NCBI RefSeq assembly: GCF_030408635.1
Contig: NZ_CP047198.1
Span: forward strand, 2,418,001 to 2,482,000
From: Corynebacterium coyleae
Lineage (GTDB): Bacteria; Actinomycetota; Actinomycetes; Mycobacteriales; Mycobacteriaceae
Length of the DNA stretch: 64,000 nucleotides
Direction of reading: 5' to 3'
The position numbers and the translations under genes are program-made. Of the stretch, positions 1-64,000 are shown piece by piece. A model generated the notes under the pieces. It made no database searches. It saw only the letters and a list, made by a program, of their open reading frames with translations, and was not told where the DNA came from. Position 1 is the first letter of the stretch. Each line of letters opens with the position of its first letter.

Positions 1-447
1 AACGACCTGCACTCCCCCGCCGACCGCTTTTCCCGCGTTCGCCCGGAGCCCCGTTCCTTTGATGAGTTGGCGGATGCCCCGGATCCGCTGGAGGTAGACC
101 GGCGCAATAAGCGCTCCACCCGTCAGGCGATCACGTGGGCGCTGGGCACCGTTGGGGTGACGTTCCTGTTGGCGTTTGTGTTAGGCCTGGTCGCCCGCCT
201 GCAAGGCGGGCCGCTGTGCAGCGACGGCGACGCCACCTGGCTGTGCACCCCAACCTGGCGCACCACCTGGGCTGTAGTCACCTCTCTCCCACCGATCGCC
301 GGCCTGATCGGCTGCGCGGTGATCATGGTGCGCAAACTCAACCGCTACGAGCGCTGGATCCCGTGGATGGGCGTGTTCTGGATCCCGCTCGTGCCGTTCA
401 CCATGGCGTGGCTGATTCTGACTATTGGGATGCTGGCGACGATGTAG
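1..447 (+). CDS. Membrane protein, 5' end outside window
   Basis: The reading frame is open from the first base, so the true start is probably upstream; a TTG at 67 is the only candidate start inside. Three hydrophobic segments are visible (roughly window codons 37-63, 88-110 and 118-146), so this is a small integral membrane protein with a charged cytoplasmic N-terminus. Two Cys sit in the loop after the first segment. The last 26 bp overlap the 3' end of the convergent trhO gene. I do not recognise the family. Confidence 0.7.
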
Positions 448-1321
448 TTGCGCACTGCGCACAGTACGGGTTCTTCTCCCGGCAGGCCTCGCAGCTTAAG
501 TACTGCTGGCGGCACTCCGGCTCGTTGGCGCAGTTGTAGAACTGGTTGGTCGCCTCCCCGCAGTGCACGCAGTGGCCGAGCTGGACGTAGTCCGGGTCGT
601 CCGCGGAACCGAATTCGGTGTGCATGCGGTCGTCGAACACGTAGAGGGAGCCCTCCCACAGGCCGGAGTTGCCGAAGGCTTCGCCGTAGCGGACGATGCC
701 GCCGTCGATTTGGTAGACCTCTTCGAACCCGCGGTTGATCATCAGGCTGGACAGCACCTCGCAGCGAATGCCGCCGGTGCAGTACGAGATGACCGGCTTG
801 TCCTTCATCCAGTCGTACTTGCCGGACTCGAGCTCTTTGATGAAGTCGTGAGTGGTTTCCACATCTGGCACCACCGCGTTTTTAAACCGTCCGATCTCGG
901 CCTCGCGGGTGTTGCGGCCATCGAAGAAGACCACGTCCGGGTTGGCCTCCACGAACTCGTTGACCTGCTGCGGAGTGAGGTGCTTGCCTCCCCCGATCAC
1001 ACCGTTTTCATCAACCTTCAACTCCCCCGGCGCACCAAACGCCACGATCTCGTCGCGGGCTTTGACGCTGAGTTTCGGAAAGTCTTCGGCACCGCCTTCG
1101 GACCACTTGAACTCGATGCCCTTGAAGTACTCTTTGGTCTTCTTCGCGTAGGTCTTGCAGGCACGGATGTCGCCACCGACGGTGCCGTTAATGCCGTGTT
1201 CGGAGACGATAATCCTGCCGGTCAGGCCGAGCCCTTCGCACAGGTCGCGTTGCCACAGACGCACCGCGTCCGGGTCGGCGATGGGCTGGAACTTGTAGTA
1301 GAGCAGGATTTTGCTGGTCAT
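422..1321 (-). CDS. trhO: tRNA uridine(34) hydroxylase, rhodanese family
   Basis: Family members (TrhO/YceA) form 5-hydroxyuridine at the wobble position of tRNAs in the cytoplasm. The 299-aa protein has the family layout: an N-terminal acylphosphatase-like domain (about 1-95), a rhodanese domain (about 115-210) with the catalytic-loop motif CTGGIRCE (Cys181), and a Cys-rich C-terminal tail (about 247-290) with HCVHCGE and [14 protein letters not shown]-type pairs that probably bind a metal. Length is normal. ATG start at 1321. It stands alone, convergent with the membrane protein at 1-447. Confident in the family; the tRNA role rests on family knowledge. Confidence 0.9.
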
Positions 1322-1331
1322 GCCTGGCAGT

Positions 1332-1673
1332 CTACGTCGAGCGGGTCCGTTCTTTGTAGGCGTATACGTCGCGCGTGTACACGCGGCGGTGTGTACCGAC
1401 TCTGTGGCCGGGCAGTGTGCCTTCGTCGATAAGCTTGACCACGTATGGACGAGACACGTTGAGCAGGTCAGCTACCTGCTGGGTGGTCATTTCATCTTCG
1501 GGGCTGGGTGGGCGCATGAGGCGCCCCTCCGCAAGATCCTCGAGCAGATCACGGATCCAGGCAGCGGTCTGTTTGGGTAGCGTGACTTCCTCACGCTGGT
1601 CAGCTCGGGCGGCAGCAATGCCGTCGTTGAGCTGAGCCAACGCGGTCTCCACCGGCGGTTGTTGTACAGGCAT
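1332..1673 (-). CDS. Excisionase-type helix-turn-helix protein
   Basis: The C-terminal half is an excisionase/MerR-like winged helix: [20 protein letters not shown], then a wing with [14 protein letters not shown]. This fold is common in small transcription factors and in antitoxins paired with PIN-domain toxins. No toxin gene adjoins it. I place the start at ATG 1673 (about 113 aa); an ATG at 1685 and a TTG at 1700 in the same frame are alternatives, and none has a clear Shine-Dalgarno. Function inferred: DNA-binding regulator, possibly an orphan antitoxin. Confidence 0.7.
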
Positions 1674-1738
1674 ACAGGCGACCATAAACCACAAATACAA
1701 CGAGCGGAGCCGTTTTAAAGAAGAAATCTAAGATTTTC

Positions 1739-3232
1739 TTAGCGTTTGTGGTACAGCCCTTTTCGCCAGTACTGCGGCTCAGACGTTGCAAGCACGCCAA
1801 GATTGCGGAAAATGCCCTCGTCCACAGAACCAAGGATCGCCGTGATGTGAGCATCGCAACCACGAAGCGACTTCAGATGATCCAACGCGAGCGCCGCGTC
1901 CGGGTTCGACGCCGCCGACACGGACAAGGCAATCAGTACCTCGTCGGTGTGCAGGCGCGGGTTGACCGAACCCAGATGGCGGGTCTTCAGCGACTGGATC
2001 GGCTCAATTGAATCAGGGGAGAGCAGGTGCACATCGTCGTCGATACCCGCGAGCTGCTTCAGGGCATTGAGCAGCACCGCAGCCGAAGGTCCGAGCAGGT
2101 CAGAAGTCTTACCGGTGACAATGCGGCCGTCCGGCAACTCAAGTGCTGCACCCGGCTTGCCGGTCGCCTCCGCGACGTCGAGCGCAGGGGCAACCACAAC
2201 GCGGTCCTGCACAGAGAGATCCGCCTTGCGCATCACGTTCATCACACGATCGGAGATGGAGGAGTCGGAGCCGGTGCGGCGTTCGTCGACACGCGATGCA
2301 AAGTAGCGGCGAATGATTTCCTGCTGGGCGGCGTGGCGGCAGGCCTCGTCGTCGGAAATGCAATAGCCCGCCATGTTGACGCCCATGTCGGTCGGGGACT
2401 GGTACGGCTCGGTGCCCGTAACCTCACGCAGCAGCGTCTTCAGCAGCGGGAAGACCTCAATGTCGCGGTTGTAGGAGGTGACCTTCTCCCCGTAGGCGTC
2501 GAGGTGGTACTGGTCGATCACGTTGATATCGTCCAGGTCCGCGGTGGCCGCCTCGTAGGCTAGGTTCACCGGATGGGAGAGCGGCAGGTTCCAGATGGGG
2601 AACGTCTCAAACTTGGCGTAACCTGCGGCAATGCCTCGCTGGTTCTCGTGGTAGACCTGCGACAGACAGGTGGCCAGCTTGCCGGAGCCAGGTCCCGGCG
2701 CAGTCATGACAATCAGGTCGCGGGAGGTTTCCACATAGTCGTTGCGGCCAAACCCTTCTTCGCTGACCACCTTGGCGGTGTCGTTGGGGTAGCCAGGGAT
2801 CATGTAGTGGCGCGACACCTTCAGGCCAAGGCGAGAAAGACGCTCGAGGAACGCCTCCACGGTGCGGTTGTGGCCGTCGAGTTGGGTGCACACCACATTT
2901 TCGACGAGGAAGCCACGGTCGCGGAACACATCCACAAGACGCAGCACGTCATCTTCGTATGTAATACCCAGGTCCGCGCGCACTTTTTGGCGGATGACAT
3001 CGCCGGCGTTGAAGCAGATGACAATTTCCACTTCGTCCTTAATGCGGTCAAGCATGGCGATTTTGTTGTCCGGAGTGAATCCGGGGAGAACACGGGAGGC
3101 GTGGTTGTCGTCGAAAAGTTTGCCACCCATCTCCAGGTAGAGTTTGCCGCCTACCTCGGCTCTCCGCGCTTGGATGTGCTCGGACTGCATTGCAATGTAT
3201 TTTTCGCGGTCAAAACCGGTCGTGTACGGCAT
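1739..3232 (-). CDS. DUF1846 (UPF0371) family protein
   Basis: A 497-aa protein starting [12 protein letters not shown] at ATG 3232; length and N-terminus match the UPF0371/DUF1846 family. Visible family-like stretches include a phosphate-binding-type motif APGPGSGK (about residue 180) and [10 protein letters not shown] near the N-terminus. Structures exist for homologues but, to my knowledge, no established biochemical role. It is divergent from the NAD(P)HX repair gene with only about 77 bp between the starts, so the two promoters must lie close together. Confidence 0.85.
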
Positions 3233-3309
3233 GCGCGCAATTCTATTGCTTTGCTGCGACACCACGCACCCCGCTACCTCCACACGGTGGTAGCGCTACG
3301 GTGGCAGGC

Positions 3310-4890
3310 ATGTTTTCCTCCACGTTTACCGCCGACCAGATCCGAGCTGCGGAAGCACCCCTGCTTGCGGCGCAGGAGTTCGAGGACCAGTTGATGCAAT
3401 CCGCGGCCCACGCCGTGGCGGAGGTAGCCAAAGTGATGCTCGCTGGGGTTACTGAGACACGCGCCCGGGTGCTCGTGCTTGCAGGCCCTGGCGGCAACGG
3501 GGGAGACGGCCTCTACGCAGGTGCGGAATTGTTGCTGGCAGGCCACCGGGTGGATGCGGTGTTGCCCACAGGCTCGGCGCAGGAGCGTGCCCTGCAGGCG
3601 TTCACGGCAGCCGGCGGGGTAGTGCTGGAGGACCTCCCGGAACAATGGCAGGACTATGCCCTGGTTATCGATGCGATGACGGGCATCGGCGCGACCGGCG
3701 AGGTACGCGAGAACCTTCGCCCCGCAGTCGAGTTAGCCAACGCACTCAACGCCCAAGTGCTGGCCGTGGACGTGCCCACCGGTGTGGAGGCCGACACCGG
3801 CTGGGCAGGGCAGTGCCACGTCAACGCCGATGTGACGGTCACCTTCGGCGGGTGGCGCCGCGCCCACGGGCTGTCGCCAGCGTGCGGGGTGCAGTTGCTC
3901 GCCGACATCGGATTGCCGGGCAAGCGCCTGCACGAAACGCTCGGCGACCAACTCACCTTGTGGGCAGAGGATGGCCCGCCGCTGTTGATTGCAAACCGGG
4001 CGGTGCTGCCGGAGCAGAAGTGGACCGAGCAGAAGTGGCCCGACGGGATACAGACCCTGTGGCTGCCACCGCTCCAAGACATCGCGTCAGGGCCTGAGGA
4101 CGACAAGTACACCGGCGGTGTGGTCGGCATCCGCGCAGGCAGCGATGGGTATCCCGGCGCAGCGATCCTGTCTACTGCGGGCGCGGTGAACGCCACCCCG
4201 GCGATGGTGCGCTATGCGGGCCCGCAGGCGGTGGAGGTGGTGCGGGCGCACCCGGAGGTCGTCGCTACGCACACACTCCAGGATGCTGGCAGGGTGCAGG
4301 CGTGGGTGTTCGGGCCGGGCGCGGGCACTGACGAGGCCGCGGCGGAGGAGTTGCGGTGGGTGCTCGACCAAGAGGTGCCGGTGCTTATCGACGCCGACGG
4401 GCTCACCCTCCTCGCCCAACACCCCAACCTGCGCGAACTGGTGGCCCAACGCGAACAGATGACGGTGCTGACCCCGCACGACGGCGAGTTCGCCCGCCTA
4501 CGCGAGGCGGCCAACGTGGGGGAGAGCGATCGCATGGCGGAGACCATCGCCCTGGCCGCCGCGCTGCAGTGCACGGTGGTACGCAAGGGGCGGGTGACGG
4601 TGATTGCGCACGAGGGCGACCCGTACACGGCGTACGCGATCGACGCGGGGCATTCCTGGGCGGCGACTCCGGGATCGGGCGATGTGCTCGCGGGCATCGC
4701 GGGGGCGCACCTGGCGCTTATGCATGCCAAGCGGCTATGGGAGGAGGTCGCACTCGCCGGCGCGGTGGCCGTGCACGCTTTGGCTGCGAAACTGGCTGCT
4801 GCCACTGCATTCGGTGACGCGACGGCGCCAGCGAGCCGGATCGCCGAGTTCATCCGTCCCGCAACCGCGAAGATGCGAAATGATGCTTGA
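3310..4890 (+). CDS. nnr: Bifunctional NAD(P)H-hydrate epimerase / dehydratase
   Basis: This enzyme repairs damaged NADHX/NADPHX: the N-terminal YjeF_N-like domain (about 1-210) epimerises R and S hydrates, and the C-terminal ribokinase-like domain (about 230-520) dehydrates the S form using ADP. Signatures: AGPGGNGGDGLYAGAELL in the epimerase part; FGPGAGTDEA, VLTPHDGEFARLR and the nucleotide-binding TPGSGDVLAGIAGAH in the dehydratase part. 526 aa is the usual length of the fused form. ATG 3310 is chosen because MFSSTFTADQIRAAE is the normal N-terminus. It overlaps the next gene by 11 bp, so the two are probably co-translated. Confidence 0.92.
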   Translation: MFSSTFTADQIRAAEAPLLAAQEFEDQLMQSAAHAVAEVAKVMLAGVTETRARVLVLAGPGGNGGDGLYAGAELLLAGHRVDAVLPTGSAQERALQAFTAAGGVVLEDLPEQWQDYALVIDAMTGIGATGEVRENLRPAVELANALNAQVLAVDVPTGVEADTGWAGQCHVNADVTVTFGGWRRAHGLSPACGVQLLADIGLPGKRLHETLGDQLTLWAEDGPPLLIANRAVLPEQKWTEQKWPDGIQTLWLPPLQDIASGPEDDKYTGGVVGIRAGSDGYPGAAILSTAGAVNATPAMVRYAGPQAVEVVRAHPEVVATHTLQDAGRVQAWVFGPGAGTDEAAAEELRWVLDQEVPVLIDADGLTLLAQHPNLRELVAQREQMTVLTPHDGEFARLREAANVGESDRMAETIALAAALQCTVVRKGRVTVIAHEGDPYTAYAIDAGHSWAATPGSGDVLAGIAGAHLALMHAKRLWEEVALAGAVAVHALAAKLAAATAFGDATAPASRIAEFIRPATAKMRNDA

Positions 4891-5854
4891 TGCGGTCGTG
4901 ATCGGCGGTGGCCAGTCTGGCCTTGCCGTGTCGTACTACCTGCGCAGATACGGCGTGAACTTCACGGTTCTGGACGCCGCCGACGCTCCCGGTGGGGCGT
5001 GGCCGAACTACTGGGACTCGCTGACGCTGTTTTCGCGCGCGGAGTTTTCCAACCTGCCGGGTTGGCCGATGCCGGCGTGTGATGGGTATCCGCCGCGTGA
5101 TCATGTCGTCGATTATTTAACGCGCTACGAGGCCCGCTACGACCTTCCCATTCGCCGTGGGCAGCGTGTGGAGCGTGTGCTTATCGACGACACTGGCTTC
5201 ACCATCCGCCCCCAAAACCTCCACGCCCGCAACGTGGTGGTTGCAACCGGGATCTGGTCTGCGCCGTTCGTGCCGTTTGTGCCGGGTGAGTTCTCGGGCA
5301 GGCAGTTGCACTCGGCGCACTACACGCGACCGGGAGATTTCGCAGGCCAGCGCGTCGCGGTCGTCGGTGGCGGTAACTCGGGTGCGCAGATCACAGCAGA
5401 CCTCGTGCTCAATGGGGTGGAGGCGCAGTGGCTGACACGTTCTGCACCGGGTTTCATGCCGGACGACGTGGACGGTTCCACGCTGTTTCGCCGCAATCGT
5501 GAGCGCCTCACTGCGATTGCGAAGGGGGAGCCAGATCCGGGCGGGGTGGACTTCGGCGGAGAGATCGTCGTCGTACCGGAGGTGCGCCGAGCGCGCGACG
5601 CCGGCCTGCTTCAGGCGCGTCCGATGGTGGGTTCGCTCGACGAGGTGAACGCCGACGTGATCATCTGGGCAACCGGGTTTCGTCCGGCCCTCGGGCCTAT
5701 CCGCGGGCTGCCCCGGGACACGCCTGGTTTGTACGTGTTGGGGTTTGACAACATCAACGGACCGGGTGCCGGAACGATTCGAGGGGTGAGCCCGTTTGCC
5801 CGCGATATTGCGGCTCGGATCGCCGATTCTTTTGGCGCACACCGTCGCAGGTAA
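4880..5854 (+). CDS. FAD-dependent monooxygenase-like oxidoreductase
   Basis: A 324-aa flavoprotein of the CzcO/flavin-containing monooxygenase type. The N-terminal FAD Rossmann motif is VVIGGGQSGLAVSYYLRR. A second Rossmann motif for NAD(P)H, VAVVGGGNSGAQIT, lies near residue 170. ATG-type ATGATG starts at 4880/4883, inside the end of the NAD(P)HX repair gene. It is shorter than classical Baeyer-Villiger enzymes. The substrate cannot be read from sequence; inference limited to a soluble NADPH/FAD oxidoreductase. Confidence 0.85.
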   Translation: MMLDAVVIGGGQSGLAVSYYLRRYGVNFTVLDAADAPGGAWPNYWDSLTLFSRAEFSNLPGWPMPACDGYPPRDHVVDYLTRYEARYDLPIRRGQRVERVLIDDTGFTIRPQNLHARNVVVATGIWSAPFVPFVPGEFSGRQLHSAHYTRPGDFAGQRVAVVGGGNSGAQITADLVLNGVEAQWLTRSAPGFMPDDVDGSTLFRRNRERLTAIAKGEPDPGGVDFGGEIVVVPEVRRARDAGLLQARPMVGSLDEVNADVIIWATGFRPALGPIRGLPRDTPGLYVLGFDNINGPGAGTIRGVSPFARDIAARIADSFGAHRRR

Positions 5855-6085
5855 GCACGCTTCGACAAAATTACATAGGTGTTATTTAGGCCTTGACGTG
5901 GAAAAATAGCCCTTTTCGGGGATACATTCACCTTTTCGTTACATGAGAGTTTCCTGAGTAGCACTAACTCAGCTTTCTCCAACCAGCACGTACGTTAATT
6001 AAGCACGGACTGGCCCGTACTTGAGACGCAGGTCACCCTACTCACGAAGGGTGAATAGTTGGACATCTGCGCTACGCTTACTTAT

Positions 6086-7066
6086 GTGTTAAATAAACGG
6101 AGGATCGCAGCGCTTGCCCTGACAGCTACTACAGCAGCTGCTGTCACTGCCGTGCCCTCCGCCGACGCGGCCACTGTAGGCAAGCCCATTAACGGCGTGT
6201 GCTCATTGCAAATGAGCATTGCAGAAAAGGATTTCGCCGCAGCATTGCCGCGAGACCTTAGGAGCCCCCAAGCGCAGCAAAAACAGCAGTGGACCAACGC
6301 CTTCGAGGTAGCGTTCCCGGAAGCTGCGCCCATCGCACAAGAATTCCTCGAAGCATTCAACGGCCCATACTTCAGGCAGTTCCATGCCAACCGCAACGCT
6401 GAAACCGCCCGTTGGGAAGACCGCATCGCTACTGCCGCAAATGTAGATCCGGCAGGCGCAAAGTGGTACTTCACCGAAATCATTAACAGCGTGCTGGTAT
6501 CCAGTGAAGACGGACTGGCGCTGGATCATGTTGAGTTCTGGCGCGTTGTGGATGACGCCCTTGAAAGTGGCACCATCAGCGCCACTGACCCACGCGACAT
6601 TTACCCCGCTTTCCCACAGGAAATTAGCGACAGGCTTCTCGAGGGCGCTCTGGCAGACATGCCGGCAGACCAGCGCAAAAAGTGGGTAAACGCGCACGCC
6701 TCGTCCAAGGAAGCCATCGGCTCGGTCAATGCGGCACAGTTCCGCGATGCCTTCAAGAAGGCACGCGAGGCCTGCGCCAATGGTGGCGGCTCGGTCACTC
6801 TGCCCGTCGCTCCCAAGCCGACCACTCCGTACGACGTGCCACCGGTACAGCGCGGCAAGGACAAGCCTGGCAAGACCACAGAGCCGTCCACACCGACTGA
6901 GTCGAAGACCACCACCAACATCAGCGTTGACTTCTCCACCTCGGTTGAGCGCCAGAAGAACGAACCACAAGCGTCGATGCCTGTCGGTGCGATCATCGGC
7001 ATCGTCGTCGCTCTGTTGACAATCATTGGTGGCGCTGGGGCAGCATTTGTCATGGGCGGGCGATAG
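6086..7066 (+). CDS. Secreted, C-terminally membrane-anchored surface protein
   Basis: A 326-aa protein with a Sec signal peptide (KRR followed by an Ala-rich core ending near SADA), an alpha-helical extracellular domain, a Pro/Thr/Lys-rich stalk (about 245-295) and a C-terminal transmembrane helix (AIIGIVVALLTIIGG) with a short basic tail. One Cys follows the signal peptide (GVCSLQ) and a second lies at EACANGG, as in the smaller paralogue-like proteins at 23934, 24652, 54954 and 55531. I chose GTG 6086 because it sits directly before the basic signal-peptide start. Family and ligand are unknown. Confidence 0.75.
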   Translation: MLNKRRIAALALTATTAAAVTAVPSADAATVGKPINGVCSLQMSIAEKDFAAALPRDLRSPQAQQKQQWTNAFEVAFPEAAPIAQEFLEAFNGPYFRQFHANRNAETARWEDRIATAANVDPAGAKWYFTEIINSVLVSSEDGLALDHVEFWRVVDDALESGTISATDPRDIYPAFPQEISDRLLEGALADMPADQRKKWVNAHASSKEAIGSVNAAQFRDAFKKAREACANGGGSVTLPVAPKPTTPYDVPPVQRGKDKPGKTTEPSTPTESKTTTNISVDFSTSVERQKNEPQASMPVGAIIGIVVALLTIIGGAGAAFVMGGR

Positions 7067-7081
7067 GCGTAATTTGGCGCG

Positions 7082-8260
7082 GTGTCCAACACCGCGAAAA
7101 CCCCCCAGAAAACCCCGGGCCAATTCCCCTTCGTACCACTGGCGGCGATGAGTTTCGCCGCCTTTGTTTATGTCACTTTCGAGATGTTCTCGGTGGGGCT
7201 CATCTCCCCGATGGCGCGAGACCTCGGCGTCTCCGAAGGCCAAATTGGCCTCCTCATGAGCGTCTATGCGGGCTTGGTCGCAGTGGTGACCATCCCGCTG
7301 ATCCACTTCACGCGCAGCGTCAATAGGCGTCCGCTGCTTATCGCCACTCTGGTGTTTCTCCTCGGCGGGATCGTGCTGCAAGCAACGGCGAGCAACTACT
7401 GGATGCTGGTCGCCGGGCGCGTCACCGCAGCGTTTACACACGGCGTGTTCTGGTCGCTGGTCAACCCGATGGCAGCGCGCATCGCACCTGCCGGGCAGAC
7501 AGGTAAGGCGGTGGCCGCGGTGTCCATCGGCTCTACCTTGTCGCTGGTTGCTGGCTCGCCGCTGACCACTGCGTTGGGCACGATGATCGGCTGGCGGGCG
7601 TCCACGTGGGTGCTTGGCGTAGCGACGATCGGCGCACTGGTCACCCTGATCGCTACCCTGCCAAGCCTGCCGGCGGTGCCACCGACGAACAGGGCGAAGG
7701 TGACGAAGACGAAGTCCGCCATCCCTTCGCTTGTGGTGTACGTGCTGCTCGCGGTGACGGGTATCTTCTCCACCTTTACGTACTTGGCGCTGCTGGTGGA
7801 GGGCACCGCCGGCCACGCGTATGTGCCGTTCGGCGTGTCCCTGTACGGCATCGCGGGCTTGGTCGGCATCACGATCGCCGGCCGGAGGGTGGATAGCCGA
7901 ATGATCCGGCTCAATGCCCTGGCCGCTGCCGTGATGGTGGTGTCCGCCATCGCAGGTTTGCTCGCGCTCGGTGCCGGAAGCGGCCTAGGCATGTTCGCGG
8001 TGATCGCCGTGTTCGGCATGGCCGCCGGTGCGCTGCCCACGGTGGCCACCACCATCTTCTTGCACGCAGGCCAGCGCAACCAGGACCTGGCAAGTTCGGT
8101 GTACGTGGTCACGTTCCAGGTCGGTATCGCATCCGGTTCCGCGGTTGGTGCTGCGGTGGTGGATGCGGGCTACTTGTCCGGCACCCTGATCTCTACCGGT
8201 GTGCTCGGTGCCCTGGCGTTTGCGGTGCTGGCGCTGTGGTCGCGCACACTCCTGCGCTAG
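7082..8260 (+). CDS. MFS transporter, DHA1/AraJ-like
   Basis: A 392-aa 12-helix major facilitator superfamily protein of the drug:proton antiporter (AraJ/YdhP-like) type. After helix 2 there is the loop HFTRSVNRRPLL, and the conserved MARDLGVSEGQIGLLMSVYA segment spans the first extracellular loop and helix 2. Starts at GTG 7082, 15 bp after the surface-protein gene, so it may be co-transcribed with it. Likely an inner-membrane exporter; substrate unknown. Confidence 0.88.
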   Translation: MSNTAKTPQKTPGQFPFVPLAAMSFAAFVYVTFEMFSVGLISPMARDLGVSEGQIGLLMSVYAGLVAVVTIPLIHFTRSVNRRPLLIATLVFLLGGIVLQATASNYWMLVAGRVTAAFTHGVFWSLVNPMAARIAPAGQTGKAVAAVSIGSTLSLVAGSPLTTALGTMIGWRASTWVLGVATIGALVTLIATLPSLPAVPPTNRAKVTKTKSAIPSLVVYVLLAVTGIFSTFTYLALLVEGTAGHAYVPFGVSLYGIAGLVGITIAGRRVDSRMIRLNALAAAVMVVSAIAGLLALGAGSGLGMFAVIAVFGMAAGALPTVATTIFLHAGQRNQDLASSVYVVTFQVGIASGSAVGAAVVDAGYLSGTLISTGVLGALAFAVLALWSRTLLR

Positions 8261-8312
8261 CGCCAGCGATTGAAGCACCAGACATACAAACCCCAGACAT
8301 ATAAGCGCAGTC

Positions 8313-8960
8313 TTATGCGTAGACCGGGGTGCGTGCGTTGACGCCAACCTCGAAGACCTCGTCGCGCGGATTGATCAGCGAGCGGTCGTGGGTGACAAAC
8401 CCGCAGGCGATGTTGCGCTCTTCAACCAGGTCACGCAGCAATTTCACAATCTCTTGGGAGCGGTCGTGGTCGAGGGCGGCGGTGGGCTCGTCGGCAAGCA
8501 AAAGCTCTGGCTCACCCATCAACGCACGGGCGATGCCGACGCGCTGGCGCTGACCGCCGGAGAGCTCGCCCATACGGCGATCGCCAAGACCCTCGAGGCC
8601 GACCTTGGCCAGGAGCTCGTCGGCACGGTCGGGGCGCGGCTTGATCCCGCGGATGTCGTCGGTGACCAGCAGCTGGTCGCGAACGTTGAGCGCGGCGATC
8701 AGGTTGGCCTGCTGGAAGATCATGCCGATCTTGTCGCGGCGCACATCATTGTTCACCTCAACGCCGTTGAGGGTGGCGGTGCCGGAATCCGGTGCGATCA
8801 GGCCCGCGGCGACAGACAGCATGGTGGATTTGCCGGAGCCGGACTCGCCAACAATGAAGGTCAGCTCGCCGGGCTTGGCGGTGAAGCTCATGTTGTCCAG
8901 CACGGTTCGCATTTCCTGGCCGTCCTGGAAGGCGACGGTGACATTTTTCAGTTCAAGCAT
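8313..8960 (-). CDS. ABC transporter ATP-binding protein
   Basis: A 215-aa ATPase of the MacB/LolD/FtsE group: Walker A GESGSGKST (about 38-46), Q-loop MIFQQANLI, signature LSGGQRQRVGIARAL, Walker B LLLADEPTAALD and H-loop FVTHD. Its start overlaps the stop of the permease gene by one base (TAATG on the minus strand), so the pair is translationally coupled. Such pairs export peptides or antibiotics, or sense envelope stress. The adjacent divergent two-component system suggests it may be the target of that system, as with bacitracin-type modules. Confidence 0.92.
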   Translation of the reverse strand: MLELKNVTVAFQDGQEMRTVLDNMSFTAKPGELTFIVGESGSGKSTMLSVAAGLIAPDSGTATLNGVEVNNDVRRDKIGMIFQQANLIAALNVRDQLLVTDDIRGIKPRPDRADELLAKVGLEGLGDRRMGELSGGQRQRVGIARALMGEPELLLADEPTAALDHDRSQEIVKLLRDLVEERNIACGFVTHDRSLINPRDEVFEVGVNARTPVYA

Positions 8961-9937
8961 TATGCGGCACCTCCAAGGGCCTGCTGCGGGTTAACTTTTG
9001 TAATGGAGCGGGTGGCAATCAGCGCGCCGACCATGCCGAGCGCCCAGATGGCAACTGGCGGGGCGACGGCGGTGAGCGCCGACAGGGAGAACGGTGCAGC
9101 GCCCTGCATCGCCAGCCCGAGGCCGAAGGCGACCACGCCTCCGATCAGCGCACCTGCACCGAGCAGCACCGCGGACTGGCCGAGTGCGTCCTTGAGCAGG
9201 TACTTGTTCGATGCGCCGATGGCCTTCAGGATGGCTAGGTCGCGGCCGCGCTGCATCGTCCACACCGTGAGGAACGCGACGATCACCAGCGCGGCGATGG
9301 CGTAGAGGAAGCCCTGGATGAGCTTCAGGGAGCCCTGCTCAGAGGAGTACGCGGGCAGGCCCTCGAAGGACTCCTTCAACGACACACCGCCGTCGACCTC
9401 GTGGTCGGCGAGCAGCACGGTGCCGTCGGCGTCGGTGTGCATGATCTCTTTCCAAAAGTCCGTGGGCACCCACAGGACAGGGGAGTGGGAGAACGCAAGG
9501 TCCTCGCCAATCGCGCCGACGGTGATGGCCTTGCCGGCGACGGTGATCTCCTCGCCCTGCTTGAGTTCAAGGCCCGGCGCGGCAACCGCGTCCTTGCCCA
9601 GCGTCTGGCCGCCCGGCAGCACGGTGCCTTCCGGCAGGGACAGGATGGACACTGCGGCGTCTTCGCCGTTTGCCTTGGTCAGCAGCATTTGGCTGGTGCC
9701 AAGCGGGGTCATGCCGTCGCGAGCCTCCACACGCGAGGTGGTAAACGACAGGTCTTCCGGGTCCTGGAAGACAACGGATTCCGGCTCGAGCGCTTCAAGT
9801 GCTGAGGTGTTCTGCTTGCCCAAGCCTGCGGTCAGGCCGGTCAGCACAACCACCAGCAGGGTGATCAGGGTGACCGTGCCCACGATCAGCCCGAAGCGCC
9901 CCTTGGCCGACTTCATTTCTCTCAAACCTACGAACAT
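8960..9937 (-). CDS. ABC transporter permease, FtsX/MacB type
   Basis: A 325-aa permease with one N-terminal transmembrane helix, a large extracytoplasmic domain (about 45-210) and three C-terminal helices with the FtsX-family intracellular motif RGRDLAILKAIGASN. ATG 9937 is chosen because MFVGLREMKSAKGRFG is the normal N-terminus. It is first in a two-gene operon with the ATPase. Its 5' end faces the histidine kinase gene across about 90 bp that contain a perfect 18-bp palindrome. Confidence 0.9.
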   Translation of the reverse strand: MFVGLREMKSAKGRFGLIVGTVTLITLLVVVLTGLTAGLGKQNTSALEALEPESVVFQDPEDLSFTTSRVEARDGMTPLGTSQMLLTKANGEDAAVSILSLPEGTVLPGGQTLGKDAVAAPGLELKQGEEITVAGKAITVGAIGEDLAFSHSPVLWVPTDFWKEIMHTDADGTVLLADHEVDGGVSLKESFEGLPAYSSEQGSLKLIQGFLYAIAALVIVAFLTVWTMQRGRDLAILKAIGASNKYLLKDALGQSAVLLGAGALIGGVVAFGLGLAMQGAAPFSLSALTAVAPPVAIWALGMVGALIATRSITKVNPQQALGGAA

Positions 9938-9996
9938 GACTCCGATTATGGCTTTGACCTGCACTGTTCCACATCGGGCGGGCGGTTGAAATCCCA

Positions 9997-10014
9997 ATCA
10001 ACCGATCGGTTGAT
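9997..10014. promoter_or_regulatory. Perfect 18-bp palindrome between divergent operons
   Basis: The sequence ATCAACCGA-TCGGTTGAT is fully self-complementary. It lies 60 bp from the permease start and 14 bp upstream of the kinase ATG, the right place for an operator acting on both promoters. A homodimeric regulator (the NarL-type response regulator at 11207, or an unlinked TetR-like repressor) is the natural candidate; that assignment is inference. Confidence 0.6.
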
Positions 10015-10028
10015 CTACGCTCAGTCCT

Positions 10029-11210
10029 ATGTTGTCCACGACCCGGATTCTGGATTTGTTGCGCGTGAGCTTGCACGTGCTGGTCGCCGTATTGCTTGCG
10101 GTGGGTCTTATGGGGCAATTGCGTATCGACGACCCCCTGCCCGGCCTCGTTCTCTCCACCGTCTTCGCCGCTGTGTACATGGCGGGCACGGTGTGGCACT
10201 ACGAGGGCCGGGCCTATCCAAGTTGGGCGCCGTACGCGTGGCTGGCGGTCGTGGCCGCGCTGTGGGTGGGGCTGGTGCAGGTTTCCGCGGACTTCGTGTG
10301 GCTGGAGTTTCCGCTGGTCATGTTGGCGTGTGTGATCCTGCCGCGCTGGTGGGAGCTGCTGGCCGCGGCCGGCTTGCTGTGTGTGTCCCTGTGGGCAGTG
10401 GCCGGGCCTGGTGTGGGCTCTGGTGTGGGGTCGGGTGCTGGTGGAAATATCGGTGCGGTGGTGGGGCCGTCGATAGGCACGGTGCTCGCGGTGTTCATCG
10501 TGCACGCGTACCGGGCGCTGCGCGCGGAGGCGGACCACTACAAGCAGATGGCCGATGACCTGCGCTCGGCCCAGCGGGAGCGCGCCGCGGCGGAGCATGC
10601 GGCGGGCGTGGCACAGGAGCGAGCGCGCCTGGCGCGCGAGGTGCACGACACGATGGCGCAGGGGCTCAGTTCGATCGTGCTGCTCGGCCGCGCGCTGGAT
10701 AAGCAGCTCGGCGACGACGCCGCGGCGCGCGAGACCCTGGACGTGATTCGCTCGACGGCGGCGGACAACCTGGCGGAGGCGCGCCGCTTCGTCAAAATCA
10801 ATTCGGCGGACACGGTCTCGGTTGAAGACAAACTCCAGCGTGTGGCGTTGCCGGTGCGGCTGGAGCGGCTTGCCCGGGCAGCGTCGGACCGTCAGCGCGC
10901 GCTCGGCGAGCCACTGGAGGTGCAGGTCAATGCGGTGGATTTGCCGGAGCCGGCGGCGTCGGTAGCTGAGCGCATGGTGCGCGAGGGCTTAAGCAACATC
11001 GTGCGCCACGCGGGCGCATCTAAGGCGGTGATCACGGTGGATAAGCTGGGCGCGACCGCAACCATCGACGTCTTTGACAACGGCCGCGGCATCTCCGGCA
11101 AGGAGGGCTACGGGCTCAAGGGCCTGCGCGCCCGCGTGGAGGAGATCGGTGGGGAACTTTCGGTGGAGGGCAACGTCCTCGCCGCGACACTGCCTGTGGA
11201 GGAGCAATGA
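10029..11210 (+). CDS. Sensor histidine kinase, NarL-associated (HisKA_3)
   Basis: A 393-aa membrane sensor kinase: five or six N-terminal hydrophobic segments (1-155) without a large extracellular domain, a short coiled-coil linker, the HisKA_3 dimerisation box LAREVHDTMAQGLSSIVLL with the phospho-accepting His, and an HATPase domain with N-box VREGLSNIVRHAG and G-boxes DNGRGIS and YGLKGLRARVEEIGG. This architecture is usual for kinases that sense membrane or antibiotic stress. The last bases overlap the response regulator start (ATGA). Start ATG 10029. Confidence 0.93.
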   Translation: MLSTTRILDLLRVSLHVLVAVLLAVGLMGQLRIDDPLPGLVLSTVFAAVYMAGTVWHYEGRAYPSWAPYAWLAVVAALWVGLVQVSADFVWLEFPLVMLACVILPRWWELLAAAGLLCVSLWAVAGPGVGSGVGSGAGGNIGAVVGPSIGTVLAVFIVHAYRALRAEADHYKQMADDLRSAQRERAAAEHAAGVAQERARLAREVHDTMAQGLSSIVLLGRALDKQLGDDAAARETLDVIRSTAADNLAEARRFVKINSADTVSVEDKLQRVALPVRLERLARAASDRQRALGEPLEVQVNAVDLPEPAASVAERMVREGLSNIVRHAGASKAVITVDKLGATATIDVFDNGRGISGKEGYGLKGLRARVEEIGGELSVEGNVLAATLPVEEQ

Positions 11211-11809
11211 CGCTGCGCGTAATGCTTATCGACGACCACCCGGTCGTCCGCGCCGGCCTACGCGCCGTTCTCAACTCGTTCGGCGACATGGAAGTGGTGG
11301 CTGAGGCCGCCGACGGCGATGCTGAGGTGCCGGGAGACGTGGACGTGGTGGTCTCCGACATTCAGATGCCCGGCGCGTCCGGAATCGACCTGACCCGCCG
11401 TTTGGTCAAGGCGGGCGGGCCGCCGGTGCTCATCCTGACCACCTACGACACACAGGCCGACGTGGTCGCCGCGGTGGAGGCCGGTGCGATGGGCTACCTG
11501 CTCAAAGACGCGCCGGAGGATGAATTGCATGACGCGGTGGTGCAGGCGTCGAAACGCAAGCGCGTGCTCTCTCCGCAAGTGGCGAATGTGCTGGCAGACC
11601 GTCTGGTCAACCCCGACGAGGCTCTGTCCGCCCGCGAGATCGAACTGCTTCGCGCACTGCAGACGGGCGCGTCGAACCGGGAGATCGCCGAACAGCTCTT
11701 CATCTCCCAAGCCACGGTGAAAACCCACCTGATCCACATCTATTCAAAGTTGGGCGTGGACAACAGAACAGCTGCCGTAGAGCAAGCTCGGCAGCGTCGC
11801 ATCATCTAG
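11207..11809 (+). CDS. Response regulator, NarL/LuxR family
   Basis: A 200-aa two-domain regulator. The receiver domain (1-120) has the acidic pair LIDDHPVVRAGL, the phospho-acceptor Asp in VVVSDIQMPGASG and the conserved Lys in GYLLKDAPEDEL. The C-terminal LuxR-type helix-turn-helix (about 140-195) reads LSAREIELLRALQTGASNRE followed by IAEQLFISQATVKTH. It is coupled to the kinase by an ATGA overlap and probably controls the divergent ABC transporter operon through the palindrome at 9997-10014. Confidence 0.95.
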   Translation: MTLRVMLIDDHPVVRAGLRAVLNSFGDMEVVAEAADGDAEVPGDVDVVVSDIQMPGASGIDLTRRLVKAGGPPVLILTTYDTQADVVAAVEAGAMGYLLKDAPEDELHDAVVQASKRKRVLSPQVANVLADRLVNPDEALSAREIELLRALQTGASNREIAEQLFISQATVKTHLIHIYSKLGVDNRTAAVEQARQRRII

Positions 11810-11819
11810 TGTGTCCCGT

Positions 11820-12362
11820 ATGACTTTCATCGAGCTGCATACTGGGCCCTGGCGCGCCAGTACCTGCTTACTGGGGCTCAGCGGCCCGCATGACGCGCCA
11901 GTTGGCTTGGCCAGCCTGACCTGGCGCCATAACGGCTCGCTGCGTACCGGCGACGATTTGGACCGCCCTCAAGGGCAGATGTTCATCGAGGCAGATGCGT
12001 TGCCCGCCCGCCAGCAAATCGCCGAACCTGAGGCGTTTCCGCTGCGTACCGTGACCACTCGAACCGCCGGCGAGGCGTACGTGTTCATCGGTGAAATGTT
12101 CGGCCGCAAAGGAGAAATTGAGACGCTCACGCCGTGTGTCGCAGCGCAGATGACGCTTGCCACGGACGCTGAACTTGCGATGACGCTCAACCCTGACTTC
12201 GAGTACGCCATCATTGCCTGCGACGGCGATATCGAGGTCAACCGCTCCTCGGTGGTCTCTCACTCCCACATGCTCATTGGTCCGGGTGAGCGCACGCTCG
12301 GTTTGGAGAACCGTTCCGAGCATTTCACCCACGTGCTGGTGTTGGGTGGTCTTCCCGAGTAA
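11820..12362 (+). CDS. Uncharacterised cupin/pirin-like protein
   Basis: A protein of about 180 aa starting MTFIELHTGP at ATG 11820; a GTG at 11811 two bases after the response-regulator stop is an alternative that would add three residues. The predicted all-beta character, the segment SHSHMLIGPGERTLGLENRS and the C-terminal HVLVLGG resemble the C-terminal cupin of pirin/quercetinase-like proteins, but the classic metal-binding His set is not obvious. It may be co-transcribed with the two-component genes. Assignment is tentative. Confidence 0.5.
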   Translation: MTFIELHTGPWRASTCLLGLSGPHDAPVGLASLTWRHNGSLRTGDDLDRPQGQMFIEADALPARQQIAEPEAFPLRTVTTRTAGEAYVFIGEMFGRKGEIETLTPCVAAQMTLATDAELAMTLNPDFEYAIIACDGDIEVNRSSVVSHSHMLIGPGERTLGLENRSEHFTHVLVLGGLPE

Positions 12363-12438
12363 CACGAACCGGGGAGATCTTGCCCACATATAGACCACTT
12401 ACCGTGCAGACATGCGGTAACAGCGCAATAATCGGATA

Positions 12439-13863
12439 GTGCTATATATTCTGATTGCTGTCTTGGCCGTCGCTGCCGTCGGCTACTTCATTTACAAAAA
12501 AGTCCACGCCGCATCCGCCATCTTCGCGGTGGGTGTGCTGCTGCTCATGATCGCCGCCGCAACCGGCCGCATCGACTACGCCTCAACCGAGTTCGAATCT
12601 TCCGGCAACGCGTTCTACGACGAGTTGCTCATCATCGAGGCCCTGTTCAAGTCCCGTTTCGCCGGCACCGGCATGGCAATTATGGTGCTGTTCGGTTTCG
12701 TCGGCTACATGCGCCACATCGGCGCCGACGCAAAGACCGTAGTGGCACTGTCTAGCCCGCTGCGTCGCTTCAACGGCTCCTACTGGCTCGTACCCATCGG
12801 CTACTTGGTGGCGACGCTGCTGTCGTTCGTGGTGCCCTCTGCCAGTGCGTTGGCGCTGTTGCTCGTGGCCACGCTCATGCCGGCGTTGATCGCTGCGGGG
12901 CTGACTCCGCTGACGGTGGGTGCGATCGTCGCTACGGCCTCCACTATTGCCCCGTCCCCGCTGGAGGCGGGCCTGATTCAGGCCGCTGACCTGACCGGCA
13001 TGACGGTCACCGAGTTCACCTTCGGCAACGTGGCTAAGGCCACCATCCCGGGCCTGATCGTCATCGCGTTTGTGCACATGTGGTGGCAGCACCGCTGCGA
13101 CAAGAAGGACCTGGTCAAAGCCGGTGCCGCCGCAGGCGAGGCCGACCTGGAGGCCGCGAAGCACCAAGAGTCGGATCGACGCATCCACGAAGCCATGGAG
13201 CGCGCCGAGGGCCTGCCGGGCTTCTACTCCATCTTGCCGCTGATGCCGCTGCTGCTGATCATCGTCTCCGCAATCCTGAACCGCCTGGACATCGTCGGTT
13301 TCGAGGCCGGCATTCTCCCCGTGACCGTCGTGTCGCTCATGCTGACCATGATCATCGAGGCCATCCGCCTGCGCGACGTGAACTACGCCGCGGATTCCCT
13401 CCAGGACTTCTTCAAAGGCCTCGGCGAGGGCGCCGCAGGCGTGGTGTCCCTCATCGTCGCCGCCGCCATCCTGGTGGAAGGCATCACCCAGATGGGCGTC
13501 ATTGAGGGCCTGACCAGCCTCGCCCAGGCGTCCTCGGGTGCTGCGATCCTGATGGTGCTGGTGTTCGTCATCGCCACCTCTGTCATGGCAATGCTCACCG
13601 GTTCCGGCGTGGCCCCGTACTTCGCGTTCTCCGAAATGGTGCCGGGCATCGCGGCCGACTCCGCCGTGTCCGCCCCGCAGATGCTCACCTCCATTTGGGC
13701 CGCCTCCAACACCATGCGCCAGGCTTCCCCGGTCAACGCTGCGGTGCTCATCGTCGCTGGCGCACTGAACGTGAACCCGGTTGACGTGGTGCGCCGCACC
13801 CTCGTGCCGTTGGCAGCGGGCATGGTCACGTCGGTGGTGTGCGCGCTGTTGTTCGTCGTGTAG
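12439..13863 (+). CDS. DcuC-family C4-dicarboxylate carrier
   Basis: A 474-aa inner-membrane protein with about 12-14 hydrophobic segments, resembling the anaerobic C4-dicarboxylate carrier DcuC. Conserved-looking elements are VVPSASALALLLVATLMPAL in the first half and the matching re-entrant region SVMAMLTGSGVAPYFAF in the second. A charged cytoplasmic loop (about 215-255) separates the halves. GTG start at 12439. Its neighbours do not indicate a substrate; succinate/fumarate exchange is a family inference. Confidence 0.8.
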   Translation: MLYILIAVLAVAAVGYFIYKKVHAASAIFAVGVLLLMIAAATGRIDYASTEFESSGNAFYDELLIIEALFKSRFAGTGMAIMVLFGFVGYMRHIGADAKTVVALSSPLRRFNGSYWLVPIGYLVATLLSFVVPSASALALLLVATLMPALIAAGLTPLTVGAIVATASTIAPSPLEAGLIQAADLTGMTVTEFTFGNVAKATIPGLIVIAFVHMWWQHRCDKKDLVKAGAAAGEADLEAAKHQESDRRIHEAMERAEGLPGFYSILPLMPLLLIIVSAILNRLDIVGFEAGILPVTVVSLMLTMIIEAIRLRDVNYAADSLQDFFKGLGEGAAGVVSLIVAAAILVEGITQMGVIEGLTSLAQASSGAAILMVLVFVIATSVMAMLTGSGVAPYFAFSEMVPGIAADSAVSAPQMLTSIWAASNTMRQASPVNAAVLIVAGALNVNPVDVVRRTLVPLAAGMVTSVVCALLFVV

Positions 13864-13886
13864 CAAAAGTCCGTATTGTTTCCGGT

Positions 13887-15209
13887 ATGACTGTCTCAGT
13901 GCTGATCACCGTCGAAGACTCTTCGCCGGAAATCTCACGTTGCTTCAACGTTGACCCCGACATGACGCTCGGCGCGCTCGCCGAGGTCATCGACGCATCC
14001 CTCGGGTTCTCCGGCGCGTCCTCGCACCTGTTCGTGGGCAAGCACGGCACGCAACGTGAGGTGTACGCCGAAAGCCCCGGTGCGGGTGAGCAGCACGAAG
14101 ACACCATCACGGTCGCTGAGATGGAGCCGATGACCTACATTTACGACGCGGCGGCCGACTGGTCCATCCACGTCGAAGTCCTCGGCCCCTCCCACATCGA
14201 TGCGCCAACGCCGATGCTTGTCGACGCCGCCGGCCCCGACGTCATCGAAGCCTGCAACGGCCCCGCCATGATGACCGAGTTCCGCCGCCAGGCCCGCCTG
14301 CTCGCCGCCGGTATCGAACCCGACGTGGACACCGTCACCTTGCTGTTTAGCTTCCTGCCGGTCATGCCGCCGGAGCGCATGCTGGACCGGCTGACCTTCG
14401 CCGACCCGGTCACGGTCGCCTCCCGCATGGCCAACGTCGCCGAGGAGCAGTTTTTCGACGAGATGGCCGCCGCCGAATCCGAGGGTCTAGGCCTGGCGGA
14501 GCGCTTTGACAACTTCATCAACTCCCAGCCCGGCCTGCGCGAAATCCTGGACGTGGACCCCCACCCGGAGCGCAACCCGGCGATGATCTCGGCCGTGACC
14601 GACTTCTTCAACTCCGTCCTCGGCGAAGGCACCGATTTCCCCGAACTCGCCGAACTGGCCAGCCTGCCCGGCTTCGCCGGCCTGCCAGGGCTCGAAGGGC
14701 TCGAAGGGCTTCTCGACGACACCGATGACCTCGAAGCCCCCAACTCCCTGACCTTGGTGTTCGGCGACCTGATCAGCCTGTTCATCGCCAGCGTGCCCTA
14801 CAACAATGGCGAGCTAACCCCCGAGGTATCCCGCGAGATCCGCGACATCACAGCGCTGCCGTTCCCGGGTACCGTCGTCGGTTTTCTTCTCGACGCCGGC
14901 CTGTTAAAAAAGCGCCACGAAATCCTCACCCCCACCAAAGCGGGCCTGACCTTCCTCAGCAGCGACGACGCCGTCGCCGCCAACGCCGACAACCTGCGCC
15001 GCTTCTTCGAATCCGTCATGGGCGCAGACCTGTGGCGCGCCACCGTCGACTGGTTCATCGGCGAGCCCCAGCCCAACCCCGACATCGACGACTACATCCC
15101 GTGGCTTTACGGCTTCTGCGTCGTCGAAGAGTACGAACCGGGCCGCTCCGGGCTTTCCGACGAAGGCCGCGCCATGATGCACCTCCACCGCGCCTACTAC
15201 GAAGGCTAG
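13887..15209 (+). CDS. pRiA4b ORF-3-like (TnpR passenger type) protein
   Basis: A 440-aa protein starting MTVSVLITVEDSSPEI at ATG 13887. The first 130 residues resemble the plasmid pRiA4b ORF-3 / IS1096 'passenger TnpR' domain: a beta strand ending in a Pro-containing turn, then MTLGALAEVIDASLGFSG with a following aromatic/His position, then YIYDAAADWSIHVEVLG, equivalent to the family's YxYDFGDxW stretch. The remaining 310 residues are predicted mostly helical and unrecognised. No transposase is adjacent, so the name reflects homology only. 23 bp separate it from the DcuC-like gene. Confidence 0.6.
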   Translation: MTVSVLITVEDSSPEISRCFNVDPDMTLGALAEVIDASLGFSGASSHLFVGKHGTQREVYAESPGAGEQHEDTITVAEMEPMTYIYDAAADWSIHVEVLGPSHIDAPTPMLVDAAGPDVIEACNGPAMMTEFRRQARLLAAGIEPDVDTVTLLFSFLPVMPPERMLDRLTFADPVTVASRMANVAEEQFFDEMAAAESEGLGLAERFDNFINSQPGLREILDVDPHPERNPAMISAVTDFFNSVLGEGTDFPELAELASLPGFAGLPGLEGLEGLLDDTDDLEAPNSLTLVFGDLISLFIASVPYNNGELTPEVSREIRDITALPFPGTVVGFLLDAGLLKKRHEILTPTKAGLTFLSSDDAVAANADNLRRFFESVMGADLWRATVDWFIGEPQPNPDIDDYIPWLYGFCVVEEYEPGRSGLSDEGRAMMHLHRAYYEG

Positions 15210-15245
15210 GTCTAGACCCCGCCTGGTTGGCCCCGCCCGGTTAAC

Positions 15246-15563
15246 TCAGGCGAGCACCAGGTAGAGCCCCACCACGGCAATGCCCAGCATCATCGCGGTG
15301 AGAATGGCGATGGGGGCGGTGTTCGGGGCGCTGCGCTCGTCGGCAAGAGCAAATGCGTCGCGCCTGTACAGCCGGCGGTTCAGCAGCCCGATCGCCACCG
15401 CGCCGAGCGTGAGCGCGCACGCCGCAAACATGATCAGTTCCGGGTAAGCATCCGCCCAGCGCAGCAGCGTCGCCGCGCACACCAGCATCGCCAGCCCGGT
15501 GCGCGTCCAGCTCATCGCGGTGCGCTCCGGCTGCAGGCCGGGGTCCGCAACGACGATGCTCAC
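15246..15563 (-). CDS. DUF202 family membrane protein
   Basis: A protein of about 105 aa with the DUF202 hallmark PGLQPERTAMSWTRTGLAML followed by three transmembrane helices. GTG 15563 overlaps the stop of the upstream DUF202 gene (GTGA), which sets the start. DUF202/YidH proteins are usually encoded in pairs like this one; function unknown. Confidence 0.85.
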   Translation of the reverse strand: MSIVVADPGLQPERTAMSWTRTGLAMLVCAATLLRWADAYPELIMFAACALTLGAVAIGLLNRRLYRRDAFALADERSAPNTAPIAILTAMMLGIAVVGLYLVLA

Positions 15564-15922
15564 AGCAGGCTCACCCCGACCACCACCGCGGCGACGAACA
15601 CACCGATGCCCAGAATCGGCACGATCGCTGGCGCTGGGATGGGTTTGCCGTGGCGCAAGGCGCGTTCGATCCGTACCCAACGCACCGCCGCACCTGCGGA
15701 AATAGCCATTGAGATCACGATGATGGTGGCGGCGGCAAGGGAGCGCACGGTGTCGTCGATACGCGGAAGCTCAAAGGCCTCCAGCGCAATACCGCCCGCC
15801 AAAAACGCAAGCGCAGTACGCGTCCACGCGAGAAACGTGCGCTCGTTAGCCAAGGTGAAACGCGGATCCGGCTCGCTGCCATCCGGAAACACCCGCCGGG
15901 TAAACCAACCACGCTCACTCAT
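15560..15922 (-). CDS. YidH-type DUF202 membrane protein
   Basis: A 120-aa protein with the longer YidH version of the DUF202 motif: DPRFTLANERTFLAWTRTAL near the N-terminus, then three transmembrane helices with an ERALRHGKPIP cytoplasmic loop. ATG 15922 overlaps the VanZ gene's stop by four bases, so the three genes (VanZ, YidH, DUF202) form a tight operon on the minus strand. Confidence 0.87.
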   Translation of the reverse strand: MSERGWFTRRVFPDGSEPDPRFTLANERTFLAWTRTALAFLAGGIALEAFELPRIDDTVRSLAAATIIVISMAISAGAAVRWVRIERALRHGKPIPAPAIVPILGIGVFVAAVVVGVSLL

Positions 15923-16419
15923 GCGCTCAACCCTAGCGCCGCATATACCGTCAGGAGAACCACCCCAACCGCCGCGATCACCCACAACGCAGTATTGCTT
16001 TGCGACGACACCCTCGCCCACACCGCCCCCAACAACGCACCCGCCGCGTTGCAGATGACATCGTCAGTATCGCTAAACCCCCACCCGCCCAGATACTGCG
16101 CCGTCTCGATGCCCAGGCTGAACAGCGTGCCTGCCGCGAGCGCCCTCACGATCGAGCCCCGATACGCCACAAAGCCCACCGGAATGAACAGCGCAATGTT
16201 GCCAAACAAGTTCAGCCACGGACCCCACCACACCCGCGCATACGTGAACGTCTGCAACGGATTCAGCCGGATCTGACTGATCTGGTGCGACTCCGCCGCC
16301 CACACTCCCGGGATCGACACGAACGCCTTACCCACCGTAAACGCAAGCACGACAACGACAGTCACCACTGCCGCGACGACCGTTGCCGGTCTACTTCTGG
16401 TCGTATTCACCCGCCCCAC
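15919..16419 (-). CDS. VanZ family membrane protein
   Basis: A 166-aa protein with an N-terminal and several internal transmembrane helices and the VanZ-type core: NLFGNIALFIPVGFVAY, then SLGIETAQYL and DTDDVICNAAGALLG. VanZ relatives confer low-level teicoplanin resistance in enterococci, but most actinobacterial members are uncharacterised. First gene of the VanZ-YidH-DUF202 operon; divergent from the oxidoreductase at 16446. Confidence 0.87.
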   Translation of the reverse strand: MGRVNTTRSRPATVVAAVVTVVVVLAFTVGKAFVSIPGVWAAESHQISQIRLNPLQTFTYARVWWGPWLNLFGNIALFIPVGFVAYRGSIVRALAAGTLFSLGIETAQYLGGWGFSDTDDVICNAAGALLGAVWARVSSQSNTALWVIAAVGVVLLTVYAALGLSA

Positions 16420-16445
16420 GGTAGACGCACGTTAGGCTGGCGACC

Positions 16446-17381
16446 ATGAATAGCACCTTGCTGGTTACTGACAATGGCCCCCAGATCGTAGAAACCCGCG
16501 ACGAATACGCCGGTGAAGGCGACACGCTGATCAACGTCACGCACTCGTCGCTGAACTACAAAGACGCGATGGCACTGTCCGGCAACCGCGGTGTCCTGCG
16601 CGAACTACCCCGCGTACCCGGCATCGACGCGGTGGGCACCCTCGAGGACGGCACGCTGGTCACGGTGAACGGCCGTGGGCTGGGGGAGCGTCGTCACGGC
16701 GGCTACACCCCGCACGTGCGTATCGACGACACCCACATCACCCGCATCCCCTCCCGCTTCACCGCCGACGATGCCGCCGCCATCGGCACCGCCGGCTACA
16801 CCGCGGCACTCTCCGTCGCGGCGTTCGAGCGCGCCTCCTACTCCGTGGACGGCCCCATCCTGGTCACCGGGGCGACCGGCGGCGTCGGTTCCATCGCCGT
16901 GTCGCTGCTCGCGGAGCGCGGCCACGAGGTCTGGGCGCTCACCGGGCGTATCGACGAACACAGCACCTGGCTGCGCGAACTCGGCGCCACCGAAATCCTC
17001 GACCGCGCCGACTTCACCGGCAAAGGCAAACCACTGCAGAAGGCGCGCCTCGGCGGCGTGATCGACACCGTCGGCTCCGACATCCTGGCCAACGCCCTGA
17101 CCCAACTGCGCTGGGGCGGCGTCGCCACCGCATGCGGCATGGCCGCCGGCAACGACCTGCCCGCATCCGTCCTGCCGTTCATCCTGCGCGGTACCCAACT
17201 CATCGGCGTGAACTCCGTCGACACCCCCAACGACCTTCGCGACGAAGCCTGGGCACTCCTCGACACCTCCCTCAACACAAACGCCATCCGCACCGAAACA
17301 ATCGGATTGGATGGCGTCATCGAAGCCGGCCAGGCCCTGTTGGAGGGCCGGGGCGGTGGGAGAGTCGTCGTTAAGCTGTAG
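16446..17381 (+). CDS. Zinc-independent MDR oxidoreductase (AcuI/YhdH-like)
   Basis: A 311-aa medium-chain dehydrogenase/reductase. The substrate part contains SLNYKDAMALSGNRGV and RVPGIDAVG, typical of acrylyl-CoA reductase AcuI/YhdH; the NADPH Rossmann motif is VTGATGGVGSIAVSLLAERG. No structural zinc Cys cluster is present. ATG start. The final 11 bp overlap the 3' end of the convergent membrane-protein gene. NADPH-dependent enoyl or acryloyl thioester reduction is a family inference. Confidence 0.88.
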   Translation: MNSTLLVTDNGPQIVETRDEYAGEGDTLINVTHSSLNYKDAMALSGNRGVLRELPRVPGIDAVGTLEDGTLVTVNGRGLGERRHGGYTPHVRIDDTHITRIPSRFTADDAAAIGTAGYTAALSVAAFERASYSVDGPILVTGATGGVGSIAVSLLAERGHEVWALTGRIDEHSTWLRELGATEILDRADFTGKGKPLQKARLGGVIDTVGSDILANALTQLRWGGVATACGMAAGNDLPASVLPFILRGTQLIGVNSVDTPNDLRDEAWALLDTSLNTNAIRTETIGLDGVIEAGQALLEGRGGGRVVVKL

Positions 17382-18405
17382 GCTCCTTCGGCACCGGACC
17401 AGCCGAAATCTGCCGGTAGGCGTACGCCAACGCGAGCATCGTCGCCGGCAGGGTCACAATCAAACCAAGACCAAACGGGATCGCACCAATGAGGTTGATC
17501 AAACCAGCCAACACCGCGAAGCCCAACAGACGGCCATAATTACGCGCACCCGCCTTGAAACCACCGGTGAACGCCTGGCCAAACGTGCCATTGTTGTCAC
17601 CCGCGAACCACGGCTGCAGCATAAACAGCGGGCTGATCAGCAGCATCACCAACAAACCAATGCCGAATGCCGCCATCACCGGGCCCATCACCGCAAAGAA
17701 CGTCTCCGGGTCATCCATGATCGCCTCCGGGTTCTCCGGGATCATCGTCGGATCGATCGCCGAAAACGCACCAACGCCCAGCGCCGTCAGCAGCACCGTC
17801 ATGCCAAGCATGGCGATGACCGACAACAACACCGACATGCCCAGCGTCTTACCAAACGTCGGCGACTTCACATCCCCGAAGTTCAGGTTGCGCGCCAGCG
17901 TCGCCTGCAACGCCGCACCAATCATCCACGGGCCGAACACCGTCGTGCCGCCCACCTGAATCCAGGTGCCCACCGTCGGCACAAACTGCACCGCCACGCT
18001 CAGCAGCAGGTACACCACGCCAAGCGGCAACCACAGCTTCGGGTTGCCAAACACGGTCTTGAAGCCCCAGCCGATCGCCTCCAAAATGTTCAGCTTGCCG
18101 GTGCCCTTCACATGCGACCAGCCGTTATTCGCCGGGTCGTTAATCGGGTGCGGGCTCACACCATCGCCCGGAACGTTGTCCGTCAACTGCTGGCCATGGA
18201 ACCGCAACGCCGTGTTGCCCGCCATCGACGCCGCCGAATTGACCTCAAACGCGCTGTAGTCGCTGTAGCCGTTTTGGTAGTTGCCGGCTTGGTCGGCGGG
18301 GTCGGCGTAACTGTCGTAGCTCGGGTAACCCCCGTCGTTCTCCGGGTGGCTTCCTTGCGGATGCTGCGGATACGGCTCGAAGCCGTCATTGTTCGGAGTG
18401 GACAT
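17371..18405 (-). CDS. Polytopic membrane protein with Gly/Tyr/Pro-rich N-terminus
   Basis: A 344-aa protein. The first 130 residues are hydrophilic and rich in Pro, Tyr, Gly, Asp and Asn, so probably disordered and cytoplasmic. The C-terminal 210 residues carry about five or six transmembrane helices (for example LWLPLGVVYLLLSVAVQFV). Similar proteins are frequent in Corynebacterium and are annotated only as integral membrane proteins. ATG 18405 has GAAGGAG upstream. Its upstream region has two CTGACA/TGTCAG inverted repeats (18511-18595), possible operators. Confidence 0.75.
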   Translation of the reverse strand: MSTPNNDGFEPYPQHPQGSHPENDGGYPSYDSYADPADQAGNYQNGYSDYSAFEVNSAASMAGNTALRFHGQQLTDNVPGDGVSPHPINDPANNGWSHVKGTGKLNILEAIGWGFKTVFGNPKLWLPLGVVYLLLSVAVQFVPTVGTWIQVGGTTVFGPWMIGAALQATLARNLNFGDVKSPTFGKTLGMSVLLSVIAMLGMTVLLTALGVGAFSAIDPTMIPENPEAIMDDPETFFAVMGPVMAAFGIGLLVMLLISPLFMLQPWFAGDNNGTFGQAFTGGFKAGARNYGRLLGFAVLAGLINLIGAIPFGLGLIVTLPATMLALAYAYRQISAGPVPKEPTA

Positions 18406-18510
18406 TGATGTGCTCCTTCATCGGATAAGTATCAGTTTTGCCCAGCCGAGTTTAACAACCCTGCGCGGTGGGACGCCGGGCCGGAACGTTGGCGCTGCCC
18501 GGGCCGCCTC

Positions 18511-18595
18511 CTGACAAACTTTGCAAAATCTGTCAGGAACGTTTTCTGACCTGCACGTTTACCGGCGCCTGACAGATTCCGCCGTGATCTGTCAG
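18511..18595. repeat. Two CTGACA...TGTCAG inverted repeats
   Basis: Repeat 1: CTGACA (18511-18516) and TGTCAG (18531-18536) around a TTTGCAAA centre. Repeat 2: CTGACAGAT (18569-18577) and ATCTGTCAG (18587-18595) with a 9-bp spacer. A half-site TCTGAC lies between them. The centres are about 58 bp apart, upstream of the minus-strand membrane-protein gene. They look like paired operators for a dimeric repressor; no regulator is identified. Confidence 0.5.
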
Positions 18596-18778
18596 CCGGA
18601 CGGGGCGGTGGGGGCGGTGGGGCCGGGCCCGCGGGTCGGGGTGAGGCGGCGGGGCGCCCGGGGTGAGGCAGGCCGGGCATTTTGGGCATCACCGGCAAAA
18701 TAGTTCCCGGGCGGGGAACTTTCTTCGTCCGGCGGGCTAAGAAAATTCACTACGCCCAGGACAGATCGGGCAGGGCAC
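18596..18778. other. GC-rich low-complexity intergenic stretch
   Basis: Runs of GGGGCGG, GGGCCC and GGGTGAGGC dominate the first half. I find no ORF with a start signal and no recognisable RNA. A pair GTTCCCGGGCGGGGAAC around 18704-18720 is a short hairpin resembling the neighbouring terminator stem. Confidence 0.4.
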
Positions 18779-18819
18779 AAAAAAGTTCCCCGGTTCGACC
18801 GAATCCGGGGAACTTTTTT
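18779..18819. terminator. Bidirectional terminator after leuS
   Basis: Perfect 15-bp arms AAAAAAGTTCCCCGG (18779-18793) and CCGGGGAACTTTTTT (18805-18819) with an 11-nt loop. The A/T tracts give a U-run in both directions; it lies 58 bp beyond the leuS stop and would end that minus-strand transcript. Confidence 0.9.
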
Positions 18820-18877
18820 GGGAAGGGTATGAGAAAGGGTAGGGCAGCAGAACCCGAGCAGAACCCGAGCAGAACCC

Positions 18878-21721
18878 CTACTTGACCACGAGGTTGACCA
18901 TGCGGCCCGGGATCGCGATCACCTTGACTACGGTCTTGCCGTCCACCAAGGCGGCGACGCGGTCGTCGGCAAGGGCGGCGGCTTCGAGGTCGTCCTTAGA
19001 GGCGTCGGTGGCCACGTCGATGCGGGCCTTGACTTTGCCGTTGATTTGGACGGGGACCTCGACGGTGTCGTCGGTAAGCCATTGCTCGGCGAACTCCGGG
19101 AACGGCTCGAACGTGATGGTCTCGGGGTGGCCGAGCAGGGACCAGAGTTCTTCGGCGATGTGCGGGGCCAGCGGCGAGACCATCTGTACCAGCGGCTCGA
19201 CGGCGTCGCGAGGGGCGCCGGACGGGTAGGTCTTGGTCAGGTAGTTGACGTACTCGATGAGCTTCGCGGCGACGGTGTTGTCGCGAAGGTGGGCGTAGTC
19301 GTCGCGTACGCCGGCGATGGTGCGGTGGAGGGCTTTGAGGTCGTCTTCCGTCAACGAAGCGTCCACCACGGTGACCTCGCCGGTGGCCTCATCCACGACC
19401 AGGCGCCAGAGGCGCTGCAGGAAGCGTTGTGCGCCGACGACGTCCTTGGTTGCCCACGGGCGGGAGGTGTCGAGCGGGCCCATGGACATTTCGTAAACGC
19501 GCAGGGTGTCAGCGCCGTAGTCCTCGACAACCTCGTCGGGTGCGACAGAGTTCTTCAGGGACTTGCCCATCTTGCCGTACTCGCGGTTGACCTCTTCGCC
19601 CTGGTAGAAGAACTTGCCGTCCTTCTCCTCGACCTCGGCCGCGGGGACGTAGACGCCGCGGGAGTCGGTGTAGGCGTAGGCCTGGATGTAGCCCTGGTTG
19701 AACAGGCGGCGGTAGGGCTCCTTGGAGGTGACAAAGCCGAGGTCGTAAAGCACCTTGTGCCAGAAGCGCGCGTACAGCAGGTGCAGCACGGCGTGTTCGA
19801 CGCCGCCGACGTACAGGTCAACGCCGCCTGGGTCGTTGGCGCCGTGCTCGTCGGGGCGCGGGCCGGTCCAGTAGCGCTCGTTTTCAATGTCGACCAGTGC
19901 ATCCGTGTTGGTCGGGTCGATGTAGCGCAGTTGGTACCAGGACGAGCCGGCCCACTGTGGCATGACGTTGGTGTCGCGCCAGTACTTCTGCTTGCCGTGG
20001 CCCAGGTCCAGTTCGACTTCGACCCAGTCGGTGGCCTTGGCCAACGGCGGGGCGGGTTCGGAGTCGGCGTCGTCCGGGTCGAAGGCGACGGGGTTGTAGT
20101 CCTCTACCTGCGGCAATTCGACCGGCAGCATGTCTTCGGGCAGGCCGTGCGCCTGGCCGTTTTCGTCGTACACGATGGGGAATGGCTCGCCCCAGTAGCG
20201 CTGGCGAGCAAACAGCCAGTCGCGCAGTTTGTACTGGATTTTCTCGGAGCCCTTTTGCTTATCGACGACCCACCCAAGGGCCGCTTCAATCGCCTCTTCC
20301 TTGCCCATACCGTCGAGGTCCAGGCCGGATTCGTTGGCGGAGTTGATGTGGGTGGCGTCGCCGGTGAAGGCGGCTTCGGAGACGTCGCCGTCGAGAACAG
20401 GCGTAATCGGCAGGCCGAAGACGGTGGCGAACTCGTAGTCGCGCTCGTCGTGGGCCGGGACCGCCATGATGGCGCCGGTGCCGTAGCCGGTGAGCACGTA
20501 GTCGGCGATGAAGATCGGGACCTGCTCGCCGTTGACCGGGTTGACCGCGTAGGTGCCCAGAAACACGCCGGTCTTTTCCTTGTTCTCCTGGCGTTCCACA
20601 TCGGACTTGGCGGCGATGGAACGCAGGTAGGCGTCGACGGCTGCGCGCGGGGTGGCTTCGCCGTTGGTCCAGCGGGTGTCGACGTCGGTGGGGTAGGAGT
20701 CGGCCACGAGGTCGTCGACAAGCGAATGCTCGGGCGCGAGCACCACGTAGGACGCGCCGAACAGGGTGTCGGGGCGGGTGGTGAAGACGGTGATGTCGCC
20801 GGCGGGCGATTCGAACACGACCTCTGCGCCGCGGGAGCGGCCGATCCAGTTGCGCTGCATGCTCTTGACCTTTTCCGGCCATTCGAGCAGGTCAAGGTCG
20901 TCGAGCAGACGGTCGGAGTAGTCCGTGATGCGCATCATCCACTGGCGCAGGCGCTTACGGAAGACCGGGTAGTTGCCGCGCTCGGAACGGCCCTCGGCGG
21001 TGACTTCCTCATTCGCCAGCACGGTGCCCAGGCCCGGGCACCAGTTGACCATGGAGTCGGTGAGGTAGACGAGGCGGAACTCGTCGATAGCCTTGTGCTT
21101 CTCCTCGGTGGTCAGGTCGCGGAAGTTGCGGCCGTCCTTGGTCTGGCGAGCGCCGGACATGAGGTCGCGCACGAGGTCCTCAATCGGGCGGGCCTTCTGC
21201 TGCTCCTCGTCGAACCAGGCGTTGTAGATCTGCAGGAAGATCCACTGCGTCCAGCGATAAAACTCCGGGTCCGTGGTGGCAACGGAGCGGCGCGGGTCGT
21301 GGCCCAGGCCCAGCATGGCCAGCTGGCGGCGCATGTTGGCAATGTTCGCCTCAGTGGTCGTGCGCGGGTGGGTGCCGGTCTGGATGGCGTACTGCTCCGC
21401 CGGCAGACCAAACGCGTCATAACCCAGGGTGTGCAGCACGTTCTTGCCCAGCATGCGGTTGTAGCGCGCGTACACATCCGTCGCGATGTAACTCAGCGGG
21501 TGGCCGACGTGCAGCCCCGCACCCGATGGGTAGGGGAACATGTCCTGAACGTTGAGCTTGTCCTTGGGCAGCTCGACCTGGTCTTGCGACGCTTGCGGAG
21601 CAAGATCACCAACCGGGTTCGGTGCGTAAAACGTGTGGTTGTCACGCCAGTACGCCTGCCACTTCTTCTCGATCTCATTGGCCAGCTCGGCCGTATAGCG
21701 GTGCGGGGTCGCCTCAGTCAT
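18878..21721 (-). CDS. leuS: Leucyl-tRNA synthetase
   Basis: A 947-aa class I aminoacyl-tRNA synthetase that charges tRNA-Leu. The HIGH-type motif is [20 protein letters not shown] (near residue 62), followed by [16 protein letters not shown]. The CP1 editing domain contains [13 protein letters not shown] and [16 protein letters not shown]; the KMSKS-type loop is KMGKSLKNS. The anticodon-binding and C-terminal domains are present and length is normal. Monocistronic, ending in a strong terminator. A copy of a 148-bp repeat lies 56 bp upstream of the ATG and could bring it under the neighbouring AlbA_2 regulator. Confidence 0.98.
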
Positions 21722-21776
21722 GGTTATGCAGTGTAGTGAACAGGCATTGTTTATCTGCGACCTCCGCCCCGAACGC

Positions 21777-21924
21777 CATTTCCCCAGGGAATTGTTTTCT
21801 GGTCCGTTTTTAGGATTTGAAAGATATAGAAAAGATATAGCGGGCTTGCGGACAGGCTTCTACAGCCATTTCCCCAGGTCAGCGAATTGTTCCGATATCT
21901 TTCACTATCTTTCGGAATTGTTTC
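21777..21924. repeat. 148-bp direct repeat, copy 1 (upstream of leuS)
   Basis: Differs from copy 2 (23682-23829) at about 10 of 148 positions by hand count, with no indels. It contains direct and inverted copies of GAAAGATAT, three GAATTGTT words and two TTTCCCCAGG words. It sits between the stop of the AlbA_2 gene (8 bp away) and the leuS start. Confidence 0.9.
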
Positions 21925-21932
21925 GCGCACCG

Positions 21933-23669
21933 TTAAGCGCGAATCCAGCGGGTGCCGCGGCCACGAGGGGGACCTTCCGGATCAATCTTTGCCCTACCGA
22001 GGCTTCGAAGGTGTCGCAGGATTCTGCCCGCCTCTGCAACGCTGACGCCAGTTTGATCGGCGATGTCGGCGGACCGGAGGGTTTCGCCGTCGAGAAGCTT
22101 TGCTTCGATCCATTCCTGAATACTTACCGTTGCCAGTTCGCCAGCCTGGCCCAAGTTGAGAAGTTTCCGAGCTTCGCCGCTGAGTGTCCATTCGTTTACG
22201 TCGGCTACGGAATCGAGGAGGCCGCGTTCCACAAGGTCGTCCATGAGCTCCCTGACCTCAAGCGATGTGAGCTGGGTTTTCTGCACTGCGGTCGTTGCCG
22301 TGATGAGTGCTGCGGAGTTGAGGTGCCACAACACAATCAAGGACGCCACACTATCGACGACAACCTCCCCGTAACGCTTCGACAGCCGCCTCAGCCCCTT
22401 GATGAAGTCCACGTCCGGTTTCTGCGCAGCCAGAACCACTTGGACGTTCACGTCGGTCGCGATAACCTCCGGCTCACTGCGTCCGGTACGGATCATGGTC
22501 GCCCACATACGGTCAAAACCACGAGAGCTTTCTTCCGCCAAGCCGAGCGTGCGCATTGCCGCCATCAGCCGGTTGTTCCGCGGAACCGAGGACGTAGATA
22601 GGAGTTTGTCCCGGGTCACACCTGGCGGGAGTGGGCCAGGGGAGGTGACTTTAAGCGTTCGATTGGACTGCTCGACAACCACCGGGCCGGGCAGTCGCCA
22701 GTCGCGGTGAATGAATGCATTCGCAACAACTTCATCAACCGCTTGTTCCGGAAAACGGCTGATGGCAACTTCTTCACCGTCGTCAAACTGGACCCGTTCA
22801 ATCTCAGTGTCACCGTTTTCGGCGATCAGTCGGCGAAGGCGTGGCAGTGCCAGCAGGACCGGGTCGGAAATCAACGTCGCTCGGGGTTCCTCACCCGGCA
22901 ACGTCCGCCAAAGGTGGCGCACAACCACGTCCGTTGGTTCTTGACTGGCCAGGAGAATTTCGCCGGCACGTTTAAGTTTGCCGTCGTCACGCAAAAGCCC
23001 AAGTTCCCGCAACAGTCCCGTTGTGGTCTGAGGGACGGCAGCATCGAGGCCGCGTGTCCTGCGGTGTTGGCGGAGCATCCTGCGTGCCTCTTCAACTACC
23101 GCTAACGGCAAGTCGTCTATCGAGATATCGGCTGGTCCGTTTGAGTAGTCCGGGTTGCGACGTGCCGCGTCGATAGCGCGACGCTCCTCTTCCGTCATCT
23201 CCTTGCAGGAAAATTGGCCGTCTGCGGTGCGCTTCTTCGCGGCGCCGTCGCTACGCGTGTACAACGCCCGCGCTTCAGGGACGTGAATAACAACGAGCCT
23301 TGCGCCCCACGCATCCAACGTCGTGACCTGGACGTTCATGTTGGGATTGGTCTTGACGAAGATCCGGTGAGTGATCTTTTCTTCATCCAGTTTGGTACCC
23401 GTAAACGCTTCCCTCCCGGGAACCTTGTCGGCGACACCCACCACGATGTACCCCATGGCTGCTTCCCCGTTCGCCATGCAGACGGCCTCATCCACCAACT
23501 TGTCGACGAACCGCTCCCTCTCCGCCTGTCCTCCTCCTCGAGCGGCGGGGTCCTCCTTGAACTCCAAGATGAGCGACTCCTGCGAGTCCGCCGTTGCCCC
23601 GTCATTGATCGCCTGAAGCGCATCACGCACGTTTGGGAGAAGATCATCCCAGGCAGATTCTGTAACCAT
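21933..23669 (-). CDS. AlbA_2 / HATPase_c_4 regulator (RecG-like, Schlafen-related)
   Basis: A 578-aa protein. The N-terminal AlbA_2 (Schlafen AAA_4-type) domain (about 20-130) has LILEFKEDPA and CMANGEAAMGYIVVGVAD; a GHKL-type HATPase_c_4 domain (about 310-430) has VVANAFIHRDW and RGFDRMW; the C-terminus is a winged helix (SADIADQTGVSVAEAGRILR). Such proteins are predicted transcription regulators, some in phage defence. ATG 23669 has no Shine-Dalgarno but a TACAAT box seven bases upstream, so the mRNA may be leaderless. Both flanks carry the 148-bp repeat; copy 2 covers its promoter, suggesting autoregulation. A second family member lies at 57430-59136. Confidence 0.85.
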   Translation of the reverse strand: MVTESAWDDLLPNVRDALQAINDGATADSQESLILEFKEDPAARGGGQAERERFVDKLVDEAVCMANGEAAMGYIVVGVADKVPGREAFTGTKLDEEKITHRIFVKTNPNMNVQVTTLDAWGARLVVIHVPEARALYTRSDGAAKKRTADGQFSCKEMTEEERRAIDAARRNPDYSNGPADISIDDLPLAVVEEARRMLRQHRRTRGLDAAVPQTTTGLLRELGLLRDDGKLKRAGEILLASQEPTDVVVRHLWRTLPGEEPRATLISDPVLLALPRLRRLIAENGDTEIERVQFDDGEEVAISRFPEQAVDEVVANAFIHRDWRLPGPVVVEQSNRTLKVTSPGPLPPGVTRDKLLSTSSVPRNNRLMAAMRTLGLAEESSRGFDRMWATMIRTGRSEPEVIATDVNVQVVLAAQKPDVDFIKGLRRLSKRYGEVVVDSVASLIVLWHLNSAALITATTAVQKTQLTSLEVRELMDDLVERGLLDSVADVNEWTLSGEARKLLNLGQAGELATVSIQEWIEAKLLDGETLRSADIADQTGVSVAEAGRILRHLRSLGRAKIDPEGPPRGRGTRWIRA

Positions 23670-23681
23670 GGTGCGATTGTA

Positions 23682-23829
23682 CATTTCCCCAGGGAATTGT
23701 TTTCGGGGCCGTTTTTGGGATTTGAAAGATATAGAAAAGATATAGCGGGCTTGCGGGCAGGCATCTACAGACGTTTCCCCAGGTCAGAGAATTGTTCCGA
23801 TATCTTTCTATATCTTTCGGAATTGTTTC
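23682..23829. repeat. 148-bp direct repeat, copy 2 (promoter of AlbA_2 gene)
   Basis: Starts 13 bp upstream of the AlbA_2 start codon. Sites: GAAAGATAT at 23724-23732 and GAAAAGATAT at 23734-23743; the reverse orientation ATATCTTTC at 23800-23808 and 23810-23818; GAATTGTT at 23694, 23789 and 23820. The two 10-bp-spaced sites on each arm form a large inverted repeat. The 93% identity to copy 1 points to a recent duplication or insertion of repeat plus gene. Confidence 0.9.
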
Positions 23830-23933
23830 CTGCGCATTTATTCGCCCCAAAATGTCCCTACATTACAAATTAATAACGACAACTGGCTATATTGATAGCT
23901 GTTCATAACTCCCCTCTAAGACTTGGAGCTCCC

Positions 23934-24389
23934 GTGAAGAAGATCGCCGCAGCCACCCTGGCAGCAACCATGACCCTTTCCCTCGGCGCTGTTCAGGCCA
24001 ACGCCGCAACCAACGAGATGCGCGGCACGGGCGACGACCGCGTCTGCGTTCTGACCCTCGATGGCCAGAAGAACAAGATCGAGGTCGCACCGGCCAAGGT
24101 TGACGAAAAGGTCAAGGACATCCTCCCGGACAACACGAACGGCCTGGTGCGCACCAGCGCTGACCTCGGCCAGGCTTTCGGCTCCTCCGACCAGGAGCTC
24201 ATCAACGGCGCCAACAACCTCGAGGCCATCGACGCCTGCAAGAAGGGCGTGGACTACAAGACCGCCGATATGACCGCGGGCAAGAAGGCTGCCATCATCG
24301 GCTCCACCGTGCTCGCTGTGATCTTGGCAATCGCTGGTCTGGCATCGCCGTTCGTCGGCCCGATGATCCAGCAGTTCCTCCCGCGCTAA
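23934..24389 (+). CDS. Small secreted two-Cys protein with C-terminal membrane anchor (paralogue A)
   Basis: A 151-aa protein: Sec signal peptide (KKIAAATLAATMTLSLGAV, cleavage near ANA-A), a hydrophilic domain with one Cys near its start (RVCVL) and one near its end (DACKKG), then a C-terminal hydrophobic helix and the tail PMIQQFLPR. The two Cys could form a disulphide outside the cell. GTG 23934 is chosen because it directly precedes the basic signal-peptide start. Tandem with paralogue B at 24652; own terminator at 24407. Function unknown. Confidence 0.8.
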   Translation: MKKIAAATLAATMTLSLGAVQANAATNEMRGTGDDRVCVLTLDGQKNKIEVAPAKVDEKVKDILPDNTNGLVRTSADLGQAFGSSDQELINGANNLEAIDACKKGVDYKTADMTAGKKAAIIGSTVLAVILAIAGLASPFVGPMIQQFLPR

Positions 24390-24406
24390 TCTTTGCGACG
24401 ACACCA

Positions 24407-24438
24407 AGCGGCCGTTCCTCACCGAACGGCCGCTTTTT
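24407..24438 (+). terminator. Terminator after paralogue A
   Basis: AGCGGCCGTTC (24407-24417) pairs with GAACGGCCGCT (24424-24434) around a 6-nt loop, followed by a T-run. Confidence 0.9.
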
Positions 24439-24466
24439 CGCTGCCCGGCGCCGATAGTTGGTGCGC

Positions 24467-24499
24467 CCCCAGTTGTCCGCAATGCGGAGTCCGCAATGC
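24467..24499. repeat. Dispersed palindromic repeat, copy 1
   Basis: GTTGG(T)-CG element ending in TTGTCCGCAATGCGGAGTCC-GCAATGC. The core TGCGGA-G-TCCGCA is a perfect palindrome. Other copies: 25159-25201, 36076-36117 and 37064-37083 (partial). Confidence 0.75.
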
Positions 24500-24651
24500 C
24501 CGTGACACCTGCGGCACCTGCGGTGCCTGCGGTGCCCCGAACAGGGGTGACGAAATTCCCTTTCGGCGACCGTAATTGTCACCCGCCATACATGGGAATA
24601 TCTTCATAAGTGGAACCTGTTTTTCCCCTGTCCAAGAATTGGAGTTTCCCT

Positions 24652-25089
24652 GTGAAGAAGATCGCCGCAGCCACCCTGGCAGCAACCATGGCCCTTTCCC
24701 TCGGCGCTGTTGACGCCAACGCTGCGTCCAACACGATGTCCAACCTCAACCACAATTGCCGCGTTGTCACCGCCATGGGCATCGATAACATCACTCCAGA
24801 CACTGCCCAGGAGTACCTGAAGATGAATCCGGAGCTCGATGCAAAGGTTGTAGGCTCCGCAGACATGGCCGAGGCCTTCGGCTCCAGCGACTCCGCAACC
24901 ATTGACGGCCGCGAGACCTTTAATGCATACAAGGCCTGCGCTAACCGGGAGAACTACCAGTCCCAACCGATGACCGACACCAAGAAGGCCCTGGTCATCA
25001 CCGGCACCGTCATCTCCGCTCTGGTCCTGATCGGTGGCGTTCTCGCCCCGGTCGTCGGCCCGATGATCCAGCAATTCCTGCCGTTCTAA
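24652..25089 (+). CDS. Small secreted two-Cys protein with C-terminal membrane anchor (paralogue B)
   Basis: A 145-aa tandem paralogue of the previous gene. The signal peptide is almost identical, the first Cys is in HNCRVV and the second in KACANRE, and the last 30 residues again form a membrane helix ending GPMIQQFLPF. The two mature domains share an EAFGSSD-type segment (AFGSSDQE in A, AFGSSDSA in B), supporting gene duplication. GTG 24652. Ends in its own terminator at 25110. Function unknown; probably a cell-envelope protein. Confidence 0.8.
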   Translation: MKKIAAATLAATMALSLGAVDANAASNTMSNLNHNCRVVTAMGIDNITPDTAQEYLKMNPELDAKVVGSADMAEAFGSSDSATIDGRETFNAYKACANRENYQSQPMTDTKKALVITGTVISALVLIGGVLAPVVGPMIQQFLPF

Positions 25090-25109
25090 TTTCGATATAG
25101 AACACCAAA

Positions 25110-25140
25110 GCCGCTCCGGCGAATACCGGAGCGGCGTTTT
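25110..25140 (+). terminator. Terminator after paralogue B
   Basis: GCCGCTCCGG (25110-25119) pairs with CCGGAGCGGC (25126-25135), followed by TTTT. Confidence 0.9.
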
Positions 25141-25158
25141 CGTTGGCCACGACCAATC

Positions 25159-25201
25159 GTTGGTACGGACCCAATTGTCCGCAATGCGGAGTCCGCAATG
25201 C
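25159..25201. repeat. Dispersed palindromic repeat, copy 2
   Basis: CGTTGGTACGGACCCAATTG, then TCCGCAATGCGGAGTCCGCA and ATGC. It lies 20 bp upstream of the DUF488 start codon, so here it could act on transcription. Confidence 0.75.
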
Positions 25202-25220
25202 CGCAACTAGCCTCGCGGGT

Positions 25221-25640
25221 ATGCACCTTTTCACCATTGGATACAGCAAGAAGACCGCCGAAGAATTCTTTGACATTCTGCGTGACAACGACATCAAGCA
25301 GGTCGTCGATATCCGGCGCCACAACTCGAACCAGCTCGCGGGCTTTACTAAGCAGTCCGATCTGCCGTGGTTCCTCGACACCATCGCGGGCATCGGCTAC
25401 ACCCACGAACTCGCCCTCGCGCCCAGCGAGGACCTCATGCACGCCTACCGCAAGGAGGGCCTGCCGTTCGAGGAGTTCGCGAAGAAGTTGCGGGCAGAGT
25501 TCGACGAGCGCGCGATGCCGAAACTTGCCGACGCCTCCGTGCTCCTCTGCTCAGAACCCGACCCCGACGTCTGCCACCGTTCCGTGGCGGCGGACTACCT
25601 GGCCGAGCAGGACAGCGATGTCGAGGTCGTGCACCTTTAA
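25221..25640 (+). CDS. DUF488 family protein
   Basis: A 139-aa protein with the DUF488 pattern: MHLFTIGYSKKTAEEFF at the start, VVDIRRHNSNQLAGF, the central DLPWFL region, and CSEPDPDVCHRSVAADYL near the end, where Cys and His are typical of the family. ATG 25221 matches the usual N-terminus. Family function unknown. It converges with the flavodoxin gene, overlapping it by four bases. Confidence 0.9.
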   Translation: MHLFTIGYSKKTAEEFFDILRDNDIKQVVDIRRHNSNQLAGFTKQSDLPWFLDTIAGIGYTHELALAPSEDLMHAYRKEGLPFEEFAKKLRAEFDERAMPKLADASVLLCSEPDPDVCHRSVAADYLAEQDSDVEVVHL

Positions 25641-26140
25641 GCGTCCGCTTGACGACGAACCCATGCCACCACCGGGTCCAACGCCGCAAAGGCCACCCAG
25701 TCGGTGTCTTTGCCGTACATATCCACGGTGTCCTGCTCGGAGGCGCTGAGGTTACCCTTGGCCTTCAGCGCGGTGACCAGCCCGCGCATCACCATCTTGT
25801 GCTTGAGCGACAGCCCTGAGTAGTTCATCCGGCCCGGCAGGTAGAAGCGGGTGACGGAGTCGGCACGTTTGCCGAGAAGACCTGCCGCCGGGTCGGTCTC
25901 GGGCGCTGCCGTAGACATGCACACGGTCACCAGCGCCACCGGCACGTCGGCCGGCAGCGACTTCACAAACTTCGCGCCGGCGTGCGACGGGCCGTGGATG
26001 GGGGAGAGGACCACCACCGGCCCGTCGATTGAAGGCGAGGTGGAGGGAATCGGCTGCGCGGTGTCGTCGAGAAGCGATGCGAGCTCCTCGGCGTACTCGC
26101 GGGTCGAGCCATAGACGGTGGAGTAATAGATCCGAACCAT
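25637..26140 (-). CDS. Flavodoxin-domain protein
   Basis: A 167-aa protein starting MVRIYYSTVYGSTREYAEEL, the FMN phosphate-binding loop of flavodoxins (S/T-x-x-G-S/T). Resembles menaquinone-dependent protoporphyrinogen oxidase HemG and other single-domain flavodoxins, with a central VVLSPIHGPSHAGAKFV. ATG 26140. It follows the amino-acid permease by 17 bp and may be co-transcribed. Electron carrier or small reductase; partner unknown. Confidence 0.8.
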   Translation of the reverse strand: MVRIYYSTVYGSTREYAEELASLLDDTAQPIPSTSPSIDGPVVVLSPIHGPSHAGAKFVKSLPADVPVALVTVCMSTAAPETDPAAGLLGKRADSVTRFYLPGRMNYSGLSLKHKMVMRGLVTALKAKGNLSASEQDTVDMYGKDTDWVAFAALDPVVAWVRRQADA

Positions 26141-26157
26141 GACTCTTATTGTGTCAC

Positions 26158-27477
26158 CTAACCGGCGAACATCTGCCAGATGGCGACGCCCATGATGATC
26201 ACACCGAGAACGAACACGAAGATGGTTTCGGGCTTGTTGGCAAAGCGGCGGAATGCCTTGGCGTTGCGGAAGAGCAGCATCGGCACGATGTACACCAGGA
26301 AGGCGATGAATACGCCGTCGACGACAGAGATCAGGTCCAGGATGGACGGGTTGACCACGGCTGCAGCAACGGTGGTGACGAACACGAAGACGTAAATGCC
26401 CCAGCGCATTGCCTTGGGGCTGATGCGGTCCGCGAACTTCGGGGCGACGGCGCGTACCAGGTAGGTGGTGCCTTCCTCCGCGCCCATGACGTGGCCGAAG
26501 TAGGACGAAGCGATCGCGCACAGGGCGACGATGGGGGAGAGCACCGCCAGGAACGGCGCGTGGGTTTCGTTGGCCAGGTAGGACAGGACCGGGATGTTCG
26601 CTTCGCGGGCGGCGTCCATGCCGTCGGCACCGAGTGCGAGACTGCAGGACCAGACGAAGAACATGGTGAAGCCGACGAGCATGATCGCGGAGATGGCTTC
26701 GATCTTGGAGACGAGCTTTTCGGTGGCCTTCTCGTCGCCATCGAAACGCTTCTGCGCGTCGAGGGCCGCCTGGGAGATCGCCGGCATGTGGCTAAAGGAG
26801 AACACGAAGACCGGCAGGATCAGCAGCAGCGCCTGCCAGGTTGGGGTGTCGGACTGGTAGGAGCGGAAGCTGGCCAGGTCCCACTGGGGGATGAGGTAGA
26901 TGGACACGGCCGCGAGCGCGATGATCAGCGGGTAGACCAGGATGTTGGCAAACGCCAGGGTGGCTTTCTTGCCCATGGCGTAGGCGCCGGTGAGCACACC
27001 CACGCACAGCGCTGCCATAACCCAGCGCGGAAGCTGCGGCCCGCCCAATTGGTTGACCAGGAAGCTGTCCATCGTGTTGGTGATACTCACGCCGTAGATC
27101 AATACGATGGGGTAGATGGACAGCCAGTACATCAGGCCCGTCATCAGGCCACGGGTGCGGCCGGACAGGGCGGTAACCACCTGCAGGACGTCGAGGCCCT
27201 TCACCGGGGAGGCCGACACGATGCGCGAGTAGGTGCGGTGCGACATGAACACCATCGGCAGCGCCAGCAGCGAGATGAAGATGAGGGGGAGGATGCCGAA
27301 CGAGCCGGCGTCGATAGGCAGGAACAGAATGCCCGCGCCCACTGCAGTACCGAAGAGGGTGATTGCCCAGGACAGGGTGCCGCCGTCGGGCGCGTCAGCG
27401 GCACGTTCGGCCTTGATTTGCCGCATGTCCGCATCTGTCAGATGTTTTAAGTTAAATTCACGCGCTGGTGTGGTCAA
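26158..27477 (-). CDS. HAAAP-family amino-acid permease (copy 1)
   Basis: A 439-aa inner-membrane carrier of the hydroxy/aromatic amino-acid permease family (SdaC/TdcC-like), with about 11 helices. The first helix motif is ITLFGTAVGAGILFLPIDAG; TYSRIVSASPVKGLDVLQVV and FSFSHMPAISQAALD are also visible. TTG 27477 is chosen because GAGGAAGG lies just upstream and its N-terminus aligns with copy 2 (LTDADMRQIK against LTDADIDQIK). Upstream is a 34-codon ORF with a terminator that may form a leader. Substrate (Ser, Thr or aromatic) uncertain. Copy 2 is at 29515-30876. Confidence 0.88.
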   Translation of the reverse strand: MTTPAREFNLKHLTDADMRQIKAERAADAPDGGTLSWAITLFGTAVGAGILFLPIDAGSFGILPLIFISLLALPMVFMSHRTYSRIVSASPVKGLDVLQVVTALSGRTRGLMTGLMYWLSIYPIVLIYGVSITNTMDSFLVNQLGGPQLPRWVMAALCVGVLTGAYAMGKKATLAFANILVYPLIIALAAVSIYLIPQWDLASFRSYQSDTPTWQALLLILPVFVFSFSHMPAISQAALDAQKRFDGDEKATEKLVSKIEAISAIMLVGFTMFFVWSCSLALGADGMDAAREANIPVLSYLANETHAPFLAVLSPIVALCAIASSYFGHVMGAEEGTTYLVRAVAPKFADRISPKAMRWGIYVFVFVTTVAAAVVNPSILDLISVVDGVFIAFLVYIVPMLLFRNAKAFRRFANKPETIFVFVLGVIIMGVAIWQMFAG

Positions 27478-27545
27478 TGTCGCCTTCCTCGTTAGGGGGT
27501 GTCATACGCCACACGGATCATAGACCACGCCTTTGCTTATCGACG

Positions 27546-27584
27546 AAAAACGCCCGCGGCCCCAAACCTCAGGGACGCGGGCGT
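27546..27584 (-). terminator. Terminator between small ORF and permease
   Basis: CGCCCGCG (27551-27558) and CGCGGGCG (27576-27583) form the stem. On the minus strand it is followed by a U-run. It would end the small-ORF transcript unless read through. Confidence 0.85.
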
Positions 27585-27600
27585 ACATGCCGTTTACCGC

Positions 27601-27705
27601 TTATGCGCGGGGGAGGACTGCCAGCGGGGACACGTCGATGTGCGTGGCAAGGCCACGGTCCTCATCGCGGAACCACGCGCGAATCTGGTCGAACAGGTTC
27701 ATCAT
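27601..27705 (-). CDS. Small ORF, 34 aa, upstream of amino-acid permease
   Basis: ATGATG at 27705/27702 is preceded by a near-ideal Shine-Dalgarno AAAGGAGGTGA. The peptide begins MMNLFDQIRAWFRDEDRG and ends in LAVLPRA. It contains one Trp and two Phe, with no run of regulatory codons. A terminator follows 17 bp after the stop and then comes the permease gene, an arrangement seen in leader-peptide attenuators; a free-standing small protein is equally possible. A tandem 11-bp GTTCA(C/T)C repeat lies at 27738-27759. Confidence 0.6.
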   Translation of the reverse strand: MMNLFDQIRAWFRDEDRGLATHIDVSPLAVLPRA

Positions 27706-27737
27706 GCGGGTTCACCTCCTTTCAAAGCGTGAAGGTT

Positions 27738-27759
27738 GTTCACCTTCCGTTCATCTTGA
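27738..27759. promoter_or_regulatory. Tandem 11-bp GTTCAYC repeat
   Basis: GTTCACCTTCC (27738-27748) is followed directly by GTTCATCTTGA (27749-27759). The 11-bp spacing and GTTCAYC core resemble the PHO box known for actinobacterial PhoP-type regulators, and a pitA phosphate transporter is nearby. The same bases can also be read as an inverted repeat GAAGGT-TGTTC-ACCTTC. Assignment is tentative. Confidence 0.35.
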
Positions 27760-27857
27760 GGCAACCCTAGGCCGGGCCAAATAGTTTGTCAACACCAACG
27801 ATTGGCCCGTGCGAATAATCCCTGCATACGCACTAAAAATTAATGTGACGCATGTGA

Positions 27858-28115
27858 CTAGAGGAACGGATATGGGTCCCATCCGGTGAAGTACTCAATG
27901 CGCTCGCGAGCGATCAATAGAATCGCCGCAACCACCGCCACCAGCACCACAGCCAGGAACACCCAGCCGATCACCCGGCGCGCACCCACGGGTGCCGTGC
28001 CGTCCTCCTCAGGCGACAGGAAGTGGATGCTCAACGAGAACAACGCCGGCAGGCCAGCGCCGAGCAGCAAGCCGGTGCCGAGCACCATCAACAGAGACTT
28101 CAGAATTTCAAGCAT
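27858..28115 (-). CDS. Small two-helix membrane protein downstream of pitA
   Basis: An 85-aa protein with two transmembrane segments (about 8-30 and 48-70) and a short aromatic C-terminus (FTGWDPYPFL). It starts 13 bp after the pitA stop, so it is probably in the same transcript. Small membrane partners of PitA are common in Corynebacterium; function unknown. Confidence 0.75.
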   Translation of the reverse strand: MLEILKSLLMVLGTGLLLGAGLPALFSLSIHFLSPEEDGTAPVGARRVIGWVFLAVVLVAVVAAILLIARERIEYFTGWDPYPFL

Positions 28116-28128
28116 GACCTATACCTCT

Positions 28129-29370
28129 TTACTGGTGGTCCAGGCCGCGGGTCGTATCCACGATATGGGCGGGTTCGCCGCGGTGGGGGGTGGTGGGTTC
28201 GTCGATAAGCGAGTCGCTCTCCCAGTCATCGTTGACATTGTCGCGGTGCACCGGCTCGCGCTGCGCCACGATGAACATGTAACCGCCGCAAATCACAAGC
28301 ACCACTGCCAACATGATGCCGCCCCACACGGGGTCGCCACCAAGATCCGAGACCCAGCGGGCTGCCCACCAGGTGACGAACGCGACGAACGCGGCGATCG
28401 GCAGGGTGGTGATCCACGCGATGGCCATGCGGCCGGCAACGCCCCAACGCACCTCGCCCTTCGGGCCCGTCAGGCCGGAGCCCATGATGGAACCGGTGGC
28501 GACGTGGGTCGTCGACAAGGCCATGCCCAAGTGCGACGACGTCAGAATGATCGCCGCCGACGACGTCTCCGCAGCCATACCCTGCGGCGGGTGAATCTCC
28601 ACCAGACCCTTGCCCAGGGTGCGGATCACGCGGAAACCACCCGAGTAGGTGCCAATCGCGATCGCAAGCGCACAGGACGCCTGGATCCAAAACGGCATCG
28701 TGTGATCCGAATCAAACTGACCCGCGGCCACCATGGCCAGGAAGATCACACCCATGGTCTTCTGAGCATCCGACGTACCGTGCGCCAACGCCACCAGCGA
28801 CGCCGTGCCAATCTGGCCCCAACGGAAGTAATTGTCGCGGTGCTCCTTCTCCGCATTCGACGTCAGGCGGTACACCAGCCAGGTGCCAATCATTGCGACG
28901 AGACCAGCCACGAACGGCGCAAACAACGCCGGCAGGATGATCTTGTGCAGCACGCCGCCCCACACGACGCCCTGCCAGCCAATCGCCGCGATCGCCGCGC
29001 CAATCAGGCCGCCGAACAGCGCGTGTGACGACGACGACGGGATGCCGTACAGCCACGTAAACAAGTTCCACAGAATGGCGCCCGTCAGGCCCGCGAACAC
29101 GACCAGCAGGAGCCGCTCCGACTCAACCGTGTCGCTGAGGTCAAACACGTCTAGCTTCACAATGCCGTTGGCCACGGTCTTGGCCACCGCTACCGACAAG
29201 AACGCGCCGATGAGGTTCAAAATGCCAGCCAACGCCACAGCCGTCTTCGGCTTCAACGCGCCAGTAGCAATCGACGTCGCCATCGCATTCGCGGTGTCAT
29301 GGAAGCCGTTCGTGAAATCAAAAAACAGCGCCACAACAATAATTAGGACGAGGAGGATAGTGATGCTCAC
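28129..29370 (-). CDS. pitA: Low-affinity inorganic phosphate transporter
   Basis: A 413-aa PiT-family (PF01384 type) carrier. Both duplicated signature regions are present: FFDFTNGFHDTANAMATSIA near the N-terminus and ALAHGTSDAQKTMGVIFLA in the second half. About ten transmembrane helices. It imports metal-phosphate by proton symport. ATG 29370. First gene of a two-gene operon with the small membrane protein. Confidence 0.94.
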   Translation of the reverse strand: MSITILLVLIIVVALFFDFTNGFHDTANAMATSIATGALKPKTAVALAGILNLIGAFLSVAVAKTVANGIVKLDVFDLSDTVESERLLLVVFAGLTGAILWNLFTWLYGIPSSSSHALFGGLIGAAIAAIGWQGVVWGGVLHKIILPALFAPFVAGLVAMIGTWLVYRLTSNAEKEHRDNYFRWGQIGTASLVALAHGTSDAQKTMGVIFLAMVAAGQFDSDHTMPFWIQASCALAIAIGTYSGGFRVIRTLGKGLVEIHPPQGMAAETSSAAIILTSSHLGMALSTTHVATGSIMGSGLTGPKGEVRWGVAGRMAIAWITTLPIAAFVAFVTWWAARWVSDLGGDPVWGGIMLAVVLVICGGYMFIVAQREPVHRDNVNDDWESDSLIDEPTTPHRGEPAHIVDTTRGLDHQ

Positions 29371-29514
29371 ATCCTGGCATTATGCGCCCTAATTAGCACT
29401 TAAGAAACTCACGGTCGCGCCATTAACCTCCCGTTTACCAAGCCCTTTGGTGCTACTTTGCTTTACCTGGGGGTTTCCGGTCTACGGCACCTAGCGTTCA
29501 CCTTCTGGGGGTAG

Positions 29515-30876
29515 TTAGCCGGCCACGATGTTCCACACGGTGACACCCATGATCACCAACCCCACCACGAGCACAAAGATCGTGTCCGGGCGACGCGCGT
29601 AGTGCTTAAACGCCACCGCCTTATGGAACAGCAACACCGGCATGATGTAGACCAAGAACGCAACGAAAATACCGCCGACCACCGAAATCATGTCCAGAAT
29701 CGACGGGTTCGCCACCGCCACCAACACCGCGGTGACAAAGACGAAGATGTTGACGGACCAGCGCAGGGTGGTCGTCGATACGCGAGACGCAAAGCCCGGC
29801 GCGACCACGCGCACGAGATAGCCGGTGCCCTCCTCCGTCCCCAGGAGGTGACCGAAGTACGACGTGACAATCGCAGCGATGGCAATGATCGGGCTCATCC
29901 ACGCCATGAACGGCGTATCCGTCTCATTGGCCAGATACGACAGCACCGGCACATTCTGCTCGCGCGCCGCATCCATACCCTCCGCGCCGAGCGACAGCGC
30001 GCACGACCACACGAAAAACATAGTGAACGCCACCAGCATCAGCGCCGTGACCAACTCCACCTTGGACACCTCACGCTCGACAGCCTCAACGTCGCCGTCC
30101 TTCTTCTTCTGCACATCCAACGCGAACTGGCTCAACGCCGCCATGTGGCTGAACGAAAACACCAACACCGGCAGAATCAACAGCAGGCCCTGCCACACCG
30201 GAACATCCGACTCGTAGCCACGGAAACTGGCAAAGTCCCACCGCGGAATCAGATACAACGACACCGCCGCAAGCGCAATGATCAGCGGATACACCAGTGC
30301 GTTCGCGATCCACAGCGTGATCTTCTTGCCCAACGCATAGGCACCCGTCATGATGCCCACCGACACCGTGGCCAGCACCCACCGGTCCACCTGCGCGCCA
30401 CCCAACTGATTGACGATGAAACTGTCCAGCGTGTTCGTAATCGAAATGCCGTAAATCAACACCGTGGGATAAATCCCCAGCCAATACAGCACCGCCGAGG
30501 CGAACCCCCGCTTGCGGCCCGTCAGCGCCGTAATCACCTGCAGCACATCCAGGCCCTTCACCGGCGACGCCGCCACAATGCGCGCATACGTCCGATGCGA
30601 GAAAAACACCATCGGAGCAATGAGCAGCGTAGCGACGACCAACGGCCAGAACCCGAAACTACCCGCATTAATCGGCAGAAACAGGATGCCCGCACCCACG
30701 CCGGTACCGAAGAGCGTGATCACCCAACGCATAAACGAACCGTCTGGTTCGTCGCCCTCACGCTGCTCCTTGATCTGGTCGATATCCGCGTCGGTGAGGT
30801 TCTCCGCGTCGAACTCGTCACGCGCGAGTTCCAGGTGTTCATCGCTGTACTGCTCCGGCAGGTCCGCGTTAGTCAT
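29515..30876 (-). CDS. HAAAP-family amino-acid permease (copy 2)
   Basis: A 453-aa paralogue of the permease at 26158, very similar over the whole membrane part (ITLFGTGVGAGILFLPINAG; RIVAASPVKGLDVLQVITAL). The N-terminus is longer and acidic. ATG 30876. No leader ORF is seen in front of this copy; instead a large inverted repeat (30981-31092) lies in the divergent promoter region. pitA and its small partner sit between the two copies. Confidence 0.88.
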   Translation of the reverse strand: MTNADLPEQYSDEHLELARDEFDAENLTDADIDQIKEQREGDEPDGSFMRWVITLFGTGVGAGILFLPINAGSFGFWPLVVATLLIAPMVFFSHRTYARIVAASPVKGLDVLQVITALTGRKRGFASAVLYWLGIYPTVLIYGISITNTLDSFIVNQLGGAQVDRWVLATVSVGIMTGAYALGKKITLWIANALVYPLIIALAAVSLYLIPRWDFASFRGYESDVPVWQGLLLILPVLVFSFSHMAALSQFALDVQKKKDGDVEAVEREVSKVELVTALMLVAFTMFFVWSCALSLGAEGMDAAREQNVPVLSYLANETDTPFMAWMSPIIAIAAIVTSYFGHLLGTEEGTGYLVRVVAPGFASRVSTTTLRWSVNIFVFVTAVLVAVANPSILDMISVVGGIFVAFLVYIMPVLLFHKAVAFKHYARRPDTIFVLVVGLVIMGVTVWNIVAG

Positions 30877-30980
30877 AAAGAATTACGGTACAGGCGCCTC
30901 CGGCACGCTGCGTGTTTTTGTGCGGTGGGGTTGTCGGTGGTTCGTGCGGAACGCCAAGGTGAGTCGGGGGCGTTTCCGTT

Positions 30981-31092
30981 CATATGCAGGGCTCGATATG
31001 CGTAAGTGCCGGTCAGAGCGTTTTCCGAAATTTCGGCCGATTTTCCCAGAAACACCGTGACCAGGGGTTACGCATATCGAGACCTGCATATG
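30981..31092. repeat. 112-bp near-perfect inverted repeat (MITE-like)
   Basis: Arms of 25 bp at 30981-31005 and 31068-31092 begin CATATGCAGG and match at 24 of 25 positions. The 62-bp centre carries its own 12-bp palindrome CCGAAATTTCGG (31025-31036) and weak further pairing next to the arms. It could fold as a long cruciform or RNA hairpin, or be a miniature transposable element. It lies between divergent genes. Confidence 0.8.
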
Positions 31093-31133
31093 AAGCCTGG
31101 AAAGGCAGCACGGGAGCCGGTACGCTCGGCCCC

Positions 31134-31580
31134 ATGACTCAGTCAACCCGCAGCGCATCGCTTCACGACGACACCACCACCGACCGCCTCACCCAATCCG
31201 CCATCGCCGGCACCCTGGTCGCGGTCCCCGACTACGTCCGGTCCACCCCGGGTCGCATCTTCGCGTGGACGGCGATCCTCGGCGCGTACGCGGCGGCGGT
31301 GGCGAAGTTCGACACCGTCTACGAGGACACCGACCACGACGTCACCGCCAAGGTGGAGGAGAAGCCCGACACCACGAACCCGAAGGTCACGTGGGGGCTG
31401 CTCGCCGGTGGGATCGCGCTGAATGCGCTGGGCCTGCGCCTGCACGTTGTCGTCCAGACGAAGCTCGCCCGCGCACTCGAGCGCCGGGGCGTGAAGAAGC
31501 CGCACACGTTGCTCGGCGCCGCATTTGCAGCGCTGATGTTCGCGGCGCTGGAGGCCGCCGCACGGGTCAGGCAGGGGTAG
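31134..31580 (+). CDS. Hypothetical membrane-associated protein
   Basis: A 148-aa protein starting MTQSTRSASLHDDT at ATG 31134. It has three moderately hydrophobic segments (about 38-55, 82-105, 125-140) separated by charged loops, so probably three membrane passes. I do not recognise the family. The 112-bp inverted repeat lies just upstream. Confidence 0.6.
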   Translation: MTQSTRSASLHDDTTTDRLTQSAIAGTLVAVPDYVRSTPGRIFAWTAILGAYAAAVAKFDTVYEDTDHDVTAKVEEKPDTTNPKVTWGLLAGGIALNALGLRLHVVVQTKLARALERRGVKKPHTLLGAAFAALMFAALEAAARVRQG

Positions 31581-31597
31581 GGGTTCGCGCTGCCCGG

Positions 31598-31652
31598 AAT
31601 CAGCGCTTCCGATTCTTCGGCTAGGTAGTCACCGACCGGAGCCGAGAGGGAT
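31598..31652 (-). pseudogene. HigA antitoxin remnant
   Basis: On the minus strand this stretch encodes APVGDYLAEESEAL, matching FPVGDYLAEELEARG of the intact HigA at 32896-33144. It has no start codon of its own and no downstream helix-turn-helix, so it is a decayed fragment. Confidence 0.65.
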
Positions 31653-31661
31653 CCGCGGAAC

Positions 31662-31877
31662 TCACAACAGATCACCCCTATGCACCACAGGCTCAAGGTC
31701 GTACCCCAGCACCGCGAGCACCTCCATGGCCTTCCCGATTTCCGCAGTCGGCTTGCCGTGCTCGAGTTCCCTAAGGAACCGGTCTGAGACGTCGGCAAGT
31801 TCTGCGACTTCAAGCTGCGTCAGCCTGCGCTCCTTACGTTGGGCGCGTACAAAAGCGCCAAGCGTCTCAATGTCCAC
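31662..31877 (-). CDS. HipB-like XRE antitoxin/regulator (copy 1)
   Basis: A 71-aa helix-turn-helix protein: FVRAQRKERRLTQLEVAELA then DVSDRFLRELEHGKPTAEIG, a complete XRE domain of the HipB/y4mF type, followed by VLAVLGYDLEPVV. GTG 31877 is supported by AAGGAGA upstream and by identity with copy 2 (36126-36350). HipB normally pairs with the kinase HipA; no HipA gene is in the window. It may act as an orphan repressor. Fragments of further copies lie at 32700-32826 and 37084-37126. Confidence 0.85.
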   Translation of the reverse strand: MDIETLGAFVRAQRKERRLTQLEVAELADVSDRFLRELEHGKPTAEIGKAMEVLAVLGYDLEPVVHRGDLL

Positions 31878-32002
31878 GTGCCACTTCTCCTTGCCAAACG
31901 TGTGCTTTTTCGGAGCGTTCGCACCGAATTCGTTCCGTTAGGCCGCGAGTTTAGCGCAGTTTTGTTCGTTTCGGTGCGCTCATTCCGGTTCTTGGGTTCG
32001 GT

Positions 32003-32653
32003 CTACGGGCATTGCTTTGCGACGACCCCACGCCCCAACAACAAATCTCTCACCGGCCCATCCTCGCCGAACATGTAGAACCGGGCGAGCAGGTCGTTGA
32101 AGTGCTCGGTGACGGACGGGTCGTCCTCGTCGAAGGGCGCGGTGAGCAGGAAGGGCGACTGCTGGGCGAGAAGATAGCCATTCGCGGCGAAGATCGCAGT
32201 TCGCTTGTTACCATCCTCGAACGGTTGCGCGCGGGCGACCTGGAGGAATAGGTCGACGGAGGCGTGTTTTGGGTCGGGGTGGTTGAGGGCGTCGTCGATA
32301 AGAGTGTCGAGCTCTGAGTCGGAGAGCGCCGGCGGTTCGTGACGCCCGTAGCGAGTGCGCACGCCAATACCCTGGTCGTCGGTACGCAAACTGCCCGGGT
32401 TGAGCGCCGCGCTCCGCGTGAGTTTTGCGTTGATGCGCTTCAGATACGACGCGTCGACGCTGGTGGCGGGGGTGTTAAGGATGAATTCACCGGCGGATTT
32501 GAGGTCTTCAAGCAACGCGAGGTCGCTGCGTCCGCGCACGCCGGTGGTGTCGCCGGTTTCGAGGAAACGGCCCGTGGCGGGCCTGCTGGTGGACAGGTTG
32601 TCGAAGACAACACCCGCGGTGAAGATGACGCTGAGTAACTGCGTGACGTTCAT
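32003..32653 (-). CDS. Fic/DOC family protein with altered catalytic motif
   Basis: A 216-aa protein. The Fic core motif reads AQPFEDGNKRTAIFAANGYL (about 158-177), where the catalytic His of HPFxxGNxR is Gln, so AMP transfer may be lost or altered. The N-terminal segment VTQLLSVIFTAGVVFDNLST is duplicated in a truncated copy at 33672-33806. ATG 32653. The C-terminal tail (GVVAKQCP) is encoded by a copy of the dispersed GCTT-NN-CGACGA motif. Fic proteins are often toxins; no conventional Fic antitoxin is adjacent. Confidence 0.82.
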   Translation of the reverse strand: MNVTQLLSVIFTAGVVFDNLSTSRPATGRFLETGDTTGVRGRSDLALLEDLKSAGEFILNTPATSVDASYLKRINAKLTRSAALNPGSLRTDDQGIGVRTRYGRHEPPALSDSELDTLIDDALNHPDPKHASVDLFLQVARAQPFEDGNKRTAIFAANGYLLAQQSPFLLTAPFDEDDPSVTEHFNDLLARFYMFGEDGPVRDLLLGRGVVAKQCP

Positions 32654-32699
32654 GGGCACCTTCCGGGACAGCGGCGAAGACGGACAGCACCGAGTGTAG

Positions 32700-32826
32700 G
32701 GGCGGATGCCTATCTCGGTCTGCAGCTACAAGCTCTGCAACAAGATCCTCGGTACTCAAGCTGAGTCAGCCTCCGCCCCTTACGTTGGGCACTTACAGGA
32801 GCGCCGAGCGCCTCAATGTCCACGTG
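32700..32826 (-). pseudogene. Truncated HipB-like gene
   Basis: From GTG 32826 the minus strand reads DIEALGAPVSAQRKGRRLTQ LE, about 24 residues matching the intact HipB-like proteins. The frame then breaks, and recognisable AELVA...ADRDR bases continue in another frame. The Shine-Dalgarno is still present. It lies directly upstream of the Fic gene, consistent with rearrangement between copies. Confidence 0.75.
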
Positions 32827-32895
32827 TCACTTCCTCTTGCCAAATGTTTGTCTTTGCGGAGCGATCACGCCGAATTCGTTCCGTTAGTCCGCGAA

Positions 32896-33144
32896 CTACT
32901 GAGTGCGCCGCAGGTACGTGTCCTGCAGGTTCAGCCACAGCTCTGCCGAAGTTCCCAGCGCCGCACCGACGAGGGCTGCTGATTCTCTCGTGAGCTCGTG
33001 TTGCCCTGAAATCAACGCTTCCACAAACGTCGTTGGCTGGCCCAGAATTTCTGCAAAGTCTTCTTCACTCCAGCCGCGCGCTTCCAATTCTTCAGCCAGG
33101 TAGTCTCCGACCGGAAAAGCTTCGGCCAGTGGTTGAGTAGTCAT
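32896..33144 (-). CDS. higA: HigA-family antitoxin
   Basis: An 82-aa XRE antitoxin with the HigA/VapI pattern: FPVGDYLAEELEARGWSEED, FAEILGQPTTFVEALISGQ, and ALGTSAELWLNLQDTYLRR at the end. It neutralises HigB and represses the operon in known systems. It follows higB by 13 bp on the minus strand, the usual toxin-first order. ATG 33144 has GGGAGGTGA upstream. A close paralogue (35042-35293) lacks a toxin. Confidence 0.9.
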   Translation of the reverse strand: MTTQPLAEAFPVGDYLAEELEARGWSEEDFAEILGQPTTFVEALISGQHELTRESAALVGAALGTSAELWLNLQDTYLRRTQ

Positions 33145-33157
33145 CGTTCACCTCCCA

Positions 33158-33466
33158 TTAGTGGTAGTCGACCATCTCGATCACAACTACGATGCGTCTA
33201 TCTTCATCTGTCTCAAACCGAATGACAAGGCGAAATTGCCTGTTTAATCGAATCGATGAGGTACCGACTCGATCGCCTCGAAGTTGCTCGAGTCTTAAGG
33301 ACTTCAGCGCTCGCAAATCTCTTTCGTCACTGACATTTGCAAGTACCTGAATCTTGCGACGAAAGGCTCGCACCAGCTCGGGAGACCAACGCTTTGGCTG
33401 GAACGTGGAATCTTCGGCAAGGCGTTTAAGGATCTTGTCTTCGAAACGAATTCTCACGCAGACCAT
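33158..33466 (-). CDS. higB: HigB-type toxin (RelE superfamily)
   Basis: A 102-aa protein starting MVCVRIRFEDKILKRLAEDS at ATG 33466. It ends in the RelE/HigB core SLRLEQLRGDRVGTSSIRLN then RQFRLVIRF and VVVIEMVDYH, typical of ribosome-dependent mRNA interferases ('killer' family). With higA it forms the only complete toxin-antitoxin pair seen in this accessory region. Confidence 0.88.
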   Translation of the reverse strand: MVCVRIRFEDKILKRLAEDSTFQPKRWSPELVRAFRRKIQVLANVSDERDLRALKSLRLEQLRGDRVGTSSIRLNRQFRLVIRFETDEDRRIVVVIEMVDYH

Positions 33467-33671
33467 GACTCCGTCTGGTGAAAACACCGGCCGTTTGAGA
33501 ACTTGCCTAAATTACGCGTTGGCCCGCTTGCCCACCCTTTTCTCCCCATGAGAAGAAGTGTAGAGAGCGATCTACGGTCTGCATAGCCTCTGACTGCTCA
33601 TTTGAGTGAACACTTCCCCGCGGAAAACCGCACCAAACGAATAAAGTGCTAAACAAGCAGCGCTTGGGGGT

Positions 33672-33806
33672 TCACACGCAAGACGCGCCGATGCTGGCGA
33701 CCTCGCTCGACTGGAGGAACCGACCTGTCGCGAGCCAGCTGGTGGACAGATTGTCGAACACGACACCCGCGGTGAAGATGACGTCGCGGAGCTGCGTGAC
33801 GTTCAT
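33672..33806 (-). pseudogene. Truncated Fic-family gene fragment
   Basis: ATG 33806 opens a 44-residue ORF beginning MNVTQLRDVIFTAGVVFDNL, nearly identical to the N-terminus of the Fic protein at 32003. After residue 33 the similarity ends and a stop follows. The catalytic domain is absent. About 70 bp upstream of the start are also duplicated between the two loci (32651-32711 and 33804-33863). Confidence 0.8.
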
Positions 33807-33873
33807 GGGCACCTTCCGGGACAGCGGCGAAGACGGACAGCACCGAGTGTAGGGGGCGGATGCGAGGGGTCAG

Positions 33874-34194
33874 TTACTCCTCGTCTGGCAGTGGCTCACC
33901 GTATCCGGTGAGAAGGCAGAGTGTCGAAAGGTTGTTGTAGATCTCGATACGTTCCGCCTTGAACTTCCAGCACAACGTGCCGAATAGGTCGCCAGGGTTC
34001 ACGCCTTCTTTGCTTTTGGCCACGAACAGGTGGGCAAGACGGTTGGCGAACTCTTGGTCGTGCCCCTCCACGGTTGCTCCGCCGCCCGCTGTTCTGCGGT
34101 CGGAGTAGATAACGTTCCATCCACCGTTGGGCGACTCGATAACCGCAACCTCACCAGCCCCCGAGACAAGACCATATGGAAGATAACCAGCCAT
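33874..34194 (-). CDS. Hypothetical protein, 106 aa
   Basis: Starts MAGYLPYGLVSGAGEVAVIE at ATG 34194. A soluble-looking alpha/beta protein with a central EFANRLAHLFVAKSKEG and an acidic C-terminus (GEPLPDEE). I recognise no domain. It lies in the toxin-antitoxin region and could be cargo of that region. Confidence 0.6.
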   Translation of the reverse strand: MAGYLPYGLVSGAGEVAVIESPNGGWNVIYSDRRTAGGGATVEGHDQEFANRLAHLFVAKSKEGVNPGDLFGTLCWKFKAERIEIYNNLSTLCLLTGYGEPLPDEE

Positions 34195-34246
34195 TGCTAC
34201 TCCTCGTGACGCTGACCCGTAATCATCTCGTCCCGCGCAGCTACGT

Positions 34247-35011
34247 CTAGTAGACCTTGTTGGTTCCGCCATCCACCATGAGTGTTTGGCCGGTGATGTA
34301 GCGGGCGTCGCGGCTAAGCAAGAATGCGACGACCGGGGCGACGTCTGTCTCTGGGTCGCCGAAACGACCGAGCGGGATGCGCTGCAGAGACTGCTGGTAG
34401 AGCTCCGGGAATGCCTCGGACCACTTCTGCACGCCCTCGGTTAGCGCCATCGGACCGACGACGTTGACGCGAATGTCGTCCTTCGCCCACTCGTTGGCTA
34501 CCACGCGTGAAAGGCCACGAATCGCTTCCTTAGCTGCCGCGTACGCCGCCTGGGTGGGCTGGCCGACAATGCCGGCGCCGGAGGCAAAGTTCACGATCGC
34601 GCCACCGTTGTCTTTAAGGTGCGGGTAGGCAGCAAGCATGAAGTTCTTGGTGGCCTCGAAGCCGGTGCCGAAGGACAGGTCCCAGTCCTCCTGCTGCAGA
34701 TCGGTGAATGGCTTTTGTCGCGACGCGTGTGCGTTGTTGACCACGCCGGTGAGCTTGCCAAACTTCTCCACCGCAAGTTTTACGGCCTTCTTCGCGGTCT
34801 CCGGTTTGCTCACGTCGCCGTTGAGGAAGACAACGTTGTCCCCGAGGTCGTTCTCGAGGGCGGCGCCGGCGTCGTCGTTAATGTCTACGGCCACTACCTT
34901 CGCTCCACGTGCGACGAGAGTGCGCGAGATTGCCCCGCCGATACCTGCCGCGCCGCCGGTGACCACGGCAACCTGATCCTGCAACTGCGTGTTCATATCT
35001 TGAGTGCTCAT
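34247..35011 (-). CDS. SDR family oxidoreductase
   Basis: A 254-aa classical short-chain dehydrogenase. Cofactor motif TGGAAGIGGAISRTL (TGxxxGIG), structural motif NNAH (usually NNAG), catalytic Ser in NFASGAG and YxxxK in YAAAKEAIRG; C-terminal GQTLMVDGGTNKVY. An Asp after the second beta strand (VVAVDIND) suggests NAD(H) preference. Similar to 3-oxoacyl-ACP reductase and glucose dehydrogenase relatives; substrate unknown. ATG 35011. Confidence 0.92.
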   Translation of the reverse strand: MSTQDMNTQLQDQVAVVTGGAAGIGGAISRTLVARGAKVVAVDINDDAGAALENDLGDNVVFLNGDVSKPETAKKAVKLAVEKFGKLTGVVNNAHASRQKPFTDLQQEDWDLSFGTGFEATKNFMLAAYPHLKDNGGAIVNFASGAGIVGQPTQAAYAAAKEAIRGLSRVVANEWAKDDIRVNVVGPMALTEGVQKWSEAFPELYQQSLQRIPLGRFGDPETDVAPVVAFLLSRDARYITGQTLMVDGGTNKVY

Positions 35012-35041
35012 GAACCCGAGTGTAGGGGCGGATTGGCGAGG

Positions 35042-35293
35042 TTACCCGTGCCTCCACGCAAGAAATGTGTCTTGCAGATTGAGCCACAGCTCTGCCGAGG
35101 TACCACGTGCTGCTCCGACCAGCTCAGCGGATTCCCGCGTAAGCTCCCGCTCGCCCGAGATGATCTCTTTAACAAAGCGCGTCGGCCGTCCCATGATCGC
35201 GGCGAAATCTGCTTCGCTCCAACCACGTTCTTCTAATTCCTCCGCGAGGAAATCTCCCACTGGGAACGATTCTGCCAAAGGTTGAGTAACCAT
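35042..35293 (-). CDS. HigA-family antitoxin, orphan copy
   Basis: An 83-aa paralogue of the HigA at 32896, conserved over the full length (AEELEERGWSEADFAAIMGR; RGTSAELWLNLQDTFL). No higB-like gene lies upstream; the next minus-strand gene is an unrelated hypothetical. ATG 35293 has GGAGGTGA upstream. An inverted repeat GTCAGTGG/CCACTGAC (35328-35335 and 35347-35354) lies in front and could be its operator. It may control, or protect against, the toxin of the intact pair. Confidence 0.85.
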   Translation of the reverse strand: MVTQPLAESFPVGDFLAEELEERGWSEADFAAIMGRPTRFVKEIISGERELTRESAELVGAARGTSAELWLNLQDTFLAWRHG

Positions 35294-35327
35294 TGTTCAC
35301 CTCCGTCAGTGAACCATCGGAGGACCG

Positions 35328-35354
35328 TCAGTGGACCTCCAGTGGCCACTGACG
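35328..35354. promoter_or_regulatory. Inverted repeat upstream of orphan higA
   Basis: GTCAGTGG (35328-35335) and CCACTGAC (35347-35354), with extra GTCAGTG/CAGTGG words on either side. It lies 35 bp upstream of the orphan HigA start. Autoregulatory operators at this position are usual for antitoxin genes. Confidence 0.45.
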
Positions 35355-35363
35355 ATACCGCCG

Positions 35364-35996
35364 CTACGCGGGCCACATCCCCCAACTGCTGAACCGGTGC
35401 CGGTCTACCGCCTCCTCCACGGCATACACCATGTCCCGAAGGGCACCGTACCCCGCGAGCTTCGCCTCCAGGTCCACGATCAATTGCAGGCCATCGACCC
35501 ACATCTCCATAACCACGCGCGGTTCCGCCGTCCCCGGCGCGAACAGCGGCAGCGGGAAGTACGCTGAGCCGGAGTCTTTACCGATTTCACTGCCATCCAC
35601 CTCGCTGCATTTGTAGTTCAGGCCCATCTCTGCCAGGCCGTCACCAGCCAATTCAGCGCTAGGTTCTGGGAACTCAACCTCTCGGATTTCCACCCGCATC
35701 GCGCGATCCGCCTCGTCCGCATAGGAGAGAGGTTGCGGCAACACGCGTGAGATGGTGTCGCAAATCGGCCCCATCATGTCCAGACGTCCGGCGTCGGCGC
35801 ATTCCCGCGCGGAGATCGCGAGCCCGTATACGCCAGCAAACCGCAGTTCGTGCGCGAGTGCCTCCCCGCTGATCTCCACCATCAACCTGGCCGCCGATTC
35901 CTCAGACCGCCCCAGTGCCTGACGGAGGTCGTTCTTTTCAGCCGCTAACTTGGCTGCCTCGAGAATGTCCGAGAAGAGATTGATGGAGGTGCTCAT
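35364..35996 (-). CDS. Hypothetical protein, 210 aa
   Basis: Starts MSTSINLFSDILEAAKLAAE at ATG 35996; an ATG at 36041 in frame is an alternative. The N-terminal half is helical and Ala-rich; the C-terminal half holds VEIREVEFPEPSAELAGDGL and an aromatic end (WGMWPA). No signal peptide or membrane segment. Family not recognised. Confidence 0.65.
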   Translation of the reverse strand: MSTSINLFSDILEAAKLAAEKNDLRQALGRSEESAARLMVEISGEALAHELRFAGVYGLAISARECADAGRLDMMGPICDTISRVLPQPLSYADEADRAMRVEIREVEFPEPSAELAGDGLAEMGLNYKCSEVDGSEIGKDSGSAYFPLPLFAPGTAEPRVVMEMWVDGLQLIVDLEAKLAGYGALRDMVYAVEEAVDRHRFSSWGMWPA

Positions 35997-36075
35997 GCCG
36001 AAGATACCATTAAGCGTCAACGCTTCAGGCAATAGCTCCATGCCCGGCAGTTTCAAAACTTGGCGGCCTCAAACA

Positions 36076-36117
36076 GTTGGTGCGTACCTACTTGTCCGCA
36101 ATGTGGAGTCCGCAAGG
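36076..36117. repeat. Dispersed palindromic repeat, copy 3
   Basis: AGTTGGTGCGTACCTACTTG then TCCGCAATGTGGAGTCCGCA; one base of the palindrome differs (TGTGGA). It ends 9 bp from the 3' end of HipB-like copy 2. Confidence 0.7.
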
Positions 36118-36125
36118 GGCGACGC

Positions 36126-36350
36126 TCAAAATCGCCCCAGCTCGTCAGCTCTATGCACGACGGGTTCAAGGTCGTACCCGAGCACGGCAAGAACGTCGAT
36201 CACCTTGCCAATCTCGGCCGTCGGCTTACCGTGCTCCAGCTCCCGAAGGAACCGGTCCGACACGTCGGCAAGCTCGGCGACCTCCAGTTGGGTCAGCCTC
36301 CGCTCCTTACGCTGGGCGCGCACAAAGCTGCCGAGTGCCTCTATGTCCAC
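36126..36350 (-). CDS. HipB-like XRE antitoxin/regulator (copy 2)
   Basis: A 74-aa protein almost identical to copy 1 (31662-31877), with the same LTQLEVAELADVSDRFLREL helix-turn-helix. GTG 36350 with GAGGAGA upstream. The promoter regions of both copies share GGAGCGTTCGCACCGAA-type sequence (36388-36404 here, 31914-31930 at copy 1), probably part of a common operator. No HipA partner. Confidence 0.85.
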   Translation of the reverse strand: MDIEALGSFVRAQRKERRLTQLEVAELADVSDRFLRELEHGKPTAEIGKVIDVLAVLGYDLEPVVHRADELGRF

Positions 36351-36573
36351 GTGTCACGTCTCCTCGCTGACCGTATGCTGTTACGGAACGTTCGCACCGA
36401 ATCTGTTCCTATAGGCCGTCAGGTTAGCGCAAAACAGCGCATTTCGGTGTGTTCGCTCCGACTTGGAGGCAAGCGCCCTCAATTTCAGATCGGCACGTTC
36501 GTTTCGCCGAGGGCAAGCTCGCAGGGTGGCCTCGGCCGCATACACGCAGCGATCTGCCTATCTACGCACCGGC

Positions 36574-36960
36574 TTAGCCCAGCGGCGCGTAGCCAAAGTC
36601 ACCGCGCTGCACCTGACTGCGGGCATTCGGGTCGAAGGTTGCGCACAGGGCTGCCGCCACGTAGCGCACACCGCCTGCCGGCGAAGAGGAGCCGACGCGC
36701 TCGGCGCAGTTCTCCAGGGCTGGCAGGCCGATACTCTCCCCGGGCGAAGTCATGGAGAAGAAGGACGCGGCCATCATGGTGTTGCCATCGGCGCGCACGT
36801 ATTCCGAAGAGCCCTTAATAGCTTGCCAAGCAATCGCCCCGACGGGATCGGTGCGGAACTGGTCCCGCTCAGTAGGGGTCAGCTCGGCGTTAGCAGCAGG
36901 CGCGGACAGTGTTGTGATGAGTAGTGCTGCTGTTGCAGCAAGGAGAGGAAGCTTTTTCAT
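36574..36960 (-). CDS. Small secreted protein
   Basis: A 128-aa protein with a clear Sec signal peptide (KKLPLLAATAALLITTLSAP, cleavage near ANA-E). The mature part has two Cys (LENCAERV, ALCATFD) and no C-terminal membrane helix, unlike the anchored two-Cys proteins elsewhere in the window. ATG 36960. Function unknown; exported. Confidence 0.75.
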   Translation of the reverse strand: MKKLPLLAATAALLITTLSAPAANAELTPTERDQFRTDPVGAIAWQAIKGSSEYVRADGNTMMAASFFSMTSPGESIGLPALENCAERVGSSSPAGGVRYVAAALCATFDPNARSQVQRGDFGYAPLG

Positions 36961-37063
36961 AGGAACACTCTATCTCCCGCGCCACAGTTCTTCTTGGCAT
37001 TGCCGACCCCGGCTTAACTGATGGCGCTGCGCAACTGTCGAATCTCGGCAGGCCCCACACGGC

Positions 37064-37083
37064 GCAATGCGGAGTCCGCAAGG
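37064..37083. repeat. Dispersed palindromic repeat, partial copy 4
   Basis: GCAATGCGGAGTCCGCAAGG; the GTTGGT half seen in the other copies is missing. A HipB-like fragment starts immediately next to it. Confidence 0.65.
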
Positions 37084-37126
37084 GTTGACCCATCGGCGAC
37101 CTCCGTCACCTCAATCTGAGTCAGGA
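37084..37126 (-). pseudogene. HipB-like fragment
   Basis: The minus strand encodes LTQIEVTEVADGS, matching LTQLEVAELADVS in the helix-turn-helix of the intact HipB-like proteins. It is bounded by the palindromic repeat on one side and a truncated DUF4357 gene on the other. Too short to function. Confidence 0.5.
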
Positions 37127-37127
37127 T

Positions 37128-37663
37128 TACGCTCAACCCAAGCGGAGCTGGACGAGTTTATCGAAAACACCAACCTCATCATCAGCGCTCTGGGCATTTC
37201 CGCGTTCCAGCCGAAGGCAACTTCGTCGAAGGCTCGCACCTCGACCAACACGGCTGCAGCCCCGACGCACCCGAGCGACGACGAAGAACCGGTCTTCGAA
37301 CTCACCGTTCTCAGCCAAGGTGTTCAGGGCTTAGGCCAGCGCACCGCTTCCGGTTTCCTCGTCCTGGAGGGATCCACGTTGCGCCCAGAGCTGCGTCCCA
37401 GCGCCCCGCGAGGGGTCCACGCCACCCGGGAACGCTACGCGGACCAGATCCAAGACAACACGCTGACCTCAGACTTGGAGTTCACCAGCCCGTCCGCCGC
37501 AGCGGCGTTTCTGGTGGGCGGTGCAGCAAATGGCAGAACGATGTGGCACCTGCAGGAAGAACCAACTACCACGTTGGCGGCTTGGGAAGACCGCGAGGGC
37601 GACGAAGCCGACCAGCAGGCAGCGCCAATCGGCCCGCTCACACCACCGACCGAAACACACTAA
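37128..37663 (+). pseudogene. 3' part of a DUF4357 (GIY-YIG-type) gene
   Basis: The frame encodes a C-terminal DUF4357-like part: ELDEFIENTNLIISALGI, a Thr/Ala-rich linker, then FLVLEGSTLRPELRPSAP and SPSAAAAFLVGGAANGRTMW. In intact relatives this follows an N-terminal nuclease domain, often GIY-YIG, which is missing here. Upstream sequence belongs to a HipB fragment and a palindromic repeat, so the gene looks cut off. The boundary near 37128 is approximate. Confidence 0.6.
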
Positions 37664-37666
37664 GCC

Positions 37667-39324
37667 TTAGGACAAATCCCACTCCCGCGCCAGAGTCCCC
37701 ACCAGATATTTCTGACGGTCGGCGATAACTTCAGGTGTCCACACGGGTTCCTTCAGCACTTGCGTGGTGAGGGCGAATACCGCCACTCCCTGATCAGAGG
37801 TGAAGTATTTGTCCTTCTTCACGGCGAAGTCGTAGTTTTGTGCTCGAGAATTGGAACGGCGGTTAAGCAGCAGCAAGTTGCCTAGGCGGTGCGTCCACTG
37901 CTCCGCGTCCTCCTCGGAGAAGTCCTCGCGCCCATTGACTCTCCTGCGGAGGGGTCTGGGGGAGTACATGCTCGACAGTGATGATGCGGTGGTCGTATGA
38001 CGCGCCTGGGTCCTGGGCGAGAACCGAATCGAGTCGCAGCAAAACATACTTGCGCACGCGGGTTGCCAGGTAAAGCTCACCGTCGATGCGGTCGAGCGTC
38101 TCTCTTCGCTCGGCATCGGAGAGCTCGAATGCGTCCGCTTGGAGGCCGTCACCCTCGACGAGCTGTTTCAGCAGCTCCATGTAGCGCTGCTGGCGTGGAG
38201 TGGCATAGACTCGCCGCAGCAGCATACTTGCCGCCAATCGTTCGAGTTTGGACATGAATTGCACCAGGAATTCGACGTCTTCCCCGTGTTCTTTGAGTGC
38301 CCACAAGGCTGGCGGGCGCCAGTCGTCGTTATCAAGCTGGTCCAGCCGTTTCAGCCAGTTGTTCAATTCCTCCCAACGTGGATCATCACCGTGAAAATCC
38401 TGGGCAAGCATTCGGATGTCTGCCTTCGCGTACGGCTCGAGCACCTCGCGGATGAAGCCTTTCCCATTGTCGGGCAAGTATGCATTGAGCACCTGGTCGG
38501 GAAACTCCTGTAACAAACCCTTCACAGCACGAGTACGAGACTTTATCGCGCGGATGTACAAGAACAGGTCGCCGAACTGCTTGCGCCCGAGTTCCTCCTC
38601 GAGGTTCTCCCACACCTCAGCGTGCTGTTGTTTTTCATATTCCGCGATTGAGCCAATCACCTGGGATTTGAAGATGTCCTGAGGAGACAACGGAAGCCCT
38701 CGCGCATTCATCACTGAGAAGATCCGGTACGCGCTATTCAGGTCCGGGGTGGACACCGTCACCAGGTATGCGCGAGCGGCAATGAGCTTGAACAGCTGGG
38801 TCAACTGTTCCTGGTCCCACTCGACAAGTGCCTCGTGTAAAGCCTTTGCGTTGTTGCGGATTCTCTTCTGAGAATCGGTCCCTACAGCGTTGTCGCTGAG
38901 CCCGATAAGCGCCTGGGTTGCACCGGGCGTTTGCACATAGGTGCGGAAGAAATGTGTGTCACGCGGTCGGATGTTCAAACGTGGCTTGGCAGGCACGTTG
39001 TCCCATTCCAACGCCTCGCTCTCGATGAGTTTGTGGATCGACTGCTGCAAGCTTTCTTTGTCCACGAGATCCCGCAATAACGCCAGAAGGATCGTCAACG
39101 TAGTCAGTCGTTGCTGACCGTCGATGACCTCAGAGCGCGGACTGCCAGGGGCTTTGACTAACACGATCGATCCGAGGAAATACGGCTCATCTGTGTCACG
39201 CTCCAACGCACCGGACAGATCGGACAACAGTTGGAGGGCTTCCTCGGCTCCCCATGCGTACGGGCGCTGGTACTCCGGAATCTCGAATTCGTAATCGCCG
39301 GTCAAGTCCCGTGTAGTGGTGTAG
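37667..39324 (-). pseudogene. DUF262/DUF1524 nuclease-type protein, disrupted
   Basis: The N-terminal DUF262 (ParB/Srx-like) part is intact from DYEFEIPEYQRPYAWG through SEVIDGQQRLTTLTILLALL. The C-terminal DUF1524 HNH part starts TVEHVLPQTPP, then a frameshift near 37925-37945 moves the rest (REDFSEEDAEQW, HRLGNLLLLNRRSN) into another frame. The 5' end abuts an IS256-family element and lacks a proper start. DUF262-DUF1524 proteins include GmrSD-type modification-dependent nucleases, so this is probably a dead defence gene. Confidence 0.85.
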
Positions 39325-40589
39325 CCGTTTGTGCTTTCGGCTCGGTATGAAGTTCGGGGTTTGGATTATGCGGTTAGCTGGTGGTGGTCGTCATGGTCAC
39401 CTCCAGTTTGGTGCATGAGGTGTTTGGTGTGTTCGAGTGCGGATAGTGACATGTAGCGTTTTTGTTGGATCCAATCGTCGTGCTGTTCGGCAAGCACCGC
39501 GCCAACAGGCCGGATGACCGAGTCGCGGTTCGGGAAGATACTCACGACATCGGTGCGCCGGCGGATCTCCCAGTTTTACCGCTCGGCGGGGTTCTTCGAC
39601 CACACCTTCCTCCAGATACGCCGGAACTTCCAGTAAATCAACTACTTCGCGGGCTTGTCGCCAGGTGGATTGGGCGTCGGGTTGTTGGAAGATTGTCTGG
39701 AACATCGCAGAGACCATCGGCCACTGTGTCTTGGGGACTTTTTCGTAGAGGTTCTTCGCGAAATGAGTCCGGCACCGCTGCCAGGATGCATCGGGCAGCA
39801 CTTCAGATATCGCGTGCTGGATGCCCTCATGAGCGTCACTGGTGATAAGGAAGACACCGCGAAGTCCGCGGGCTTTTAAGTCTTGGAAGAAGCCTTTCCA
39901 CGATGCGTTGGATTCCGCGGTGGCAACATGCATACCGAGCATTTCGCGGTACCCGTCGGCGTTGACCCCAGTGGCAAGCAGTACGGAGCATTTGACTACC
40001 CGGCCACCTTCACGGACTTTGATCGTGAGTGCGTCGCACGACAGGTAGGCATACCCGCCGGGGTCGAGTGGGCGGTTTTTGAAATCTGCGACCATCTCGT
40101 CGAGTTCTTCCGACATGCGTAAGCCTTGCGATTTCGACATGTTGGAAATGCCAAGGGTTGCCACCAGATCGTTCATTCGGCGGGTGGAGACTCCTTTGAG
40201 ATAGCACGTCGCGATCACGGTCGATAGTGCGCGTTCCGCTCGTGAGCGGCGCTCGAGCAGCCAGTCCGGAAAGAACGCGCCGTGGCGCAGCTTTGGTACC
40301 GCCACGTCGATCGTGCCGACACGGGTGTCGAGGTCGCGGTGGCGGTACCCGTTGCGTTGGTTGACCCGCTCGGTGGAAGCAACACCGTACTCAGCGCCGC
40401 ACACGGTGTCGGCCTGGGCGGAGAGGATCTGGTTGATAAACCCTTGCAGCATCTGGCGCATCAGATCCGGCGACGCTTGGGCCAGCAAATCATCCAGATA
40501 GGTTGTCGGGTCGATAGAATGCGGTGCAGCGGTCATCGTCATGTGCCTTTCGGTGAGATGTGGTAGTTGAGTCGAAAGGTTACTGACGG
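39325..40589 (-). mobile_element. IS256-family insertion element, degenerate
   Basis: It contains a broken transposase gene. Imperfect terminal inverted repeats are suggested by CCGTTTGTGCTTTCGGCTC near 39325 and the reverse complement of the sequence ending near 40589 (CCGTCAGTAACCTTTCGACT). I see no matching target-site duplication, so the limits are approximate. It cuts into the DUF262 gene on the left and abuts a truncated IS1249-like gene on the right. Confidence 0.7.
39397..40542 (-). pseudogene. IS256-family transposase, frameshifted
   Basis: The first 300 residues are typical: RNGYRHRDLDTRVGTIDVAV, the first Asp in YLSCDALTIKVREGG and the second in FLITSDAHEGIQ. After VVDLLEV an apparent deletion and frameshift destroys the frame. 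The correct continuation (RRIWRKVWSKNPAER, then [19 protein letters not shown], ending [20 protein letters not shown]) survives in another frame with an in-frame TAA after NPAER. The segment carrying the catalytic Glu is therefore not translated. Confidence 0.85.
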
Positions 40590-41311
40590 TGGCCGCCCAC
40601 TATTTTCAAGGGCCCACCATCAGCAAGGGTTACACCACACTAAGGGACGCAACCTGCCTCGTCCACGCCCAACGCAGAGTACGCCGCTACACCACCTCAC
40701 GACCACGCACTGATGCTGGCCGCACCATCTACCAACTCGCACTGAAACTCACCCGCATCACCACCCTGGACGAGGCTGCACAATGGGGTGCACAACTGCA
40801 AGAGTTTCACACGCTCTACAAGGATTGGCTCAACGAAAAGACACAGGTCAAAGACCCGAAAACAGGCAAAGACACACTCGTGTGGACCCATGTCAACGTG
40901 CGCAAGGCCTACAACAGCCTCAACCACCTGTGGCGCAATGACCTACTGTTTGTCTACCTCAAGCCCCCGAAAGACGTGCTTAAGCCGCATCGGATCAAAT
41001 CCACCACCAACAGCCTTGAAGGCGGCATCAACGCCCAGCTGAAGCTCCTTGCGAGAACTCATCGCGGCAGACGCGGTGAGCACCAACGCAAAATGCTGGA
41101 TTGGTGGCTGTATCTGAAAACGGAACTGCCTGGCGATCCAATACACATCGCCAGACAGTCCAACTGGGGCCAAGACCAACTCGCCAAAGTTACAACCCTG
41201 ACCCGAAACGAGAACCAAGCCGACTATGAAACAGGACGACCAGCCCTCTACGACAACGGTATCGATACCGAGTACACACACTCAATCGGCATCCAAAAAG
41301 GCCACATCTAA
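40589..41311 (+). pseudogene. IS1249-like transposase, 3' part
   Basis: A 240-aa ORF corresponding to the C-terminal part of IS1249/MULE-type transposases: CLVHAQRRVRRYTT, LALKLTRITTLDEAAQWG, THVNVRKAYNSLNHLWRNDL and the conserved STTNSLEGGINAQLKLL. The N-terminal 150 or so residues, including the helix-turn-helix and first catalytic Asp, are missing. The junction coincides with the end of the IS256-family element, so that insertion probably truncated it. Confidence 0.75.
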
Positions 41312-41392
41312 CCCCCGCGACACGCCGATAGCAGACACACTTTTTGAGCCTTAACCCGCCTTAACCCGCACTTCATCATCCATATAAATAAA

Positions 41393-41427
41393 ACTAGCCG
41401 CCTCCCCGTACGGAGAGGTCGGCTAGT
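41393..41427 (-). terminator. Terminator at the end of the ocd/Wadjet gene cluster
   Basis: ACTAGCCG (41393-41400) pairs with CGGCTAGT (41420-41427), with CTCC/GGAG inside. On the minus strand it is followed by TTTTATTTA, so it ends transcripts coming from 41569. Confidence 0.8.
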
Positions 41428-41552
41428 CGTGATGGGATAGAGAATAGTGTTCGTCCCCCTCTTCCACAACCCATTACCCCCGGGCCACCCCTCGCCTAAA
41501 CGTTCCCAACTCTTGGACGCTAGGAATCTAAGAGCCTTTTTCAGCCCCCGAA

Positions 41553-41568
41553 TGTTTCACGTGGAACA
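41553..41568. promoter_or_regulatory. parS-like ParB site 1
   Basis: TGTTTCACGTGGAACA, one mismatch to the bacterial parS consensus TGTTTCACGTGAAACA. It abuts the stop of the cyclodeaminase gene. Confidence 0.8.
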
Positions 41569-42462
41569 TCACGATGCCGCTGCGGCCAGCGCCCGCGCCA
41601 CCGCCAAGTCCTCCCACGGCATGCCGACCGTCTTAAACACGATGCGTCGGCTGGTGTCCAGCGCAACATCGCCACGGACCACGTCGGCCATGGACACGAC
41701 GTCGTCCCACGAGAGTGCGCCTTCCTCGACCGCGATGGCAACGTCGCCGGCCTCGCCCTTGGCGGCGCCGACGTCTTCGACGATCACCTGCGCGCCTGCA
41801 AGGACGTCAGTATCAAGCTCGCGCGTGTCGGTGGTGTGGGCGCCGACGGCGAGGACGATGGCGCCGTCGCGAAGATGCTCGGCGCTCAGGATCGGAGAAG
41901 GGGAGGAGGTTGCGGTGACCACGAGTTCAGCGCCGGCCACCGCCTCGTCGGCAGCGGACGTGCCCGCCTCAGCCCAGGGATAGGCAAAACCGTCCGGGCG
42001 AGTCCGGGAGACGAACGTGCAGGAGACGTCGAGGACGTCCTCGAGCGTGGCGGCGTGGCCAAGGCCCTGGGCGCCGGTGCCGAAGATGACGGCGTTTACG
42101 GGGTCGTCGAGAAGCGAAAGCACCCCAGCGACGGCGACGGCGGGGGTGCGGAGGGTGGTGAGCGCGGCGGCGTCGATAAGCCACTCCGGCGTGAGCGTTT
42201 CGCCGCCCATGAGCAGGTACGAGCCCTGGATCAACGGGACATCCACGGTCGAGCCCGGCGGCTGGATGCCGAGCACCTTCACGCCGACCGCACCGTCGAG
42301 CGCCGACGGAAGCAGGTGCATCTCGCCGTGGGGGAGGCCGACCTTTTGGCGCTGCGAGTCAGTCGCGGGGTCGAAGCCGCTGAGCAGCGCGTCGCGCACG
42401 GCCTGGACCGCGGCGGCGGGGGAGAGGGTGGCCATTGCTTCGTCGTAGTCCACGTAGCGCAT
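41569..42462 (-). CDS. Ornithine cyclodeaminase / mu-crystallin family protein
   Basis: A 297-aa NAD(P)-binding protein starting MRYVDYDEAMATLSPAAAVQ at ATG 42462. Family features: KVGLPHGEMHLLPSA, LTPEWLIDAAALTTLRTPAV and the Rossmann motif VIFGTGAQGLGHAATL. Members include ornithine cyclodeaminase, alanine dehydrogenase and ketimine reductases; the actual substrate is not readable. It starts 19 bp after jetD and may be transcribed with the Wadjet operon, though it is not part of known Wadjet systems. Confidence 0.88.
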   Translation of the reverse strand: MRYVDYDEAMATLSPAAAVQAVRDALLSGFDPATDSQRQKVGLPHGEMHLLPSALDGAVGVKVLGIQPPGSTVDVPLIQGSYLLMGGETLTPEWLIDAAALTTLRTPAVAVAGVLSLLDDPVNAVIFGTGAQGLGHAATLEDVLDVSCTFVSRTRPDGFAYPWAEAGTSAADEAVAGAELVVTATSSPSPILSAEHLRDGAIVLAVGAHTTDTRELDTDVLAGAQVIVEDVGAAKGEAGDVAIAVEEGALSWDDVVSMADVVRGDVALDTSRRIVFKTVGMPWEDLAVARALAAAAS

Positions 42463-42481
42463 GGCGGCCAGTGTAGAGGAG

Positions 42482-43627
42482 TTACACGGCTCCATCTCGG
42501 GATGGCCGATCCCACAACGGAGCTAACTGTGGCAGTGAGAGCGCCCAGTCCAGGGATACACGCTCCTGTTCGAGCCGTTTGTTCCCTGATGCGATCAAGA
42601 ACCGCCGTGCACGTTCCTCCTCCTCGGTGAGGCGGGGGAGCACGCGTGCAGTATCCCCTGGGTCAGCGACTGCGAGGTGGAGGAACCTCTGCACGGTGTC
42701 AATGTCCATCGCTGCGCTGACTACCGAAACGGAGCACCCGTCGGCAGACAAACGGGTACGCACAGTGTTCAGGATGGCGTAGCCGTCCGCGTCCGCATCG
42801 CCCCAGTACACAATCTGCCGCGCTTGACGGACCCACGGCAGCTCGTGGAGCGCGCCGGCGGTGTACCCCGCACCCCAAACCAGCACCACGTTTGAGCCTT
42901 CGGGCGTGTGCGGCAGTGCGAGGAACGTCTCCTTGTTCTCGACGACGAGCACCCTAAGGTCATCCGGGAGCGCAAGCGAGCCAAAGGGAACGGACACATC
43001 GACAAGCCCTGGCGCCGGTGCCAACGAAAAATCCAAGAACCGTACCCTCATCATGCGGTCGCCCTCGGCGAGCCCGAGGTCGTTCACCCCAAGGAGCCGT
43101 TGCAGCAATCTCCGGTGCGTGGCGATCCACTTCGTGTCCAGACCTTCGATAGGCACCGCACGCGGACGCAGGCCGGATTGTGGTTTCACGTGAAACCAAT
43201 GCAATGCGAGGCAAAGTCGGTTGAAATCTTCCGCTGAAAGCGCAATCCACGCTGAATTGGTGCGAGCAGCACGCTCCCGGAACTCCGAACTGTCGGGAAA
43301 CAGCTGAATCAGACGCGCAAACCTTTCGCGAGCCAGGGCAACTTCCCCAGCACGCCCGACCACCTCTGCTACGCGATCCCATCCGGACAACATCAGTCGC
43401 ACCGGCACGTCGTGTTTGCCCAAGCCCGCCCAGGAACGCGTAGCCCACTCCACCTCACCTGCGGGTTCCCATGCTTGCCAGGTGCGGACGAATTCGCGGG
43501 CGCGGGTTTCGTCGTCAAGCACCTGCGCACGAGTCGGGGGTTTCAGAGGAATGGACACCTCGACGGGTTCGTCGAGGAGCAACTGCTCCATATTGAGCTT
43601 GAGAGGTAACTGGTCAGGCAGGCGCAT
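42482..43627 (-). CDS. jetD: Wadjet protein JetD (Toprim nuclease subunit)
   Basis: A 381-aa DUF3322/DUF2220 protein. The C-terminal Toprim-like domain shows VVENKETFLALPHT (catalytic Glu) and QIVYWGDADADGYAILNTVR (DxD acidic cluster). In characterised Wadjet systems JetD cleaves closed circular DNA that the JetABC motor has extruded. ATG 43627 overlaps the jetC stop by 14 bp. A parS-like site lies inside the coding sequence (43182-43197). Confidence 0.93.
   Translation of the reverse strand: MRLPDQLPLKLNMEQLLLDEPVEVSIPLKPPTRAQVLDDETRAREFVRTWQAWEPAGEVEWATRSWAGLGKHDVPVRLMLSGWDRVAEVVGRAGEVALARERFARLIQLFPDSSEFRERAARTNSAWIALSAEDFNRLCLALHWFHVKPQSGLRPRAVPIEGLDTKWIATHRRLLQRLLGVNDLGLAEGDRMMRVRFLDFSLAPAPGLVDVSVPFGSLALPDDLRVLVVENKETFLALPHTPEGSNVVLVWGAGYTAGALHELPWVRQARQIVYWGDADADGYAILNTVRTRLSADGCSVSVVSAAMDIDTVQRFLHLAVADPGDTARVLPRLTEEEERARRFLIASGNKRLEQERVSLDWALSLPQLAPLWDRPSRDGAV
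43182..43197. promoter_or_regulatory. parS-like ParB site 2 (inside jetD)
   Basis: GGTTTCACGTGAAACC, a perfect palindrome with the two outermost bases differing from consensus. In the jetD frame it encodes FHVK. Confidence 0.75.
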
Positions 43628-46600
43628 AGGTTTCAATGAGCTCGAAGGTGGAACGTGCGACGGGATCCTCGGTGTAGTGGACCACGATGGTGCCGTCGAC
43701 GTACGGGGAGAGGGTCTTGATCAGCTTCATCGGCGTAGCCAGCACCATATGGAAGCCAAAGCTTTCAAACACGTCCATCGCAGTGCGGGTGAACACAGGG
43801 TCTGCGCGGTCAAAGGCCTCATCCAGCACCACGGTGGCGTAGCGGGGCACGTCCGCATCCACCCCCGCAAGGCGATAACGCAACGCCGCGGCGAGGCAGA
43901 AAAACACCAGCTTCTGCGCCTGGCCGCCGGACAACGACGCGGAATCCACGTGGGTGTTGTGCACCGTGCCCTCGGCGTCCACCTCGTTGCCCACGAACTT
44001 CACATGCCTGCGGGTGTCCAGCACGACGTTGCGCCAACTGCGGTCGGCACGCTCGGAGGAGCCGAGGCGATCCATGATCTTGGCCAGGCGGTGGTAGCGC
44101 TCGATGGCGGTCTTCTCGTCCGCCTCGCTCAAGCTGCCGGCGGTCGCTTCGCGCAGGTCCTGCAGGAAGTCACGCACGACGCGGTCTCGGTTGTCACGGA
44201 CTTCAATCTGCAGGTAGCGCCCCTCGGTGTACGGGGAGCGGCGCAGCGACGCGTTGATGGGGCCCAGGTTGGTCTCAATGTCGCCCTTCGCGCGCTGCAG
44301 CTCCTTGTAAATCGTGTTCAGGTGCATCACGGACTGGCCGTTGAGCAGGTCCAGGAAGCGGCCGCGGAACTCCGGCAGGCGGTCCGAGCGCAGCATCTCC
44401 AACCTCGCAATAGCCTCGCCCGCAAACTCGGCCGCGGCCTGCAGCTCCGCAGACTCTGCGGACCACCGGGACTTGTAGTTGGACAGAATGTTCACGATGG
44501 CGTTGCTGGATTCCGTGATCGTCTTCGCCGCCTGCTTCGCCTGCGCGTCCAGCTGCGCGGTGACCTTGAAGGCGCTGTCGCTTAAGTTCTCCGGGGTCAG
44601 ACGGCGCGTGGTGGCCGCGAGCATCGCATCCAGCTGCTCCGCCAGCGCCGGGTCCACCTCCACGTGCTCCGACTCGATCCGCTTCAGCCGCGCCTGATCG
44701 TCCTGCAGTGCCCGCGTGGCCACGGCGAGCTCGTCGTGCACGCTGCGCAACTCCTGCTCGGTGGCCTTCAACGTATCGACGGCCTCGCGCCACGCCCGCT
44801 CCAACTCCTTCGCTTCAGGCGAGGAGGTCAGCCGTTCAAGCTCGGCGCGCAGGCTCGCCAACTGCTCCTCGACGCTGATGACGTCCACGCTGGCCCACTC
44901 CATAGCGTCGATAGCCCGAGCCTTCTCCACGTCGCTGGCCAGCGCCTTTTGCTTACGCTCAACCTCTGTTAGGCGGTTGCCCGCCGCCGTTGTCGCGCGT
45001 TTCGCCTCCGCCAGCTCCGCGCGCAGCGCCTCCACCTTGGCATGGTTGGAGGAGCCGAGGCGGTAGTTGCGCCGTTCGCCCAGGCGCTGCCTGTCGTTTT
45101 TCACGTACCGGGCGGAGCCAGTCCTATCGGCCGGGTTGCGCTCCAAGCCGTCGATGGTAGCCGCGCGCTTGTCTTGCCGTTCCAGCTCGTCCACGGTGCG
45201 CACTAAGGCGTAGTCGAAGGTGGTGGCCAGCATGCGCATCAGCCAGGGGCGCATCGGGTGCTCCACCACGCGCACCTTATGAAACAGGCTGAGCGGGTTC
45301 TTCGGTCCGCGCGGCATGTCCACGCCCTCGGGCACGGTGCGGTACTCAAGCCGCATCCCCAAGTGGCGGCCATTGACCCAGCTGCTCACCTCGCGCTCGC
45401 GCTCCGCTGGCACCAAAAGAGTCGCGGCAAAACCGCCGAGCAGGCGCTGGATCACCGGTTCCCACTCGGCTTGCTCCGGTAGCACGTCGATGAGCTCACC
45501 CACGTACGGCAGCTCACGCACCGTCAGCCCGGTATCCGCACACAGCTGTGCGCGCTTCTCCACGTACCGCCGGTCAAGGTTGGAGGTGCGGTTGCCTAAC
45601 GACGCCAACTCCGTCTCCACCGACGTCTCCGCGCCGGCAAGCCTCTCGTGCTCGCTTCGGGCCTTGAACCACGCTTCGCGCAGGCGTTCTCCCTGCTCCG
45701 GCGCGGCCGCCAGCTCCGCCGACGCCTGTGCTTTCAGCTCTGCGAAGCGCTCGGTGTCCAACGCCCCGTCTAACTGCACCAGAGCCGCCAGGTCGCGCAC
45801 TTTCGCCTTGCGCGCAACAAGCTCGTGCTCCTCGCGGGCGATGTTGCGCTCGATCTCGCCCAGGCTCTGCCCGGCAACCTGCTCTCTCTGCACCACGGCG
45901 CGCTGCACCGCCTCCTGTTGCGCTTCCTTGCGGGCCTCGAGGGATTGCGCCTGCACTTCGAGGGCGGCGAGTTGGGCGGAGCTGACGTCGATACGCTCGC
46001 GCAGCTGCTTCGCCTCAATCGCACGTCGCACGTTGGGCAGGGCGGCAGACAACGCGGCATTGTTCTCCTGCGTCGCCTGCGCATCCTTGAGCTTGGTGTC
46101 CAGCCCCGGCAGGGGAGCGAGCGTCTCAATCTGCTGGTGCACGTCTTCGAGCCGCTCGTACGCCTGGCGCAGGTCCTCGTGCGTGGCCACGGCGTCCTCC
46201 GCGACCTGGAACGTGTCCGGTACGTCCAGCATGTAGTTGCGGAACAGCTCGTCCATGCTGGACAGGGACTTCGCGGACTGCGTGCGGTGCAGCAGCATCT
46301 GCGCTTCCTCGCTGCCGATACCCAGCTTGGAGCGGAAGCGGTTGGCAAACACGGAGTACTGGTCCGTGAACGTCACGCCGGCAGTTTTGTATTTCGCCTC
46401 CAACTTGCGCTTATCCAGGGAGTTCTGCAGCAACGGCACGAACCCGTCCACGTCCACCTCGCTGGGAAAAATGCCGTAGAGCGTTTTCACCTGCGCTTCC
46501 TGCTGCTGTCCCGCATTGAGGCGGTAGATTGCGGCGAGCGTGAACGCCTCCTTCCCGGCGCGGTAGGTCAGCGCGACAATGCTGGCTGTCGCTCCGGAGC

Positions 46601-46901
46601 GCAGGTACTGGCTGCGGATCTCGCCGGTGGCCGGGTCCTCGCTGCGGCGCCACGCACCGCGGATATAGGACACGCGGCTGCGCCCCTTGTCACGGCCGGT
46701 TTCCTGCTGGGCGGCGGCGTTGAACCGCAGCTTGCCAGGCGGGACTAGTACGGCGGAGAAGGCGTCGATAAGCGTGGACTTGCCCGAGCCGGACGCGCCG
46801 GTGATCAAAAACCCACGCTCGCCGACGGGGATGTCGTAGTAGCCGTCGAACGTGCCCCAGTTGACCAGCTGCACGCGCGCAAGACGGAACTGCTCTGTCA
46901 C
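43614..46901 (-). CDS. jetC: Wadjet protein JetC (SMC-like ATPase)
   Basis: A 1095-aa SMC/MukB-like ATPase. Walker A is TGASGSGKSTLIDAFSAVL near residue 35. Two long coiled-coil arms (about 250-480 and 610-830) flank a hinge-like middle. The ABC signature LSGGQAQKLVFFCLAAALRY and Walker B YATVVLDEAFDRADP are near the C-terminus. In known systems two JetC dimers drive DNA loop extrusion to sense small circular plasmids. ATG 46901 overlaps the jetB stop (ATGA). Length and motifs are intact. Confidence 0.95.
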   Translation of the reverse strand: MTEQFRLARVQLVNWGTFDGYYDIPVGERGFLITGASGSGKSTLIDAFSAVLVPPGKLRFNAAAQQETGRDKGRSRVSYIRGAWRRSEDPATGEIRSQYLRSGATASIVALTYRAGKEAFTLAAIYRLNAGQQQEAQVKTLYGIFPSEVDVDGFVPLLQNSLDKRKLEAKYKTAGVTFTDQYSVFANRFRSKLGIGSEEAQMLLHRTQSAKSLSSMDELFRNYMLDVPDTFQVAEDAVATHEDLRQAYERLEDVHQQIETLAPLPGLDTKLKDAQATQENNAALSAALPNVRRAIEAKQLRERIDVSSAQLAALEVQAQSLEARKEAQQEAVQRAVVQREQVAGQSLGEIERNIAREEHELVARKAKVRDLAALVQLDGALDTERFAELKAQASAELAAAPEQGERLREAWFKARSEHERLAGAETSVETELASLGNRTSNLDRRYVEKRAQLCADTGLTVRELPYVGELIDVLPEQAEWEPVIQRLLGGFAATLLVPAEREREVSSWVNGRHLGMRLEYRTVPEGVDMPRGPKNPLSLFHKVRVVEHPMRPWLMRMLATTFDYALVRTVDELERQDKRAATIDGLERNPADRTGSARYVKNDRQRLGERRNYRLGSSNHAKVEALRAELAEAKRATTAAGNRLTEVERKQKALASDVEKARAIDAMEWASVDVISVEEQLASLRAELERLTSSPEAKELERAWREAVDTLKATEQELRSVHDELAVATRALQDDQARLKRIESEHVEVDPALAEQLDAMLAATTRRLTPENLSDSAFKVTAQLDAQAKQAAKTITESSNAIVNILSNYKSRWSAESAELQAAAEFAGEAIARLEMLRSDRLPEFRGRFLDLLNGQSVMHLNTIYKELQRAKGDIETNLGPINASLRRSPYTEGRYLQIEVRDNRDRVVRDFLQDLREATAGSLSEADEKTAIERYHRLAKIMDRLGSSERADRSWRNVVLDTRRHVKFVGNEVDAEGTVHNTHVDSASLSGGQAQKLVFFCLAAALRYRLAGVDADVPRYATVVLDEAFDRADPVFTRTAMDVFESFGFHMVLATPMKLIKTLSPYVDGTIVVHYTEDPVARSTFELIETYAPA

Positions 46902-47497
46902 TGTTCTTCCCCTTCCTGTGCCAGGCGCAGATACTCCTCGCGCAGCGCGTGGACCGTGTCAGCGTCGAAGATGTGGCGCAGCACAGGGGAGACCTCCCAG
47001 CGCCCCTCGGTCTCCGTGTCGGTGAGCAGGCTGTACTTGCGGATGGTGTTCACCGCCGCGGTGAAGCGCTTCTTAAACCCGGACTCGTCACGGTTGTCCA
47101 CCGCACGGACGTAGCTGATGGCGCCATACAACTCATCTTCTCCCACCACGACGCGCTCGCCTGGGGTAGACATGCCCAGCTCGTGGCGCAGCTGCAGCAG
47201 GATCGCGGTTTGCAAGTGCGTCAGCGCCTCCGTGCGCAACACCGGCGGCACTTTCACGTCCTCGTTGTCCGGGCGGACGTGGCGAGTGAACGCGATGCCG
47301 GCGTCCTCGTCCACAACCAGCTCCAAAAACACATCGTGCAGCCGAGAGCGCAGCGTCTCCGTGTCGGTGGTGATGGCGTGCCAGGTTTCCTTCTTCCGGT
47401 CGGCGGTGATGAGCGGACCTTTGAGCAGGTCCACCAGTGCGCGCCGGGTTTCCTCGGACAGGATGCCCGTGTCGCCCGTCCACAGCGGTTCCGTCAT
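46898..47497 (-). CDS. jetB: Wadjet protein JetB (DUF4194, kleisin-associated winged helix)
   Basis: A 199-aa DUF4194 protein beginning MTEPLWTGDTGILSEETRRA at ATG 47497. It is the MukE-like partner that joins kleisin JetA to the JetC motor in known systems. Visible features: VFLELVVDEDAGIAFTRHV and ILLQLRHELGMSTPGERVVV. It overlaps jetA and jetC by four bases each, so the stoichiometry is probably set by coupled translation. Confidence 0.92.
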   Translation of the reverse strand: MTEPLWTGDTGILSEETRRALVDLLKGPLITADRKKETWHAITTDTETLRSRLHDVFLELVVDEDAGIAFTRHVRPDNEDVKVPPVLRTEALTHLQTAILLQLRHELGMSTPGERVVVGEDELYGAISYVRAVDNRDESGFKKRFTAAVNTIRKYSLLTDTETEGRWEVSPVLRHIFDADTVHALREEYLRLAQEGEEQ

Positions 47498-48972
47498 TGC
47501 ATCTCCTTTACTGCTGCGGCGTCGAAATGCCACCGCGGGACCGTCGCCAAGCGAATGCTCCCATCGTCTTCCTCGAAGCGCACCTCTTCGCTGCCGTCCT
47601 GCCGCACCCCATGCTTCAGGGCCAGGTACACAAGGCCCACCACCGACCCCAGCCCCTGGGAGGCGGGATGGCGCTCGAGCACCTTGCCTATCGACGCCCC
47701 TCCGGCCATCCCAACCGTCTCCCCAACTGCCGCGATAAGCTCTTCCAAGTCGATCTCGCTTTCACGTACCGCCTGGTAGAGCGCCTCCGCGTCGCCCTCG
47801 CCGGGTTCAAACGCCTCCACCGCAGTGGTGATGACCTCCGCACCCGGGTCCGCCAGCTTGATCTGCGCCACCGAGGTGATCTGCATCCCGATGCGCTGCA
47901 AGGGCGTGTCCATCTTGTGGGTGGCTGCAAGCTCCTCGCGCTCCGCGGCGTCGGCGGCGAGCTTGCGAGTGTCGCGTAAAAGCTCGATCATTCGGCGGTC
48001 CTCGGCAAACTGTTCGCTGGCCACGTAGTTGCGTAGGTTGCGGGCCAGGCGCGTCATCATACGGTTAACCTCATAGCCGGCGTCTTCCATGTCGCGGAAC
48101 AGCCTGCGGAATTTCGCCCGCTCTTCGTGTGTCATCGCGGTGTTGTCGGCGCGCTCGAGCACCTGCCCAATCCACGTGTCCAACCACGCGCCGCGTTCCG
48201 GGTCGACCACCAACGAGTAGAACGCGTTGAAGCTTCTGCCAGCATCGGATTCCCCGATCAAGTCCACGCCGGCGAAGATCTCGTCCAGCACGTCGCCGCG
48301 CGAGCCCTCCGGATCCAGCAGTTGGCGGCGCAGCTGCGTATTGAGCGTTTCCAGCTCGTGCCGCACGCGCGCGAAATCGCCGGGGATCGCATTCGCCTGC
48401 TCCAGAATGTCGCCCACCCGTTCGTGCACGGTGGCGGGGGAGGGCAGCTCGAATTCCCCGCGCTCGACCTGCTCGATCTCTGCCTCGATGCGGGCGCGTT
48501 CGGCGTCGAGGTGCCTCAGGCGGGAGTCGATGTTCGGGTCCGTGTCCCGCGCGAGCGCCTGCAGGGCATTGCTTATCGACGCCACCCGGCTCGCCGTCAC
48601 CGCCGATCGCGGTGCACTGACACGGTCCATCACCTGCAGCGCGGTGAGCGTTTGCTCGCTTGGTTCAAGCGTCTCACCCGTTTCCTTGGTACCGGACTTG
48701 CGCACCAGCCACCCGGCTTTCACCCAGTCGTTGCAGTACGCCTGGGGTTTTTTCGGGAGCTCGAAGATACCGCGCAACACCGCGAAGTCCTCAGCCATGA
48801 GCTGATAGAGCTGCTCCGCAGGTCGGACCTCTGCGCCTCGCGGGAAGTGCTCCGCCACGACCGCGAGTAGCACCGGGGCGTTGTCCGCGTGCAACAAACG
48901 GATCGCGGCCGACTGCTCCTTTTCACGCTTATATGTCAGCGCCCGGGCCTGAATGGTCATGCCGACTATCAT
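47494..48972 (-). CDS. jetA: Wadjet protein JetA (DUF3375, kleisin-like)
   Basis: A 492-aa DUF3375 protein, the MukF/kleisin-like subunit. N-terminal winged-helix region with LLHADNAPVLLAVVAEHFPR and LYQLMAEDFAVLRGIFELPK, a helical middle with IEAEIEQVERGEFELPSPAT, and a C-terminal domain ending in VPRWHFDAAAVKEMQ. I prefer ATG 48972 because GGGAGGGT lies eight bases upstream; ATG 48960 in the same frame has no ribosome site. First gene of jetABCD; the 6C RNA copy 1 and a 15-bp hairpin lie upstream. Confidence 0.93.
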   Translation of the reverse strand: MIVGMTIQARALTYKREKEQSAAIRLLHADNAPVLLAVVAEHFPRGAEVRPAEQLYQLMAEDFAVLRGIFELPKKPQAYCNDWVKAGWLVRKSGTKETGETLEPSEQTLTALQVMDRVSAPRSAVTASRVASISNALQALARDTDPNIDSRLRHLDAERARIEAEIEQVERGEFELPSPATVHERVGDILEQANAIPGDFARVRHELETLNTQLRRQLLDPEGSRGDVLDEIFAGVDLIGESDAGRSFNAFYSLVVDPERGAWLDTWIGQVLERADNTAMTHEERAKFRRLFRDMEDAGYEVNRMMTRLARNLRNYVASEQFAEDRRMIELLRDTRKLAADAAEREELAATHKMDTPLQRIGMQITSVAQIKLADPGAEVITTAVEAFEPGEGDAEALYQAVRESEIDLEELIAAVGETVGMAGGASIGKVLERHPASQGLGSVVGLVYLALKHGVRQDGSEEVRFEEDDGSIRLATVPRWHFDAAAVKEMQ

Positions 48973-49059
48973 CCCATAGCACCCTCCCACCTGCACCGAA
49001 AAACTTTTTTGCTCTAGGTGTAGACACACTGAGGGCGATCGTCTATATCCGCTTTTGGG

Positions 49060-49165
49060 CCCCTCCGTCCACGGTCCATCCCCCCGAGACCGGTTGAGCA
49101 CTCACCCACCCCCCATTTAGAGTGCGAGTAGGCGGAAGGAATTCCGCTATTCTCAAGCGTTTTTA
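49060..49165 (+). ncRNA. 6C small RNA, copy 1
   Basis: Two hairpins each with six C in the loop, the defining feature of the actinobacterial 6C RNA. Hairpin 1: CGGTC (49072-49076)/GACCG (49088-49092). Hairpin 2: GCACTC (49098-49103)/GAGTGC (49120-49125). A third hairpin GCGGAA-GGAA-TTCCGC (49132-49147) and a downstream T-run (49160-49164) could terminate it. Stem 1 differs from copy 2 by a compensatory C-G to T-A exchange. Ends are estimates. It runs opposite to jetA. Confidence 0.8.
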
Positions 49166-49173
49166 GGCGCCTA

Positions 49174-49217
49174 GGGTTAAGGGTCAAAATGTCCGCGTCC
49201 CCTTTGACCCTTAACCC
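49174..49217. repeat. 15-bp perfect inverted repeat upstream of jetA
   Basis: GGGTTAAGGGTCAAA (49174-49188) and TTTGACCCTTAACCC (49203-49217) with a 14-bp spacer. No U-run follows in either direction, so a simple terminator is unlikely; a regulatory hairpin or operator for the Wadjet operon or the amidase gene is possible. Confidence 0.7.
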
Positions 49218-49484
49218 ATCCATTACCCCCTTGGATTGAGAAAACCACGCCGTCACGGCGAACCGGAGAGGACGTGGTGTGCGTAAACCCAAACATAGAT
49301 GATCTACTGAGCAACCATTGAATCGATACCAAATGCCCGAAGTACCAGTGCAGGTCTTTGGTCTCAGTGTTTCGCAGAGCCGGTGCTCTCGTGTTCCGCG
49401 TATTTGGTACCGGGAAACTCGGGGGGTCAAGTCGCGACTTCGTTATCGCCACCGCCACTGCCGCCAGCGCCCTTACAACAGCCG
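49218..49484. other. Intergenic stretch without recognised features
   Basis: No supported ORF, RNA or repeat was seen. The amidase frame is open back to 49358, but this extension has low-complexity residues and no ribosome site, so I treat it as untranslated. Confidence 0.4.
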
Positions 49485-49500
49485 GGTTTCACGTGAAACA
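49485..49500. promoter_or_regulatory. parS-like ParB site 3
   Basis: GGTTTCACGTGAAACA, one mismatch to the parS consensus, in the intergenic region upstream of the amidase gene. Confidence 0.8.
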
Positions 49501-49693
49501 TTCGAAGCCACCGGCCGCAGTGCCCACGTGCCAAGCGATCGCGGGCTTCGTCGACAATAAATGCTCCAGGCCCCTGAAGGCCCCTGACGGCCTGAACGCA
49601 CCCAACCTTTTCACAACCTTCACCTGCGAATTTCTGTTTCCCACTATGGTCAGAGGCAATCCAGTGGTTGTTCCTTCGAAGAGAGGTAAAAGG

Positions 49694-50590
49694 ATGCACT
49701 CCATCGATTCCAACGCGTGTGTATTGGCCCTGTCTCCGGACCAAGATCCGCGCCTTCATGTGGAAAGCGGCGACGAGGTTACGGTTCTTACCCTTGACTG
49801 CTTCTCCAACACGATTACCGACGAGTCCCAGTTGTTCAGCACCGTCGGCTGGGACAAGGTCAACCCAGCCACCGGCCCAATCGCGGTCAAGGGAGCACGC
49901 CCTGGCGACACGCTGAAGGTGGAGATCCTCAGCATCGAAGTCGGCGAGCAGGCCACCATGACCACCCACCCTGATTTCGGCGCACTGCCCGGCACGGTGG
50001 AGGAGCGCACCCGCATCGTCCCGATCCGCGATGGCAAGGCGCAGTTTTCTGACGACATCACCATCCCCATCCGCCCAATGATCGGCGTCATCGGCACCGC
50101 ACCGGCATCCGAGTCGGTACCCACCGGTGAGCCGCGCCAGCACGGCGGCAACATGGACACCAAGGAGATCGTTGCCGGTTCCATCCTGTACTTGCCAGTG
50201 GAGGTCGACGGCGCGAACTTGAGCCTTGGCGACGTCCACGCGGTGATGGGCGACGGCGAAGTCGCAGTCTGCGGCGCCGAGATCGAAGCCGAGGTGAAGA
50301 TCCGCGTCACGGTGCTCGAGGGCCGCCCGCTGCCACTGCCGTTCTTGGATTCCGGCGACGCGGTCTACGCCATTTCCTCCGAGGTCGAACTGATGGATGC
50401 CGTCAAGGAATCGACCCGCATGATGCGGGACTGGCTCGTGAGTGCATCTCGCCTCGACGCGACCGACGCTCTCATGCTCCTGTCCCTGACTGGCGACACC
50501 CAGATCAGCCAGATCGTCGACCCCCGCATGACTGCTCGCTTCCGCTTGCCCAAAACGATCCTCAAGCAGTGCGGTGTGGAACTGCCGTAG
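49694..50590 (+). CDS. Acetamidase/formamidase family protein
   Basis: A 298-aa FmdA/AmdA-type amidase starting MHSIDSNACVLALSPDQDPR at ATG 49694 (GAGAGG upstream). Family signatures: NPATGPIAVKGARPGDTLKV, QHGGNMDTKEIVAGSILYLP, SLGDVHAVMGDGEVAVCGAE and the end QIVDPRMTARFRLPKTIL. It hydrolyses short-chain amides to ammonia and the acid. The last 65 bp are repeated at 51630-51694, so the 3' end may have been replaced or duplicated when the downstream islet arrived. Flanked by two 6C RNAs. Confidence 0.92.
   Translation: MHSIDSNACVLALSPDQDPRLHVESGDEVTVLTLDCFSNTITDESQLFSTVGWDKVNPATGPIAVKGARPGDTLKVEILSIEVGEQATMTTHPDFGALPGTVEERTRIVPIRDGKAQFSDDITIPIRPMIGVIGTAPASESVPTGEPRQHGGNMDTKEIVAGSILYLPVEVDGANLSLGDVHAVMGDGEVAVCGAEIEAEVKIRVTVLEGRPLPLPFLDSGDAVYAISSEVELMDAVKESTRMMRDWLVSASRLDATDALMLLSLTGDTQISQIVDPRMTARFRLPKTILKQCGVELP
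50525..50589 (+). repeat. 65-bp direct repeat, copy 1 (amidase 3' end)
   Basis: Codes for RMTARFRLPKTILKQCGVEL P. Matches copy 2 (51630-51694) at about 60 of 65 positions; the differences are synonymous except Thr to Ala. Confidence 0.9.
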
Positions 50591-50602
50591 CTAACGGGCA
50601 AT

Positions 50603-51334
50603 TCACCATTGCGCATCTGCTTTAGGCGTAGTGAACCCCTCCGGGGGAGTGACGGTAAACCCGAGGTCCCTGAGCGCCTCTGCAGCAGCTTCGGGATGAT
50701 CTCGGGTTGCCGCAGAAGCCTGTTTAGAAAGCCATACTCGGCGTCGTTCCTGTAGTGCAGGTTCCCATCCTGGCCTCCCGCGGAATCCACATTCGCTGAT
50801 CACAAAATAGAGGAAGTCCTCAAGCGACGGACGAAAACGCTTTCCTCCCACAGGTAAGTGCAATTCATCTAGGCGGCCCTTCTTCCTCGGGTTGCCTGAT
50901 TTGTCCTGAAAGTTCTGCATTAACGCTGGACTGAGCAACCCTGCGACCCCTGAGTAGTGGATATGCGCACAGGGCGCGCTGGTGTAGTCACGCTCAAACT
51001 CGAAACGTATGCCCGGCGACGTAGCAACCCGCAGTTCGAATTTGCTGCTCTTTACGGCTAGGAACTTCTCCGACGAATCGGATGACAGTTCGTAATTGAT
51101 AATCACGTGAAAGAGTTGACTGTAGTCTTCCCTGCGCACTGAGCCCTCAGGTTGTCCAGCACCGTGAACGAGAGGAGCCTTGAAATCACCCACCACGATA
51201 TTCTTGTCGATGTTTAGCTTGGCTTTCGCCTGTAAATCCGCTCTGCATGCCAGCGGCAACGCCTCAAGTAACGTGTCTCTTACGTCGCCGAGAAACCGCC
51301 CTGCCGCATCATGCACTCCCAAAACGACCCTCAC
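50603..51334 (-). CDS. Hypothetical protein of islet (large subunit of pair)
   Basis: A protein of about 243 aa from GTG 51334, which lies inside the end of the upstream small gene (26-bp overlap). Predicted mixed alpha/beta. Notable stretches: CAHIHYSGVAGLLSPALMQN, KKGRLDELHLPVGGKRFRPS and FLYFVISECGFRGRPGWEPA. No nuclease or helicase motif is obvious. The coupled small partner and the position inside a 3'-end duplication suggest a mobile two-gene module, possibly defensive. Family not recognised. Confidence 0.6.
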   Translation of the reverse strand: MRVVLGVHDAAGRFLGDVRDTLLEALPLACRADLQAKAKLNIDKNIVVGDFKAPLVHGAGQPEGSVRREDYSQLFHVIINYELSSDSSEKFLAVKSSKFELRVATSPGIRFEFERDYTSAPCAHIHYSGVAGLLSPALMQNFQDKSGNPRKKGRLDELHLPVGGKRFRPSLEDFLYFVISECGFRGRPGWEPALQERRRVWLSKQASAATRDHPEAAAEALRDLGFTVTPPEGFTTPKADAQW

Positions 51335-51530
51335 CGAGCAGTAAGAGAACTGTCTGCAGCTCGTCGTACACGGTCCGCTCATCCTCGCTCAACATGCCGG
51401 CATTCGCCAGCACCTTGAGGTCTTGAAATTCAGCATGGGGAAGGCGAGTGGTGGCCCTTAGAGATGCCAAACACTCTCGCTTCCTTTCAAGAAGCTCTTC
51501 ACTATTGGTGACAGTGATTTCCAATGGCAA
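51309..51530 (-). CDS. Hypothetical small protein of islet, 73 aa
   Basis: Starts at TTG 51530 with GGAGG eight bases upstream. An all-helical acidic protein: ITVTNSEELLERKRECLASL, then LPHAEFQDLKVLANAG and DELQTVLLLLGEG. It overlaps the downstream gene by 26 bp, so the two are translationally coupled. It could be an antitoxin or regulatory subunit of the larger protein; no homology recognised. Confidence 0.6.
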   Translation of the reverse strand: MPLEITVTNSEELLERKRECLASLRATTRLPHAEFQDLKVLANAGMLSEDERTVYDELQTVLLLLGEGRFGSA

Positions 51531-51629
51531 CTTTCTCGCCTCCGTCTGCTTCTTTCGTAACCAGCAGTTTTATTAACCGACAGTTTAATAGGTGCCGAGA
51601 ATCTTCAGCACAAAATTAGCACACCTGTT

Positions 51630-51694
51630 CGCATGGCCGCTCGCTTCCGCCTGCCCAAAACGATCCTCAAGCAGTGTGGCGTGGAACTGCCGTA
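51630..51694 (+). repeat. 65-bp direct repeat, copy 2 (detached amidase 3' end)
   Basis: An in-frame copy of the amidase C-terminus including the stop codon, with no coding sequence in front of it. With copy 1 it brackets the two-gene islet. Confidence 0.9.
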
Positions 51695-51799
51695 ACCGCA
51701 CCTCACAACCGCAAAACCACGCTATCTACCTGCATGTTTAGCAGTATTTTGCACTAAGACTAGACAAGCCATTTACACATGATCTATATTTGAGCCGGA

Positions 51800-51966
51800 G
51801 CCCCGCCCACGGTTACACCCCCCCGAGAACCGGCTGAGCACTCACCCACCCCCCCATTTAGAGTGCGAGAGGCGCGGGCTCCCTTTGGGGGACATAGTCC
51901 CCACCCAGGGCCTTCGGGTCCTTTGCAGCGGCCCATGCCCCCCATTGGCCGCTGCATAAATTTTTA
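51800..51966 (+). ncRNA. 6C small RNA, copy 2
   Basis: Hairpin 1 CGGTT (51810-51814)/AACCG (51828-51832) and hairpin 2 GCACTC (51838-51843)/GAGTGC (51861-51866), each with a run of seven C in the loop. A third hairpin GCAGCGGCC (51925-51933)/GGCCGCTGC (51947-51955) also has a C-rich loop and is followed by ATAAATTTTT, a good terminator. A TATATT box at 51785-51790 may be the -10. In other actinobacteria 6C RNA is a conserved trans-acting small RNA. Ends are estimates. Confidence 0.85.
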
Positions 51967-51973
51967 AACTCCA

Positions 51974-53221
51974 CTAATCCGCCGAGACCGGCACGGTCAA
52001 CCAGGCGGAAGCAGCAACGACGACTGCTTCGGTGCCACGGTCGAGTGTGGGCTGGAGATCAGGTGCGAACGCCGGGTTGTGGTTGCCCACAGCCTTGCTC
52101 ATGTCCGCGAAGCCTCCCAGGCCCCAGTAGGTGTAGGGGACACCGAGCGCGTCGGGGATGATGGAGAAGTCCTCGGAGGCGGGTACGGCGTCGAGGTCGC
52201 AGGATTCGTCGCCAAAGTATGCGTCGAAGGCTTCGCGGACGGTGTCGGTAGCGTCCCCGTCGTTGTCGGTAAGCGGGTAGCGGTCGTAGTAGGTGAACTC
52301 GGGTTCCATCGGGCTGCGGGCGGCGACGCATTCGGCGCGCACGATGCGCTCGATGGCTTCCTTGAGGTGCTCGCTGACCTCGCTGCTGTATGCGCGGGTG
52401 TTGATGAGCAGTTCGGCGGAGTCCGTGATGATGTTGGACTTCGTGCCCGCGTGGATCGCACCGACGGTCACCACCGCGGTTTCCTTGGCCGCCACTTCGC
52501 GCGAGACGATGGTTTGCAGGCGCATCACGATGGTGGAGGCAAGCACCACCGGGTCCACGCCCAATTCCGGCATCGACCCGTGGGAGCCTTTGCCATGCAC
52601 CGTGACCTTCACCGAGAATGCGGAGGACAGCACCGGTCCGCGTCGCGTGCCCACGTGCCCGCCGGGCAGGCTGGCCAGCACGTGTTGGCCCAGGTACACA
52701 TCGGGCCGCGGCATTGCCTGTTCCAACCCGGCCTCGAGCATCGCGCGGGCACCTTCAGCAGTCTCCTCAGCGGGCTGGAAGACGCCGATAAATGTGCCGG
52801 ACCATTGGTCCTTGTGCTCGTTGAACGCCTGCAACGCGGTGAGCAGCGACATGAGGTGAACATCGTGGCCGCACGCATGGGCGACGGGAACCTCCACGCC
52901 GGTCTTGGCGTCAACCTGCGTGGCCGTGGAGGCATAGTCCTTGCCAGAGGCTTCCTTGACCGGCAGCGCATCAATGTCTGCGCGCATGGCCACGACTGGG
53001 CCCTCGCCATTATCGACGACCGCCACCACCCCTGTTTCCCCCACACGGGTCACCCGGATACCTGAGGATTCCAGTTCCTTAACGATCCGCTCCGCGGTCG
53101 CATGCTCCTGCATGGACAGCTCGGGGTGTTGGTGGAAGTGCTTGTACAGCGCTTCGCGTTCGGTTTGGGTTGACGCGAGGCCACCCAAAATCTTCTTGAC
53201 CTTGCCAATCTCGACAGACAT
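51974..53221 (-). CDS. M20-family amidohydrolase
   Basis: A 415-aa metallopeptidase-like amidohydrolase of the N-acyl-amino-acid hydrolase / IAA-amino-acid hydrolase group. Motifs: HFHQHPELSMQEHATAERIV, VVAMRADIDALPV, HACGHDVHLMSLLTALQAFN (metal ligands), FQPAEETAEGARAMLEAGLE (catalytic Glu) and a lid domain with VHGKGSHGSMPELGVDPVV. ATG 53221. Cytoplasmic; releases amino acids from N-acyl conjugates. Specific substrate unknown. Confidence 0.92.
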   Translation of the reverse strand: MSVEIGKVKKILGGLASTQTEREALYKHFHQHPELSMQEHATAERIVKELESSGIRVTRVGETGVVAVVDNGEGPVVAMRADIDALPVKEASGKDYASTATQVDAKTGVEVPVAHACGHDVHLMSLLTALQAFNEHKDQWSGTFIGVFQPAEETAEGARAMLEAGLEQAMPRPDVYLGQHVLASLPGGHVGTRRGPVLSSAFSVKVTVHGKGSHGSMPELGVDPVVLASTIVMRLQTIVSREVAAKETAVVTVGAIHAGTKSNIITDSAELLINTRAYSSEVSEHLKEAIERIVRAECVAARSPMEPEFTYYDRYPLTDNDGDATDTVREAFDAYFGDESCDLDAVPASEDFSIIPDALGVPYTYWGLGGFADMSKAVGNHNPAFAPDLQPTLDRGTEAVVVAASAWLTVPVSAD

Positions 53222-53265
53222 ACCTTCACGCTACGCCTACCTACCTACTAGGTCGTGGCATAAGG

Positions 53266-53299
53266 AAACCCGCCACTGCGTGTTCTCAGTGGCGGGTTT
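53266..53299. terminator. Terminator between DUF5129 gene and amidohydrolase
   Basis: Perfect 13-bp arms AAACCCGCCACTG (53266-53278) and CAGTGGCGGGTTT (53287-53299), with an 8-nt loop. It probably ends the minus-strand transcript of the DUF5129 gene. Confidence 0.85.
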
Positions 53300-53393
53300 G
53301 GGCTTCGAATTTCTCCGCACCCAAGTATAAACACGGACTTAATAAAGGAAAAGCCCTAACTGTGTTTTGTGACGATTGTCACCGAAGAATTTC

Positions 53394-54845
53394 TTAGAAT
53401 GACGAACTGCCACCACCAGCGGAAAAGCCTGACGAGGACACGCCGCCACTAAAGCCACTCGAGGAGGACGACGCCGCCTTTGCCGCCTGCACGTTCGCCG
53501 CGTGCCACGAGTGCATCTGCACGTATGGGACGTACCCGCCGTACCAGAACCCAGTCTCGTACACCGCCGGTGCCCGCAGCTTTTGCTTCTCCTTCACGTC
53601 GCTGAACTGCTTCTTCTTCACCTGGTCCAGGATCACGCGGTAATCGCCGAGCACGCGCACGAAGTCGTCGAGGAAGGTGGGGGAGTTCGGGTTTGCGTCC
53701 AGCGCCTCGATCCGCCCCATCAGCAGATCCAGTTCCCGCTTCAGCTCCTTGCCCTTCACCTCACTGCGCGCCCGCAGCACGTCCTCGCGGATCTTGGTCA
53801 GGTCGGCCCGTCGCGCCGCGGCGTCGCCATGCTCGACGGCGAAAAGCCTGTCGATGTTTTCCTCCGCCTTAGACACGTGCTTGACGGATTCGGCCGCGTC
53901 CGCCAACTGCCTGCGGTGCTCGTACACGTCCTTGTCGTCGTTCATGTTGATCGCGTTCAGCCCCGCCGCGCCGTGGACCAACTCGTTCATGCTCAGGAAG
54001 CGGTCGCGGACTTCCGCCCACTGGCGGCGCAGGGTTTCGTCGGCAAACGCGGACGTCAGCGAGTTCGCCCGCACGTCCACCTCGTCCAGCCGTCCTGCCA
54101 GGCGGGTGTATTCGCTGGTCACGGTGTCGTAGTCCTTGCGCGCCTGGGCGACTGCTTTTCGACGACGCCCCCGCACCGCCAACAACCCACCCCCACTAGC
54201 GCCTGCCACACCGGCACCGAGGACGCCAAGCCCGATGGTCGCGCCGATCTGATCATCAGTCGCGTCGTCCACCTGCTTCTGGGCGAGTGCCTCGGCGTTC
54301 ATGGCCTGGTTCGCGGTACGGAACAGCCCGGCCGGGATGTTGCCGTCCTTCACGCCGGGTTTCATGGCGTCGAGGAGATCGGCGAGGTGGGATTTGTCGT
54401 CAAGCATGAGCTCGCGAGTCACATCCTCGCCGCCGTACACAAACGCCTGGCGTGGGTCGAGGCCAACGCCGACGATGAGCGCGCCGTCCGCAAGGTGGCC
54501 GTTCTCGCGCTTCGACTGATCGACGAGGTCCGGGTACTGGGTGCGCAGGAGTTCCTCAACGTCGTCGAGGACGTTCTTGTGGTTCGTTTTGAACACCATG
54601 TAGTGGAAATCCGTGACCACCTCAGGCGCATCAATGCGTGCAGTGTCACGCTCGAGACGGGCGCGGTCGTCGGGGGAGAGGACCTGCTGCGGGTCGTCGA
54701 TAATCGCATTCGGCGCGCCATGCGTTTACATCGTGACCTGCGAAATCTCCGGCACATCCACCATGTTGTAGCCGACGGCGGCGCCACCGAAACCCACCAA
54801 CGCCGTGATGCCAAGAACCGCTGCAGTCTCACTCAAATTCGCCAT
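53394..54845 (-). pseudogene. DUF5129-type envelope protein gene with internal stop
   Basis: From ATG 54845 the frame encodes a membrane helix (AVLGITALVGFGGAAVGYNM) and then a TAA at 54726-54728 (codon 40). The same frame continues without further stops through a TPM-like domain (VVTDFHYMVFKTNHKNVLDD), a second membrane helix (GATIGLGVLGAGVAGASGGG), a long coiled coil and a Ser/Gly-rich tail (SSSSSGFSGGVSSSGFS). The intact part could be translated from GTG 54620 but would lack the N-terminal helix. Either a recent nonsense mutation or a sequencing error. Confidence 0.8.
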
Positions 54846-54953
54846 GGAAAAAAATTTTAGCGACGAAGTAACGCACATCGCTTGGCAAGCGATGTTAGGT
54901 TTACACGTGTCAGAGCCCTGGCATGTTTAACCGATCACATTGAGGAGAACCCC

Positions 54954-55382
54954 ATGAAGCGCATCGCTACCGCAGCAGCCGCTGCAACCCTGTCCCTGTC
55001 CCTCGTTGCCGGCCCGGCTTTCGCTGAGACCGAGGGCACCAACGCCCCGAAGCCGGGTAAGGAAGGTTCCTCCATCTCCAAGCAGGAGGGCGACAAGGCC
55101 GGCGAGACCAAGGTCGGCTCCTCCGAGCGCTTCAAGGCGTGCAAGAAGGAAGAGAAGAAGGTCGAAGCCAAGGACGGCGACGCTAAGGCTGACGAAGCCA
55201 AGGCCAAGGAAACCAAGTCCACCGGCGACTGCATCCAGGAGCTCATCAAGGACGACAACTACAAGTCCGGCATCCTCGGCCTCCTGATCGGCGTCCCGGT
55301 TGCTCTCGTCGCACTGCTCGGCGCAGCTGCTGCCTTCTCCGGCGCTATCCCGGGCCTGCAGCTCCCGGCTCTCCCGTTCTAA
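54954..55382 (+). CDS. Small secreted two-Cys protein with C-terminal membrane anchor (paralogue C)
   Basis: A 142-aa protein: Sec signal peptide (KRIATAAAAATLSLSLVAGP, cleavage near AFA-E), a very Lys/Glu-rich mature domain with two Cys (FKACKKEE, GDCIQEL), and a C-terminal helix GILGLLIGVPVALVALLG ending in LQLPALPF. ATG 54954 with GAGGAGA upstream. Tandem with paralogue D (55531); same layout as the pair at 23934/24652. Envelope protein of unknown role. Confidence 0.8.
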   Translation: MKRIATAAAAATLSLSLVAGPAFAETEGTNAPKPGKEGSSISKQEGDKAGETKVGSSERFKACKKEEKKVEAKDGDAKADEAKAKETKSTGDCIQELIKDDNYKSGILGLLIGVPVALVALLGAAAAFSGAIPGLQLPALPF

Positions 55383-55405
55383 GTCACACTTAGACGCGGT
55401 ACTTT

Positions 55406-55439
55406 GACCCGGCTCCCCTGGTGGGAGACCGGGTCTTTT
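55406..55439 (+). terminator. Terminator after paralogue C
   Basis: GACCCGG (55406-55412) pairs with CCGGGTC (55429-55435), with TCCC/GGGA inside, followed by TTTT. Confidence 0.85.
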
Positions 55440-55530
55440 GTTGTGGTGAGGTTTTTCTGTTGTTCGTGCTGCGAAACGTCTTTGACACACGTTTAATAGC
55501 AGGTACACACCTCACCTCAAGGAGAAAACC

Positions 55531-55944
55531 ATGAAGCGCATCGCTACCGCCGCTGTCGCGGCAACCCTGCCCCTGTCCCTCGTTGCCGGCCCGGCATTCG
55601 CCGCTGAAGGAGATTTTGGCTCTTCGCTCTACTACAGGGATTGCAAAGTCCAAATAGACGAAGTTTTCCTTAATTACGACCTCTCCTTGAAGGAGGCCAA
55701 GACCGACCAAGAGCGGGCCGAGATCAAGCAGGCCATCGAGGAAAACAAGACCGAATATTTAAAGGAGTACAACAGCTCCACCCCCTCCGGTGTCTGCATC
55801 AAAAAGACTGTAGATCAGGAAGCGTACAAGTCCGGCATGCTCGGTCTCCTGATCGGCGTCCCGGTTGCCCTCGTCGCACTGCTCGGCGCTGCTGCCTTCT
55901 CCGGCGCTATCCCGGGCCTGCAGCTCCCGGCTCTCCCGTTCTAG
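55531..55944 (+). CDS. Small secreted two-Cys protein with C-terminal membrane anchor (paralogue D)
   Basis: A 137-aa tandem paralogue of the preceding gene. Signal peptide and C-terminal 40 residues are nearly identical (YKSGMLGLLIGVPVALVALL; ends LQLPALPF), while the middle has diverged (YRDCKVQIDEVFLNYDLSLK; SGVCIKKTVD). Conserved ends with a variable middle suggest either gene conversion of the ends or diversifying selection on the exposed domain. ATG 55531 with AAGGAGA upstream; own terminator. Confidence 0.8.
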   Translation: MKRIATAAVAATLPLSLVAGPAFAAEGDFGSSLYYRDCKVQIDEVFLNYDLSLKEAKTDQERAEIKQAIEENKTEYLKEYNSSTPSGVCIKKTVDQEAYKSGMLGLLIGVPVALVALLGAAAFSGAIPGLQLPALPF

Positions 55945-55971
55945 GTCGGCGCGCTTAGGCGCTACAAATTC

Positions 55972-56005
55972 AACCCGGTCCTTGTTGAAGGGGCCGGGTT
56001 TTGTG
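55972..56005 (+). terminator. Terminator after paralogue D
   Basis: AACCCGG (55972-55978) pairs with CCGGGTT (55994-56000), with CC/GG extension, followed by TTGT. Confidence 0.75.
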
Positions 56006-56268
56006 TTGCCATGTGGAACTTTCTTCGGTGTGCCGTCGTGGTCTCCTGGGGAAAGTGAATTATTTGGGTGCGGTGGGGGAGGAAAGTTCCCGAGAACAGC
56101 TGTTTTCACCGTCGCGTGACGCAGTGGGGACGCAAACGTCAGTGAAGAACACGAAACCTGTGTGATTTCTCCAACTCGCAACACAGATTCGGCCCGTACA
56201 AGTGAATAGCGACGGGTACGACGCCCGAGCGAATCAACTCGTGCGAATCAATTAGCGAAGGAGTAAAC
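56006..56268. other. Intergenic region before lipoprotein gene
   Basis: No ORF is supported. The word CCTGGGGAAA (56045-56054) is the reverse complement of TTTCCCCAGG in the 148-bp repeats, possibly by chance. Two GCGAATCAA words (near 56212 and 56228) lie just before the lipoprotein ribosome site. Confidence 0.35.
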
Positions 56269-56637
56269 ATGACCAACACTCGTATTGCAGCCGCCGCTAC
56301 CGCTCTTGTTCTCGGCGCAACCGGACTGGCCGCCTGCAACGACTCGGAGGACGCCACCGACTCCGTGACCACCCCGACCGACGGTGTGGTCTCCGACGTC
56401 AGCGACGCCGTCACCACCGGTGGCGCCACCGCAGGTGACACGGGCAGCACGGGTGGCACGGACTCCACCGGCGATGTGGTCGTCTCCGATACGGCTGTTG
56501 TCTCCGAGGATCCGTTGGCGCCGAGCGACGCGGTCATTTCCGACGAGGTAGTGACCAACTCCATTCCGGCTGACGGTGCAGCAGGTGGCGCTGCCGACGA
56601 TGCAGCTGGCAGTGCAGCCACCGCACCGACCAACTAA
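56269..56637 (+). CDS. Small lipoprotein, Ala/Thr/Asp-rich
   Basis: A 122-aa protein with a lipoprotein signal peptide and lipobox LAAC (Cys23), so it is probably diacylated and anchored to the outer face of the cytoplasmic membrane. The mature part is low complexity (TTGGATAGDTGSTGGTDSTG) and probably disordered. ATG 56269 with GAAGGAG upstream. Function unknown. Confidence 0.8.
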   Translation: MTNTRIAAAATALVLGATGLAACNDSEDATDSVTTPTDGVVSDVSDAVTTGGATAGDTGSTGGTDSTGDVVVSDTAVVSEDPLAPSDAVISDEVVTNSIPADGAAGGAADDAAGSAATAPTN

Positions 56638-56664
56638 GCCAATACCGGCAGCGGGTAAGTCCCG

Positions 56665-57372
56665 CTAGAACGGTTCAGACACCGCCCGGCTAATCACTAC
56701 TGCGTCAGGCTCGATCCGCTCACGCAGTTGGAGCTCGGCGGTGTTGTTGCTGTCTGAGGTGAGCACCCACCCCGCCCAGGCGTCCTTGCCGGGGGAGAAG
56801 ATGCCGTCGCCTTTGCCGATGATGTTCAGGGTGGCGTCGCGAAGCCAGAGCGGGCCGACAAGATCAGCATGCTCGGTGCCTTCGAGTGGGGCGACGAAGG
56901 GTTGGTAGGCGACGGCGTTGAGGGCGGCGAGGGTGTCGTCGAAAAGCTGTTGTGCGACCGCCATATGTTGCGGGGCACCGAGATAGACGATGGTGGTGAG
57001 GGAGAGGGGGCCGGTGGGCTCGTCGCGAAGCGTGAGGTCCGACAGGCCGCCGAGTGCCGCCGCGAACCGCGTGGGGCCGCCCATATCCTCGAAAAAGAAG
57101 TAGTCAAGCGCTTCGTCGCGGTTCGTGGTGGAGAAGTCCACGAGCGCGTTGAGCTCGTAGAGCTGGAGGTCCTCAGGTGCGGCGAGGTTGTCGTACGCGG
57201 CCTGGCAGCGGAGATCCCAAAGCACATACTCGTCCTCGATGGGGTGGGGGTGCGGCGACACCGCCGCAATCTCGACGCCGCTGGCCCGGATGCGGTTCAG
57301 GTAGAGCTCGTACGCGCCGTCGAGGTCCGGCTCGTGCGCCACGAAATGAGTGGTGACGATCTCGAAGGACAT
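56665..57372 (-). CDS. Hypothetical protein, 235 aa
   Basis: Starts MSFEIVTTHFVAHEPDLDGA at ATG 57372. Soluble alpha/beta protein with ALDYFFFEDMGGPTRFAAAL and a C-terminal DAWAGWVLTSDSNNTAELQL. No domain recognised. Convergent with the lipoprotein gene; the parS-like site at 57408-57423 lies upstream of its start. Confidence 0.65.
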   Translation of the reverse strand: MSFEIVTTHFVAHEPDLDGAYELYLNRIRASGVEIAAVSPHPHPIEDEYVLWDLRCQAAYDNLAAPEDLQLYELNALVDFSTTNRDEALDYFFFEDMGGPTRFAAALGGLSDLTLRDEPTGPLSLTTIVYLGAPQHMAVAQQLFDDTLAALNAVAYQPFVAPLEGTEHADLVGPLWLRDATLNIIGKGDGIFSPGKDAWAGWVLTSDSNNTAELQLRERIEPDAVVISRAVSEPF

Positions 57373-57407
57373 GCGAATGACACTACGCCATTGGGGGAGC
57401 GGGCAGA

Positions 57408-57423
57408 TGTTTCACGTGAAACG
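57408..57423. promoter_or_regulatory. parS-like ParB site 4
   Basis: TGTTTCACGTGAAACG, one mismatch at the last base of the consensus, between two minus-strand genes. Confidence 0.8.
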
Positions 57424-57429
57424 GTGCGC

Positions 57430-59136
57430 CTAGTTGGGGAGGCGATACTTTCGCTTGCGGCTTGTCGGTGGGGCAGTGGGCACAATTTCACCCACATCCA
57501 CCATGCTGCGGAGTCTTGGGCGCAGGGTATTGACACTCACGTCTAGGTGGTCCGCGATATCGCGTGCTGCTGCCTCTCCAACTTGGGCCAGGTAGGCGAT
57601 GAGTTTGTTGTCCGTTTCATCGAGTTCGATGCCGCTGCTTGAAAGAACAAACGAATCCCGCGTGTGGCCCGGACCGAGCAGCCCGCGTGTGACGAGATCA
57701 CTCAACAGACTCCGCGCATCGTCACTATCAAGCCCAATGTGCTTACGGAGCTCCTTCACGGACACAGCACCCAAACCCTTGGCAATCGCCAGCGCGATCT
57801 GTTCCTCTCGAGAGCTATTAGGAGCAACCGACTCCAACCATGCCGACATTTCAGGATCAAGGATCCCGAACCTGTAGAGGATGACGGTGAACTCACCAAT
57901 CCGGGCATCGAACACCGGCTGGGGCAGGCCATAGCCTTCCATCCCTTGCTTCATTCGTTGAATGCCGCTTCCCTGGTTTTCAGCCACGCGCATCGAGCCT
58001 GAAGGCGTTGGAAGGTTGCTCAGCAAGTTCGCGAGCGAAGGGTTCCTGCTTACCGACCTGTTCTCGTCGATATTGTCTTCGGTGCGATCTCCCCACAGTC
58101 CGCCGGGACTGTTTACCTCGACCCGGTCCGGGTACACATCAACCTGCACTTGCCGCCCCTGAACCTGCGGACTGTAGTCACGGTGCATCGCGGCATTCAC
58201 AATCGCTTCACGCAGAGCAATCTCTGGAATCTCAGGTTCGTCGACCATATTCGACCCAACTTCCACAGTACGAACCCGGAGATTGCGCACGACAGCTTTA
58301 ATCGCATCCTCGACCGCCAGTGGAAGCGGACCGTCGCAGTGAGCCCGATCAAGGAAGCGTGTCTCAGACGTCGACTTCTCCGTCGTCGGGTGCACTGCGA
58401 CATCGATGAAGAGCTGCGGGAAGAACTGCTGCGGATAGCTGCCCAATGCCAACGCGCCCGCAAGGGTTGGTACGCCCTCTGCATCAAGCACATGCAGTCG
58501 CTCCAGAACCTCTGCATCGGTTCTTGTTCCCACCCGGATCCGGGATCCCCTCTTCTCCAAAGATTGGATCAGCCCGTTCCACATCTGGCCATCCAGGTCA
58601 TCGAGGTTCGCCCCAGGAACAGGCAGCAACTCCGAGGAATCTGGCGTGTAGAGATTCATGAGCTGGAAGATCTCGTAGCTGGAAAGCCTCTGATCGCCAT
58701 CCAGTACTCGCTTGTACGCGCCATCCCGGAGTCCTTGCGAGGTCACGTAACACGGCATCTGCTTTCCGAGGCGCTCATCGGTACGCATCGGCCGCACCTC
58801 AACCAAGATCACCGGCGAACCCTGGTATTCATCGAGTTCGACGACAGTCTCGGGTATCGGCGTCACCGGAGGCTTCTGTTGGTCGACCCTCAAAGCACTG
58901 ATGAGTCGATCATTCATCGCACGAGAGTCAAAATCAGTGGCTGGCTGGAACGTACCGGTCGACTGATCTTCCTCAATGCCAAGGACGATCAGGCCACCCT
59001 TCGTATTTGCAAAGGCGCTCACTGCTTTCCAAAAGGCTGTATCCAACTTCCCCGTACCGGATTTCGCCTCAATCCAGTGATCATCATTCCGCTGGCGCCG
59101 CAGCCTGGCCATGATGTCATCCATCCGCTCACTCAT
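57430..59136 (-). CDS. AlbA_2 / HATPase_c_4 regulator, second copy in window
   Basis: A 568-aa protein of the same architecture as 21933-23669 but distant in sequence. AlbA_2 domain: HWIEAKSGTGKLDTAFWKAV and NTKGGLIVLGIEED. HATPase_c_4 domain: ALREAIVNAAMHRDYSPQVQ and GSGIQRMKQGMEGYG. C-terminal winged helices: VKELRKHIGLDSDDARSLLS and AARDIADHLDVSVNTLRPRL. ATG 59136 gives MSERMDDIMARLRRQR. The promoter holds six copies of TACAGTGAG, one overlapping the ribosome site, so strong autoregulation is likely. Confidence 0.87.
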   Translation of the reverse strand: MSERMDDIMARLRRQRNDDHWIEAKSGTGKLDTAFWKAVSAFANTKGGLIVLGIEEDQSTGTFQPATDFDSRAMNDRLISALRVDQQKPPVTPIPETVVELDEYQGSPVILVEVRPMRTDERLGKQMPCYVTSQGLRDGAYKRVLDGDQRLSSYEIFQLMNLYTPDSSELLPVPGANLDDLDGQMWNGLIQSLEKRGSRIRVGTRTDAEVLERLHVLDAEGVPTLAGALALGSYPQQFFPQLFIDVAVHPTTEKSTSETRFLDRAHCDGPLPLAVEDAIKAVVRNLRVRTVEVGSNMVDEPEIPEIALREAIVNAAMHRDYSPQVQGRQVQVDVYPDRVEVNSPGGLWGDRTEDNIDENRSVSRNPSLANLLSNLPTPSGSMRVAENQGSGIQRMKQGMEGYGLPQPVFDARIGEFTVILYRFGILDPEMSAWLESVAPNSSREEQIALAIAKGLGAVSVKELRKHIGLDSDDARSLLSDLVTRGLLGPGHTRDSFVLSSSGIELDETDNKLIAYLAQVGEAAARDIADHLDVSVNTLRPRLRSMVDVGEIVPTAPPTSRKRKYRLPN

Positions 59137-59139
59137 GCT

Positions 59140-59260
59140 CTCACTGTACTCACTTTTTACAGTGAGGGCATCACTCAATACAGTGAGGACCCATTTTCAC
59201 CTCTCTTTTTACAGTGAGGGCGTCACTTCATACAGTGAGGAGCCATCTCGATACAGTGAG
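59140..59260. promoter_or_regulatory. Phased operator array TACAGTGAG x6
   Basis: TACAGTGAG on the plus strand at 59158, 59179, 59210, 59231 and 59252 (9 bp each) and once inverted at 59140-59148. Centre spacings of 21, 31, 21 and 21 bp are near whole turns of B-DNA, so the sites face the same side. Several units extend to TCACT-N6-AGTGA dyads. The array ends 3 bp before the AlbA_2 start codon. Confidence 0.85.
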
Positions 59261-59267
59261 CACCTGA

Positions 59268-59283
59268 TGTTTCACGTGAAACA
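59268..59283. promoter_or_regulatory. parS ParB site 5 (perfect)
   Basis: TGTTTCACGTGAAACA, identical to the consensus parS 16-mer, 7 bp beyond the operator array. Confidence 0.9.
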
Positions 59284-59310
59284 CCTCGAAGAGCAACAAG
59301 GCAAAAGAAA

Positions 59311-59328
59311 ACCGCCCCGAAGGGCGGT
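59311..59328 (-). terminator. Terminator after symporter gene
   Basis: ACCGCCC (59311-59317) and GGGCGGT (59322-59328) around a 4-nt loop. On the minus strand it is followed by TTTTCTTTT, 20 bp past the stop of the symporter gene. Confidence 0.85.
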
Positions 59329-59348
59329 CGTCTCAAATCAGTGGGGGA

Positions 59349-60587
59349 CTAGCGGGCAGCGCCTGCTTGGGTGTCCGCCGGGGTGGTGACGGTGTCGTCG
59401 TCAAGCGAATCGTTCTTGATCTTGCCCGCAGCGAACTTGTTCACGATCAGGGCGATCGCGCCGTCGCCGGTGACGTTGGCGGCGGTGCCGAAGGAGTCAA
59501 CGACGATGTAGGACGCGATCATGAGGGAGACCATGGACTCGTCGAAACCGAGGTTGGACTGCAGCAGACCGACAGCGGCCATGATGGCGCCACCCGGCAC
59601 GCCCGGCGCGGCGATCATCATGATGCCCAGCAGGAGGATGAATCCGATGACCTGGCCGGCGGAAATATCCAGGTTGGCCATGAACACGATGGAGAGCGCG
59701 TAGAGGGTGATCTTCATCATCGAGCCGGACAGGTGAATCGTCGCGCAGAGCGGGACCACGAAGCCGGCGACGTCCTCGTCAACCTTGTTCTTCAGGGTGG
59801 ACTTGTAGGTGACCGGGATGGTCGCGGCGGAGGACGAGGTGCCCAGTGCGGTGAAGTATGCCGGCAGCATGTTCTTCAGCGCCTTGAACGGGTTCACGCC
59901 AGCGACGGTGCCTGCGACGAGGTACTGCAGCAGGACGATCACGACGGTCATCACGACGGAGAGCAGTAGGACTACGCCCATGGCCGCCATAGTGTCGCCG
60001 AAGTTCTCGTTCATGCCCAGGTTGAGGAAGGTGCCGAAGATGAACAGCGGCAGCAGCGGGATCACGAACGTGACCACGACCTTGAGCACGATGTCGTTGA
60101 GCTCGCCGAGCACCTTGAACAGGTTGTCGGACTTCACTGCCGTCATGGACAGGCCGACGACGAAGGCGAGGAGCAGCGCGGACATGACTTCCAGTGGTGG
60201 CGGCATTTCAACGCTGAAGTAAGGGGAGAGGCCGCCGGCATCGGGGTCGGCGACATCGGTGATGAGGGTCTTGCCGTCCAGAAGCCTCGGGTACAGCGTG
60301 GACGCCGTGAACCATGCGATCAGGCCGGAGATGAACGTGGAGCCGTATGCGACACCGGCGGTGACGCCGAGCCACTTGCCCGCACCCTGGCCCAGACCCG
60401 CGATGGCGGGTGCGATGAGGGCGAAGATGAGGACCGGCACGAAGAAGCCGAGGAAGTTAGAGAACAGCCCGTTGAACGTGACAAAGACGCGGGCAAGCCA
60501 GTCCGGGAAGAAGAAGCTGCAGGCGAAGCCCAAGGCAATCGCTACAACCACCCAGAACAGCAATGAGTGGAGGATTTTCTTTTGCAT
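59349..60587 (-). CDS. Dicarboxylate/amino acid:cation symporter (DAACS)
   Basis: A 412-aa sodium- or proton-coupled carrier of the GltP/SstT/DctA family. Conserved regions: TALGTSSSAATIPVTYKSTL (serine-rich re-entrant hairpin 1), PLCATIHLSGSMMKITLYAL and DSFGTAANVTGDGAIALIVN. Eight helices and two hairpins expected. ATG 60587 gives MQKKILHSLLFWVVVA. Likely imports glutamate, serine/threonine or C4-dicarboxylates. Divergent from the SdpI gene. Confidence 0.92.
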   Translation of the reverse strand: MQKKILHSLLFWVVVAIALGFACSFFFPDWLARVFVTFNGLFSNFLGFFVPVLIFALIAPAIAGLGQGAGKWLGVTAGVAYGSTFISGLIAWFTASTLYPRLLDGKTLITDVADPDAGGLSPYFSVEMPPPLEVMSALLLAFVVGLSMTAVKSDNLFKVLGELNDIVLKVVVTFVIPLLPLFIFGTFLNLGMNENFGDTMAAMGVVLLLSVVMTVVIVLLQYLVAGTVAGVNPFKALKNMLPAYFTALGTSSSAATIPVTYKSTLKNKVDEDVAGFVVPLCATIHLSGSMMKITLYALSIVFMANLDISAGQVIGFILLLGIMMIAAPGVPGGAIMAAVGLLQSNLGFDESMVSLMIASYIVVDSFGTAANVTGDGAIALIVNKFAAGKIKNDSLDDDTVTTPADTQAGAAR

Positions 60588-60675
60588 GGGCCTAGCGTAG
60601 CCCGTATTTATGCAATCTACTGTATTTTGATCATATTTTTTTGCAGGTGAGCGTCCGGTCGTATGCTTAGTGGCT

Positions 60676-61131
60676 ATGAGTCCGTTCGCGAACATGAGCT
60701 CCCTTAACGTTGTCCTCGGCATTATCTTCTCGTTGCTAACGCTTGCGCTGTTCATCCCCGGCGCGCTCGCCTCTGCGGGCAAGCTGCCCGGCAACAAGTG
60801 GATCGGCCTCCACGTGCCGGCTGTGCGCAAGGACGAAGGCATTTGGAACCAGGCGCATAAGGTAGCGGGTCCGTTCTGGGTGCTGGCCGCGTTGGCGCTC
60901 GCGTTCGGCGCGGCGTTTTCGTTCATCGCTTCCGGCTGGATGTGGGTCATGCCGGCGATCGCGGCGGTAGCGGCGGTGATTTCGGCGTCCGTGGGCGGCA
61001 ACTTCGGTGCGCGCGCCGCGACGTTGGTGGAGCACGCGCGTGAGCAGGCGCCTGCGCAAGAAGAGGAGAAGCCCGCGGTGAACCTTGATGCTTTGCGACG
61101 AGCCGCCGACCACGCCGACAACAACGAATAA
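60676..61131 (+). CDS. SdpI family membrane protein
   Basis: A 151-aa protein with an N-terminal helix (LNVVLGIIFSLLTLALFIPG) followed by the SdpI-type KLPGNKWIGLHVPAVRKDEG and WNQAHKVAGPFWVLAALALA, then two more helices and a charged tail. SdpI is the Bacillus immunity protein to the SDP toxin; most actinobacterial homologues are uncharacterised. ATG 60676; GTG 60670 is possible. Immediately upstream of trpL. Confidence 0.82.
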   Translation: MSPFANMSSLNVVLGIIFSLLTLALFIPGALASAGKLPGNKWIGLHVPAVRKDEGIWNQAHKVAGPFWVLAALALAFGAAFSFIASGWMWVMPAIAAVAAVISASVGGNFGARAATLVEHAREQAPAQEEEKPAVNLDALRRAADHADNNE

Positions 61132-61182
61132 AATGAGCCCGCGAAGCCGGATCCTCGGCTACACTTCCTTTTTGTGACGTAC

Positions 61183-61215
61183 ATGACTTCTCAAACATGG
61201 TGGTGGCTCGCCTAA
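61183..61215 (+). CDS. trpL: trp operon leader peptide
   Basis: A 10-aa peptide MTSQTWWWLA with three consecutive Trp codons; a GTG at 61174 in frame would add three residues. Ribosome stalling at these codons when charged tRNA-Trp is scarce would favour the antiterminator fold. Confidence 0.9.
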   Translation: MTSQTWWWLA

Positions 61216-61280
61216 CTGGCGCGCCACCTAGCGAAGTCACGGCCCGCCAGCTTGTCCCCCAAGCGCCGCGGGCCTTTTTT
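61202..61280 (+). promoter_or_regulatory. trp attenuator
   Basis: The leader Trp codons lie in a first hairpin (GGTGGC at 61202-61207 with GCGCCACC-type bases near 61221-61228). The terminator stem is GGCCCGC (61241-61247)/GCGGGCC (61268-61274) followed by six T. Classic ribosome-mediated attenuation of trpEGD. Confidence 0.85.
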
Positions 61281-61317
61281 ATCCCTCGGTGCAAGCAAGA
61301 ACAGAACCGAGGATCAC

Positions 61318-62787
61318 ATGAAATTCACCCGCCAAGAGGTGCGCTACCACGAGGATGTGGCAAGCCTCTTCGCCCACATCGGCGGCCTCGACGCAACCGA
61401 CACGGTGTTGCTCGAGTCCGCTGACATCACGACACGTTCGGGGTTGCAGTCGTTGGCGGTGCTGCGGTCGTCGATACGCATTACTTGCTCCGGCAACCGC
61501 GTGACGCTGACACCGCTGACGCCGTCGGGCGAGATTATTGCGAACGAGATCGGGCTCGAGCACGAGTTTCCGCGCGTTGATGTGGAGGACGAGCGCGAGC
61601 GCCTGACCGCGGCGTCGACGATGGATGTCCTGCGCAAGTTGACCTCCACCGAGGGCAATGAGGGCTTTCCGCTGCTCGCGGGCGGTTTCGCGTTTGATTA
61701 CCTGGAGACGTTCGAGCGTCTGCCCGAGGTCGCGGACGGCGACAACACCTACCCGGATTACGAGTTCGTGCTCGCCGAGGTGGTGCTGCGCGTGAACCAC
61801 CAAACCGGCACGGCGTACCTCGCCGGGGTTGATGCTGCAGGTGACGGCATTGATCTCACCGAGATTGCAGCACTTATCGACGACGCCCCCGCACCCACCG
61901 CACCAACCACCCTCACCGGCACCCTGGTCGCCGAGGCGGATATGCCGGACGAGGAGTTCCGTGGGGTAGTGGAGCAGCTGCAGGGCAACATTTACAACGG
62001 CGACATCTACCAAGTCGTGCCGGCGCGCAGCTTCACCGCCGACTGCGACGACGCCTTCGGTGCGTACCGCCGCCTGCGTGCCGCGAACCCCTCGCCGTAC
62101 ATGTTCTACATCCGTGGTGAGGGCTACGAGCTGTTCGGCGCCTCGCCGGAGTCGAATCTGAAGTTCTCGCCGGCCACGCGCCAGGTGCAGCTGTATCCCA
62201 TTGCCGGCACGCGCCCGCGCGGGCTGAACCCGGACGGCACGGTCAATCACGAGCTGGATACGCGCATGGAACTGCAGTTGCGCACCGACGCCAAAGAGGT
62301 TGCCGAGCACACCATGCTGGTGGACCTGGCCCGCAACGACATGGCGCGCGTGGCCGAGCCGCGCACCCGCAAGGTGCAAGACCTGCTGCAGGTGGATCGC
62401 TACTCGCGTGTGATGCACCTGGTCAGTCGGGTCACCGCGACCCTGGCCGCGGACCTCGACGCACTTGACGCCTACCGCGCGTGCATGAACATGGGCACGC
62501 TCACCGGCGCACCGAAACTGCGCACAACCGAACTGCTGCGTTCCGTGGAAGGCAAGCGCCGCGGCTCCTACGGCGGGGCGGTGGGGTACTTGCGTGGCGA
62601 CGGCGAATTCGACACCTGCATCGTCATCCGCTCCGCCTTCGTGGCCAATGGCAAGGCCATCGTGCAGGCCGGCGCGGGCGTTGTGCGCGACTCCGTGCCT
62701 CAGTCCGAGGCTGACGAAACTCTGCACAAGGCCTACGCAGTCCTGCATGCACTCGCCGGTGGCCGCGACCTGGAGGTGAAGAAATGA
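61318..62787 (+). CDS. trpE: Anthranilate synthase component I
   Basis: A 489-aa chorismate-binding enzyme that makes anthranilate with TrpG-derived ammonia, the first step of tryptophan synthesis. Tryptophan feedback motif LLESADI near the N-terminus; catalytic core with NGDIYQVVPARSFTADCDDA, YPIAGTRPRG, DLARNDMARVAEP and GTLTGAPKLRTTELLRSVEG. ATG 61318 has CGAGGA upstream. Overlaps trpG by four bases (ATGA). Length normal. Confidence 0.97.
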   Translation: MKFTRQEVRYHEDVASLFAHIGGLDATDTVLLESADITTRSGLQSLAVLRSSIRITCSGNRVTLTPLTPSGEIIANEIGLEHEFPRVDVEDERERLTAASTMDVLRKLTSTEGNEGFPLLAGGFAFDYLETFERLPEVADGDNTYPDYEFVLAEVVLRVNHQTGTAYLAGVDAAGDGIDLTEIAALIDDAPAPTAPTTLTGTLVAEADMPDEEFRGVVEQLQGNIYNGDIYQVVPARSFTADCDDAFGAYRRLRAANPSPYMFYIRGEGYELFGASPESNLKFSPATRQVQLYPIAGTRPRGLNPDGTVNHELDTRMELQLRTDAKEVAEHTMLVDLARNDMARVAEPRTRKVQDLLQVDRYSRVMHLVSRVTATLAADLDALDAYRACMNMGTLTGAPKLRTTELLRSVEGKRRGSYGGAVGYLRGDGEFDTCIVIRSAFVANGKAIVQAGAGVVRDSVPQSEADETLHKAYAVLHALAGGRDLEVKK

Positions 62788-63344
62788 TCGTCCTGCTGGA
62801 TAACCAAGACTCCTTCGTTTACAACCTGGTGGACGCGTTCGCGGACTACGACACCGTGGTCTACCGCAACACCGTTACCGCCGACACTGTGCTGAACGCC
62901 AACCCAGACCTCATCGTCCTTTCGCCCGGCCCCGGCTACCCCGCGGACGCCGGCTGCATGATGGAGGTCATCGAACGCGCTCAGGGCCGCATCCCGATTC
63001 TGGGCATCTGCCTGGGATTTCAGGCGTTGGTGGAGCACTTTGGTGGGCGGGTTGAGCCGTGCGGGCCGGTGCATGGGTCGTCGCAAAGCATGGTGCTTAA
63101 CGACGGCCGCCACGTCCCCGTCGCGCGCTACCACTCCCTCGGCGCCACCACCGCGCCACCCGGTATTACGCCGCTGGCGTGGACCGGCACGGAGATCGGC
63201 GACGTGATCATGGCCGCCGAAACCGACGATGGCATGTCCATCGGACTGCAGTTCCACCCCGAATCCATCCTCACCCCCTCTGGCCCGCAAATCCTGGACC
63301 ACTGTGTGACGAAATTACTACAGAAAGGCCACGACAATGACTAG
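62784..63344 (+). CDS. trpG: Anthranilate synthase component II (glutamine amidotransferase)
   Basis: A 186-aa class I glutamine amidotransferase that feeds ammonia to TrpE. Motifs: LLDNQDSFVYNLVDAF, LSPGPGYP, the nucleophile Cys in GICLGFQALVEHFGG, and the His/Glu pair in LQFHPESILTP. Translationally coupled to trpE and overlapping trpD by eight bases. Length normal for a stand-alone TrpG. Confidence 0.97.
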   Translation: MIVLLDNQDSFVYNLVDAFADYDTVVYRNTVTADTVLNANPDLIVLSPGPGYPADAGCMMEVIERAQGRIPILGICLGFQALVEHFGGRVEPCGPVHGSSQSMVLNDGRHVPVARYHSLGATTAPPGITPLAWTGTEIGDVIMAAETDDGMSIGLQFHPESILTPSGPQILDHCVTKLLQKGHDND

Positions 63345-64000
63345 CCAACTCGAGATCTTCCGCCGCTTCATGGACAACCCCGAGCCCACCCTCGAGGAGG
63401 CCATCGAGGCGTTTACCCCGCTGACCGTCGGCGATTACGACGACGTGCACATCGCCGCGCTGTTGGCCATGATCCGCACGCGCGGGGAAACCTTCGCCGA
63501 CATCGCCGGTGCGGCCCGCGCGTTCCTTGCCGCCGGGCGTCCGTTCCCGGTGACGGGGGAGGGGATCATGGACACCGCCGGTACGGGTGGCGACGGCGCG
63601 AACACCATCAACATCACCACCGCCGCTTCGCTTACCGCAGCTGCCGGTGGCGTGAAGATGATCAAGTGCGGCAACCGCTCCGTGTCCTCGAAGTCCGGTT
63701 CGGCGGACGTGCTCGAGGCGCTGAACATCCCGCTGGACCTCGACCCGGATCGTGCTGTGCGCCAGTTCGAGTCCTCCAACTTCACGTTCCTGTTCGCCCC
63801 GGCGTACAACCCGGCGATCGCGTTCGTGCAGCAGGTCCGCAAGACGCTGGGCGTGTCTACGCTGTTTAACACGATGGGCCCGCTGCTCAGCCCGGCACGC
63901 CCGGAGTTCCAGATCATGGGCATCGCCAACCCGGCGCTCGGCCAGGTGATTGCGGAAACGATGCGTGAGCTGGGCCGTAACCGTGCGCTCGTCGTCCATG
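63337..64000 (+). CDS. trpD: Anthranilate phosphoribosyltransferase (3' end outside window)
   Basis: The first 221 codons are present from ATG 63337. Motifs: DTAGTGGDGANTINITTAAS (phosphoribosyl diphosphate loop), KCGNRSVSSKSGSADVLEAL and FNTMGPLLSPARPEFQIMGI. Transfers phosphoribosyl to anthranilate. The frame is open to the last base. Confidence 0.96.
   Translation, partial: MTSQLEIFRRFMDNPEPTLEEAIEAFTPLTVGDYDDVHIAALLAMIRTRGETFADIAGAARAFLAAGRPFPVTGEGIMDTAGTGGDGANTINITTAASLTAAAGGVKMIKCGNRSVSSKSGSADVLEALNIPLDLDPDRAVRQFESSNFTFLFAPAYNPAIAFVQQVRKTLGVSTLFNTMGPLLSPARPEFQIMGIANPALGQVIAETMRELGRNRALVVH

Follow-up and report, generated by a model that had tools for sequence, protein, structure and literature searches.

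A two-gene islet between two copies of an amidase gene end in Corynebacterium coyleae, a possible recombinase-less unit moved behind gene 3' ends

We start from the elements that are known to settle in the ends of genes. The icd phages and the tRNA islands, which replace the 3' end of the gene that they target, leave a restored gene together with a displaced 3' end, as the islet described here appears to do; unlike the islet, they carry their own integrase and are far larger. Closer to our case are the CIMEs, which are described (PMC5704250) as elements without integration and transfer genes that have retained attL and attR. The islet resembles them in having its cargo between attL-/attR-like repeats of a gene 3' end, in lacking a recombinase and in the possibility of tandem accretion, and it differs in that its unit is only about 1.1-1.5 kb, the same gene pair is found at unrelated target genes, and no parent ICE or IME was identified. 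The MME of Neisseria (PMC3082526) is likewise a whole-gene cassette without a mobility gene, whose spread is presumed to occur via recombination in the flanking genes. It is, however, defined by a pair of conserved flanking genes between which cassettes can be exchanged, whereas the islet duplicates a gene end and the same cassette is found at different places.

The window, by which we mean the whole stretch of 64,000 nucleotides that was analysed, contains an intact gene of the acetamidase/formamidase family (49694 to 50590, plus strand, 298 aa; Pfam FmdA_AmdA, E 1.3e-34). Its 3' end (50525-50589) is repeated at 51630-51694 with no gene in front, in an ungapped alignment with 60 of 65 positions identical; together with the last base of the stop codon, TAG in the first copy and TAA in the second, the copies span 50525 to 50590 and 51630 to 51695, both on the plus strand. 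The preliminary description had reported just such an amidase end recurring without its gene, with a gene pair in between, and this is confirmed. The next-best match to the 65-bp end in the 64-kb window reaches 34/65, and in the whole genome (one contig, 2.51 Mb) the end is present at two places only. When the two copies are compared codon by codon (22 codons, stop included), five differ: four are synonymous, TAG/TAA being counted among them, and the sole non-synonymous one is ACT/GCC (Thr/Ala). The differences are nearly all synonymous, as had been claimed, and the pattern fits the further claim that both copies were under coding selection, for which the basis is these five codons only.

The space between the copies has room for two genes only and contains no integration or transfer gene, as in a CIME. 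Both genes are on the minus strand. The first (51309 to 51530, 73 aa, TTG start, P0002 family, with relatives found by phmmer) is followed, with an overlap of 26 bp, by the second (50603 to 51334, about 243 aa), a member of an unnamed family, P0001, whose start is supported by its homologues; a longer ORF of 259 aa, extending to 51382, begins upstream of that start. The 99 bp upstream of the first gene (51531 to 51629, minus strand) are presumed from the sequence to be the promoter region. The GC content of the islet is 0.533 vs 0.621 for the window.

Relatives of the amidase with 65-87% identity exist in five of 241 other genomes of the genus, and three more are found at 36-37%. Within the 14-15 kb fetched per genome, none of the five has a second tail beside the amidase and none has the islet there, although one (G146) has a distant P0001 relative elsewhere in its genome. 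The comparison is one between species, with one genome for each. Beyond the amidase, the surroundings of the five relatives and the window have nothing in common except matches of 34 and 41 bp. A search for the second tail in 242 genomes of the genus returned only amidase ends and three short weak matches, and an exact degenerate pattern of the amidase tail found none in IMG/VR. The amidase relatives were also used to ask which of the two 65-bp copies resembles genomes without the islet. The result is a tie: both tails match the closest relative equally (55/65, G237), neither being nearer to it at the five differing bases, and do so again against G211 (52/65), so that neither stands out as the native copy.

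A larger block, at about 49.2-53.3 kb, encloses the islet; it consists of the amidase, the islet and an M20 peptidase gene (51974-53221). At this larger scale the amidase and the islet are bracketed by two C-rich repeats, A (49065 to 49134, conserved, as is its flank, in G101 and G173) and B (51803 to 51875, a second copy). Five other Corynebacterium genomes (G101, G173, G276, G016 and G148) were compared at the corresponding place, and the block is missing from all of them. These keep one copy of the C-rich repeat at the matching place, then the region corresponding to window 53394-54620, with no amidase or M20 gene; in G016 there is one other gene between the two. Since the repeat is followed by the counterpart of 53394-54620 in the five genomes, amidase, islet and M20 gene are read as a joint insertion in a variable spot.

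The C-rich repeat, about 72 bp long, is predicted to form two hairpins with C-rich loops within an outer stem. Among seven sequences, 5 of the 20 predicted pairs have a double-sided change, and the covariation term is near zero. The repeats resemble the 6C RNA and were suspected to be copies of it; the Rfam search of 43-60 kb gave nothing at the gathering score, and copy B gave nothing credible at E<=1. Repeat A adjoins a complete Wadjet set (jetD, jetC, jetB, jetA; 42485-48972, minus strand; PADLOC type I models), which lies upstream of the islet block; among the five genomes just named, Wadjet genes are in the fetched stretch of G276 only. Several other features of the neighbourhood are recorded here in their own right. 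A 14-bp palindrome, GTTTCACGTGAAAC, which we take to be the parS core, has four exact copies (43183, 49486, 57409 and 59269), one of them upstream of the amidase. A cluster at 31662-36444 holds a HigB-like gene and a Fic-family gene, and diverged repeats at 31672, 32756, 33686, 35067 and 36145 are small antitoxin-like genes by their look. The gene at 37863-39305 has PADLOC matches to Orf5 (E 4.7e-116), HEC-06 and SspE, and adjoins an ORF at 39397-40542 that looks like a transposase.

We turn to the places where the same gene pair sits in other genomes. Its closest relatives, at 68-69% protein identity, are in five Corynebacterium genomes beside the ends of type IIG restriction genes. In G234 the pair lies directly between the end of such a gene (PADLOC REase_MTase_IIG) and a second copy of 387 bp that is 90% identical; of the 34 codons that are changed in this copy, 19 differ non-synonymously, including one that has become a stop. 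In G038, G173 and G276 the pair is flanked by a piece of the IIG end of 29-37 bp and, on its opposite side, by a copy of 317-384 bp, and different cargo lies beyond; G276 shows the ends only, with no whole IIG gene within its fetched stretch. In G101 a single IIG-end piece of 51 bp was found, on one side of the pair. Between other copies of the IIG end there are OLD-like, CHAT, Hypoth_Ymh and DO-GTPase genes, and the cargo at this locus varies between species. Nine of the cargo proteins were scanned, and six have a PADLOC or Pfam match (defence-like or domain-bearing only), while the others have little or none. As a separate observation, rows of accessory, partly defence-like genes together with copies of the IIG 3' end make this locus a hot spot in five Corynebacterium genomes (L075, L131, L133, L134 and L136).

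The anatomy recurs outside the genus. In Isoptericola halotolerans (L175) the pair has an intact tRNA-Gly(ccc) on one side and, on the other, an identical 42-bp copy of the 3' half of this tRNA. The tRNA-Gly 3' end is single in the fetched stretches of Isoptericola sp. BMS4, Xylanimicrobium and Luteimicrobium, where both sides align and 0.5-6.6 kb of other DNA follow the tRNA. The same pair is present in BMS4, with 86% DNA identity over 982 bp, at a distance of about 20 kb, and of the repeats inspected around it none forms a bracket of more than 11 bp; from its different place it follows that the unit has moved. In a MAG contig (L208) the pair is behind a gene for a PLP-dependent decarboxylase (Pfam Orn_Arg_deC_N), which we read as lysA. 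The last 33 bp of this gene, stop included, are repeated with two synonymous base changes, and the repeat ends exactly at the stop; over 12 codons, three are synonymous changes and none is non-synonymous. Other repeats are of a different kind: in Brevibacterium ravenspurgense (L159) a 32-bp repeat starts 9 bp after the stop codon, and at L255, behind a sigma-70 gene, and at L223 the repeats are GC-rich hairpins that may be terminators. Direct repeats of the end of the target gene are thus present on both sides in the window, G234, L175 and L208, as in a CIME if they are att sites, with copy-to-copy spacings of 1105, 1522, 1286 and 1162 bp, respectively. The orientation of the pair relative to the host gene differs among the cases.

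How often the pair is bracketed was counted in fixed windows with a cut at score 20 that was set after the first brackets had been seen. A first scan of 50 loci showed a bracket at L033, L034, L051 (17 bp) and L111; of these, L111 and L034 are sister loci at the same site. An earlier look at 62 of 80 listed loci found four (L144, L159, L175 and L215, the last bracketed by far-off large repeats only) vs 2/124 shifted controls, and an earlier count of 130 loci with a P0001 match left 113 usable after removal of duplicates and short flanks. The final set of 144 loci (115 plus 29, the window among them, after exclusion of duplicates and of loci whose flanks were short) has tight brackets at eight vs 5/493 shifted controls (Fisher p 0.0026), so that 136 loci, including three of the five Corynebacterium IIG-end loci, have none. 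The count falls to 6/142 (p 0.019) when the window and L034, the sister locus, are omitted, and to 4/142 (p 0.12) when the two GC-hairpin repeats are omitted as well; among the 29 loci fetched later, only the two hairpin-like repeats passed the bracket test. Because the p value rises in this way when loci are left out, and because the cut was chosen afterwards, the excess of brackets relative to the controls is modest and in part post hoc. A stronger argument comes from what the repeats are: at four independent places (amidase, IIG, decarboxylase and tRNA-Gly) they consist of the last part of the gene next to them. For the bracketless majority, the internal stop in the IIG copy suggests that the second end may have decayed; otherwise the pair may have been brought by other routes.

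The preliminary description had read the islet as an element that enters a gene 3' end and supplies a replacement end. This reading gains from the brackets at the tRNA-Gly, decarboxylase and IIG genes and from the single tail in the amidase relatives, and the many loci without a tight bracket count against it. The version that we prefer, and to which we give an even chance, is that the islet is a recurrently moved unit of 1.1-1.5 kb, without a recombinase, brought in behind the host gene by an enzyme acting in trans. The unit would consist of the operon of two genes, some 100 bp in front of it and between a dozen and a few dozen bp behind it, and would be placed just behind the last codon of the host gene. 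Its insertion would keep that gene whole, and beyond the unit there would be a second, slightly different copy of the 3' end. The enzyme, an integrase of the phage or island type encoded elsewhere, would act on a short core in the gene 3' end, and a circular form would presumably be joined to the gene end. If the direction is as we infer, the unit brought along the end that the amidase now has, and the original end is the one displaced to 51630-51694.

An integrase in trans is favoured because the short copies stop at the stop codon or the tRNA end, because a tRNA is one of the targets, and because the units are of similar size. Besides the loci without a tight bracket, this reading has against it the bracketless pair of BMS4, the many non-synonymous changes in the IIG copy, the scarcity of amidase tails apart from amidase genes and the differing orientation of the pair to its host gene. 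The window itself has no integrase of its own such as a tRNA-type genomic island would carry, in agreement with the preliminary description: the matches of the genome to PF00589 (five) and PF00239 (three) are all outside the window. The PF00589 matches in the genomes of L175 (G669), G234 and G038 are on other contigs or at least 90 kb from the islets. The preliminary description had also offered an unlinked enzyme as one alternative; action of a site-specific enzyme gained no backing here, in that neither a donor att nor an enzyme was identified.

A real rival, though a less likely one, is that an incoming related gene end with the islet recombined in the resident gene end, by homologous or homology-assisted recombination, and that both ends were left. 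Such an insertion-duplication needs no special enzyme, and none was found; it lets different cargo stack behind one gene, and it accommodates copy lengths that vary widely. The IIG locus speaks for it, since the pair lies there among extra 3' end copies of 29-387 bp in four Corynebacterium genomes and, with ends only, in G276, and since the rows of OLD-like, CHAT, Hypoth_Ymh and DO-GTPase cargo are between such copies. Copies of 33, 42 and 65 bp are, however, short for RecA-type exchange, and none of these runs into the flank: in L208 and the window the stop codon is the limit, and in L175 the copy goes no further than 3 bp past the tRNA.

It is quite unlikely that the islet is instead the leftover of a larger island or prophage, that is, a decayed CIME, in which an integrase-bearing element entered the gene end and all but its two end genes were deleted. 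CIMEs are indeed described (PMC5704250) as having lost their integration and transfer genes while attL and attR were kept, and relatives of the second islet gene are found in 12 viral contigs and near one end of two prophage records of equal length (at 58.2 of 60.7 kb). Random decay should leave varied remnants, though, and what is kept in the window, G234, L175 and L208 is a similar unit of 1.1-1.5 kb, the second gene preceded by a small one (taken as such in L175 and L208 from its position and appearance); the ORF lists contain no phage or island gene between the copies. That a tandem amidase paralogue downstream was reduced to its last 65 bp when the islet arrived would agree with the mainly synonymous differences, but it is highly improbable, as no second tail exists within 14-15 kb in the five amidase relatives and the other host genes would be left unexplained.

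The gene pair itself is widespread. Relatives of P0001 are present in 62 of 242 genomes of the genus (E<=1e-6) and in 25 genomes of a class-wide sample of 394 (1e-8), the genome of the window being included in both counts, and a scan of the GTDB collection gave 137 relatives, of which 80 are listed. A phmmer scan of 50 loci (E<0.01) picked up the small upstream partner in 25. The genome of the window has a second P0001 copy, 57% identical, at C1:42525-43235, likewise behind a small gene, and a search for a bracket around it found none. Weak relatives of the islet genes occur in five plasmid records and two phage records, in which no vehicle is evident.

Neither protein has a family at E<=1 in Pfam or NCBIfam or at E<=5 in PADLOC. 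PHROGs gave each protein one match without an assigned function (E 0.15-0.2; P0001, E 0.2), and the best hits of sequence searches against the PDB, at E 0.38 and 0.02, were not convincing. For P0001, AlphaFold2 produced a good model (pLDDT 86.4), for which Foldseek returned nothing in the PDB at E<=0.001. P0001 was also considered as a recombinase and this was dropped: there is no tyrosine among its invariant residues, and no serine-recombinase pattern was seen. Two of 34 P0001 relatives weakly match the DUF2290 profile (best E 0.0016 in PADLOC, 0.0069 in Pfam). In P4-like satellites, a helicase with DUF2290 makes up a defence system (PMC9122126). Beyond the weak profile similarity of those two family members the islet is unlike that system, in that P0001 itself matches no Pfam family at E<=1, DUF2290 included, there is no helicase between the copies, and the partner is instead a small protein of 73 aa. 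Our guess that the pair has a defence-type role comes from the neighbouring genes; it is suggested because the pair sits among defence-like genes and beside Wadjet, and by the two relatives with DUF2290 similarity.

In its anatomy the islet works like a CIME, and the integrase-less CIMEs are its closest described counterparts; we treat it as a variant and do not file it as a member, because no parent island was found. Among the titles and abstracts that our literature search returned, none describes the P0002-P0001 pair or such cassettes, which is not proof of their absence in print. We would go further only tentatively, and hold it rather unlikely, that there is a class of minimal integrative cassettes, each with one or two accessory and often defence-like genes and no recombinase, that travel in circular form from one gene 3' end to another by means of enzymes in trans, each bringing a replacement end and stacking like integron cassettes, with the P0002-P0001 pair as a widespread Actinobacterial cargo. 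Numerous accessory and defence genes are found isolated in a genome, with nothing visible that could have carried them there. If small cassettes without an integrase do land at gene 3' ends, this would be one concrete answer to how such genes move, and it would come with a signature that can be searched for, a duplicated gene end with synonymous changes. An unnamed and widespread Actinobacterial gene pair thereby joins the candidates for defence or stability genes.
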